DNA of 37,161 bases. Source: a virus. The notes below the pieces were generated by a model, which saw only the letters and a program-made list of their open reading frames with translations, was not told the origin of the DNA and did not search any database. The translations under genes were made by a program, and so were the position numbers. The DNA lies in the IMG/VR virus record IMGVR_UViG_3300042549_007453, positions 1 to 37,161 of that record, one strand, 5' to 3'. Below are positions 1-37,161 of this stretch, in pieces (the stretch's first letter is position 1; each line of letters starts with the position of its first letter).

Positions 1-12
1 GGTTTTATGTCT
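1..12. repeat. 12-bp direct terminal repeat, left copy (probable cos end)
   Basis: GGTTTTATGTCT at the left end is repeated exactly at 37150-37161, the right end. A 12-nt repeat at both ends is what end-repair of 12-nt 5' overhangs would give, and lambda-type GpA terminases, the family found next door, leave 12-nt cohesive ends. It could instead be an overlap left by circular assembly. What is seen is only the repeat; cos is inferred. Confidence 0.6.
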
Positions 13-34
13 ATCGACGTATTTGAGAGCGTGC

Positions 35-115
35 GCGCAATGGCGAATGCGCAATCCCTCCGCGCAAAATCTGCGCTTTGACACTGCGCACCGCGCAAAG
101 GGCACCCCAGCGCAA
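35..115 (+). promoter_or_regulatory. GCGCAA repeat cluster, candidate terminase-binding (cosB-like) region
   Basis: GCGCAA occurs at 35, 49, 62, 93 and 110, with a further GCGCA at 86 and TTGCGC at 37128 across the end junction. The cluster lies between the terminal repeat and the small terminase gene, where lambda carries its cosB R sites. Small terminases bind such direct repeats. Binding here is inferred from position and repetition only. Confidence 0.55.
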
Positions 116-810
116 TGGCAAACCACGAAAACCGCGAACTCATCACCGCCTACTGGCGTGAAGTGCTCCCCCATTGCCAGACGAAACGCACCGCCCAGGA
201 TCACGCGAAAAAGCGCCACCCCAAGTGGATCGCATGGCTTGCCACCCAGGGGCGAAAGATCCACGACCCCAAAGTCGCGCCCACGCCAGAGGCCGTCCTC
301 GCCTTCACCTCCCGGCTTCGTGACAACCCCCCGCCACCTGCCGATGGCGATCTCCTGCCTCCCGGCCCGCTCCCCGCGCCCCCAGCCATCGACAAGCCCG
401 TCTCCGACCGCACCCCCGAGGAGCACGCCGAATGCACCGCCTGGGAGATGTTCAAAGAGAACTCCGAAGCCGCCCGCCGCTGCGCCCGAGCCGACTCCAT
501 CACCGCCGCTGGCTTCGCTCGCATCGCCTGCCAGTGCCTATCCAGCTACCATTCCGCCCGTCAAAAACGCGTCCAGTCCGACATCGAAAACCGCCGCCTC
601 CTCCCCGTCTCCGAGTATGACGCACTCTGCGACGACGTCCGCAAGCTCACCGACCTCTGGCGCTCCCTCATCCCCGACCTCGCCGCCCAGATCGACCCCG
701 CCAACCCCGCCCGCATCAACCGCCTCTTCGACGACTGGGTCCAGCGTCGCCTCAACCCCGCCATCCGGTCCTTCATCGACCCCGGCCCCACCGCCGCCCT
801 CGCCGCATGA
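115..810 (+). CDS. terminase small subunit (probable)
   Basis: A 231-residue protein encoded directly before the GpA-type large terminase and ending in an ATGA overlap with it (stop 808-810, next start 807). Its N-terminal 60 residues are basic and Trp-rich, compatible with DNA binding; residues about 70-95 are a Pro-rich linker; the C-terminal half is helical and charged and could form the oligomer or large-subunit contact. No family motif is obvious to me, so the call rests on position, size, and the repeat cluster just upstream. The start is preceded by TTGACA (78-83) at 31 nt and by no clear Shine-Dalgarno sequence. Its role would be to recognise cos DNA and recruit the packaging motor. 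Confidence 0.7.
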   Translation: MANHENRELITAYWREVLPHCQTKRTAQDHAKKRHPKWIAWLATQGRKIHDPKVAPTPEAVLAFTSRLRDNPPPPADGDLLPPGPLPAPPAIDKPVSDRTPEEHAECTAWEMFKENSEAARRCARADSITAAGFARIACQCLSSYHSARQKRVQSDIENRRLLPVSEYDALCDDVRKLTDLWRSLIPDLAAQIDPANPARINRLFDDWVQRRLNPAIRSFIDPGPTAALAA

Positions 811-2597
811 GTGATCGCCGCGCCCATCTCCTCCGCCTCGCCCTGGTCGAGCAGCGCCCCGCCGTGGTCGAGTTCCTCAGCCGTCATATTCAAATTCCCC
901 GGTCCATGTCCCCCGCCCGCGTCCATGGAGCCATGGCACCCTTCAGCCTCCAGCATCAAGGATTCGCCCAGCACATCCTCGAATGCGCCGACCCTGCCCG
1001 TGGCATCACCGACGTCACCACCTGCTCCGCCACTCAAGTCTTCAAGACCTTCGGACTCCTGATGATGCTCGTCTATCGGATGGTCAATGTGCCGAGCCCG
1101 AAGCTCATTGTTTTCCCAACCAAAGACACCGCACAAAAAGCCGTGTCGCGAAAAAAGCTCCAGCCCCTCATCAATCTCAACCCCATACTCGCCGAGCGAA
1201 AACCCGCCAACTCCGACCACTTCACCGACATGGAGATGGACATGCTCGGCGGTGCCATCCGCCTCACCGGCACCAATTCCCCCGCCAACCTCGCCTCCAC
1301 CTCCGAGCGCGACATCTTCCAGGACGAGTGCTGCAAATTTGAGCACCACTCCAACGAAGACAGCCCCGAAGCCCACCCCATGGACCTCGCCGACGAGCGC
1401 GCCAAGTCCTTCGGCCCCGACGCCTTCCGCTACAAAAGCTCGTCCCCCAACATCGTCACGCATCCCTTCTGGACCCGCTACGAAGCCGGATCCCAAACCC
1501 ACTTCCTCGTCTCCTGTCCCGAGTGCCATCACCTCTTCCCCTTTGAAGACTGGCCCGATAAAAGCCACGACTCCAAACACCCCGGCTATGAGAAGGTCGA
1601 TAGCGACTACCGCAGCCTCGTCTGGTCCCCCGAGGCCCGCGACTCACACGGCCTCTGGGTCGAACAAAAAGTCCGCGAGACCATCCGCTACATCTGCCCG
1701 TCCTGCGCCTACCCCATCCGCGAAGAAGACCGACTCCCCATGCTTGACCGCGTCGAGCCCATCGACCTCAACCCCGCCACCGCCCAGCGAAACAAATCCT
1801 TCCGCCTTCCCTCCTTCTACTCCCCCGCCCTCACCTTCGGCGACGTCGCCTGGAACCGCATCAAGCCCGCCGACCTCCTCGGCAACCATCAAAACCACGC
1901 CAACTCATGGCTTGCCAACTGTTGGTCCGACCTCGCCCATAACATCAAAGAGGAAACCGTCCGCGCCTGCATCTCCACAAATTATGGGCGCGGCTCCCTC
2001 CCCTTCCGGCCAAAGCTCCTCGTCCTCACCGCCGACCCCGGCGAAGCACTCACCCACTGGACCGTCACCGCCATCTCTCCAGAAGGCGGACTCTTCGTCA
2101 TCGACTGGGGCACCCTCCTCAGCTCCCGCGAGCTGGTCTCTGCCGACTTCCTCCGCCATCGCCTCTACACCATCCCCGGCACCGATGAGCGCATCGTCCC
2201 CCGCATCGGTTACATCGATTCTGGCTACCTCACCGAGACCCAGTATGACATCTGTGAAGCCTCCGGCGGCTTCTATTGGCCGACCAAGGGATCAGACGCC
2301 AAGCACGGCACCGTGAACGAAACCCGCGCCGCCTCCCGTCCCGGCCTGAAGCTCTACACTTATAGTGACACGCAAGCAAAAGATGACCTCTACGGCTCCC
2401 GCATCGCCCGCCGATCCACCCCCGGCTTCCACCTCCCCACCGATGCCGATGCCTCCCTCATCATGGGCCACACCGGCCAGATGAAGGACAAGTCCACCAA
2501 CCAGTGGAAACGTGTCCCTCACGACCACTACGGCGACTGCTCCAAGCTCGCCCTCATCTCCCTCTGGATCGCCCGCCTCGTCCCCGGCTTTATATAA
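807..2597 (+). CDS. terminase large subunit, GpA family
   Basis: The 596-residue packaging motor ATPase and nuclease. A Walker A-like CSATQVFKT lies at about 73-81 and a Walker B-like DIFQDECC at about 169-176, as in lambda gpA relatives. Two CxxC pairs (C237/C240 and C297/C300) form the zinc ribbon seen in this family. Acidic residues suited to the C-terminal nuclease are D410 in TADPG, D471 in YIDSG, and D573/D577 in HDHYGD. Length is near that of lambda gpA (641). The Walker A lysine context is unusual (VFKT rather than GKS/T), which is tolerated in GpA proteins. It overlaps the small subunit gene by 4 nt and should act with it at cos, feeding DNA into the procapsid through the portal. Confidence 0.93.
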   Translation: MSDRRAHLLRLALVEQRPAVVEFLSRHIQIPRSMSPARVHGAMAPFSLQHQGFAQHILECADPARGITDVTTCSATQVFKTFGLLMMLVYRMVNVPSPKLIVFPTKDTAQKAVSRKKLQPLINLNPILAERKPANSDHFTDMEMDMLGGAIRLTGTNSPANLASTSERDIFQDECCKFEHHSNEDSPEAHPMDLADERAKSFGPDAFRYKSSSPNIVTHPFWTRYEAGSQTHFLVSCPECHHLFPFEDWPDKSHDSKHPGYEKVDSDYRSLVWSPEARDSHGLWVEQKVRETIRYICPSCAYPIREEDRLPMLDRVEPIDLNPATAQRNKSFRLPSFYSPALTFGDVAWNRIKPADLLGNHQNHANSWLANCWSDLAHNIKEETVRACISTNYGRGSLPFRPKLLVLTADPGEALTHWTVTAISPEGGLFVIDWGTLLSSRELVSADFLRHRLYTIPGTDERIVPRIGYIDSGYLTETQYDICEASGGFYWPTKGSDAKHGTVNETRAASRPGLKLYTYSDTQAKDDLYGSRIARRSTPGFHLPTDADASLIMGHTGQMKDKSTNQWKRVPHDHYGDCSKLALISLWIARLVPGFI

Positions 2598-2598
2598 T
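2593..2598 (+). promoter_or_regulatory. possible -10 box ahead of the Clp N-domain gene
   Basis: TATAAT overlaps the stop codon of the large terminase and lies 27 nt before the start of the Clp N-domain gene. I see no good -35 hexamer 16-18 nt upstream, so this is a weak candidate. An own promoter would fit a late-acquired gene (moron) in the head operon. Confidence 0.3.
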
Positions 2599-2625
2599 GA
2601 TCAGTTAAGCCACTAAAGAACAGCC

Positions 2626-2985
2626 ATGAAGAAAAAAAGCACAACTCCCAAAAAGAAAGAAATCATCGTGATCAAGCAGGAAAAGGCGAAGGATACCGCA
2701 GCGTCTGGCTCTCTGGACGACTGGGCACTCAAGGTTGCAAAGGAGGGTGTGGCCAAGCTCCGGGGCCTGAATCGTAACGGCCAGCATCACACGCCCAGGC
2801 TGGTCCAAACGATGACCCGCGCCGCCATCGAAGCAGAAAAAGCGGGAGCAACATACATCGGGACGGAGCATGTGTTGCTGGCAATTCTCGCACTCGAACA
2901 AGGAACCGCTTGGCGGATGCTAGTCGCAGCGGGGATGACATACGACTCCACTAAATTCGCACTGCGTGTTCAGCTTTGTTCGTGA
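2626..2985 (+). CDS. stand-alone Clp N-terminal domain protein
   Basis: A 119-residue protein with a Lys-rich tail (residues 1-22) followed by one ClpA/ClpC-type N-domain repeat (about 56-115). The signature YIGTEHVLLAILA at 77-89 matches the family pattern (GTEHxLLxxL), with the preceding TxxxxxAxxxAEKAG helix and the following GTAWRMLVAAGM helix. Clp N-domains bind adaptors and substrates of Clp unfoldases. No AAA+ domain follows; the stop is genuine and the next gene is in another frame. Base composition is less C-rich than the flanking head genes, and a TATAAT lies upstream, so it may be an inserted cargo gene. It shares the leader CCACTAAAGA (2610-2619) with the small open frame at 11394. 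It could be a decoy or modulator of host ClpC/ClpA, or help head proteolysis; function is inference. Confidence 0.85.
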   Translation: MKKKSTTPKKKEIIVIKQEKAKDTAASGSLDDWALKVAKEGVAKLRGLNRNGQHHTPRLVQTMTRAAIEAEKAGATYIGTEHVLLAILALEQGTAWRMLVAAGMTYDSTKFALRVQLCS

Positions 2986-3009
2986 GGCTTTGACACAGCC
3001 TTCCCCGAG

Positions 3010-3342
3010 ATGCCCGCCGTCTCCATCTCCGACCTCACCGATGACTACCTCTTCGAGGCCCGCATCCTGCATCCCAGCAGCAATGCCGGCCAGCTCACCT
3101 GGCTCACCGGCCTCTACCAGGCCGAAGCCCTAGACCGCAGCGGAGCCGAGATCACAAGCGCCTCCTTCAGCGGCAACTCCCACGCCGCACAGTTCCGCGC
3201 CTCCACGCCCGAAGACCGCCGCCACGCCCTCCGCAAAGCCATCGAGCACGTCGAGGCCGTGATCGACGGAGCCACCGCCTCCCAGTTCGCCAAACCCTTC
3301 GGCTTCCGTTTCAACGGCACTCCCGCCGAAGTGCTCGGCTAA
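3010..3342 (+). CDS. head-tail joining protein (gpW position)
   Basis: A 110-residue protein between terminase/Clp gene and portal. In lambda this place holds gpW, and residues about 68-85 (STPEDRRHALRKAIEHVEAVI) look like the helical part of such connectors, though the protein is longer than gpW (68). TTGACA at 2990-2995 lies 14 nt before the ATG, with no Shine-Dalgarno match. Followed by three CCGAGAA heptads before the portal gene. Function by position only; it may equally be an uncharacterised neck protein. Confidence 0.55.
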   Translation: MPAVSISDLTDDYLFEARILHPSSNAGQLTWLTGLYQAEALDRSGAEITSASFSGNSHAAQFRASTPEDRRHALRKAIEHVEAVIDGATASQFAKPFGFRFNGTPAEVLG

Positions 3343-3366
3343 CCGAGAACCGAGAACCGAGAACCG
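3343..3366 (+). repeat. CCGAGAA heptad repeat (three copies) before portal
   Basis: CCGAGAA is tandemly repeated at 3343, 3350 and 3357, directly after the stop of the connector gene, followed by CCGCCCCCGCC and the portal ATG. Related GAGAAC tracts precede the starts at 15950 and 16928 and occur inverted at 11472-11481 and 25138-25164. Confidence 0.75.
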
Positions 3367-3374
3367 CCCCCGCC

Positions 3375-4979
3375 ATGCCCAAGAAAGCCTCCCGCGCCCC
3401 TCGCGTCACCTCCCGCGCCCCCGCCGCCCCCATCGTCAATGCCGCCCTGCCCGCCAGCACCGGCACCTACCGCACCCTACCCACCTATCAGGCATGGTCA
3501 TCCAAGCAGCTCGAAGGCATGTCCAAGAGCCGCGACCGCGTCCAGATCAGCCGCTTCCTCCAGGAAGAAATCCCCGTCGTCGGCTACTGCATCACCGCCC
3601 TACCCAAAGAAGCCATCGGCAAAGGCATCGGCCTCAAATCCATCTCCGCCAACCCCGAGTTTCGCGCTGCCGCCACCGCCCTTTACAAAGCCTGGGCCAC
3701 CTCCCGCGCCGTCGATCTCCGCAAAGAAGGCACCCTCTTTGAACTCCAGTCCCGCTGGCTCTCCGCCATCCTCGGCGATGGCGAAGCCTTCGTCCAAAAA
3801 GTCGCCGACAACACCCCGCTCACTGCCGACTGGACCCTCGCGGACAAATCCCGCCGCCGCCTCCAGCTCCAGACCCTCCTCCGCGACCAGCTCACCAACA
3901 ACGGCCTCACCACCCTCGACGCCAAAACAGGCCGCTGGATTGATGGCCTCCAATACAACGCCCTCGACCAGCTCCTCACCCTCCGCGTCATCACCGACGA
4001 CACCACCCTCGGCAGCAATCCCAAGACACTCCCCGTCCCCGCCGCCAACGTCTTCCACCTCAAGGAAAACATTCGCTTCAATCAATACCACGGCATCCCC
4101 TTTGTCTTCCGGTCCAACAAGGATCTCCTCGACGTCCTCGACCTCAAAGCCATCCGAAAACACGCCGCCAAGATTCGCTCCGCCCTGTTAGGTGCCACCA
4201 CCACCCGCGACGGCAAAGTCCCCAACGCCATGCAGGCCGCCATGGCCGCCGAAAAGACCGGCACCCCCGCCACCGATACCGGCAAACGCTTCATGGAGAT
4301 CGCCGATGGGGCCGTCATGATCCCCCTCGCCGATGGCGAAACCATGAACTTCTTCCAGGGCGGCGAAGCCATCCCCTTCAAGCAGATCCTCGAAGAACTC
4401 ACCAACCCCTTCGTCTTCGGCCTCGGCTACCCCGTGGAGTGGATCTTCTCCATGGGCTCCCTCGGCGGCACCGCCTTCCGTGGCGTCATCGAAAAAGTCC
4501 GCCGCGCCCATGAGAACCTCCGCGCCCTCCTCTACCCCTTCCTCCAGTGGACCTGGGAATGGGTCATCGCCGATGCCATGATGCCCGGCGGAGGCCTCGC
4601 CCAGTTCGCCAAAGTCGCCGACTGGAATGAGATCGACTTCGTCACCGATCCCGACCCCTCCGTCGATCTCGGACGAGATCACCGTGCCGACATGGAGCGC
4701 CTCCGCGCCAATGCAGGCACCATGGAAGACTACGTCGAGTCCCGCACCGGCGGCAGCGGTCTCTCCGTCCGCCATGCACGCATCGACGAAAAGCTCGACG
4801 ACGTCCGCTACGCCATCGCCCGCGCCACCGGCATCCAGCCCGAAGCCGTCAAGATCCCCGCCAGCATCGCCACCCTCCTCGCCATCGACCCCATCCAGCT
4901 CCAGGCCATGTCCGGCCTAGCCGCCACCCTCACCCCCGAAACCATCGCTGCCGATCTCGCCTCCCAAGACAGTCAATAA
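3375..4979 (+). CDS. portal protein, lambda gpB family
   Basis: A 534-residue portal. The basic, Ala/Pro-rich N-terminus is followed by the SRDRVQISRFLQ region. The diagnostic stretch at about 346-385 (GYPVEWIF, then GSLGGTAFRGVIEKVRRAH) corresponds to the pPxE...GG/S..N.....R signature of lambda-type portals. Length equals lambda gpB (533). It forms the dodecameric ring through which DNA enters and to which neck proteins attach. It is placed after the connector and before the head protease, as in lambda. The start at 3375 follows the heptad repeat leader. Clear call. Confidence 0.92.
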   Translation: MPKKASRAPRVTSRAPAAPIVNAALPASTGTYRTLPTYQAWSSKQLEGMSKSRDRVQISRFLQEEIPVVGYCITALPKEAIGKGIGLKSISANPEFRAAATALYKAWATSRAVDLRKEGTLFELQSRWLSAILGDGEAFVQKVADNTPLTADWTLADKSRRRLQLQTLLRDQLTNNGLTTLDAKTGRWIDGLQYNALDQLLTLRVITDDTTLGSNPKTLPVPAANVFHLKENIRFNQYHGIPFVFRSNKDLLDVLDLKAIRKHAAKIRSALLGATTTRDGKVPNAMQAAMAAEKTGTPATDTGKRFMEIADGAVMIPLADGETMNFFQGGEAIPFKQILEELTNPFVFGLGYPVEWIFSMGSLGGTAFRGVIEKVRRAHENLRALLYPFLQWTWEWVIADAMMPGGGLAQFAKVADWNEIDFVTDPDPSVDLGRDHRADMERLRANAGTMEDYVESRTGGSGLSVRHARIDEKLDDVRYAIARATGIQPEAVKIPASIATLLAIDPIQLQAMSGLAATLTPETIAADLASQDSQ

Positions 4980-4986
4980 CGTCAAC
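4971..4986 (+). repeat. 16-bp AGTCAATAACGTCAAC element
   Basis: AGTCAATAACGTCAAC spans the end of the portal gene and its stop codon and is followed by CAGGTCAATCCCGTCC and TTGACA (5011). It is repeated exactly on the other strand at 25312-25327. Confidence 0.75.
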
Positions 4987-5031
4987 CAGGTCAATCCCGT
5001 CCCTCCCCCTTTGACATCCGCCCCCCGGCGT

Positions 5032-6054
5032 ATGTCTACCTGGTTCAAAATCACCAACACCGCCTCCGGCAATGCCACCATCGACATCTTCGATGAGATC
5101 GGCTTCTGGGGCATCACCGCCAAAGACTTCGTCGCCCAGCTCCGAGCGGTGCAAAATCTGCAAACCCTCACGCTGAATATCGACAGCCCCGGCGGCTCCG
5201 TCGAAGACGGCTTCACGATTTATGATGCCATCATGGATCTCGGCATCCCCGTCACCGCCAACATTACCGGCACCGCCGCCAGCATGGCATCCGTCATCAT
5301 GCTCGCCGCCAGCAACGTCAAGATCGCCGAGCATGGCCGCGTCATGATCCACCGCGTCACCGGCGGAGCCTCCGGCAATCACGACGACATGGCCGCCGCC
5401 GCTGCCGTCATCAAACAATTCGAAGACCGCATCGTCGCCGTCTATGTCCAGCACACCGGCAAAGACGAAGCCGAGATCCGCGACCTCATGAAAGCCGAGA
5501 TGGGCACCTGGTTCTTCGGCCAAGAAGCCATCGACGCAGGCTTCGCCGATGAACTCATCAAAGGCACCAAAGCCACTGCCTTCAAACCCCAGTGGGCCAA
5601 AAACTTCACCATGCTCCCCGCCGCCCTGTTTGACACCCGCAGCGATCCGAAGCCCAACGCTCCCTCCCTACCCAAGAACATGAAAGCCATCCTCGCCCTC
5701 GCCTCCCTTGTCGGCGTCGCCCTCAAAGGCGATGAAACCGAAGACCAGATCGTCGCCGCCTGCGCCGCCCACAAGCCCGCCCCGCAGAAACTCGAACTCA
5801 ACCTCGAAGACGCCGAAACCAAAGCCCACTTCGACGGCCTCGTCACGAACGCCACCAAGCCCCTCCAGGCCAAGATCGAGGCCCTCGAAGCCCTCATCAA
5901 AAACGGCCCCGCAGGCTCCGCAGGCGCAGGCTCCCCCGTCCCGACTCCCGGCGCACCTACCGCTCCCAAAGCCCTCACCCGCGCCGAGTTCGAGGCCCTC
6001 GATCACGCCGAGCGCAGCGCCTTCATGAAAGCCGGTGGCAAGCTCACCGCCTAA
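5032..6054 (+). CDS. ClpP-like head maturation protease with scaffold-like tail
   Basis: A 340-residue serine protease of the ClpP/crotonase fold. NIDSPGGS (49-56) is the oxyanion-strand motif; S84 in GTAASMAS and H107 in MIHRVTGG are the nucleophile and base of the S14 type, and an Asp near 168-173 (QEAIDAGFADEL) closes the domain. The C-terminal 120 residues are Ala/Glu/Lys-rich and helical and look like scaffold. An in-frame ATG at 5680 (Met217) could start a free scaffold protein, as for lambda C/Nu3. I place the start at ATG 5032 and not at the TTG at 5011, because TTG at 5011 is the beginning of a TTGACA element 15 nt upstream. It processes head proteins during capsid maturation. Confidence 0.9.
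   Translation: MSTWFKITNTASGNATIDIFDEIGFWGITAKDFVAQLRAVQNLQTLTLNIDSPGGSVEDGFTIYDAIMDLGIPVTANITGTAASMASVIMLAASNVKIAEHGRVMIHRVTGGASGNHDDMAAAAAVIKQFEDRIVAVYVQHTGKDEAEIRDLMKAEMGTWFFGQEAIDAGFADELIKGTKATAFKPQWAKNFTMLPAALFDTRSDPKPNAPSLPKNMKAILALASLVGVALKGDETEDQIVAACAAHKPAPQKLELNLEDAETKAHFDGLVTNATKPLQAKIEALEALIKNGPAGSAGAGSPVPTPGAPTAPKALTRAEFEALDHAERSAFMKAGGKLTA
5680..6054 (+). CDS. possible internal-start scaffold protein (Nu3-like)
   Basis: ATG 5680 is in frame with the protease gene (Met217) and would give a 124-residue helical, charged product ending in the same stop. Lambda and many relatives make the scaffold in this way from the protease gene 3' end. There is no separate scaffold gene between protease and coat. 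I see no strong ribosome binding site before 5680, so this is inference from genome layout. Confidence 0.4.
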   Translation: MKAILALASLVGVALKGDETEDQIVAACAAHKPAPQKLELNLEDAETKAHFDGLVTNATKPLQAKIEALEALIKNGPAGSAGAGSPVPTPGAPTAPKALTRAEFEALDHAERSAFMKAGGKLTA

Positions 6055-6097
6055 CCCTCCACGTTGACACCCTCACCCAGAGACCCCGCCTAACATC

Positions 6098-7261
6098 ATG
6101 AGCAATACCCTCACTCTCACCGCCCTCACGGAAAACATCTTCCGAGCCAAAGACATCATCGCCCGTGAGCCCACGGGATTCATCCAGTCCGTTCTGGTGA
6201 ACTCCGGCTCCGAAGGCGTTTCCATCAACGGCACCGTCCTCAGCCATGTCACCGCTGAGCCGACGCTGAACACGTCCTACACGCCCGCGATGACCATCCC
6301 GGCTGCCGACGATCAGACCGTCACCACGGAAAGCATGACCATCGGCCAGGTCGCCAACGTCCGCGTTCCGCTCACCGGCGAGGCCCTCCGCCAGCTCGGC
6401 AACACCGCAGGCCAGAAGGTCATCGACGACATGATGGTCCAGGCCATCCGCAAGATCGTCAACACCATCGAATCCCATTGCGGCTCGGTGATCTACAAAG
6501 GCAGCTCCCGCGCCGTCGGCACCGCAGGCACCACGCCCTTCGGCTCCACCATCGCCATCCTCGCTGATCTCCGCCAGATCCTCGAAGACAACGGCACACC
6601 GATGAGCGATGGCGAACTCTCCACCATCATCTCCACCAGCGCAGGCACCAAGCTCCGCCAGATCGCCAACCTCTACAAGGCAAACGAAGCTGGCAGTGAC
6701 GCCCTCCTCCGCCGTGGTGAGTTGCTGAATCTGATGGGCCTCTCCATCAAGGCCTCCGCTGGCATCGCCTCGCACACGAAGGGCGCAGGCACCGGCTACG
6801 ACTTCAGCGGCTCCGAAGCCATCGGCCAGACCACCCTCGGCTTTGAAGGCGGCACCGTCAACTCCACCGGCATCAAGGCTGGCGACATCATCGCACTGGA
6901 CACCGACACGGCGAACAAATACGTCGTCAAGACCGGCAGCACCGCCACCTCCGGCGACATCGTCATCAACAACCCCGGCCTCCGTGTCGCTGGCACCACG
7001 TCCTCCGAGATCACCCTCGGCGACTCCTACACCGCCAACCTCGCCTTCCATCGCTCCGCCGTCGAGCTGGTCATGCGCCCCCCTGCAATGCCGTATGGTG
7101 GAGACTCCGCCTCCGACCGCATGACCATCGTGGACGACGTCACCGGCCTCGTCTTCGAGGTGGCCCTCTACAAAGGCTACGGCATGAACATGCTCGACTT
7201 CACCTGCCTCTACCAGGCCAAGGTCTGGAAGTCGGACTTCGTCGCCACACTCCTCGGCTAA
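6098..7261 (+). CDS. major capsid protein, P22 coat family
   Basis: A 387-residue coat protein. It follows the P22-like family order: an N-terminal DIIAREPTGFI motif (18-28), the MTIGQVANVRVPLTGEALRQL region, the YKGSSRAVGTAGTTPFGS motif (about 133-150), the NEAGSDALLRRGE motif (about 197-209), and the C-terminal NLAFHRSAVELVMRPP and DDVTGLVFEVALYKGYGM segments. It forms the HK97-fold shell. TTGACA lies at 6064-6069, 28 nt before the ATG. A strong terminator follows the gene, as is usual for a coat gene that ends a highly expressed unit. Combination with a GpA terminase and lambda-type portal is mosaic relative to both P22 and lambda. Confidence 0.9.
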   Translation: MSNTLTLTALTENIFRAKDIIAREPTGFIQSVLVNSGSEGVSINGTVLSHVTAEPTLNTSYTPAMTIPAADDQTVTTESMTIGQVANVRVPLTGEALRQLGNTAGQKVIDDMMVQAIRKIVNTIESHCGSVIYKGSSRAVGTAGTTPFGSTIAILADLRQILEDNGTPMSDGELSTIISTSAGTKLRQIANLYKANEAGSDALLRRGELLNLMGLSIKASAGIASHTKGAGTGYDFSGSEAIGQTTLGFEGGTVNSTGIKAGDIIALDTDTANKYVVKTGSTATSGDIVINNPGLRVAGTTSSEITLGDSYTANLAFHRSAVELVMRPPAMPYGGDSASDRMTIVDDVTGLVFEVALYKGYGMNMLDFTCLYQAKVWKSDFVATLLG

Positions 7262-7286
7262 TCCCCCGCTCCCGAAACCTCCACAG

Positions 7287-7315
7287 AGCCCGCTGGCATC
7301 CCCAGCGGGCTTTTT
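7287..7315 (+). terminator. rho-independent terminator after coat gene
   Basis: AGCCCGCTGG (7287-7296) pairs perfectly with CCAGCGGGCT (7302-7311) over a 5-nt loop and runs into a T tract. It lies 26 nt after the coat stop codon. Confidence 0.88.
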
Positions 7316-7322
7316 CACACCC

Positions 7323-7511
7323 ATGGCAAAACCAACCTCAAAGAGCACCGTGGAATACACCCACCGCATCGCCGAGCCCGAGCAGCTCGCCGTCCGGCTC
7401 ACCCTCGCCGCAAAAGAAGATTGGCGCGTCATCACCATCGTCCCCATCGCAGGCACCCACTACCACATCGCCTACTTGTCGCGGTCGATTGACATCCCCT
7501 CTCCCAAGTAA
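7323..7511 (+). CDS. small hypothetical protein between two terminators
   Basis: A 62-residue reading frame with ATG shortly after the coat terminator and stop before a second terminator. The protein is mixed basic/hydrophobic (AVRLTLAAKEDWRVITIVPI) and could be one small alpha/beta domain. No family recognised. Near its 3' end (7489-7494) a TTGACA occurs inside the frame. The position after the coat gene resembles decoration or connector genes, but there is no direct support. Confidence 0.55.
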   Translation: MAKPTSKSTVEYTHRIAEPEQLAVRLTLAAKEDWRVITIVPIAGTHYHIAYLSRSIDIPSPK

Positions 7512-7560
7512 TCCTTCCCTGGCTTCCTCCAGGTTTGTTGGTGTGGTCAATGGACCGCAC

Positions 7561-7603
7561 GAAGCCGCACCCCTTTTGGTTGGGGGGTGCGGCTTCTTCT
7601 TTT
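7561..7603 (+). terminator. rho-independent terminator, 13-bp stem
   Basis: GAAGCCGCACCCC (7561-7573) pairs with GGGGTGCGGCTTC (7584-7596) and is followed by TTCTTTT. With the terminator at 7287 it isolates the 62-residue gene from its neighbours. Confidence 0.88.
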
Positions 7604-7656
7604 CCGTCTCCGCCGCAGGCGTCTCCCAGTCTTCCCATTGACACCCCCTCTCCGGC

Positions 7657-7899
7657 ATGACCGTCGCCGAAGAAACCATCCCTGCCGAGGCAGACTCAGC
7701 CATCCGCCGCTTCCGCATCACCGATCCCACCAGCGAGATCCAGATCACCGCCCTCCACCTCACCGATCAGAGCATCCCCGGCGATCCCCCATCCCTCCAG
7801 GCCACCGGCCCCGTCGCCAACAACCACGCCCTCGCCATCGCCCTCATCCAGCTCGCCAACCGCCTCCTCGGCACCCCCGGCCAGTCCCTCCCCTCATGA
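7657..7899 (+). CDS. hypothetical head/connector protein
   Basis: An 80-residue protein that begins 13 nt after TTGACA (7638-7643) and ends in an ATGA overlap with the next gene. The N-terminal half is acidic and beta-prone (EIQITALHLTDQ), the C-terminal half helical (ALAIALIQLANRLLG). It occupies the lambda FI region between coat and head-tail completion genes. No domain recognised. Confidence 0.6.
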   Translation: MTVAEETIPAEADSAIRRFRITDPTSEIQITALHLTDQSIPGDPPSLQATGPVANNHALAIALIQLANRLLGTPGQSLPS

Positions 7900-8243
7900 G
7901 CCCCGCCACCTTCGCCTCCGCCGTATCGCGTGGGATGGCCGCCAGCCCCTTCCGCGATGACCTCACCTTCATCTTCGGCTCCACCCGTCACCTCGTTAAA
8001 GGCTGCACCGTCAGCAGTGGCGACAACAAAGCCAAGTCCGACGAATACGGCACCGAGCACACCCGCACCCTCCGCTGCCACGTCCCCAAAAAGACCCCCG
8101 CAGGCGTCGCCACCCTCCCACGCCAGCCCGCCGTCGATCTCGATGCCATCGAGCACAATGGCCGCAAATACAACCTCGTCAGCCTCACCGGCTTTGACGA
8201 CCACTCCCCCGCCTGGGTCATCGAAGCCGCCGCCCCCCTATGA
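7896..8243 (+). CDS. head-tail completion protein candidate
   Basis: A 115-residue product starting at the ATGA overlap with the preceding gene (ATG 7896). A longer upstream extension in this frame (to 7587) crosses the terminator and the previous gene and is not used. The beta-rich sequence (LTFIFGSTRHLVKGCTVSSG, YNLVSLTGFDD) matches what head-closure proteins of the lambda FII position look like in size and composition. It overlaps the next gene by 4 nt. Function is from position. Confidence 0.6.
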   Translation: MSPATFASAVSRGMAASPFRDDLTFIFGSTRHLVKGCTVSSGDNKAKSDEYGTEHTRTLRCHVPKKTPAGVATLPRQPAVDLDAIEHNGRKYNLVSLTGFDDHSPAWVIEAAAPL

Positions 8244-8737
8244 CCCTCGCCACCACCACCATCGATCTCCTCATCGCCGATCTCTTCCGCGAGTATCTCG
8301 AAGACACCGCCACCGGCCAGGCCGATGCCGCCATCGCCAAAGAACTCATGGACGGCATCGCCGAGCCTACCCGGCCCGTCATCATCCTCACCGCCAAAGA
8401 AGAGCCCGTAAAGTCCAGCTCCCGCCGTGAGATCACCCTCAACCCCGTCCTCTGCACCTGGGCCAAGTCCGAAGAAGCCGGAGCCGCCACCAACGAAGAC
8501 CAGACCACCCGCACCACCGCCGCCGCCATCATGGCCGCCATCGAAGCCCGCCTCCGCGATGCCGATGCCTATCAGACCTGGCTCTCCGCGCTTGATAGCA
8601 CCCGCCGGGATGGCTGGTCCATCCTCAAAATCATCCACGAAGGCCAGGCCCCCCTCATGCGGCCAGACAGCGCCTCCCGCTCCGTCCTCTACAGCCTCAC
8701 CCTCAAAGTCCACCTCCACGTCTCCCGCGTCGCCTGA
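8240..8737 (+). CDS. tail completion/terminator protein candidate
   Basis: A 165-residue protein, start overlapping the previous stop. An N-terminal helical part is followed by beta strands and a helix-rich middle (TRTTAAAIMAAIEARLRDADAY) and a C-terminal VLYSLTLKVHLHVSRVA strand that resembles the closing strand of tail terminator proteins (lambda gpU class). Its order, after the connector and before the tail tube candidate, agrees. No diagnostic motif is present. Confidence 0.55.
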   Translation: MTLATTTIDLLIADLFREYLEDTATGQADAAIAKELMDGIAEPTRPVIILTAKEEPVKSSSRREITLNPVLCTWAKSEEAGAATNEDQTTRTTAAAIMAAIEARLRDADAYQTWLSALDSTRRDGWSILKIIHEGQAPLMRPDSASRSVLYSLTLKVHLHVSRVA

Positions 8738-8754
8738 TTGACATCCGCCGAACC

Positions 8755-9240
8755 ATGACCATGAAAAACCTCCTCGCCCTCCTTCTCGCCCTCATCGCCA
8801 GCATCGCCCCCGCTGCCGATCTCAGCATCACCACCACCAGCTTCGTCCCTGGGGCCAACGCCAAAAAGCAGATCGGCACCGCCGGTGCTGCCATCACCAT
8901 CGGCCAGCTCCTCTACTACGACAGCACCGCAGGCACATGGAAGCTCGCCGATGCCAATGCCTCCGCCACCACCGCCGCCGTCGTCGCCATCGCAGCCAGT
9001 GCCGCCGCCTCCGGCCAGCCCGTCATCTACATCACCGAGGATGACGACCTCACATTAGGAGCCACCCTCTCCATGTCCGCCCCCGTTTATGCACTCAGCG
9101 GCACCGCAGGCGGCATCGCCCCCAGCGCAGACATCACCACCGGCTGGTATCCCTGCCCCGTGTTCGTCGCCAAAAGCACCACCAAATGCATCTTCAAAGC
9201 CTCCGCCCTCCGAGGCACCGCCGCCGCCGTCGCTCCTTAA
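8755..9240 (+). CDS. exported decoration-like protein with signal peptide
   Basis: A 161-residue protein. The N-terminus (MTMKNLLALLLALIASIAPAA) is a textbook Sec signal peptide with an Ala-x-Ala end near residue 21; the true start may be the second ATG at 8761. The mature part repeats a short beta pattern (GAAITIGQLLYYDSTAGTWK, then GQPVIYI and SAPVYALSGTAGGIAPSAD) like the DUF2190 capsid decoration proteins, in which small beta turns bind the capsid. TTGACA at 8738-8743 precedes the start. A signal peptide on a virion protein is odd; it may instead be secreted by the host cell. Two Cys (CPVF, KCIF) could form a disulphide after export. Confidence 0.65.
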   Translation: MTMKNLLALLLALIASIAPAADLSITTTSFVPGANAKKQIGTAGAAITIGQLLYYDSTAGTWKLADANASATTAAVVAIAASAAASGQPVIYITEDDDLTLGATLSMSAPVYALSGTAGGIAPSADITTGWYPCPVFVAKSTTKCIFKASALRGTAAAVAP

Positions 9241-9288
9241 ACTGCATCCCGTGTTAGGCCTCCTCCACATCCTCCACTCCCCACTCCC

Positions 9289-9735
9289 ATGCCCTTCGAC
9301 CCCCTCCAGACACAAGGCACCCTCCCAGCCTACGACCTCAAAGAGTTCGACGACACCGGCCTCCTCGTCACCGACTGCTCTTTCACGCCCCGCGTGAACA
9401 TCAAAGAGAAGGAAGGCCACAGCAACGGAGCCACCGGCAACAACGGCTCATACGCCCAGATCGTCCAAGTCCAGACCTACAAGAAGGCCCTCGACATCGA
9501 ACTCAAAGGCGAGATCGTCCCCGACTCCAACGGCCTCGCCGCAGGCCTCGCCGCCGTCTATCCCGGCCAGGCCGTTACCTGTGCCCAGTTCGCCGCCTCC
9601 GGCGTCACCATCCACGGCTTCAGCCGCGATGCCGCCAAGCTCCTCATGGTGAAAGAAGTGAAGCGTGAGACCTCCTCCGAAAAGGTCCCCGTCGTCACCG
9701 TCCCCATGTCCTACTACCCCGAGATCGCGGTCTAA
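9289..9735 (+). CDS. tail tube protein candidate
   Basis: A 148-residue, beta-rich, Val/Lys-rich protein (AQIVQVQTYKKALDIELKGEIV) without signal peptide. It sits where lambda gpV lies, before the G/GT chaperone genes and tape measure, and its size is normal for short tail tube subunits. The leader lacks a Shine-Dalgarno sequence; the preceding stretch is CT-rich. The assignment is positional. Confidence 0.5.
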   Translation: MPFDPLQTQGTLPAYDLKEFDDTGLLVTDCSFTPRVNIKEKEGHSNGATGNNGSYAQIVQVQTYKKALDIELKGEIVPDSNGLAAGLAAVYPGQAVTCAQFAASGVTIHGFSRDAAKLLMVKEVKRETSSEKVPVVTVPMSYYPEIAV

Positions 9736-9744
9736 CCACCGCCC

Positions 9745-10620
9745 ATGCAATCCGCGCCCCCAGCCAATGGGGGCGCGGGCCATCTCCCCGCCGATCCCCT
9801 CATGTCCCCAGACAGCCCCAACCAAGTCGCCGTCAGCAACACCAAGCTCGCCGCCTGTCTCATCGCCCTCGGCTTCAAATTCAAAGCCGACCTCATCCAG
9901 AGCAGCAAAGCCGGAGCCAAGCTCCACACGCAATTCTTGTTCAGCGGCCCCAGCCTCCGCTCGCAGTATCAGCACATCACGCTTGACTGCGCCCAGCTCT
10001 GGGAAAAAGGCACGCTCGATCACAAAGAGCCCATGCATCCCCTCTGCGTCATGATGCGCGGCCAGCATAACTACGACCGCCTCATGGATTGGCAGATGCG
10101 CGGCATCACCCATCACCTCCGCAGCACCGCCGCAGGCCAGATGCTCATCTATCGCGCAGGCACCGTCAAAGACTGGTCCGGCATCCAGCACCACACCTCC
10201 TCCGACCTCGCCCTTTGTGCCGCCCTCGCAGGCTGCGGCATCCCCGTCATCCGCATCACCGGTTCGGCAGGTGCCCACCTCTACACCTTCCCGGCCATGG
10301 GTTACGCCCTCCTGCGCGCCGATCTCACCACCCACCTCGAAGCCGCCAACCTCCTCACCCGCCGCGCCCCTACCCCCACCGATCCCCGCCGCCTGCATCT
10401 CGAGGATACCGCCCCCCTCCACCCCATGGTGCAGGTCTATGACGCCCTGAACTGCCGAGCCCACCTCAAGCGCGCCCTCCTCAGCACCAGACCCCTCCTC
10501 CTCATCGAAGAAGAAGGCACCACCCGCCAAGCCCTCCTCAGCATGAACAGCACCGGACGCGTCATGCAACGCGTCGAAGCCCACTTCAAATCCCCGCCGA
10601 TCCCATGGACCCAACCCTAG
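9745..10620 (+). CDS. hypothetical tail-region protein
   Basis: A 291-residue protein (or 272 if it starts at ATG 9802, which avoids the hairpin at 9752-9778 and a low-complexity N-terminus). The conserved-looking part starts at about SNTKLAACLIALGF. It is rich in His and Leu (QHITLDCAQLW, ITHHLRSTAAGQ) and is not similar to a fold I know. It lies between tail tube and the tail chaperones and overlaps the next gene by 16 nt. No lambda gene sits here, so it is an accessory of this phage type. Could be non-structural. Confidence 0.65.
   Translation: MQSAPPANGGAGHLPADPLMSPDSPNQVAVSNTKLAACLIALGFKFKADLIQSSKAGAKLHTQFLFSGPSLRSQYQHITLDCAQLWEKGTLDHKEPMHPLCVMMRGQHNYDRLMDWQMRGITHHLRSTAAGQMLIYRAGTVKDWSGIQHHTSSDLALCAALAGCGIPVIRITGSAGAHLYTFPAMGYALLRADLTTHLEAANLLTRRAPTPTDPRRLHLEDTAPLHPMVQVYDALNCRAHLKRALLSTRPLLLIEEEGTTRQALLSMNSTGRVMQRVEAHFKSPPIPWTQP
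9752..9778 (+). other. 10-bp perfect hairpin near a gene start
   Basis: CCGCGCCCCC (9752-9761) pairs with GGGGGCGCGG (9769-9778) over a 7-nt loop. It has no T tract. It lies between ATG 9745 and the next in-frame ATG 9802, so it would either be coding or mask the first start. Confidence 0.6.
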
Positions 10621-11105
10621 CACCCCCAGACACCGCCCCCGAAGCCGCTGCCGACCAGCTCCGCCAGCAAGCCTGGCACACCGCCGACTCCCACGCATGG
10701 GCAGGCATCCCCCTCCAGCCCTGGAGCCGCCAGCGTGAAAGTCTTTTTGTTCGCCTCATCGAGCACGACGAGACCACCACCGGCCTCGACTCTCTACCCC
10801 TCCTCACCGCCCGCCTCGCCGAAAAAGAAAGCCCCGTCACCATCGAGACCCTCCTCTCCCCCATGCTCTTCATTGAGCAGGCCTCTTTGGTGCTTTTCCT
10901 CGCCGCCCACACCCCGAACCAATGGGATCACCTCAGAGGCCGCCCCGCCGCCTTCCTCCGTGCCGCCAATGAATGGGCCGAGAAGCACATCCCCGCCGGA
11001 GACGAATGGCCCGCCATCCACCTCGCCGTTTTACTCCGCACCCAGCACCACGCCGTCATCCCCATGCGACCCGCTTCCCGTGCAGGAGGCCCCTCGGGAA
11101 ACTAG
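10605..11105 (+). CDS. tail assembly chaperone, short form (gpG-like)
   Basis: A 166-residue, mostly helical, zero-frame product upstream of the tape measure gene. It ends in Ser-Gly-Asn-stop, where the last codons GGA AAC TAG make the slippery sequence G GGA AAC (11096-11102). This location and size fit the lambda gpG role of binding the tape measure protein during tail assembly. The start overlaps the previous gene (ATG 10605 within its 3' end). No sequence motif identifies G proteins, so the support is the frameshift signal and order. Confidence 0.8.
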   Translation: MDPTLAPPDTAPEAAADQLRQQAWHTADSHAWAGIPLQPWSRQRESLFVRLIEHDETTTGLDSLPLLTARLAEKESPVTIETLLSPMLFIEQASLVLFLAAHTPNQWDHLRGRPAAFLRAANEWAEKHIPAGDEWPAIHLAVLLRTQHHAVIPMRPASRAGGPSGN

Positions 11106-11350
11106 CACTGCCCGTCTCCGAGGCGCAATACTACGCCCTCCTGAGTCGGGCCTACCACGGCACCACCACCCGCCATGAAATGCGCTGGGAAATCTCCCTC
11201 ACCGAAGGCTGGTCCATCATCCACGCCGCCGGACTCCTCGCAGGCGAAACCTACATCTGGCCCGACCCCAAGCTCTCCACCTCGGGCCGCCTCCTCCTCC
11301 GCGTGAATGAACTCCGCCAATCACCCACCCCCATCACCCTCGACCTCTGA
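10605..11350 (+). CDS. tail assembly chaperone, -1 frameshift fusion (gpGT-like)
   Basis: A slip by -1 at GGGAAAC changes the reading from GGA-AAC-stop to GGG-AAA-CTA and continues to the stop at 11348-11350. It adds 82 residues (beginning LALPVSEAQYYALL) to give 248 residues in all. The downstream frame has no credible start of its own (its only ATG, at 10973, lies deep inside the other gene in a Pro/Arg-rich shadow). AGGAGG at 11084-11089, 6 nt before the slippery heptamer, resembles the internal Shine-Dalgarno stimulator of dnaX frameshifting. Lambda uses GGGAAAG at the same place. Seen: heptamer, phase, stop. Known: function in lambda. Inferred: efficiency. Confidence 0.88.
11084..11105 (+). 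promoter_or_regulatory. -1 programmed frameshift site with upstream Shine-Dalgarno-like stimulator
   Basis: AGGAGG (11084-11089), six spacer bases, then the heptamer GGGAAAC (11096-11102) in the phase G GGA AAC, followed at once by the zero-frame stop TAG (11103-11105). This is the canonical X XXY YYZ arrangement. Confidence 0.88.
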
Positions 11351-11393
11351 GAACGAAGAACTGAGCCGACCGCCGACTAACCACTAAAGACGT

Positions 11394-11594
11394 ATGAAGA
11401 CCAATAAAGCATCATCGAAGAAACAAGCCACCGCAGGCCGAAAGCCCAGGCGGTTGGCTCCTGTGTCTGGTTCTCAGTTCTTATCCCGACCAACTTTCCA
11501 GATAGCCTCGGCGAAGCCGGAAAAAGCCACTTTTGACACGGCCCCCTCGGCAACACCCACGCCGATCCCATGTCCACCGATGGCCTCACCCTGA
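11394..11594 (+). CDS. doubtful small basic protein
   Basis: A 66-residue reading frame whose first 20 residues are Lys/Arg-rich (MKTNKASSKKQ...RKPRR). It is preceded by CCACTAAAGA (11381-11390), the same 10-mer found before the Clp N-domain gene, which also has a Lys-rich N-terminus. The second half covers an inverted GAGAAC element (11472-11481), a TTGACA (11533-11538), and overlaps the next gene by 25 nt, so its C-terminus is not convincing. It may be a remnant of a small inserted gene. Confidence 0.3.
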   Translation: MKTNKASSKKQATAGRKPRRLAPVSGSQFLSRPTFQIASAKPEKATFDTAPSATPTPIPCPPMASP

Positions 11595-12373
11595 ACAGCG
11601 CACCTTTTGAGGCGGCGATTGTCAGGCTTGCAGCCACCTCCAAGAAAGCCGCCTCCGCCGTCATGAAGGACCAGGCTCGGCTTTTGTTCGTCGAAGTCGC
11701 CAAGATCACTCCGCCCTACTCCGGCGGCACCACAGGCAGGCAGGCAGAGAAGCAGGGCCGCACCGCCGTCGCCCGCGACATCTACGGGATCTATGGCACC
11801 CGCAGCGATGCCTACACCGCCATCGCCGCCAGCAACGTCCCGGCAGCGAATGCCTTCTGGTCTCAGCTCGGACAAGGCAACACTGAACTCGCCAGCAGCA
11901 TCCTCCGCGATGTCACCGGCAAAAGCCTCTCCCCGTTCGATAATGGCGCGCTTCATGAGCGCACCTCGGCCGGCTCCCGCCGCCGCACCCGCCGAGCCAA
12001 TGCCGCCACCCGCAACGCCCGCAGCTTCGTCTTCTTCGTCTCCAATGCCGAGGCCCTCGCCGCCTATGTAAACGAAAAGCAAGCCCACGTCTGGTGGCTT
12101 GCCTCCGGCTGGGCAGATCCCCTCCGCGCCCTGGGTGCCAAGCTCCCCTATGGCGTCGGTAAGTTCGATGCACCCGGCAAGCTCAAGGTCACCATCACCG
12201 ACCAGCGCATCGAGATCACGATGACGAACCAAGTCTCCTATGGCCGCGACGTGCGCGACATCCAGCGTCGCATTGACTTCGCCATGAATAAGCGGGTCGG
12301 AGCCCTCGACCGCCGCTGGGAATCCTACCTCAACCGAGCCGCCAAAGACGCCGGTTTCTCCAAGACACTCTAA
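11570..12373 (+). CDS. minor tail protein
   Basis: A 267-residue protein just upstream of the tape measure. The N-terminal helical stretch (AAIVRLAATSKKAASAVMKDQARLLFVEVAKITPPYSG) resembles the start of HK97 gp10/lambda gpZ-like tail completion proteins, in which a helix pair precedes a PP-x-x-GG/TG loop. A basic patch (SRRRTRRANAATRNARS, about 136-152) and a C-terminal helical RDIQRRIDFAMNKR region follow. TTGACA lies 31 nt upstream. The protein probably belongs to the tail, but its position after the chaperones rather than before the tube is unlike lambda gpZ. Confidence 0.55.
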   Translation: MSTDGLTLNSAPFEAAIVRLAATSKKAASAVMKDQARLLFVEVAKITPPYSGGTTGRQAEKQGRTAVARDIYGIYGTRSDAYTAIAASNVPAANAFWSQLGQGNTELASSILRDVTGKSLSPFDNGALHERTSAGSRRRTRRANAATRNARSFVFFVSNAEALAAYVNEKQAHVWWLASGWADPLRALGAKLPYGVGKFDAPGKLKVTITDQRIEITMTNQVSYGRDVRDIQRRIDFAMNKRVGALDRRWESYLNRAAKDAGFSKTL

Positions 12374-12376
12374 CTC

Positions 12377-14317
12377 ATGTCAGCCAATCTCGAAGCCTCC
12401 CTCCGGCTGGACATCGCCCAATACCAGCAGCAGCTCGCCAAAGCCAAAGGCGAAGCCAAGAAACTTCGAACCGACCTCCAGTCCCAGGGCGGATTCGGCA
12501 AAGCCTTCACCGGCCTCGGCGGCCAGATCGCAGGCATCGCCGGAGCCGCAGGCTTCGGACTCCTCGTCAAACGCGGCCTTGAGTTTAACCAAACCATTGG
12601 CGACTCCGAGACCGCCATCGCCCAAGTCCTCCGCCAGTTCAAAGGACTCAGCACTGAAGCCGCCAAAGGCGAAGCCGCTGCCGCCATGCAGGCCATGGTG
12701 GACCTGGAGCCCAGCACCGCCGCCAGCCTCACCGGCCTCGTCGATGGCTTCCTCGCCACCCTCGGCAGCTCCCAGGCCGTCGGCATCGACGTCGCCCAAA
12801 ACATCGACCTCGTCGGCAAGTTCGCCAACGCGATGGCCAACGCCAAGATCCCCGCCGAGCAGCTCGCCCAAGAGATGCGCTCCATCGTGAGCGGGAACAT
12901 TGGAGCCGACTCCACCCTCGCCAAAGTCCTCAGCATCTCCAATGCCGACATCGAGAAAGCCCGCCAAGCAGGCACCCTCTACGACTTCCTCGTCGGCAAG
13001 ATCGGCACCCTCGGCGAAGCCGGAGACACCGCAGGCGTCGCCTTCTCCACCCTCTCCTCGGCCATGGATAAAGCCGCCGGACTCCTCACTGAAGGCCTCT
13101 TCGCTGAAGGTGTCCAAGGTGCCAAGGAGATGGCGACTTTCCTCGAACAAAACGCCGACCTCTTCCGCGACCTCGGCCAAGGCATCGCCTTCGCCACGAA
13201 AGAATCCATTAAGCTCCTCGCCGAGCTGAACAACATCCGCAACTCCCTCACCCAGGGCACCGGCGAAGGCATCGGCAAACTCCTCGGACTCGACCCCACC
13301 GGCGGCACCGTCGCCAAGACGAACAAAGAAGCCAGCGATCAAGCCGCCGCCGCCGATGCCGCCGCCCGCTTCGGTCCCGCCAAGCAGTTCGATGCCGATG
13401 GCAAAGAGATCGTCAAAAAAGACGCTACCACGCCCGAGAAAAAACCCGGCACTCCCGGCACCTCCGCCCCCGACGCCAAAGCCCTCATCGAAGCCCACCG
13501 CGAGATCGCCCGCCTCCAGCAGCAGGAAGCCTCCCTCAACCAAAAGCGATTCGACGACTACCTCTCCATCCTCCCGCCCAACCTCAAGCTCATCGAGATC
13601 AAGCGTGAAGTCCTCCGCCTCGAAAACGAAATGGACACCGTCGCCTCCTCCAGCATTGGCGAAGGTAAGATCCGCATCCAGACCGAGCTTCTCGACCTTG
13701 CCAAACAAACCCGCACCGCCGAGGCCGACATCGCCGATGAAAAGAAGCGCGCCGCCGACGAAGCCGCTGACGACCTCAAAGAGGCCCAAGAGAAAGCCGC
13801 CCTCCAGGCCGATGCCATCGCCGCCTTCGATGCCGAGATGGCCCTCATCAATGCCAAGCTCACCGGCAACAAAGAACTCACCGCTGAACTCGAACGCCAG
13901 GCCGCCATCGAGCAGGAGAAAAACCGCCTCATCGCCGCCGGAGTCACCGAGGCCGATGCTGCCGACAAGGCCGCCCAGATCGTCGATGCCCGCCAGTCCC
14001 TCATGGACAAGCCCACCGGCACCGATGGCAAGATCAAAGGTTATTCCCGCGAGCGCCAAGGCGGAGCCGATGAAGCCCGCCAGCGCGCCGAAGACCGCGT
14101 CAAGCAATCCCGCAGCCGCCGAGAAGCCGCCGTCACCGACGCCTTCGGCACCGTCCGCCCATCGGGCACCGATGCCGCCGGGAAAAACCCCCTCGCCGCC
14201 GCCGCGCAAAAGAACGCCGCCGCCGAAGGTGCCACGCCGCAGGACACCAATGCCGCCGCCGCCCAGATCGTCACCCAGATGCTTCCCCAGATCGTCTCCA
14301 TCCTCTCCGGCTCATGA
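12377..14317 (+). CDS. tail tape measure protein
   Basis: A 646-residue protein, the longest helical one in the tail module. The N-terminal LEASLRLDIAQYQQQLAKAKGEAKKLRTDL coiled region, a hydrophobic Gly/Ala stretch (GGQIAGIAGAAGFGLLVKRGLEF, about 46-68), a long helical middle (tape measure domain AQVLRQFKGLSTEAAKGEAAAAMQ), and a charged coiled coil (about 370-560, IADEKKRAADEAADDLKEAQE) all fit. By the usual 0.15 nm per residue rule the tail would be about 97 nm. It follows the G/GT genes closely and overlaps the next gene by 4 nt. Confidence 0.88.
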   Translation: MSANLEASLRLDIAQYQQQLAKAKGEAKKLRTDLQSQGGFGKAFTGLGGQIAGIAGAAGFGLLVKRGLEFNQTIGDSETAIAQVLRQFKGLSTEAAKGEAAAAMQAMVDLEPSTAASLTGLVDGFLATLGSSQAVGIDVAQNIDLVGKFANAMANAKIPAEQLAQEMRSIVSGNIGADSTLAKVLSISNADIEKARQAGTLYDFLVGKIGTLGEAGDTAGVAFSTLSSAMDKAAGLLTEGLFAEGVQGAKEMATFLEQNADLFRDLGQGIAFATKESIKLLAELNNIRNSLTQGTGEGIGKLLGLDPTGGTVAKTNKEASDQAAAADAAARFGPAKQFDADGKEIVKKDATTPEKKPGTPGTSAPDAKALIEAHREIARLQQQEASLNQKRFDDYLSILPPNLKLIEIKREVLRLENEMDTVASSSIGEGKIRIQTELLDLAKQTRTAEADIADEKKRAADEAADDLKEAQEKAALQADAIAAFDAEMALINAKLTGNKELTAELERQAAIEQEKNRLIAAGVTEADAADKAAQIVDARQSLMDKPTGTDGKIKGYSRERQGGADEARQRAEDRVKQSRSRREAAVTDAFGTVRPSGTDAAGKNPLAAAAQKNAAAEGATPQDTNAAAAQIVTQMLPQIVSILSGS

Positions 14318-15192
14318 TTCCTGACTTTTCCATCTACGGGCTGAAAAACTTCGAGATCACTGGTCGCAAGATCACCTCCTCCCCGCGTAAGCTCGACACC
14401 GCCAGCGTCTCCTGGCAGACCGATCGAGAAGATGCCTTTTCCCGTGGCGGTCCACTCCCCGGCTACCCGTATATGTCCATCGTCGAGTGCGAGACCCTCG
14501 TCGAGATCCCAGGCCATGCCTACCAGCACAACCTTCGCGGTGAAGGCCTCCTCCGCCCCGGTCACAAGCTCGAATCCTCCAGCCTCAAGCAACCCGAGGA
14601 AGGCTGGGACGAAGGCCCCCAGACCTGGCTCACCACCGACCCCTCCGCCTTCGCCATCGGCAACGTCCATCCCGACATCGCCACCCTCTGGTGTGTCGGC
14701 ATCGACAGCAAAGACCAGGTCACCGATCGCGTCTGGCGCGTCTCGCCCAGCTATCGCGGCATCATCCCAGACTCGGCAGGGGACCCTAAGCCCGGCAAGT
14801 GGAAAGGCACTGTCAACGGCGAGACACGGCAGGCCGGATCTCTGTCCCTCGTCGGCACCACCTTCGTCGATGAAAACGGCGTCTATAACGGCTGGTCCAC
14901 CGCCCGCGATTCCACGCTCGATACCAGCAAGGTCGCCGTCACCCACAGCCTCCTCAGCTTCACCGCACCGCCGACGGACAAGGTAGGCCGCCCCTACACT
15001 CCAGCCCGCGTCCCGCTGCTGGATAACATCTTCGAAACGACCTCGTGGTATTCGTCCGCCGGTTTCACCTGGAACTGGCCGCCCGGCTGGAAACTCAGCG
15101 GCGTCCAGTGGGATCAGATCCTCGATAAAGACATCTACCTCTACACCCTCACTCATGAGTATGTGCCGAAGGCCGAACCAAAGCTAACCTAA
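14314..15192 (+). CDS. minor tail protein, distal tail region
   Basis: A 292-residue protein starting in an ATGA overlap with the tape measure gene. It is rich in Trp and beta-prone, with an N-terminus (IYGLKNFEITGRKITSS) and a C-terminal TWNWPPGWKLSGVQWDQILDKD segment. Genes directly after the tape measure usually encode the distal tail or tail-tip proteins. No fold recognised from sequence. It overlaps the next gene by 1 nt. Confidence 0.6.
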   Translation: MIPDFSIYGLKNFEITGRKITSSPRKLDTASVSWQTDREDAFSRGGPLPGYPYMSIVECETLVEIPGHAYQHNLRGEGLLRPGHKLESSSLKQPEEGWDEGPQTWLTTDPSAFAIGNVHPDIATLWCVGIDSKDQVTDRVWRVSPSYRGIIPDSAGDPKPGKWKGTVNGETRQAGSLSLVGTTFVDENGVYNGWSTARDSTLDTSKVAVTHSLLSFTAPPTDKVGRPYTPARVPLLDNIFETTSWYSSAGFTWNWPPGWKLSGVQWDQILDKDIYLYTLTHEYVPKAEPKLT

Positions 15193-15602
15193 TGCGCCGC
15201 AGCTCCAGACCTCCGAAGCCCGAGCCCTTCGCCTGGCGAAAGAGCAACGGCGTCATGCTGCAAAGCCATCTGCGCGAATACATCCGCTGGCTCTTTCCGC
15301 AGCTCGGCAGGCACTACATCCCGCCCGGCGGCGTGCGTGACTACACCGCCGCCGCCCAGCCTGCGAAGGCCGAGAAACAGCCCGAGCCCTTCCGCCCTCG
15401 TTCGTCCTCCGGTCCCGTCCTGCTCACCGATCTCCAGCGCTTCAAAGACTACGTCTTCGCCGCCCTGGAGCCCGTCGCTAGCCAGAACCCCATGCCACTG
15501 AAGACAAGCTGCACCCTCATCTTCATCCCCGATTTCAAGCGGCTGCATGAGCACATCCAGCTCCTCCTGAAACTCCACCGCCGCCGCCTCTCGAACTCAT
15601 GA
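15192..15602 (+). CDS. hypothetical tail protein
   Basis: A 136-residue basic protein with Pro-rich patches and a Lys/Arg/His-rich C-terminal helix (RLHEHIQLLLKLHRRRLSNS). The start overlaps the preceding stop by one base; its end overlaps the next gene. No family recognised. The position suggests a tail-tip assembly factor. Confidence 0.6.
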   Translation: MRRSSRPPKPEPFAWRKSNGVMLQSHLREYIRWLFPQLGRHYIPPGGVRDYTAAAQPAKAEKQPEPFRPRSSSGPVLLTDLQRFKDYVFAALEPVASQNPMPLKTSCTLIFIPDFKRLHEHIQLLLKLHRRRLSNS

Positions 15603-15931
15603 CCCCGAACACAGCCCACATCCTGCACCTCTTCGGCTTCGAGCAGATCGCCCCAGATCGGAAGCGCGCGGATACTACGCGCTGGCACTACTCCAAGACT
15701 GCCGCCAACGTCCTCATCGACCTCCCCGAAGACGCCACCTCCCATGACATCCGCGAGGCTCTGGTGGCCTACGGTGCCGCCTGTGCCCGCGCCGAAACCC
15801 GCGAGCAATACAAGCGCTTCCTCCTCACCTTCGGCATCTCCCCCACCGACGACAACCTCCCGCCCTTCCTGTTAGACCCCGAAGGCGCTCCCCTCATCGA
15901 GCCCTCTGAAACAGAGAACCGAGAACCATAA
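15599..15931 (+). CDS. hypothetical tail protein with repeat-encoded C-terminus
   Basis: A 110-residue protein. The last residues (ETENREP) are encoded by the CAGAGAACCGAGAACC tract, so the intergenic heptad repeat has run into the coding end and supplies the stop. N-terminal part is globular (TAHILHLFGFEQIAPD, VLIDLPEDATSHDIREAL). No function recognised; gene order puts it in the tail tip. Confidence 0.6.
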   Translation: MTPNTAHILHLFGFEQIAPDRKRADTTRWHYSKTAANVLIDLPEDATSHDIREALVAYGAACARAETREQYKRFLLTFGISPTDDNLPPFLLDPEGAPLIEPSETENREP

Positions 15932-15940
15932 ACCGAGAAC
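15911..15940 (+). repeat. GAGAACC heptad tract before fibre-base gene
   Basis: ACAGAGAACCGAGAACC, then ATAAACCGAGAAC, covers the 3' end of the previous gene and the leader of the gene at 15950. It is followed by TTCCCCGCC and ATG, nearly the same tail as at 16928 and 3375. Confidence 0.7.
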
Positions 15941-15949
15941 TTCCCCGCC

Positions 15950-16888
15950 ATGCTCCTCATCCTTGATCGCAAACACCAGCTCCTCGTCCTCTCCGAGGGC
16001 ATGCTCTCCCCCCAGACCTTCATCGAAGGCCGCCGGGGCGATGGCGAAAACATCGAACTCGTCTTCCTCGACGACGGTGCCGCCGTCACCCCCACCGGCC
16101 TCGAAGAGTTCCGCTTCGTCGCCAAGCCTCAAAATGAAGACTGGGACAGCGCCGCCCATGCCCTCGCCTCCACCTGGGTCCGCAACACCAGCACAGGCCG
16201 CTATCAGGCCCGCGTGAACTACAACACCACGCTCCTGAATGCCCTGCTCAAGATCGCCCATGCCACCGAACGTGAAAACACCTTCATCGACCTCGATGCG
16301 CAGCTCGCCTGGCGCACCTCCAACACCACCACCTGGTGGCGCACCCAGCGAGTCACCTTCCGGCTGCACAACAGCGTCTGGCGCGGCAATGAGACCGACC
16401 CCACCAGCGGCACCGCCGAAGAGTCCATCGCCAGCGCCGCCAAGTCCCCACAGTTCCTCGTCATCGACGCCGATGTCGTGAACGACAACGCTACGCTGAA
16501 CACTCTCGAAGACATCACCGATCTCGAATTTCCAGTGCAAAGCGGGGCACGGTATCACTTCCGGTTCACCATCCCCTACACCTCGGCATCCACCGGCACA
16601 GGCTCCCGCTTCACCATCTCCGGCCCGTCCTCACCCACCTTCCTAGCCTACCGCAGCGAGGTCACGCTAAACGCTGCCGCACGCACGCTGAACGAAGGCC
16701 TCGGAGCCTACGACCTCCCCGCCGCCTGCAATGCGAACAGCCTCACCACCGGCAACATCGCCATCATCGAAGGCTTCATCCGCCCGTCCGCCGATGGCAC
16801 CGTCACGGCCCGCTTCGCCTCCGAAGTCGCGAACTCCGCCATCACCGTCAAAGCCGGTGCCTGTGTCCAATTCACCAAGCTGGACTAA
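15950..16888 (+). CDS. fibre-base protein with BppU-like N-domain and receptor-like C-domain
   Basis: A 312-residue protein. Residues 1-150 resemble the N-terminal domain of the proteins at 16928 and 18756 (an Ig-like/BppU-like fold: a beta pattern with ...ENIELVFLDDGA, later FIDLDAQLAW and a closing TQRVTFRLHNSV strand). Residues about 190-312 form a compact beta domain (VQSGARYHFRFTIPYTSASTGTGSRF, ending AITVKAGACVQFTKLD) of a kind seen at the C-termini of phage fibres, likely a trimeric tip. Such proteins attach fibres to the tail end and contact the cell. The N-domain identity is from my comparison by eye. Confidence 0.6.
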   Translation: MLLILDRKHQLLVLSEGMLSPQTFIEGRRGDGENIELVFLDDGAAVTPTGLEEFRFVAKPQNEDWDSAAHALASTWVRNTSTGRYQARVNYNTTLLNALLKIAHATERENTFIDLDAQLAWRTSNTTTWWRTQRVTFRLHNSVWRGNETDPTSGTAEESIASAAKSPQFLVIDADVVNDNATLNTLEDITDLEFPVQSGARYHFRFTIPYTSASTGTGSRFTISGPSSPTFLAYRSEVTLNAAARTLNEGLGAYDLPAACNANSLTTGNIAIIEGFIRPSADGTVTARFASEVANSAITVKAGACVQFTKLD

Positions 16889-16920
16889 CCGAGAACAGAA
16901 AACAGAGAACCGAGAACAAC
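16888..16920 (+). repeat. GAGAACC/GAGAACA tract before collagen-like fibre gene
   Basis: CCGAGAACAGAAAACAGAGAACCGAGAAC follows the stop of the previous gene and is followed by AACTTCCGCC and the ATG at 16928. It is a degenerate copy of the heptad leader at 3343 and 15911. Confidence 0.7.
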
Positions 16921-16927
16921 TTCCGCC

Positions 16928-18727
16928 ATGACCATTCCTCTCTACATCGCCCGCGATCGCGGCAACCAAGTCTTTGACTCAAACAACCAGGCAGCCCTCA
17001 CTCCCTGGAATCTCCTCCAGCGTGGCACCGTCACCGTGGTCTGCGCCTTTGGGTCGGCAGGTGTGATCAGCGCGCTCAACCCCACCACTGCCCGAATCGT
17101 CATCAAGGAGGCGGCCAGCGGTGACGTTCTGATCACGGATGACACCCCAGCCTCCAGCGGCAGCGGAGCCACCAGCCGCCAGTCCTTCTCTTTCGTGGTC
17201 GATGGGGCCGATCTCCGCACCGCCCTTGGCACCTCGGAGAGCATCGACCTCGTCGCTCAGCTCGAATGGGTGATCTCTTCCGTCACCTACCTTTCCACGC
17301 CCATCCCCGTCACCGTCACCGCCGCCATCGCCGGTGATGCCGATGGCATCCCCGATACAGCACAAGACGCAGGCTTTGCCCGTCTCGCTTCCATGCTCGT
17401 GGCAGGCGATGCCGTGACGCTCGATGAGGACGGCGTCGCCCGAACCATCACCATCTCCGTCGATCCCGGCGGTGCGCTCTCTGCCGACGACGGCTGGTCT
17501 CCCCTCATCCGCTCCGCCACTGACAGCGCCCGACGCGTGATGGAAATCTACGATTGGACCGGCGGCACCGGCACCAAGCCCGCCACCGGCTACATCTCCA
17601 CCACCGGCCTCACCGCCACCATTGGCGATGCCATGGACTTCCGAGGCGTCCAGGGCATCCAAGGCCCAGCAGGCGAGACCGGCCCCACCGGAGCCACAGG
17701 TGCCACCGGAGCCGATGGCGCTCCCGGTGGTCCTCAGGGTGATCCTGGCTCCACCGGCGATAAAGGCTGGAGCCCCAAGCTGGTTATCGGGAATGATGGA
17801 GACCGCCGCGTCCTGAACATTGTCGGATGGGTAGGGGGTGAAGGCAGCGCGCCCTCGACCGGCCAATACATCGGAGAAAGCGACCTCGTGAACACCGCCG
17901 CCGAGGCCGTGGACATCCGAGGAAGCACGGGTGCTCCTGGAGCCGATGGCCTGCAAGTCATCAACGAAAACGTCTTCTACGTCGATCCCGTGAATGGCAA
18001 CGACGGCACCGCCGTCATGGGCCGTCCGTCCTTGCCATGGGCCACGCTCGATGCCGTCTGGGCTGAAATCCTCACCCTCGCTGAGGATTGCACCCTGATC
18101 CTCGCTGGAGCCTGCGATCACGGCACTCTCACCCTCGCCTCTGCCATGTCCACTGGCTATGATGTCACCATCATCGGACGTGGCGAGATGAGCAGCACCA
18201 TGACCATCGTCGCCACCGGCACCGCAGGCAGCGCAGGCAATGGCAGCCAAGATCCGAGCCCTAACGCCTACGATGGCGGCAACGGCTACAAGGTCCGACT
18301 CTTCGGCAATAAGACCGTCACCCTCACCAGCGTCACCACCACCGGCGGTGTTGGCGGTGCTATGACTGACAGCGGAGCCGTGGGCGGCGTCTATGCAGGC
18401 GGAGGCGGCGCCGGTGGTGACATCCTGCTCAAAGGCTTCCGCGTCGGCACCATCACCGCCAGCGGTGGAGCAGGCGGAGCCGCCACCGGCACCGGCAGCA
18501 CCGGCGGCCCTGGTGGCAACGTCGCCGCCAACGTCAAGCTCATCGACTGCGAAGTCACCGGCACCCTCACCCACAGCGCCGGAGCCGGAGGCACCGGAGT
18601 CGGCAGCAACGGAGCCGCAGGCAGCGGAGCCGGGAACATCAAAACCTGGAACACCCGCAAGAGCACCGTCACCACCACCGGCACCGAGACGCATACCAAC
18701 GTGCTCACCACGCCGGATGCTTTGTAA
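16928..18727 (+). CDS. collagen-like tail fibre protein
   Basis: A 599-residue protein. Residues about 1-140 are a BppU-like N-domain. Two copies of a roughly 55-residue module follow (start GWSPLIRS near 187 and GWSPKLVI near 279), each with GWSP...RRV...WxGGxGxxPxTGxYI...DxRG. Each copy leads into Gly-X-Y collagen triplets (about 238-277, and a short RGSTGAPGADG near 331). The C-terminal part (about 345-599) contains a beta-helix-like region ending in Gly-rich strands (GGAGGAATGTGSTGGPGG). Collagen-like and beta-helical shafts are usual in phage fibres that reach the receptor. The GAGAACC leader lies directly upstream. Confidence 0.78.
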   Translation: MTIPLYIARDRGNQVFDSNNQAALTPWNLLQRGTVTVVCAFGSAGVISALNPTTARIVIKEAASGDVLITDDTPASSGSGATSRQSFSFVVDGADLRTALGTSESIDLVAQLEWVISSVTYLSTPIPVTVTAAIAGDADGIPDTAQDAGFARLASMLVAGDAVTLDEDGVARTITISVDPGGALSADDGWSPLIRSATDSARRVMEIYDWTGGTGTKPATGYISTTGLTATIGDAMDFRGVQGIQGPAGETGPTGATGATGADGAPGGPQGDPGSTGDKGWSPKLVIGNDGDRRVLNIVGWVGGEGSAPSTGQYIGESDLVNTAAEAVDIRGSTGAPGADGLQVINENVFYVDPVNGNDGTAVMGRPSLPWATLDAVWAEILTLAEDCTLILAGACDHGTLTLASAMSTGYDVTIIGRGEMSSTMTIVATGTAGSAGNGSQDPSPNAYDGGNGYKVRLFGNKTVTLTSVTTTGGVGGAMTDSGAVGGVYAGGGGAGGDILLKGFRVGTITASGGAGGAATGTGSTGGPGGNVAANVKLIDCEVTGTLTHSAGAGGTGVGSNGAAGSGAGNIKTWNTRKSTVTTTGTETHTNVLTTPDAL

Positions 18728-18755
18728 CGGGATGTTTTGACACGGTGCCGTCGTC

Positions 18756-19376
18756 GTGACCGGCACCGTCTTCCTCAACACCTCCACCCTCGTCGCCCGC
18801 TCGGCCATCACCGGCAATGCCCTGCCGGTGATCTCGGCGAAGCTCCAGGCCGCGCTCACCCTGACGGTCAAGTTCTTCGCCACCGGAGAAGCCGCCGCCC
18901 TGCTCTCCTCCCCGACCTTCCGCGTCACGCTGAAGGCCACGCCCACCGGCGACCCCTTCGTCTTCACCAGCTCCGTCGCTGAGGAGCTGGCGGACGGCTA
19001 CACCTTCGAGTTTTCGAGCGTCGATTCCGCCGCCCTCCGCACCGCCATCGGCGATCTCACCCAGCTCGATGCCTTCGGTGAAGTCGAGTGGACCGTCGCC
19101 AGCGTCGTCGAGCGCGTGAGCTTCCCCGTTACCATCGTCAACGCCTACATCCGCAGTGGCGACGACGCCCCTGATCCCATCGCCGATGAATCCCTCGCCT
19201 GGCTCGACGATCACGGTGTCCGCTTCGATGCCGCCCAGACCCTGACCGCCGCCCAGGCAGCTCAAGCTCTGGCAAACCAAAAGGTCACCTTCACCTCCGC
19301 TGGGTATCTCCGCCTCGTGAATGCAGCCGGTGATGTCTTCCACATCGCCCTGAATAGCGGCGAGCCTCCTGCCTAG
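18756..19376 (+). CDS. fibre-base protein, paralogue of the collagen-like fibre N-domain
   Basis: A 206-residue protein starting at GTG 18756, 13 nt after TTGACA (18737-18742). Its middle (SAALRTAIGDLTQLDAFGEVEW..., then VSFPVTIVNAYIRSGDD) aligns by eye with ADLRTALGTSESIDLVAQLEW and STPIPVTVTAAIAGDAD of the collagen-like fibre. It thus looks like a duplicated N-domain with a short C-terminal tip (KVTFTSAGYLRLVNAAGDVF). Could attach the next fibre to the tail. Seen: the similarity. Inferred: role. Confidence 0.6.
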   Translation: MTGTVFLNTSTLVARSAITGNALPVISAKLQAALTLTVKFFATGEAAALLSSPTFRVTLKATPTGDPFVFTSSVAEELADGYTFEFSSVDSAALRTAIGDLTQLDAFGEVEWTVASVVERVSFPVTIVNAYIRSGDDAPDPIADESLAWLDDHGVRFDAAQTLTAAQAAQALANQKVTFTSAGYLRLVNAAGDVFHIALNSGEPPA

Positions 19377-19382
19377 CCTCCC

Positions 19383-21497
19383 ATGAAAACCCTCCGCACC
19401 GCCATCCATCTCACCTCCTGGGCCATCGTCATCGCCCTCGTCCTGCTCGTCCAAAGCGTCCGCGCCCAAACCGCTAACCAATGGTATTTCCAAAAGAAAA
19501 ACACCGGAGCAGGCTTCGCCGGCTACGGTGTCACCCCCATCGCAGGCCGCGCCTTCGGTCTCGATGGCTCCGGCAACCCGGCCATGATCTCAGTCTCCGG
19601 TGGTAGCGGTCTCGAAAACATCCTCAGCTCCATCACCGGCGACACCCTCACCTTCACCGGCACCCTCACCGCGCCCCGAGCCATCGCCTGGCGGGACCTC
19701 GCTGGCACCGTAGCTTTAACGAGCGACCTCTCCGCCTACCTCACCACCTCCACGGCCTCCAGCACCTACGCCCCGCTGGCATCCCCCACCTTCACCGGCA
19801 CCGTCACGATTCCCAGCGGTGCCAGCATCTCCGGCTATGCTACGACTGCCGCTGTGGCGAGCGGATACCAGCCACTTGACGGCAATCTCACCGGCATTGC
19901 AGCCGCCGCCAGTGCCGCTGGCGTGCTGACAGACAACGGATCATCATCCTACTCTTACACAGCAACTAGCACCGGCGGAAATGGAAGCGCAGACAGCGGG
20001 AAAATCCCCAAACTAAACGCACGAGGAGGTTTGAATTTGGGCGGCAGCGCTGGCTCTGGCAATGTGCTTGAGGTCATTTCCAGCACTAGCTCTTTCGCCA
20101 TTGAAGCAACAAACTCAACTTCGGGCGGAACGGCTATTCATGCGACACCAAACGGCACGAGTGTATCAAGTTTTGGAACCCATTTAACCGCCGCCTCACA
20201 AATCGCTTTTGAAATTGATGGCAGCCTCGGAACAAGCAGCAGCACAGGCATTTTCAGTTATATGCCAGGACCTGCGCTCATCGCTGCGGATGATAACTTT
20301 GCCGAGCAGGTCAGCATCTGGGGCACAGGGAGGAAGGTCCGCTTCACCGCAGAAAGTGCACGCGCAGCCTCTTACATCGACCTGACCAGTGCCACTCCAA
20401 CAGGGGCACGCACCATCACCCTGCCAGATGCATCAGGCACTGTTTCCCTGCTCGGCTCCAGCATCGACCTAACCACCGAAGTCACGGGCATCTTGCCACC
20501 GGCAAACATGGGCACGGGCTCCAGCATCAGCACGAAGTACCTGCGTGGTGATGGCACTTGGCAGGCCATCTCAGGCGGTGGGGATGCCCTCACCAGTGGC
20601 ACGCTCGCCCAGTTCGCCGCCACTACCTCCGCCCAGCTTCGAGGTGTGCTGAGCGATGAAAACGGCACCGGCGAGTTTCTCACCACCAATGGTTCGGCGG
20701 CATCCTTGACCAGCTTCCCGACCCTCAACCAATCCACCACCGGCAATGCCGCCACCGCCACCGCCCTGCAAACAGGCCGAACCATCAACGGCACCACCTT
20801 TGACGGCACCGCCAACATCACCGTCACCGCCGCCGCTGGCACTCTCACAGGCACCACGCTCGCCAGTGGTGTCACCGCCTCCAGTCTCACCAGCCTCGGC
20901 ACCATCGCCACCGGCGTTTGGCAGGGAACGGCCATCGCGGACAGTTACATTTCGAGCGCCTCGACTTGGAATGCCAAGGAGGCCGCCCTCACCTTCAGCA
21001 CTGGCCTCACGAGATCGACGAACACGATCACCGTCAACACGAGTCAGAACATCGCCACCCTCTCTAACCTAACCACGAACGGCATTTTGACCACCACGGG
21101 AAGTGCTGGCACCCTGACTGTTGATACCACCACAAAGCCCAAGGCGGAGGCCGCCGAGATCGGTGTCGCCATCTCGGACGAGACAACGGCCATCACCACC
21201 GGCACCGCCAAGATCACCTTCCGAATGCCCTTCTCCCTGACCGTGACAGCCGTGCGCCTTAGCCTGACCACCGTGAGCAGCTCCGGCACACCGACCGTGG
21301 ACATCAACGAAGCTGGCACCACGATCCTCAGCACGAAGCTCTCCTGCGATGCCTCCGAGAAAACATCCACCACCGCCGCGACCGCTGCGGTAATCTCCGA
21401 CTCCGCCCTCGCCGACGATGCTGAGATCACCATCGACGTTGATACCGCAGGCACCGGCGCGACCGGCGCAAAAGTTTGGATCATTGGCACCCGCTAA
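19383..21497 (+). CDS. long tail fibre with Sec signal peptide
   Basis: A 704-residue protein. Residues 1-29 are a signal peptide (basic MKTLR, hydrophobic core WAIVIALVLLVQ, SVRA-QT end). The rest is built of beta repeats known from phage fibres: SPTFTGTVTIPSG, NAATATALQTGRTINGTTFDGT, and SSLTSLGTIATGVWQGTAIADSYI, and a C-terminal all-beta domain. Bases 19930-20460 (residues about 183-360) are less GC-rich than the flanks, as if exchanged by recombination. Fibres with this repeat style are receptor-binding. A signal peptide on such a protein is unusual; it might be exported to the envelope of the infected cell or be an annotation of a hydrophobic anchor to the tail. Ends 2 nt before the next gene. 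Confidence 0.8.
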   Translation: MKTLRTAIHLTSWAIVIALVLLVQSVRAQTANQWYFQKKNTGAGFAGYGVTPIAGRAFGLDGSGNPAMISVSGGSGLENILSSITGDTLTFTGTLTAPRAIAWRDLAGTVALTSDLSAYLTTSTASSTYAPLASPTFTGTVTIPSGASISGYATTAAVASGYQPLDGNLTGIAAAASAAGVLTDNGSSSYSYTATSTGGNGSADSGKIPKLNARGGLNLGGSAGSGNVLEVISSTSSFAIEATNSTSGGTAIHATPNGTSVSSFGTHLTAASQIAFEIDGSLGTSSSTGIFSYMPGPALIAADDNFAEQVSIWGTGRKVRFTAESARAASYIDLTSATPTGARTITLPDASGTVSLLGSSIDLTTEVTGILPPANMGTGSSISTKYLRGDGTWQAISGGGDALTSGTLAQFAATTSAQLRGVLSDENGTGEFLTTNGSAASLTSFPTLNQSTTGNAATATALQTGRTINGTTFDGTANITVTAAAGTLTGTTLASGVTASSLTSLGTIATGVWQGTAIADSYISSASTWNAKEAALTFSTGLTRSTNTITVNTSQNIATLSNLTTNGILTTTGSAGTLTVDTTTKPKAEAAEIGVAISDETTAITTGTAKITFRMPFSLTVTAVRLSLTTVSSSGTPTVDINEAGTTILSTKLSCDASEKTSTTAATAAVISDSALADDAEITIDVDTAGTGATGAKVWIIGTR

Positions 21498-21499
21498 CC

Positions 21500-22195
21500 A
21501 TGAAGCTCTTCCTTCTTTCCATCGCCTGCCTCTACCTCGGCACCGCCCACGCCGTCGCAGGCTTCATCCTCAACCCCTACCGCTTCGCCACCGCAGGCAG
21601 CAGCTTTCTGGTGGACGAGGGCTTCGAGGGCACTGGCTACGAAGAAACATGGACCGAGGCAGGCACGGGCACCATCGACGAAGACCACACCGGCACCGTC
21701 ATCGCAGGCAGCCAGTCCCTTCAGATCAACCTGTCCGCCCAAACCGGCTCCACCGCTGTCACCTTCACCGCGCAAGGCTCGCTCTTCACCAAGTTTCGTT
21801 TCCGTGTTGCCAGCACCAGCAGCAACCCAACGGTTGCCACGATCCGCAATGGCAGCACCATCCTTGGCAGCTTGATTCTCGTCGGCGTCAACCGCACCAT
21901 GCGCACCAACGCCGCTGGCGGATCGAATGCCTCATCCTCGGCGACTCTGCCGCTCAACACTGATATTTACATCTGGCTAGAATACGTCAAAGGCAGCGGA
22001 TCGAATGCCATCTGCCGGGCTGGCTGGGCCACCACGGATAGCAAGCCCGCCCTCACCAGCACAGGCACACAGACCTGCCTGAGCAGCAACGGCACCAGCA
22101 CCTCCGATGCCGATACCTTCTACATCGGTCACACCGTCAGCGGCACCTACGAGTGCTTCTACGACGCCGTCCAAGTAGCCGCCTCTGCCTTCTAA
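21500..22195 (+). CDS. exported lectin-like protein
   Basis: A 231-residue protein starting at ATG 21500, two bases after the previous stop; an upstream TTG at 21476 would only add residues encoded inside the previous gene. Residues 1-18 are a signal peptide (MKLFLLSIACLYLGTAHA). The mature part has a concanavalin/LamG-like jelly-roll pattern: VDEGFEGTGYEETWTEAG, SLQINLSAQTGS, SLFTKFRFRVAS, IYIWLEYVKGSG, and a terminal ECFYDAVQV. Such domains bind carbohydrates. Its location at the end of the fibre genes suggests a host-range or surface protein. Whether it enters the virion is not known. Confidence 0.6.
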   Translation: MKLFLLSIACLYLGTAHAVAGFILNPYRFATAGSSFLVDEGFEGTGYEETWTEAGTGTIDEDHTGTVIAGSQSLQINLSAQTGSTAVTFTAQGSLFTKFRFRVASTSSNPTVATIRNGSTILGSLILVGVNRTMRTNAAGGSNASSSATLPLNTDIYIWLEYVKGSGSNAICRAGWATTDSKPALTSTGTQTCLSSNGTSTSDADTFYIGHTVSGTYECFYDAVQVAASAF

Positions 22196-22208
22196 ACCAC
22201 CCCAGAAT

Positions 22209-22637
22209 ATGCCCGCCGCTGAATCCGCCATCTCCCTCGTCGTCGCCGCCGCTGTCGGCATGTTCGCCGCCGCCGCTGCTGCCGTTCTCCCCACACCCGA
22301 CCCCGCTGCCGTGGCATCCGTCATGGATGACGCTCGCCTCCGCCTCATCTGCGTGGCTGGCAGCCTCGGCGGAGCCGTCCTTAGCGTCGGCCTCTTCAAG
22401 ATTAATCACGTGCGTGACATGGCCGTGAAGCTCGTTTGCTCCTCCTTTGCGGGCATCCTCTTCTCCCCGATGGCGCTCCGATGGTTAGGCTGGAGCCGCG
22501 ACCTCGACGCCGTCCTCGCCGTCTCCGGCCTCACCGCTCTTATGAGCTGGACCGTGCTCCAGATGGCCGTCCCCGCCGTCACCCGCGCCGCCGCCCGCAA
22601 GCTCGACTCCCAAGTCACCGAGAAGCTGAAGCTGTGA
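22209..22637 (+). CDS. holin-like membrane protein
   Basis: A 142-residue protein with three or four hydrophobic segments (about 5-27, 46-63, 75-90, 103-122) and a short charged C-terminus (KLDSQVTEKLKL). It opens the lysis block that ends in the endolysin. Holins of several classes have this size and build. The first in-frame ATG 13 nt after the previous stop is used. Confidence 0.6.
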   Translation: MPAAESAISLVVAAAVGMFAAAAAAVLPTPDPAAVASVMDDARLRLICVAGSLGGAVLSVGLFKINHVRDMAVKLVCSSFAGILFSPMALRWLGWSRDLDAVLAVSGLTALMSWTVLQMAVPAVTRAAARKLDSQVTEKLKL

Positions 22638-22662
22638 CGATTGACAGAGCCGCCGAGTTGTT

Positions 22663-22890
22663 ATGAGCACACGCACCCGACTTCTCAACCTTCTCGCCCT
22701 TCTGGGCATCCTCGGCTTCATGTTCGGAGCCGTCTCCTGCACCGGTCCGACCACGGACAAATACACCGCCACCACCGGCATCACCCCCGGCCAGACCGCT
22801 CTCCTCGCTGGCAAATGGTGGCTCGACTACGAGCAGGCCAAAGCCGCCAATCGAATCCCGCAGGCCCTCCCCATCACGTCCTCCAAGTAG
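22663..22890 (+). CDS. small lipoprotein, Rz1/spanin-like
   Basis: A 75-residue protein with a basic N-terminus (MSTRTR), a hydrophobic core, and a lipobox-like GAVSC with Cys near residue 26, then a Pro/Thr-rich mature part. The -3 residue is Ala rather than Leu, so the lipobox is not perfect. Placed between two membrane proteins and the endolysin, it fits a spanin outer-membrane lipoprotein, which fuses the membranes at lysis in Gram-negative hosts. TTGACA (22641-22646) lies 16 nt before the ATG. No Rz partner with a long coiled coil is visible, so it might act with 22209 or 22913. Confidence 0.55.
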   Translation: MSTRTRLLNLLALLGILGFMFGAVSCTGPTTDKYTATTGITPGQTALLAGKWWLDYEQAKAANRIPQALPITSSK

Positions 22891-22912
22891 TTAGGCAGCC
22901 CCAAGCCCTCAA

Positions 22913-23170
22913 ATGAAACCCCTCATCACCCTCGCCACTCGTTACCTCCGCTCCGCCCTGGTCAATTACAAGACCACGCTGGCCGGTGCTGCCATGATCG
23001 TTCATGCCCTCTATGTCTTCGCCGATCATGCCTCCGCCATCGCCAACGGCACTGGCGACATCAACCCCGAGCTTCTGATGATCGCCAAGACGGAAATCAT
23101 CGCAGGCTTCGGCTTTATCTCCGCCCGTGATGGCGACAAGACCAGCCAAGACAGCGGCCTCCGCAAATAA
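22913..23170 (+). CDS. small single-pass membrane protein, holin candidate
   Basis: An 85-residue protein with one hydrophobic stretch (about 22-40, TLAGAAMIVHALYVFAD) and a second weaker one near the C-terminus (MIAKTEIIAGFGFI). Basic ends and the neighbourhood of endolysin and lipoprotein suggest a holin or an anti-holin, two such genes being common. A terminator follows. Confidence 0.5.
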   Translation: MKPLITLATRYLRSALVNYKTTLAGAAMIVHALYVFADHASAIANGTGDINPELLMIAKTEIIAGFGFISARDGDKTSQDSGLRK

Positions 23171-23201
23171 GACTATCCAACCCGCCAGCAGCACGCCTCC
23201 G

Positions 23202-23233
23202 AGCCCCTGCCAGAAGTTCTGGCAGGGGCTTTC
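23202..23233 (+). terminator. rho-independent terminator, 12-bp stem
   Basis: AGCCCCTGCCAG (23202-23213) pairs with CTGGCAGGGGCT (23219-23230) over AAGTT and is followed by a short T run. It separates the holin candidate from the endolysin gene, which therefore may need read-through or its own promoter (TTGACA at 23236). Confidence 0.82.
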
Positions 23234-23254
23234 CATTGACAGCCACGCCGAGGA

Positions 23255-23818
23255 ATGAAACCCCGCACATCCGCCCGTCTCGCCATTGGAAAATTCATCG
23301 TGGACTGTGAAGCCAGGCGCGATGGACAAGGCCACCTCGTCGTCTATCGCCTCCCCGCCGCCGATGGCGGAGGCACCATGGAAGTCGCTGGCATCAATGA
23401 CCGATGCCATCCCGAGCAGGCCAAGAGACTCGCGGGTCTCATCGCCAACGGAGGCCACCTCTCCGCCGAGCTGCTCGCCCGCGAATACATCCTCGACTAC
23501 ACCGACGCCGTCCTCGGCTGGCACCCGCACATCGCCGTTGAAGCCTACCTCCGCGACTGCGCCTTCAATCGCGGCCCCGGCGGTGCCGCCAAGATTTACC
23601 AGCGCGCCGTGGGGGTAAAGATCGACGGCCAGGTCGGCCCCGTCACCAAAGCCACCGGCGGCGTCCTCATCGCCTCCGAGCTTCTCCTCTGCCTCCACCG
23701 AGCCCGCGAAGCCTACGAGCAACAAATCGCCCCGCCAGTCGGACCTCGCGCCAAGTTCTGGAAAGGCCTCCAGGCCCGATGGGACAAAGCCCTCAAGTTT
23801 TCCCAGAGCCTGCTCTGA
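23255..23818 (+). CDS. endolysin, GH108-type muramidase with peptidoglycan-binding domain
   Basis: A 187-residue lysozyme of the GH108 (DUF847) class. The N-terminal helix ends in FIVDCEAR with a Glu19 likely to be catalytic, followed by DGGGTMEVAGIND (37-49), which corresponds to the GG-T-xxGI core, and REYILDYTDAV. The C-terminal half has DCAFNRGPGGAAKIYQRAVGV and DGQVGPVTKA (about 108-138), the PG_binding_3 pattern. The catalytic neighbourhood lacks the usual EGGY motif (EARR instead). It cleaves peptidoglycan after holin action. TTGACA lies 13 nt upstream of ATG. Confidence 0.85.
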   Translation: MKPRTSARLAIGKFIVDCEARRDGQGHLVVYRLPAADGGGTMEVAGINDRCHPEQAKRLAGLIANGGHLSAELLAREYILDYTDAVLGWHPHIAVEAYLRDCAFNRGPGGAAKIYQRAVGVKIDGQVGPVTKATGGVLIASELLLCLHRAREAYEQQIAPPVGPRAKFWKGLQARWDKALKFSQSLL

Positions 23819-23834
23819 TTAATTTATTCCCCTT

Positions 23835-23994
23835 CGGCACACAAACGGCACACCGCCGCTCGATGCCAAGTAATTCAAGCCACTAACCCGCATTCGATTC
23901 TCGTAGGGGTCGCCATCTCTCTCAGAGAGATGGAGGCTTTTAGGAGGCTCAAAAAGGCCGGAAAACGACCGAAAACGACGCTTGAACGGCACAC
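23835..23994 (+). other. attP: tRNA 3'-end core with arm-type repeats
   Basis: The core TTCGATTCTCGTAGGGGTCG CCA (about 23893-23914) has the form of a tRNA T-loop, T-stem 3' side, acceptor 3' side, discriminator G and CCA; the left partner bases needed for the T-stem (expected ACGAG) are absent, so homology to a host tRNA starts here. CGGCACAC arm repeats lie at 23835, 23846 and 23987 (the last two as AACGGCACAC), and GAAAACGAC is repeated at 23961 and 23971. The integrase gene starts 23 nt further. Which tRNA is not determined. Confidence 0.75.
23913..23933. other. 10-bp hairpin just right of the att core
   Basis: CCATCTCTCT (23913-23922) and AGAGAGATGG (23924-23933) form a perfect inverted repeat around one C, followed by AGGCTTTT. 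It could be the terminator that follows the tRNA sequence on the phage side, or a core-binding site for integrase. Confidence 0.7.
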
Positions 23995-24017
23995 GACGGC
24001 TCGCGAGTGTTGAGGGT

Positions 24018-25139
24018 ATGAAGCTCCGAAAACGTAGGCTGCCTAGTGGGCATTTCTCTTGGCTTATCGACTATGGGATCGTCGATGGGGTGCGGCGGCG
24101 TGTTTCGTTTGGGGAGGATCGTGGGGCGGCGGAGAGGGCGCTGGCGAAGGCTCAGGCGGCGGTGATGTCGCATGGGGCTCTGGGGCTTTCGGCTTCGACG
24201 CATGAGATGGCGGAGTTTTTGACGCTGAAGGGGCGGCTGGCGGAGGCTGGGGCTTCGATCTCGGAGGCGGTGGAGTTCTTTATGCGGCATGGGACGCTGG
24301 TGAAGAAACCGGTGCGGGTGGCGGAGATGGTGGAGTCGTTTATCTGGGCGAAGGTGGAGGCGGGAAAGTCGCAGAGGACGTTGGAGACGTATCGGGGGAC
24401 GCTGCGGTCGCTGGCTCGGGCCTACCCGATGCGGATGGCGCATGAGCTGAAGGCGGGGGAGGTGCTGGGCTGGCTCTCTGGGCAGGGCTGGAGCGGGCGG
24501 ACGCAAAGCGGGGCGCTGGGGCATTTCCGGTCGCTTTATGCTTGGGGGCGTGAGGTGAGCCAGGGGCATGTGGCGGTGGACCCTTCGGCGGGGATGAAGG
24601 TGAAGGCTTCGGCCGGCGAGGAGATCGGGACGATGTCGGTGGAGCAATGTGGGCGGATGCTGAGGCAGGCGCTTCTGGAGCCGCGCATGATGGCGTATGT
24701 GGTGCTGGGGATGTTCGGGGGGCTGCGTCGGGCGGAGATCGAGCGGCTGACGTGGGATGCGGTGAATCTGGAGGAGCGGACGGTGGTGGTGGGGGCGCGG
24801 ATTTCGAAGACTCGGCAGCGGCGGGTGGTGGATCTGCCGGCGAATGCGGTGGCGTGGATTCGTGCGGCGGGGGAGGAGGTGCGGGGGAGGTCGATGCGGG
24901 TGGCTCCGTCTAACCTCAAAGAGAAGTGGCCGCTGTTTTGGCCGAGGTGTGGGATGGCGGTGTGGCCGAACAATGGGCTGCGGCATACGTTTGCGTCGAT
25001 GCACTATGCGATGTGGCAGGACGAGGCGAAGCTCCAGGTTCAGATGGGGCATGAGTCGGCGAATATGCTGCACCAGCATTATCGTGCGCTGAAGACGCGG
25101 CGGGAGGCGGAGGCGTTCTGGGCGCTCAAGCCGGGATGA
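24018..25139 (+). CDS. int: site-specific tyrosine recombinase (integrase)
   Basis: A 373-residue integrase. The N-terminal arm-binding part (MKLRKRRLPSGHF) and core-binding SAM-like domain (VAEMVESFIWAKVEAGKSQRTLETYRGTLRSL, around 95-130) precede a catalytic domain with R237/R238 in GGLRRAE, K264 in SKTRQRR, R322 in NGLRHTF (Asn at the usual His), H345 in MGHESA, and Y355 in LHQHYRAL. It integrates the phage at attP next to its start. ATG 24018 is chosen; the TTG at 23982 would overlap the arm repeat. From here on the + strand turns G-rich. Its stop overlaps an ATG that is not used. Confidence 0.95.
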   Translation: MKLRKRRLPSGHFSWLIDYGIVDGVRRRVSFGEDRGAAERALAKAQAAVMSHGALGLSASTHEMAEFLTLKGRLAEAGASISEAVEFFMRHGTLVKKPVRVAEMVESFIWAKVEAGKSQRTLETYRGTLRSLARAYPMRMAHELKAGEVLGWLSGQGWSGRTQSGALGHFRSLYAWGREVSQGHVAVDPSAGMKVKASAGEEIGTMSVEQCGRMLRQALLEPRMMAYVVLGMFGGLRRAEIERLTWDAVNLEERTVVVGARISKTRQRRVVDLPANAVAWIRAAGEEVRGRSMRVAPSNLKEKWPLFWPRCGMAVWPNNGLRHTFASMHYAMWQDEAKLQVQMGHESANMLHQHYRALKTRREAEAFWALKPG

Positions 25140-25161
25140 GTTCTCGTTTCGCTGTTCTCAG

Positions 25162-25293
25162 TTACCGATGGCGGCGACGTGCTCTGCGTCGTTTGGGGAA
25201 GCGGAGGCTGCCGGTGATGAGACCCCAGCCGATGGCGCAGAGGATGCCGAGGGATAGGGCGGCGATGGTTTCCCAGGTGGTGGCGGCGATCAT
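25162..25293 (-). CDS. 43-residue single-pass membrane protein, opposite strand
   Basis: On the - strand ATG is at 25293-25291 and TAA at 25164-25162, giving 43 residues: a hydrophobic segment (IAALSLGILCAIGWGLITG, about 10-28) and a tail very rich in Arg (FPKRRRARRRHR). Its upstream leader carries AGTCAATAACGTCAAC (complement of 25312-25327), an exact copy of 4971-4986 before the head protease, and its stop is followed by a GAGAAC tract. It is C-rich like the late genes although it lies in the G-rich half. It converges on the integrase gene. It may be a host-derived or toxin-like peptide; function unknown. Confidence 0.5.
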   Translation of the reverse strand: MIAATTWETIAALSLGILCAIGWGLITGSLRFPKRRRARRRHR

Positions 25294-25311
25294 GGGGACG
25301 GGATGGACGGT

Positions 25312-25327
25312 GTTGACGTTATTGACT
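25312..25327 (-). repeat. 16-bp element, inverted copy of 4971-4986
   Basis: GTTGACGTTATTGACT here is the exact reverse complement of AGTCAATAACGTCAAC at 4971-4986. Each lies upstream of a coding start in its own orientation (the 43-residue gene and the head protease). Confidence 0.75.
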
Positions 25328-25346
25328 TTTCGGGGAGGATGCGAGT

Positions 25347-25802
25347 ATGAATTTGCTGACTACTTACTGGCTTTGCCGCAACCCAGATGCTGATGCTGAG
25401 GGGCCGTTTGCTTTGGGGCAGCTCCAGAAGATGCATGAGGCTGGCATGGTGACGGCTGCGGCGCTGGTGTGCCGCCAAGGGGAGGAGGTGTGGTATGGGC
25501 TGGATGATGAGCTGGCGGCCTGTGAGATGGAGGCGGGCCGGGAGCCTGCTTTTATCCCGCCGACGTTGCAGATGGCTCCGGTGAGAAAGAAGCGGCGGAG
25601 CAAGGGGAGCGGATGCGGGGCGATGTTTTGTTTTCTGTTAGGTCTGGTGATGCTGATTTTATTCTGGCCGCTGGGGCTGCTGCTGATCGTGGGCGCGCTG
25701 ATCATCGACCATACGAGCTATGAGATGACTTGCGGAAGGTGCGGTAATTCTGTGGCGCCGAAGTCGCGGCTATGCCCGGCCTGCCGTGTGCCGTTGAAAT
25801 AA
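25347..25802 (+). CDS. GYF-domain membrane protein with zinc ribbon
   Basis: A 151-residue protein. Residues about 6-55 match the GYF_2 pattern (YWLCRN...EGPFALGQLQKMHEAGMVTAAALVCRQGEEVWYGLDD). A transmembrane segment spans about 94-118 (MFCFLLGLVMLILFWPLGLLLIVGALI). The C-terminus has CGRC and CPAC at about 131-146, a zinc ribbon. The leader GGGGAGGA (25332-25339) is a good Shine-Dalgarno sequence, unlike the late genes. It sits between integrase and repressor and ends at a two-way terminator, the typical place for a lysogenic conversion or superinfection-exclusion gene. Partner proteins are unknown. Confidence 0.7.
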   Translation: MNLLTTYWLCRNPDADAEGPFALGQLQKMHEAGMVTAAALVCRQGEEVWYGLDDELAACEMEAGREPAFIPPTLQMAPVRKKRRSKGSGCGAMFCFLLGLVMLILFWPLGLLLIVGALIIDHTSYEMTCGRCGNSVAPKSRLCPACRVPLK

Positions 25803-25831
25803 AAAAGCCCGGTGGTAAACCGGGCTTTTTT
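25801..25831. terminator. two-way terminator between convergent genes
   Basis: AAAAAAGCCCGGT (25801-25813) and ACCGGGCTTTTTT (25819-25831) form a 13-bp stem with a T tract on either strand, between the GYF-domain gene (+) and the RHH regulator gene (-). Confidence 0.9.
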
Positions 25832-25853
25832 GTGGGATGATGGTTAGGCGATG

Positions 25854-26210
25854 TCAGAGGCCGTCGAAGCCTGCGTCTTTGTGGTGTTCGTCGGCAACTT
25901 TCAAGCCGCTATCGCATGGGAACTCATAGACATTGCCTGAGTTCTGGGGCTTGAGGGGTGCGAGTTTGGTTTTTGCTGCGCTTTTGTTTTTAGCCCAGCT
26001 TGCGAAGCTGGAGCCGCACTCGTCGGCAGCTTCTTTGACCAGTGCGGAATGATCCTTTTTTATGGATTCGATGTCGGTTAACCCGATTCGAAGACAGAGG
26101 CGCATGGTGTCCTGCTCTGAGATGCCGAGGTTGATCGAGAGTGCGGATATTTGTGCTTTCAGTTCGGCGGGCATACGCACGGGGAACGAGACGGTATTGG
26201 GTGTGCTCAT
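25854..26210 (-). CDS. ribbon-helix-helix regulator, leftward (repressor candidate)
   Basis: A 118-residue protein. Residues about 5-48 have the RHH pattern: a short strand (TVSFPVRMP) then helix AELKAQISALSINLG and helix SEQDTMRLCLRIGL. The C-terminal 70 residues are helical then polar and are not present in the paralogue at 26287, so they may form the oligomer or sensor part. It is the only regulator-like gene on the - strand and lies next to integrase, as a prophage repressor would. It is divergent from its paralogue over a 76-bp operator region. Confidence 0.7.
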   Translation of the reverse strand: MSTPNTVSFPVRMPAELKAQISALSINLGISEQDTMRLCLRIGLTDIESIKKDHSALVKEAADECGSSFASWAKNKSAAKTKLAPLKPQNSGNVYEFPCDSGLKVADEHHKDAGFDGL

Positions 26211-26286
26211 GGCTTAGAATAGCCTATGTATAAACTTTGCACACATTTTTGTTGCAACTGTATGCGTTTTGCATACAGTGGTTCCC
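26211..26286. promoter_or_regulatory. divergent promoter/operator between two RHH genes
   Basis: ACTGTATGC (26257-26265) and GCATACAGT (26271-26279) form a perfect 9-bp inverted repeat over GTTTT, ending 7 nt before ATG 26287. TTGCAC at 26237-26242 could be a rightward -35 with a weak -10 at TATGCG (26261), overlapped by the operator. On the other strand TTGCAA (26257-26252) and TATACA (26232-26227) form a candidate leftward promoter. The region is AT-rich against its surroundings. The inverted repeat fits two RHH dimers. Boxes are weak matches. Confidence 0.65.
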
Positions 26287-26469
26287 ATGAGCAAGAAAAC
26301 GAGCCCAAGAAGACCTGAATCAGTGAGCGTCCCAGTCCGCCTTTCGACGGATCTGGATGCCAAGATCGATGAGGCATCGAGATCCACGAATCTCTCTAAG
26401 CAGGACGTCATGCGTCTCTCTCTGGAGCGGGGTCTGAAGGTCCTAGTGAGCCAACTGGCGGCGGCCTGA
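26287..26469 (+). CDS. ribbon-helix-helix regulator, rightward (Cro-like candidate)
   Basis: A 60-residue protein starting at ATG 26287; an upstream TTG at 26269 lies inside the operator. Residues about 12-52 (ESVSVPVRLSTDLDAKIDEASRSTNLSKQDVMRLSLERGLKVL) are RHH and align with the leftward gene (VSxPVR, then L-x-SxQDxMRL-x-L). With its short size it resembles a Cro-type partner of the longer leftward protein. The downstream early genes follow in one direction. Confidence 0.75.
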   Translation: MSKKTSPRRPESVSVPVRLSTDLDAKIDEASRSTNLSKQDVMRLSLERGLKVLVSQLAAA

Positions 26470-26494
26470 TTTTGAACCCCTGACCTTACTGACG

Positions 26495-26665
26495 ATGAAA
26501 CTGACAACCCAGGAGCGGGCGGCGATGGCGGCGATGATGACGCTGGTGGCTGAGAAGCTGGCGGCGATGCCGGAGACTCGGAAGCTGAACCGGGAGCAGG
26601 GAGCGATTGTGGATCGGCTCTGCGATGTGCGCAACGGGCTGCGCGAGGTGCTGAAGCGGGCCTGA
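26495..26665 (+). CDS. small helical protein
   Basis: A 56-residue reading frame (ATG 26495, TGA 26663-26665) with helical, Met/Ala-rich sequence (ERAAMAAMMTLVAEKLAAM) and a basic end. The leader has three TGAC units (CTGACC, CTGACG). Codons are G-ending like its neighbours and no competing gene occupies the region. No function recognised. Confidence 0.55.
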   Translation: MKLTTQERAAMAAMMTLVAEKLAAMPETRKLNREQGAIVDRLCDVRNGLREVLKRA

Positions 26666-26683
26666 TTTTTTTACAATCCCGCA

Positions 26684-26700
26684 CCGCAGGGGCTCTGCGG
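26684..26700 (+). other. 6-bp hairpin in early leader
   Basis: CCGCAG (26684-26689) and CTGCGG (26695-26700) pair over GGGCT. A T run precedes it and none follows, so it is not a terminator on the + strand. It may be a processing or attenuation element. Confidence 0.35.
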
Positions 26701-26732
26701 CACAACCAACAACGAAGACACGGAGGAAGACG

Positions 26733-27047
26733 ATGATCTACGAAAACCAAAATACGAACAGAAGAAGACGGGGGGCCGGGCAGGCGCAACCGATGGGGCG
26801 CTCGGCATCGGACAAACGGGTGTCTGCCAGTGGGGCGGCTGCGGGTGGGGGGAATGCGAGTTCCCGTGTGGGGGATTATCTGGAGGCGGGGGCGGCGAGG
26901 CTGCGGGCTTGGCAGGACGAGCATCTGAGTGTGGAGAGTCAGAACGGGCTGAAGCCTGAACTACAAACTACGAGCTTCCCGCCTGCGCCTCGGGATCTGC
27001 GGGCGCTGCTGGTGCGTAAGGGCTTGGGAGGGGCGCACCGGCCATGA
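26733..27047 (+). CDS. early hypothetical protein
   Basis: A 104-residue protein with a basic, Gly/Ala/Ser-rich N-terminal half and a C-terminal part with VGDYLEAGAARLRAWQDEH and RDLRALLVRKGLG. The Shine-Dalgarno GGAGGA at 26722-26727 is 5 nt from the ATG, one of the best in the window. It is the first of a chain of genes that overlap by ATGA or similar. No family recognised. Confidence 0.6.
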   Translation: MIYENQNTNRRRRGAGQAQPMGRSASDKRVSASGAAAGGGNASSRVGDYLEAGAARLRAWQDEHLSVESQNGLKPELQTTSFPPAPRDLRALLVRKGLGGAHRP

Positions 27048-27235
27048 TGACGCTGGCTTCGACTTTGACGCGGTGTGAGCCGCGCCGTGGGGGTGGTGTG
27101 AGCCGCTTTCTGGGGCGTGTGGTGATGCTGCTGGTGCTGTCTGCGCTGGCGGGGTGGACGCTGCATGTGGTGGGGCACATCCACCGGGCTTGCCTGCGCT
27201 ATCAGGCTCAGATTTTGGAGGTGTCGCGGCCATGA
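27044..27235 (+). CDS. small membrane protein
   Basis: A 63-residue protein with one hydrophobic segment (FLGRVVMLLVLSALAGWTLHVVG, about 23-45) and a basic N-terminus. The ATG overlaps the previous stop and its own stop overlaps the next start (ATGA). First of two adjacent tiny membrane proteins in the early operon; unknown function. Confidence 0.6.
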   Translation: MMTLASTLTRCEPRRGGGVSRFLGRVVMLLVLSALAGWTLHVVGHIHRACLRYQAQILEVSRP

Positions 27236-27372
27236 GGTGGGTGCGTGCTTTTTGCCTCTGGCTGGAGGGGCCGCTGTGTCTGACGGACGCGGTGGTGCCG
27301 TGGGCCTGCGCGATGCTGCTGGTGCTGGTGCATGTGATGCTGGCGGTGCTGGGAGGGGCGCTGTGCCGATGA
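27232..27372 (+). CDS. 46-residue membrane protein
   Basis: Starts in ATGA overlap with the previous gene and ends in ATGA overlap with the next. Nearly the whole length is hydrophobic (VVPWACAMLLVLVHVMLAVLGGALC) with several Cys and Trp. A longer upstream reading in the frame runs inside the previous gene and has no role. Unknown; possibly works with the membrane protein before it, for example in exclusion. Confidence 0.55.
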   Translation: MRWVRAFCLWLEGPLCLTDAVVPWACAMLLVLVHVMLAVLGGALCR

Positions 27373-27677
27373 GTGCGACGCTGGAACAACTCACCGAGGA
27401 GGTGCGGGGTCTGCGGTCGCTGATGGAGGCGGTGGCGGCGGTGCTGTCACCGGCGGGGCAGTCCCGCCCGCTGACTGCGGAGGAGCTGATGCGGCGCTGG
27501 GCGGTGCCGGGGGAGACGCTGGAGCTGCGGCTGGATAATCTGGCGAAGCGGTGCCGGGCGCGGGGTCTGAAGCCGATGAAGGGGACGCGTGGTGCGTTTG
27601 CGACCTACATGGTGGCGGATGTCCAGGCGGCTGAGGGGTTTAGCAATGGAACAACCAAACGGAGGAGAAGACTATGA
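27369..27677 (+). CDS. excisionase-like DNA-binding protein (tentative)
   Basis: A 102-residue protein from ATG 27369. After a coiled first part (LEQLTEEVRGLRSLMEAVAAVL), residues about 34-88 carry LTAEELMRRWAVPGETLELRLDNLAKRCRARGLKPMKGTRGAFATYMVADVQ, compatible with the winged-helix/MerR-like fold used by excisionases (helix-turn-helix and a basic wing). The C-terminal end is KRRRRL. The position in the early operon fits an Xis or regulator role, but no motif is decisive. Confidence 0.5.
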   Translation: MSATLEQLTEEVRGLRSLMEAVAAVLSPAGQSRPLTAEELMRRWAVPGETLELRLDNLAKRCRARGLKPMKGTRGAFATYMVADVQAAEGFSNGTTKRRRRL

Positions 27678-27889
27678 TGGACGATTTTGAAACAGTGAGA
27701 CCCCAAACGGGGGAGCGGATCTCGGTGACGATTCATTCGGCATCGGGGGTGCTGATGGCGGTGATGTTTGAGGGGACGGAGACGGTGTCTCTGGCTCTGG
27801 ATGATGAGAAGCTGGTGGAGATCAATCGGGCTCTGGCTCTGGCTGGGGCCTGTGTGGACTTCACAGTGATGGAAGGGGGTGCGCGATGA
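27674..27889 (+). CDS. early hypothetical protein
   Basis: A 71-residue acidic protein (ATG ATG at 27674; overlaps the previous stop). Strand-rich with VTIHSASGVLMAVMFEG, then a helix (DEKLVEINRALALAGA) and FTVMEGG. No family recognised. Confidence 0.55.
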   Translation: MMDDFETVRPQTGERISVTIHSASGVLMAVMFEGTETVSLALDDEKLVEINRALALAGACVDFTVMEGGAR

Positions 27890-28263
27890 GTCCGGCGGAT
27901 ATTCGGAAGATGGTGGCGCGTGCTCTGGCTGCGGGGGGCGTGGTGGCGGATTCGAGATCGAAGACGACTCAAACGCGATACCCTGCGGAGTGCCGTCGTG
28001 GTAAGGTGATGGTGTGGTCGGCTGAGGCGAGCTGGCTGCCGAAGGAGTGTGTGCAGAAGCTGGACGCGATGGGCAAGGTGCGCGGTTTTTCCTGGCGGGA
28101 TATGCCATCGGTGGCGGGCTCTGAGGATGTGCGTGCGATGAACTTTTGGCTCTGGTGCCGGGGGCTGATGGATCAGCCGAATGTGAAGCTGACGCTGGCC
28201 CAGCGGGCGAGACGTGATGCGATGCTGGCGATGAGTGCCGAGGAGAAGGAGGTGCTGGTATGA
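27886..28263 (+). CDS. early protein with W-x-DMP-x-V repeat domain, copy 1
   Basis: A 125-residue protein. Residues about 70-100 (SWRDMPSVAGSEDVRAMNFWLW, then CRGLMDQPNVKLTL) align with TWEDMPTVGGYEHKLLDFALW and RRGMYDPEFDLAV of the next gene, suggesting tandem duplication of a roughly 40-residue domain. No known family. Basic and amphipathic; it may bind nucleic acid or a partner. ATGA overlaps on both sides. Confidence 0.6.
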   Translation: MSPADIRKMVARALAAGGVVADSRSKTTQTRYPAECRRGKVMVWSAEASWLPKECVQKLDAMGKVRGFSWRDMPSVAGSEDVRAMNFWLWCRGLMDQPNVKLTLAQRARRDAMLAMSAEEKEVLV

Positions 28264-28853
28264 TCGCGGGAACTCGAATTACGAAGGTCATCCGCAAGTC
28301 GGAGCGGCCAGGGATGGAGACTTGGGAGCAGCCTTTCAACGGCAAGACCTGGGAGGACATGCCCACGGTGGGGGGTTATGAGCATAAGTTGCTAGACTTC
28401 GCGCTGTGGCGTCGGGGGATGTATGACCCTGAGTTCGACCTGGCTGTGGATGCTGAGGACGATGAGGAGGAGGGGGTGAAGACTCACCGCCGGACGATCA
28501 ATCAACGGAAGTTCGGCGCGTTCGGCGGTCGGGGCCGGATGGCTCTGCGTGCGGCTCGGGCACAAGAGCGTGCGGAGCGTGAGATCACGATCCGCGAGGA
28601 AAACCTTTGGCTGAAAAAGCAGGACAACGAGGTGCGCTATGCTCGGCAGGCGGAGCTGCTGGTGGTGTGGCAACGTGCGAAGGTGCAGCGCGGTTTTGTG
28701 CGGGCTTTCTATGATGCGGACTGCACGGCGCATTCGGCACTGATGCGGGCGATGGGCAGGGGGAGAGCCAATGTGGGGCCTCTGCGGGCTGTGTCGCTGG
28801 ATCGCATCGAGCGGAATTTTGAGAGGCTGAAGGAGAAAGGCTGGAAGCTATGA
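28260..28853 (+). CDS. early protein with W-x-DMP-x-V repeat domain, copy 2
   Basis: A 197-residue protein. N-terminal residues about 28-62 are the paralogue of the domain in the preceding gene. After an acidic linker (DAEDDEEEGVK) comes an Arg/Glu-rich helical C-terminal half (RAARAQERAEREITIREENLWLKKQ) that looks like a coiled coil. No family recognised. It starts in an ATGA overlap. Confidence 0.6.
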   Translation: MIAGTRITKVIRKSERPGMETWEQPFNGKTWEDMPTVGGYEHKLLDFALWRRGMYDPEFDLAVDAEDDEEEGVKTHRRTINQRKFGAFGGRGRMALRAARAQERAEREITIREENLWLKKQDNEVRYARQAELLVVWQRAKVQRGFVRAFYDADCTAHSALMRAMGRGRANVGPLRAVSLDRIERNFERLKEKGWKL

Positions 28854-29134
28854 GTGGCAATCTTTTCAACTTCAAACCGGAGGAGCTGATGGTGCGGGCG
28901 CGCCGTGAGCGTGAACAGCAGGCGATGGTGCTGCGGATGGTGGCGGATGCGCTGCTGAAGCCGGGGGTGACGGCGAAGGATCTGACGGAGCTGATCGAGA
29001 CGGAGATGCCTGCGGTGAGGACGGGGATGGCTTTGGCGAGAAACTACCAGCAGGAGGCGGAGCGGCAGAGGTCGGCTCTCCAGCCGGTGATGGATCTGTG
29101 GGCCAGACGTGCCGGTGAGGAGGTGGCGGCGTGA
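28850..29134 (+). CDS. early helical protein
   Basis: A 94-residue, mainly helical, charged protein (RARREREQQAMVLRMVADALL, then TAKDLTELIETEMP). It overlaps its neighbours by 4 nt on each side. Could be a small adaptor. Unknown function. Confidence 0.55.
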   Translation: MSGNLFNFKPEELMVRARREREQQAMVLRMVADALLKPGVTAKDLTELIETEMPAVRTGMALARNYQQEAERQRSALQPVMDLWARRAGEEVAA

Positions 29135-29925
29135 ACGAACATTATGACGTGGCGGCTCTGGACCCTTCCCGCGTGGATGGGGCGGGGGAGAGATCGGCAC
29201 GGGTGACGCTTTTTTCTCAGGTGCTGGTGGCCTGTGTGGTGGATGCGGCGTGTCTGCGTGAGATGGGGCTGCGGGCCTGGGTGCTGTGTGAGCGGCTGAT
29301 GCCTGGGTGTCTGCCGAAGACTTCGGCGCGGCTGCGGAAGGATCTGCGGTCGGTGGCGCTGATGTGCTGGGAGCACCTGCGGGTGGGGCCGGTGGATGCG
29401 TCGATGGATGAGCAGGCGCAGGTGGTGGAGATGGTGATCGGGGGGCTGGGTGATCCGCTGGGGCTGGGCCGCCGGGTGTCTCTGCTGGCCTATGCGTATG
29501 AACGCGGGCCGGTGGTGCGGGCGGCGCTGCCGAGCTTCGAGGCGATCGGCAAGCTGTGGGGCCTGCGGGCGAGGAATCCGAGGTCGGCGGTGTGTGCGGC
29601 GATGCAGGCGGTGGTGCGGGGCGTGGTGGAGAAGTCCCAGCTCCGCGATATGCACGATGAGATGGGGCTGACGGAGTTTTGGTTTGCGAAGAAGCGGGTG
29701 ACGCGTCGGCGCTGTGAGGTGGCGCAGAGGGGGAACACGAATCGCAAAGCAAGCGAGGAGGAGGATCTGCCGGTGTGTGTGCGTGAGGCTCTCCGGCGTG
29801 AGCATGAGGAGCTGGTGCATGGGGTGCCGGTGCGGGCGGAGTTTCGCGGGCTGAGTCCGCTGCAACTGCGGCGAAAGCTGCAAGGGCTGGCGGACGAGGC
29901 GGAGCGGAGACGGCTGGGGATTTGA
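29131..29925 (+). CDS. early protein with helix-turn-helix-like region
   Basis: A 264-residue protein starting at GTG 29131 in a GTGA overlap. The N-terminal half is helical (SQVLVACVVDAACLREMGLRAWVLCERL). Residues about 130-195 (LPSFEAIGKLWGLRARNPRSAVCAAMQAVVR, then TEFWFAKKRVTRRRCEVAQR) look like a helix-turn-helix and a basic patch, and the end is Arg-rich. A replication or regulatory role is possible; the family is not recognised. The frame ends before an A-rich leader. Confidence 0.5.
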   Translation: MNEHYDVAALDPSRVDGAGERSARVTLFSQVLVACVVDAACLREMGLRAWVLCERLMPGCLPKTSARLRKDLRSVALMCWEHLRVGPVDASMDEQAQVVEMVIGGLGDPLGLGRRVSLLAYAYERGPVVRAALPSFEAIGKLWGLRARNPRSAVCAAMQAVVRGVVEKSQLRDMHDEMGLTEFWFAKKRVTRRRCEVAQRGNTNRKASEEEDLPVCVREALRREHEELVHGVPVRAEFRGLSPLQLRRKLQGLADEAERRRLGI

Positions 29926-29935
29926 TGGGGCGGGG

Positions 29936-29973
29936 TAACGAACAACAAGAACAAACGAACAAAAAAATAATAT
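29936..29973 (+). promoter_or_regulatory. A-rich leader
   Basis: AACGAACAACAAGAACAAACGAAC followed by a run of A and TAATAT directly before ATG 29974. GAAC/GAACAA units repeat. There is no Shine-Dalgarno match. It marks the end of the G-rich block and the beginning of two genes of different composition. Confidence 0.4.
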
Positions 29974-30537
29974 ATGAATACAGAGATCACAAAAACATGC
30001 CTGAACTTGAAGTGTCTCGTCGGTCAAGGTATCGATGCTTTGACCGCTGCGGGGAGGCTATTGCTGGAGATGTTAGATGGTGGAGCATCTTTCCCTGATA
30101 TATCCGAGCAAAGCGGGATTCCAATGGATGTCCTGGGGCAACTGGAGCGTATCGGTCGGCATCAACTCAATCCACATTTACTGCTGGCTACCTACCCAGC
30201 GGTCCAAGCGATCCAGCGGCTAAGTCTGAGTGAACAAGATAGGCTTCTTTCCGAGCCTGTGGCGGTGATGGTGATGAAGGATGGTCATCCTGACACGCTG
30301 ATGATTGCGGCGAAGAATATGACCCGCGAGCAGGTGGGGCAGGTCTTTGCTAAGGGGCATGTCCGCACGTTAGCCGAACAGCGTGCATGGTTGGAAACTC
30401 GGGGCCAGAAAAGTATTCCGCCCAAGTTGCAGGATGTCCCATACACGATCACGAGGAGGCACACGGTGGTCTTCAATGCATGCGTGGAACTGACGGCCAA
30501 AGAACTTTTCAGAATCGCTCAAGCATTACAAGACTAA
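29974..30537 (+). CDS. hypothetical protein, compositionally distinct
   Basis: A 187-residue protein with more A/T than its neighbours and no G excess. Residues about 40-70 (FPDISEQSGIPMDVLGQLERIGR) are compatible with a helix-turn-helix. C-terminal CVELTAKELFRIAQAL. No family recognised. The change of base composition suggests separate origin from the early genes upstream. Confidence 0.55.
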   Translation: MNTEITKTCLNLKCLVGQGIDALTAAGRLLLEMLDGGASFPDISEQSGIPMDVLGQLERIGRHQLNPHLLLATYPAVQAIQRLSLSEQDRLLSEPVAVMVMKDGHPDTLMIAAKNMTREQVGQVFAKGHVRTLAEQRAWLETRGQKSIPPKLQDVPYTITRRHTVVFNACVELTAKELFRIAQALQD

Positions 30538-30539
30538 CT

Positions 30540-31055
30540 ATGAGCGAAGATCTTCCCAAGCGCCGTGATCGTAAGGCATACCTGCGTGCGTGGTATCTCC
30601 GTAACCGTGAGAAGGAGGTGGCTTCCGCGCTGGCGCGGAAGCGTGAAAAGCTCGTTTCTATGAATGCAATGGAGTATGCGCTTTATGCCCAGGCCCGCAG
30701 GAAAGAGGGTAAAATTACTCGACTTCGGCGCGACTTAAAACGCGCATGTGATCCTGACTTTGACGCCACTTACCGGCAGAAAAAGGCAGCACAGAGCGCC
30801 GAATACAGAGCAGCTGTCAAGGCAGATCCTGAAAGGTTGGCGAAGCAGCGCGAAGTCAAAAAGCTAGCTATGCGCCGCAGGCGTGCAGGTGTGAAGGGGT
30901 CGCCGAGTAAAACTGCAACTGTGGGCAAAGTGAAGAAAGTTATGCCAGTTAAGAAGCCTGGTGTGCGCGTCTGCCGCAAGTTTGCGGCTGCTCAGAAATT
31001 CGCACAGATCGTGACGGGTCTGACTCTGGACGTGCAGGCAGTGAGGTGGGGGTGA
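30540..31055 (+). CDS. very basic protein, nucleic-acid binding candidate
   Basis: A 171-residue protein starting at ATG 30540 (leader CTAACTATG). Extremely Lys/Arg-rich: RRDRKAYLRAWYLRNREKEVASALARKREKL near the N-terminus resembles the basic region preceding HNH-type domains, but no HNH residues are seen; the C-terminal third is low in complexity (GSPSKTATVGKVKKVMPVKK). Same composition as the preceding gene. A DNA-condensing or RNA-binding role is possible; unproved. Confidence 0.5.
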   Translation: MSEDLPKRRDRKAYLRAWYLRNREKEVASALARKREKLVSMNAMEYALYAQARRKEGKITRLRRDLKRACDPDFDATYRQKKAAQSAEYRAAVKADPERLAKQREVKKLAMRRRRAGVKGSPSKTATVGKVKKVMPVKKPGVRVCRKFAAAQKFAQIVTGLTLDVQAVRWG

Positions 31056-31086
31056 TCTGGGAACTGACAACGAATTATTTCTAACT

Positions 31087-32508
31087 ATGAAAAACGACAA
31101 TAAACATACGATGACGGGGCCGGTGATGAGATCGCTGAGCCGGGTGAAGGAATGGTCTGCGAATCCTCGGCAGGGGGTCTATGAGGGCATCCCTGAGATG
31201 GTGGAGTCTCTGCGGGCGAATGGGCTGCAAGATGCGATCCATGTGTGGGAGCGAGATTCGGGGGACTATCTTTTAAAGGGACATCGCCGCTTTGCGGGGA
31301 TGCAGGCTCTGGGCTGGGTGGACTGTCTCCAGGTGGTGCACCACTTCGAGGATGAGGGGGATGCCTACCTTTATCTGCTCCAAGATCACGGGCATACTGT
31401 GGCGCTGAATGCGGAGGAGTTGGTGACGGCGGTGGAGGTGGGCGTGGGGATGGGGATGACGGTGGGGGATCTGGCCCCGGCGCTGGGTCGATCTGTGGAG
31501 CGTGTGCAGCTCTTCTTTGATCTGGGGGAGATGCTGCCGCAGCAAGGGCGCGAGGCGCTGGCGGATGGTCGGCTTTCTCTGCATGTGGCGGAGCTGTTGC
31601 TGCCGCTGGATCGCGGTGAGGAGATGCGCGGGGCTCTCCAGATGGTGCTTTGTGATGCGGTGGGGAATGAGCCGCTGAGTTTCAAGGCGGCGGAGGCGGC
31701 GATCCAGGCGAAGTATGTGCAGCCGAAGAGGTGGCTGGCGGCCTGGCTGCGTCTGGTGGGTGTGCTGATGAAGAAGTATCCGGTGGCGGATGGGTATCAC
31801 TTTGTGGAGTGGGGCCAGCGTGGGGAGTATGTGCAGGGCGAGTCGGGGCAGCCATGGCCTGACTATGAGTTCGGCGATGGCTACATGCCGCGTGATGCGG
31901 ATGGCCGGCAATGGCAGGAGAAGGCGAAGGGGCTGGGGGTGCCTGTGTATGTGGTGCCTGCGCCTCGTCGCGATGATAAGTTTGTGCTTCTGGTGTCGAA
32001 GAAGATGCTGCGGGATGCGGAGTCGGTGGAGGCTGCGGAGGTGCCGGAGTCGGAGCCTGTGGAGGAGCGTGAGGTGACGGTGGATGCTGGGGATGGGCCT
32101 TCTTTGTTTTCTGACGCTGGTGACCGTATTGACCGCGCTGACGATGAGGATGGGCGGTGGATGAAGGTGATGTTTAATGCGGTCTGGGAACATCTGAAGG
32201 CGAACCCGACGGATGCGATGACTGGCCCGCCATGGGAGTGCTTTCTGGAGCTGCTGGTGCATCTGGCGACGGATGTGGACGCGGGGGCGCTCGAGGCCTG
32301 GCTGGGGATTGAGAGCGCGGATGATCTGCGGGGCTGGCTGGCGAAGGATCGGAGCCAACGCTGGCAACTGCGCCAGGTGATGGTGCTGCTGCTGGTGATG
32401 GCGGCGGATGCGGCGGAGTCGCGTGCGGAGCTGCGGCAGGCGGTGGGCGGTCTGCTCTGCGAGCTGGGGGTGGATGTGGAGGAGTTGGAGGGGCGGGTGG
32501 ACGATTAG
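31087..32508 (+). CDS. ParB-like (ParB/Srx fold) protein
   Basis: A 473-residue protein. Residues about 17-110 are a ParB N-domain: SRVKEWSANPRQG, IPEMVESLRANGLQDAI, the GHRR box at 65-68 (CTP-binding motif in the family), then YLYLLQDHG. Residues about 115-170 give a helix-turn-helix-like stretch (VGDLAPALGRSVERVQLFFDLG). The remaining 300 residues are unlike KorB/Spo0J and include an acidic linker (PESEPVEEREVTVDAGDG) and a helical end. No ParA gene is near and the gene has only one partner region. Possible roles: plasmid-like maintenance, replication control, or host takeover. CTAACTATG leader, G-rich again. Confidence 0.75.
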   Translation: MKNDNKHTMTGPVMRSLSRVKEWSANPRQGVYEGIPEMVESLRANGLQDAIHVWERDSGDYLLKGHRRFAGMQALGWVDCLQVVHHFEDEGDAYLYLLQDHGHTVALNAEELVTAVEVGVGMGMTVGDLAPALGRSVERVQLFFDLGEMLPQQGREALADGRLSLHVAELLLPLDRGEEMRGALQMVLCDAVGNEPLSFKAAEAAIQAKYVQPKRWLAAWLRLVGVLMKKYPVADGYHFVEWGQRGEYVQGESGQPWPDYEFGDGYMPRDADGRQWQEKAKGLGVPVYVVPAPRRDDKFVLLVSKKMLRDAESVEAAEVPESEPVEEREVTVDAGDGPSLFSDAGDRIDRADDEDGRWMKVMFNAVWEHLKANPTDAMTGPPWECFLELLVHLATDVDAGALEAWLGIESADDLRGWLAKDRSQRWQLRQVMVLLLVMAADAAESRAELRQAVGGLLCELGVDVEELEGRVDD

Positions 32509-32509
32509 C

Positions 32510-32842
32510 ATGACCTACGCCGCCACAGACTCCCGCATTCAGCAGCCGCGCTCCTCGGTGTTAGGTCCATGCGCTGGTTCGCCTTTGTCGCTCTATCGTG
32601 AGCTGTTCATTGTAGGGCATCGAATGCTCTTTCAGCAAATGACGGAGGAGCAAAGGGAACGCTGCATGACGATGCGCTATGGACAGCTCCGGCAATTGAT
32701 CCTGCGGAAATACAAGCAAGTGCTGGAAAAGCGGCATCGCTGGGCACTACGACGCCGAAACGACCAACAAATCACGCTGGCACTCCAGCAACTCAAAGAA
32801 CTGAAAACACTAATCGAAAAAACCTATGATAACCAACATTGA
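32510..32842 (+). CDS. hypothetical protein
   Basis: A 110-residue protein; ATG 32510 lies 1 nt after the previous stop. Longer upstream reading in the frame is a shadow of the ParB-like gene. Gln/Leu/Arg-rich with a C-terminal helix (ALQQLKELKTLIEKTYD). Base composition is balanced rather than G-rich. Overlaps the next start. Unknown function. Confidence 0.55.
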   Translation: MTYAATDSRIQQPRSSVLGPCAGSPLSLYRELFIVGHRMLFQQMTEEQRERCMTMRYGQLRQLILRKYKQVLEKRHRWALRRRNDQQITLALQQLKELKTLIEKTYDNQH

Positions 32843-33035
32843 AGACCTGCGGGAAGAACTGGCCAAAACCATTGAGCGCATCAAGACAGAGCCTCGATTC
32901 GTCGGGCAAGCTGTCGAAATCAATAACGCGGCGGGCAAGATGATCGCATCAGCAAAGATTCAGACTGAATACATGAGGATGATCAAAAAGCCTGAAGAGA
33001 TCGCATTCATGACGCCGCGCCCGGTGAAGAAGTAA
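32826..33035 (+). CDS. small phage protein of the AGKxIxxxKxxxEY type
   Basis: A 69-residue protein. The pattern NNAAGKMIASAKIQTEYMRM followed by PEEIAFM resembles a small protein class found in many phage early regions (A-x-x-AGK-I-x-x-x-K-x-Q-x-E-Y, then an end I-x-F). Its function is not known to me. It starts inside the end of the previous gene. Confidence 0.55.
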   Translation: MITNIEDLREELAKTIERIKTEPRFVGQAVEINNAAGKMIASAKIQTEYMRMIKKPEEIAFMTPRPVKK

Positions 33036-33076
33036 GGCGAAAACGATAAGGCTGACTCACCAGCGAACCCAAAAAC

Positions 33077-33385
33077 ATGAATACCAAGAACGATAATCCA
33101 GAGCGGTTGAGTCCTGCCGCTGGTTCTGTGACGAACGTCGCCAGCACGCCGATCACGGAAGCCTTCGCTCGCACTGCTGACTGGCAAAGCGCGATGGACT
33201 TTTGTCGCAAATTGGAAATCCGACTCAACGTGCAAAGGGTAGCGCTGGAAGCCGCTGAGGAATGCCTCTCTTTGATCGAGGACGTAGGACACGGGGCAAT
33301 GTCAGACAACGTGACCGTCGCCAGAGGCATCGTGCTCGCTGCGCTTTCACAGAACAGTGATTATCCACACCAACTTTCTACATAG
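33077..33385 (+). CDS. hypothetical protein
   Basis: A 102-residue protein with helices ([34 protein letters not shown], about 36-69). Unlike its neighbours it has no overlap; the gap before the next gene is 2 nt. Composition balanced. No family recognised. Confidence 0.5.
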
Positions 33386-33387
33386 CC

Positions 33388-33900
33388 ATGACCAAAATAG
33401 AAATGGAGCAGCGGGTGAGGACGGTTTGCAGGGTGCGGAGGCTTTCTTTGCACACTGAGGAGAGTTATTTGGGCTGGATTCGTCGCTTTGCGGGGCATGT
33501 GAAGAGCTGCGGGGATGTGTCGCGTGAGGAGAAGGTGCGGCTGTTTTTGGAGAGGTTGGCGGCGAGATCGTCGGCTTCGACACAAAACCAGGCTTTGAAC
33601 GCGGTGGTGTTTTTTTACCGTGATGTGATGAAGGAGCCGCTGCGGGCTGCTGCGCACAAGTGCGGGCTGACGAAGCGGGTGACGGCGCATACGCTGCGGC
33701 ATTCGTTCGCTACGAACCTCTTGGCCGGTGGGGCAAGCATCACGCAGGTGCAAGAGCTGCTGGGGCACAATTCGGTGGAGACGACTCAGGTGTATCTGCA
33801 TTGTGTGCCGAGGTTTGCGGAGTCGATCACGAGTCCGCTGGATGCGATGCCGATGCCTGAAAATGTGGTCAAGTTTGAGAGGAGGGCTGTGGCGGCGTGA
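33388..33900 (+). CDS. internally deleted integron-integrase-like recombinase
   Basis: A 170-residue protein. Residues about 8-85 are an IntI-type core-binding domain ([35 protein letters not shown]). At about 85-92 it jumps straight to the end of a catalytic domain: H101/R104 in [12 protein letters not shown]127 in LLGHNS, Y136 in TTQVYLH. The part with the first catalytic Arg and the beta-hairpin Lys (about 110-150 residues in IntI) is missing. The frame is open, G-biased like its neighbours, and overlaps the primase gene (GTGA), so it looks maintained rather than decayed. No attC or attI is seen. It might bind DNA or other recombinases without cleaving. Confidence 0.8.
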
Positions 33901-35126
33901 GGGACTTTGAGGACATCAAGCGGGAGGTGGTGGAACGTCTGGACATGCGGGCGGTGGCGGAGCTTTGTGGGGTGAAGGCGCGGAGGTCGGGGGTGGCGTG
34001 GGTGTGCTTGTGCCCGTTTCATGCGGAGAAGTCGCCGAGCTTTCAGTTAGGTGGTCGGGAGGGGATGCAGCACCGGGGGCATTGTTTCGGGTGCGGCTGG
34101 AGCGGGGACGTTTTCGCGTTTTGGGGCGAGGTGAAGGGCTGCGATTTTAAGACGAGCCTGATGGACCTGGCGCGGGTGGCTGCGGTGAGCCTGGGGGATG
34201 GTGTGGAGTGGGTGAGGCCGGATGCGCCGAGGGTGTGCCGCATGGAGCCGGTGCGGGAAAATGGGCTGGGTGAGGGTGAGACGCACAAGAAGCCGTCACT
34301 GCCGCCACTGAGACACCTGCGCCGGGAGGAGTGCGAGCTGATCGCGAGGCATCGGGGGCTGGATGCGGAGGCGGTGTGGGTGGCGGCGCGTGTGTTTAAG
34401 CGGGCGGCTTTTTCGATGTGGCCGCTGTATGAGGGGGCGGATGGTGGCTGGCATGAGCGGAGCTGCGGGGCGGTGCCGAGCTGGTGCGTGATCGATGAGA
34501 CGCGCGCGGTGGCGGAGTTCCGTCGCCTGGACAATGCGAAGTATGTTAGGCAAGATGGGGGCGAGATCAAGGCGTGGTCAACGTGTGGGAAGTCGTGGCC
34601 GGTGGGGGCTGCGACTATAGGGGACCGTGGGTGTGTGCTGCTGGTGGAGGGTGGGCCGGATTTGCTGGCGGGGTTTCATTTTCTGAGACGCTGGGGGATG
34701 CTGGAGAAGGTGGCGGTGGTGGGGATGCTGGGGGCGGCGAATCGGATTCGTGAGGATGCGTTGCCTTTTTTCAAGGGGAAGCGGGTGCGGATCATGGTGG
34801 ATGCGGATGAGCTGAAGGATGCGGTGAAGCCGGGGATGCGGCGTGTGCCAGGGATGGAGGCTGCGGCGAGGTGGTCGGGCCAGCTCTGCGAGGCTGGGGC
34901 TGCGGTGGAGACTTTTTGTGTGGGGCCGGTGTATGAGCCGGAGGGGCTGCGTGTGTGGGGCGGGACGTGGGGGCCGATGTGGTCGGGTGCGGTGCGTGTG
35001 CTGGAGGGTGGTTTGACTTTGCCCTCCGGTGCGCCGGTGAAGGATGTGAATGATCTGGCGCGGTGCTCTGCGGATGTCCTGGAGAGTGCGGATGTGCGGG
35101 AGGCTTTCCGCGTGTGGGATTTTTAG
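33897..35126 (+). CDS. DNA primase, CHC2 zinc finger and TOPRIM
   Basis: A 409-residue primase starting at GTG 33897 in a GTGA overlap. The CHC2 zinc finger has C39, H42, C63 and C66 ([11 protein letters not shown] and [10 protein letters not shown]). The TOPRIM motif [11 protein letters not shown] lies near 246-257 and the DxD (MVDADEL) near 300. It lays RNA primers for phage replication. Shorter than cellular DnaG and without a helicase-binding C-terminus, but a separate helicase follows. Confidence 0.92.
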
Positions 35127-35158
35127 GAGGAAGCGGGGAATTTTAACCAACCAAATCT

Positions 35159-36775
35159 GTGGCGAAGAAACAACCAACGAAAAAGAAGGATGCTGCTGCG
35201 AACCCGCGACGGGGGAAGGTGGTGAAGGTGGCGGCGGATGCTCCTGCGACTTTTGAGTCGGGGGCCTCGGCGGCTGCGCCTGTGGGCTTTGATGCGGAGG
35301 AGGTGTGTGAGGAGATGAAAATTTTCTGGAAGTCGGGGGATGGTGATAATTTTTATATGAAGAGCCCGACGGAGGGCCGCTGGGACCGATGGACGAAGGA
35401 TGCGACGGTGGATGCGATGAGGTCGCTACCGGACCGGCTGATCGCGATCAAGGCGCGTGAGGGTGAGCAGGTGAGTGAGGCGAAGCGTGTGCTGTTGCAT
35501 GTGCGGCGGACTCGGGCTCTGGATGAGGTGCTGCCCTCGCTGCCTGGGTATCAATCAAAGGTCCACAGACTGGACTCGGGTGAGCGGGTGCTGGTGAAGA
35601 ATGCGCCGAAGCTGGTGGTGCCGGTGGAGGGTGAGTGGGAGAATATCAGGATGCTGATCGATGGGCGGCTGGATCTGTCTGTGAATGGTGGGGTGGACCA
35701 GACGCCGTGGTTTCACTCATGGTGCAAGGTGGCGGCGGAGAGTATCCGCGAGGGTGAGCCTGGGCACTGGCGGGCGGGCCATGCGATGATCCTGACGGGG
35801 CCGAAGGGCTGCGGGAAGAATCGGCTGCAAGAGCAGATTATTACTCCTTTGTTAGGTGGATATGGTCGCTTTGCGGACCCGGCGAAGTTTCTTTTCGAGG
35901 CGGATGAATTCAACGGGGATGTTTTTTCGGCAGAGCATCTGATGCTCTCTGAGATCCCGACGCCGAGCCAGCGGACGGTGGACCGGACGAGTCTGGCGGA
36001 GAAGATCAAGCAGGTGGTGGCGAATCCGGCACAGCGTATGCGGCTGATGAGGACGGAGCCGTGCTCGGTGAGTCCGTTTTGGCGGCTGACGATCTCGGTG
36101 AATGATGACCGGGAGAAGCTGCGGAGTCTGCCGGTGATCACGGCGGACTTCGGGGACAAGGTGCTGATCTTTCACTGTGCCTCTGGGGCGCTGCCGGTGA
36201 TCACGACAAACTCGATCGAGAACCAGAGGGAGTTCCGTGAGGTGATGGAGCGGGAGTTGCCGTGCTATTTGCACTGGCTGCTGAATGTGTGGGAGGTGCC
36301 GGAGGAGCTGAAGGAGTATGGTGATGGGAAGAATGCGACGAGATTCGGCTTCCGTGAGTATCATGCGCCGATCATCCGCGATGAGTTGTGGGAGGATAGC
36401 CCGGCGGCGAAGTTGCTTGCTTTGATCGATACGGCTGTTTTCACTCGGGGAAGTAGTTTCCCAAGTGAGGGGGATGAAGCGCCTGGTGCGATGAAGCTGT
36501 GGGACATGGTGGGGGATAAGGAGACGGGCCATGATGAGCAGGGGATGAAGGTGCGGCTGTGGCACGGAAAGGCGGAGACGCTGGAGCTGCTGCTGACGGG
36601 TGAGGGTGGCTGGCACTGCTCTGTGGTGACGCTGGCAAAGTCGCTGTTTCGTGCGTGCAAATGCTCGAGGCTTCTGGGGTCGCTGCATGACAACGAGGCT
36701 TACAAGGATGTGCGTATTTCAAAACGGGATACGCGAAACTGGAAGGGCTGGATGATCGCTCCGCCGTCCGTTTGA
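35159..36775 (+). CDS. SF3-type replicative helicase
   Basis: A 538-residue ATPase. GPKGCGKN at about 213-220 is the Walker A, MLSEIP near 260-265 the Walker B position, and ISVNDDRE near 313-320 the SF3 motif C with Asn sensor. N-terminal 60 residues are basic and low in complexity (MAKKQPTKKKDAA). This resembles phage DUF5906-type helicases that unwind DNA with the neighbouring primase. Start GTG 35159 is a guess; AGGAGG at 35125-35130 is 28 nt away and may belong to the previous gene's end. It precedes the repeat-rich region at 36828. Confidence 0.85.
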   Translation: MAKKQPTKKKDAAANPRRGKVVKVAADAPATFESGASAAAPVGFDAEEVCEEMKIFWKSGDGDNFYMKSPTEGRWDRWTKDATVDAMRSLPDRLIAIKAREGEQVSEAKRVLLHVRRTRALDEVLPSLPGYQSKVHRLDSGERVLVKNAPKLVVPVEGEWENIRMLIDGRLDLSVNGGVDQTPWFHSWCKVAAESIREGEPGHWRAGHAMILTGPKGCGKNRLQEQIITPLLGGYGRFADPAKFLFEADEFNGDVFSAEHLMLSEIPTPSQRTVDRTSLAEKIKQVVANPAQRMRLMRTEPCSVSPFWRLTISVNDDREKLRSLPVITADFGDKVLIFHCASGALPVITTNSIENQREFREVMERELPCYLHWLLNVWEVPEELKEYGDGKNATRFGFREYHAPIIRDELWEDSPAAKLLALIDTAVFTRGSSFPSEGDEAPGAMKLWDMVGDKETGHDEQGMKVRLWHGKAETLELLLTGEGGWHCSVVTLAKSLFRACKCSRLLGSLHDNEAYKDVRISKRDTRNWKGWMIAPPSV

Positions 36776-36827
36776 TGAGAGATCGGAGCGCCTGCACGTT
36801 CGGGCGCTGATACCGGAAAATCGGCTT

Positions 36828-37101
36828 GTGTGACGTCACACTCTCGCTTGTGACGCGTCACTCCGTCACAGTGGAACGCCCAAACTGTGGGCGTGGAACG
36901 ATGATGTTACGGCGTGACGCACTTTTCGGACGGATTGCCACACAGCAAGCCGCGATTCTGTGAATTGCTCACCTTTCCCTTTGAGGGTGGATAAATTAAT
37001 AAAAATGAAGCGTCACTCCGTCACAGTAATCTGGAAGCTCGCAGAGAGTAGGGCTGGAGTGTGACGGATGGTGCCGTCACGCTGGGTTGGGTGCCGTCAC
37101 G
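36828..37101. other. iteron-like cluster, candidate replication origin or control region
   Basis: CGTCAC/GTGACG occurs 11 times: 36830, 36834, 36850, 36856, 36864, 36914, 37011, 37019, 37061, 37075 and 37095. A 14-bp perfect palindrome GTGTGACGTCACAC lies at 36828-36841 and GTGACGCGTCAC at 36850-36861. GCGTCACTCCGTCACAGT (18 nt) is exactly repeated at 36855-36872 and 37010-37027. An AT-rich patch ATAAATTAATAAAAATGAAG (36991-37010) lies between. A 7-bp inverted repeat ACGCCCA / TGGGCGT sits near 36876-36894. There is no gene from 36776 to the right end. Iterons with an AT-rich zone beside a helicase gene suggest an origin; operator sites are also possible. Confidence 0.6.
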
Positions 37102-37149
37102 GTAGGGGGTGGGTAAAGGAATCTTTTTGCGCAGGCGGGTCCTAGCTCG

Positions 37150-37161
37150 GGTTTTATGTCT
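37150..37161. repeat. 12-bp direct terminal repeat, right copy
   Basis: This is the exact second copy of GGTTTTATGTCT found at 1-12. Joining the ends over one copy gives a continuous non-coding region that runs from the helicase gene to the small terminase gene, which is the usual place for cos in lambda-like phages. Confidence 0.6.

Follow-up and report, generated by a model that had tools for sequence, protein, structure and literature searches.

Conserved predicted signal peptides on decoration, fibre and lectin-like proteins of an uncultured tailed-phage group

Introduction

The assembly of tailed phages is regarded as a cytoplasmic process. One review (PMC7602432) describes no signal peptide for the decoration (cement) proteins lambda gpD and P21 SHP or for those of TW1, Sf11, YSD1 and HFTV1, and neither 'signal peptide' nor 'periplasm' occurs anywhere in its text. 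When purified, the decoration proteins of T5 (PMC5292684) and L/P22 (PMC7602432) can bind finished capsids in vitro. The paper on phage P8625 reports no signal peptides in any protein (PMC4642752), and a search of the open-access literature turned up no account of signal peptides occurring systematically on the virion proteins of tailed phages, a null result that is weak evidence.

Here we analyse the record of an uncultured virus, 37,161 bases in length and referred to in its entirety as the window. The original prediction held that three virion-class proteins, encoded from positions 8755, 19383 and 21500, have clear N-terminal signal peptides, that their export would be unusual, and that they might be displayed on the lysogen, exclude other phages or mature in the periplasm.

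Results

Gene order and relatives

The gene order of the window is that of a temperate siphovirus. Some of the following labels were assigned by position and by eye.

807: terminase
3375: portal-like gene
5032: ClpP-type prohead protease
6098..7261, + strand: major capsid protein, ordinary form (phrog_283, E = 3.1e-61)
12377: probable tape measure
15950-19376: fibre-like genes
22209-23818: lysis genes
24009: integrase

The terminase is 35% identical to that of Akkermansia phage Moulinsart, its best match in the phage collection, and the integrase is also related to that of Moulinsart. P8625 and Moulinsart, both cultured phages of Verrucomicrobiota, have a portal and a ClpP-type protease related to those of the window; unlike the window's, the structural proteins of these two phages carry no signal peptides. 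The capsid protein is nearest to those of proteobacterial phages. GTDB genome scans with the capsid protein and with a terminase alignment found no relative, and a plasmid search with a fibre gave no match. Sequence relationships suggest a large, uncultured group of tailed phages, the hosts of which probably belong to Verrucomicrobiota.

Predicted signal peptides in the structural region

Three genes encode the proteins under study, listed here with their predicted leaders.

8755..9240, + strand: capsid decoration (cement) protein, 161 aa, with predicted signal peptide (assigned by Phage_cement_2, fold and homologues)
8755..8814, + strand: its signal peptide, MTMKNLLALLLALIASIAPA; predicted cut before ADLSIT; score 8.25
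19383..21497, + strand: long fibre, 704 aa, with predicted signal peptide (local PHROG tail-fibre match)
19383..19466, + strand: its signal peptide, MKTLRTAIHLTSWAIVIALVLLVQSVRA, 28 residues ending in VRA; predicted cut before QTANQ; score 6.87
21159..21494, + strand: C-terminal domain of the fibre, residues 593-704, common to signal-less fibres of other phages
21500..22195, + strand: lectin-like protein, 231 aa, with predicted signal peptide (same-slot relatives match Laminin_G_3)
21500..21553, + strand: its signal peptide, MKLFLLSIACLYLGTAHA, followed by VAGFIL; score 7.6

Signals were scored with our own heuristic script, which considers n-region charge, the h-region and an AxA c-region. 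The leaders of 8755, 19383 and 21500 score 8.3, 6.9 and 7.6, compared with 5.4-8.8 for twelve textbook E. coli signal peptides, on a scale on which about 3% of shuffled N-termini reach at least 5. When the N-terminus of each protein was shuffled 3000 times, its score was reached twice for 8755, 22 times for 19383 and twice for 21500. By this heuristic, all three have a positive n-region, a hydrophobic core, small residues at −3 and −1 and a cleavable site, and they are predicted to be textbook substrates of Sec and signal peptidase I. Between 115 and 22195, the structural region, the scorer picks out no further gene call; the portal, terminase, protease, tape measure and other tail genes are without a signal. 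In the lysis cassette downstream, the gene at 22663 scores as a lipoprotein-type signal and that at 22913 gives a weak score (4.9).

Chance is better excluded by the homologues, because signal character is kept in 22 distinct decoration homologues and 20 distinct fibre N-termini despite their differing letters. Scores, shuffles and homologue comparison together confirm the three signal peptides that had been predicted, and the phenomenon is much wider than first noted. It is very unlikely that the leaders are an artefact of misassigned starts, or hydrophobic N-termini that have no export function. Although the scorer is heuristic and passes some shuffled N-termini, such a reading is opposed by retention in more than 20 divergent homologues, by exact junctions and by the involvement of three gene types. 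Moreover, of 534 genes around signal-less cements, only 5 pass a filter of 200 aa or more and a score of 6 or higher, and these comprise a lipoprotein, a capsid protein with a hairpin and three fibres that bear signals. The homologue comparison thus appears, in the main, to refute an artefact.

The decoration protein and its family

The product of 8755 matches Pfam Phage_cement_2 (PF09956) with 22.4 bits, under the gathering cut-off of 24, so its class membership rests on fold and position. In an AlphaFold model (34 homologues, mean pLDDT 83), the leader forms a helix, residues 16-20 make up a link of low confidence, and a beta domain is predicted well. A Foldseek comparison of the model with the PDB placed first proteins from the capsid structures of Sf11, YSD1, HFTV1, Adjutor and TW1, and then P21 SHP and lambda gpD; its best hits, with E = 2.9e-4 and a TM of about 0.5, are decoration proteins from such structures. 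The modelled fold and the gene position indicate that 8755 is a capsid decoration protein, and the earlier description 'decoration-like' finds support in the weak Phage_cement_2 match and in the fold match to the decoration proteins of Sf11, YSD1, HFTV1, TW1, P21 and lambda. Members of this set, Phage_cement_2 included, are also like 8755 in size and in following the capsid gene within the head module. In 8755, the domain is preceded by a leader that is predicted to be cleavable.

The homologues of 8755 divide sharply in two. Twenty-two distinct sequences carry a signal peptide of 18-26 residues, whereas about 43 are signal-less and start with 'MAD[LI]SIT', 'M-AD[ILV]...' or something very similar. 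The shared alignment of the family starts precisely at the predicted junction, between A and AD[LIV] (residue 21 in 8755), so that the cleaved protein would equal a signal-less relative's protein after removal of Met. The −1 residue is Ala at 21 of the 22 signal-bearing junctions. A misassigned start of 8755 was rejected because the junction lies exactly at the mature start of the family.

On a tree of the decoration family, the signal label takes four changes, a number as low as which arose in 0 of 500 label shuffles. A single change suffices in 0 of 200 bootstrap trees, signal-bearing sequences form two groups, and the well-supported branches alone force two label changes; gains and losses are indistinguishable on this tree. 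Seven pairs give dN/dS values of about 0.04-0.33 for the mature region, which is clearly under purifying selection, while the signal sequences diverge fast yet stay signals. The number of Cys residues does not track the signal in this family, so disulphides found no support as a reason for export.

A further possibility is that export is inefficient, so that a cytoplasmic share of each protein builds virions while the exported share acts on the envelope. Such dual use would reconcile virion-type genes with export, and the signals do vary in strength. However, a decoration protein that stayed in the cytoplasm would keep the uncleaved leader at its N-terminus, and most signal-bearing cement genes contain no internal ATG, GTG or TTG able to give a leader-less form, for which reason a cytoplasmic product from an internal start was rejected. 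We consider dual use quite unlikely. A second cement gene was looked for in signal-bearing loci and none was found; two cement genes occur only in L166 and L193, and in both loci the two are signal-less.

The fibre and the lectin-like protein

The fibre at 19383 has a local match to a PHROG tail fibre (E = 6e-4). Its C-terminal domain is found, without signals, in annotated tail and virion proteins of unrelated phages, which argues for a virion role of the fibre. Two N-terminal domain families, with 6 and 14 distinct members, occupy the fibre slot, the window fibre belonging to the smaller; a search for window-type N-terminal domains returned no additional contig. In all 20 distinct fibre N-termini the leader ends directly before a conserved Gln, while its letters vary widely between lineages. 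One of these 20, in L227, was missed by the scorer owing to a charged residue and was accepted by eye.

Relatives in the slot of 21500 match Laminin_G_3 (E from 3.4e-19 to 8e-12), a kind of protein that, in other settings, is built into structural proteins of the virion. These relatives support the description 'lectin-like' for the gene position; the copy in the window has no Pfam match, and its predicted structure is too poor for use. L072-L075 retain the signal of 21500, and the L132, L169 and L240 contigs have one that differs in its letters.

Phage-encoded envelope proteins that block receptors exist, T5 Llp being an example. The exported proteins might likewise act on the host envelope rather than in virions: the fibre and lectin would mask receptors or glycans, thereby excluding phages or keeping progeny from adsorbing again, and a related surface role would have recruited the decoration protein. 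Real and selected signals are compatible with this proposal, and the fibre and lectin are likely receptor- or glycan-binding parts encoded beside the lysis genes, a common location of accessory genes. Yet it leaves unexplained the export of the sole decoration protein, which retains conserved family residues and purifying selection; the C-terminal domain of the window fibre serves signal-less virion fibres elsewhere; and no outer-membrane or surface anchor or sorting signal is seen in the exported proteins. An envelope function is, on balance, unlikely.

Other loci and membrane hairpins

We compared loci in which 9 kb or more follow the cement gene, counting as a partner any further signal-bearing gene of at least 200 aa in that downstream part. 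A partner is present in 9 of 14 loci with a signal-bearing cement versus 4 of 17 with a signal-less one, counts that are not independent because the loci are mutually related. The four positives in the latter class are three kin with signal-bearing fibres and one lipoprotein, and the five partnerless loci of the former include L102 and L159, whose contigs do carry a fibre leader. The trio of signal-bearing cement, fibre and lectin is also present in G001-G004, whose terminase and capsid genes are of a quite different kind. G038 encodes another head protein, phrog_1731, which is unrelated to the cement and bears a signal that ends exactly where its family starts. The signal call for L174:6955-8109 (protease-like) was not used, as its start may be wrong, and L154:5798-7168 was left out because it is capsid-like by position and length only, PHROGs giving just a local tail-fibre match.

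In L157, L243-L246/L012 and L159, the major capsid protein opens with 52-59 residues containing two hydrophobic segments that replace the Met, and in L168 a probable scaffold starts with a two-helix hydrophobic hairpin. These hairpins suggest membrane tethering of capsid or scaffold proteins in some relatives rather than simple storage. They are also what favours the possibility that the leaders in general are membrane anchors, with heads and fibres assembled at the inner membrane and the anchor removed on maturation. However, the leaders of cement, fibre and lectin are single and short and end in a signal-peptidase site; because they are predicted to be cleavable, their passengers would face the periplasm, the side opposite a hairpin-anchored capsid protein. 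Furthermore, comparison of the N-terminus of the window's capsid protein (6098..7261) with those of relatives reveals no extension and no hairpin. Membrane tethering may explain the hairpins of the relatives and not the cleavable signals, and as a general account of the leaders it is improbable.

Discussion

Taken together, these comparisons make it very likely that export of outer-shell proteins in this lineage is real and under selection. The sequences support signals that are genuine, exactly placed, retained by selection and borne by virion-type genes, with no second decoration copy apparent. The expectation that virion-class proteins are exported is thus strongly supported by sequence comparison, as is the unusual nature of that export. 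With regard to the roles originally offered, periplasmic maturation fits best; display on the lysogen and superinfection exclusion have no specific support and leave the exported sole decoration protein unexplained.

Purified decoration proteins can bind finished capsids, and the signals lie on outer, last-joining parts; the simplest reading is a periplasmic store. The decoration protein, the distal fibre and the lectin, being outermost and added last, would be made as Sec precursors and exported across the inner membrane, where host signal peptidase I would trim their leaders and give the decoration protein the N-terminus that its signal-less relatives have once Met is removed. Heads and tails would be built in the cytoplasm while the exported proteins wait in the periplasm. 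Once the cell is opened by holin and endolysin, completed particles would encounter the periplasmic pool and become decorated. The benefit might be that late parts are kept from unfinished particles, or that they mature in the periplasm, for example by formation of pyroglutamate at the +1 glutamine of the fibres. We infer the joining to virions, its timing at lysis and the benefit of export. A factor against storage is that some members do without an exported cement, since L138, L139 and L140 combine a signal-bearing fibre with a signal-less cement. A periplasmic store of outer, late virion parts that join particles at lysis is our best model, and one that we advance tentatively.

It is similarly conceivable, although we would not yet bet on it, that this lineage completes its virions outside the cytoplasm, with decoration proteins, fibres and lectins preloaded through Sec, some capsid or scaffold proteins located at the inner membrane, and assembly split over two compartments and ended at lysis.

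Cleavable signals that were repeatedly gained (or lost) and otherwise retained, exactly at the ordinary N-terminus, allow a test of whether a tailed phage can complete its assembly in a second compartment, and the signal-bearing and signal-less versions of one decoration protein provide a natural comparison. For annotation, the lesson is that a protein with a signal peptide may still belong to the virion.

Compared with described systems, the fibres are reminiscent of the Bacteroidetes Q-rule, in which Gln directly follows the signal peptide (PMC5837995). However, Q is absent from the cement and lectin junctions here, the host probably lies outside Bacteroidota, and the Q-rule paper makes no mention of phages or Verrucomicrobia. 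LamG/concanavalin-type virion proteins resemble the relatives of the lectin, and siphovirus tail fibres have a C-terminal domain in common with 19383; the LamG-type proteins and signal-less fibres that we fetched start without a leader, whereas 21500 and 19383 start with a predicted signal peptide. The coat proteins of filamentous phages, SAR endolysins, spanins and lysogenic-conversion proteins such as lambda Lom also use host Sec or membrane insertion. Those known exported phage proteins are membrane-assembled coats, lysis proteins and envelope proteins, whereas the candidates described here are decoration proteins and fibres of a tailed double-stranded DNA phage.

Hydrophobic N-terminal extensions on head proteins

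Comparison of N-termini among relatives revealed five major capsid proteins in which an extension of 52–59 residues, with two hydrophobic segments, takes the place of the start Met. These are encoded at the following relatives' loci:

L157:3648-4991, major capsid protein with extension
L244:1845-3185, major capsid protein with extension
L245:2410-3750, major capsid protein with extension
L012:6349-7683, major capsid protein with extension
L159:7155-8456, major capsid protein with extension

In L157, L244, L245 and L012, but not L159, codon 63 is ATG, and the proteins read NDISM versus NDISL. This codon is a possible internal start.

A hydrophobic N-terminal extension was also observed on the product of L168:6308-7003, probably a scaffold protein given its coiled coil and weak Phage_scaffold match. 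A second and unrelated head protein (phrog_1731; L233:3964-4620) bears a signal peptide that stops where the family profile starts.

Separately, one relative's contig (G023; 69,220 bases) carries two differing signal-bearing fibres of one family, at loci L221 and L142, separated by about 66 kb.

Lysis cassette and upstream motifs

The lysis cassette of the window contains a further signal-bearing product:

22663-22890, small protein bearing a signal of the lipoprotein type (..FGAVS|C)

This product is kept in relatives and is perhaps an outer spanin.

The window has 12 copies of TTGACA on the + strand and two on the − strand. A further two copies precede late-gene starts by 34–37 bases, in addition to seven that do so by 17–22 bases; the seven are at:

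2990, 5011, 7638, 8738, 18737, 22641 and 23236, TTGACA

GC skew switches near 23.9 kb, from about −0.3 to +0.3 (1-24000 versus 24001-37161), even though called genes lie mostly on the + strand on both sides.

In relatives, TTGACA was likewise observed upstream of cement (capsid decoration protein) gene starts.
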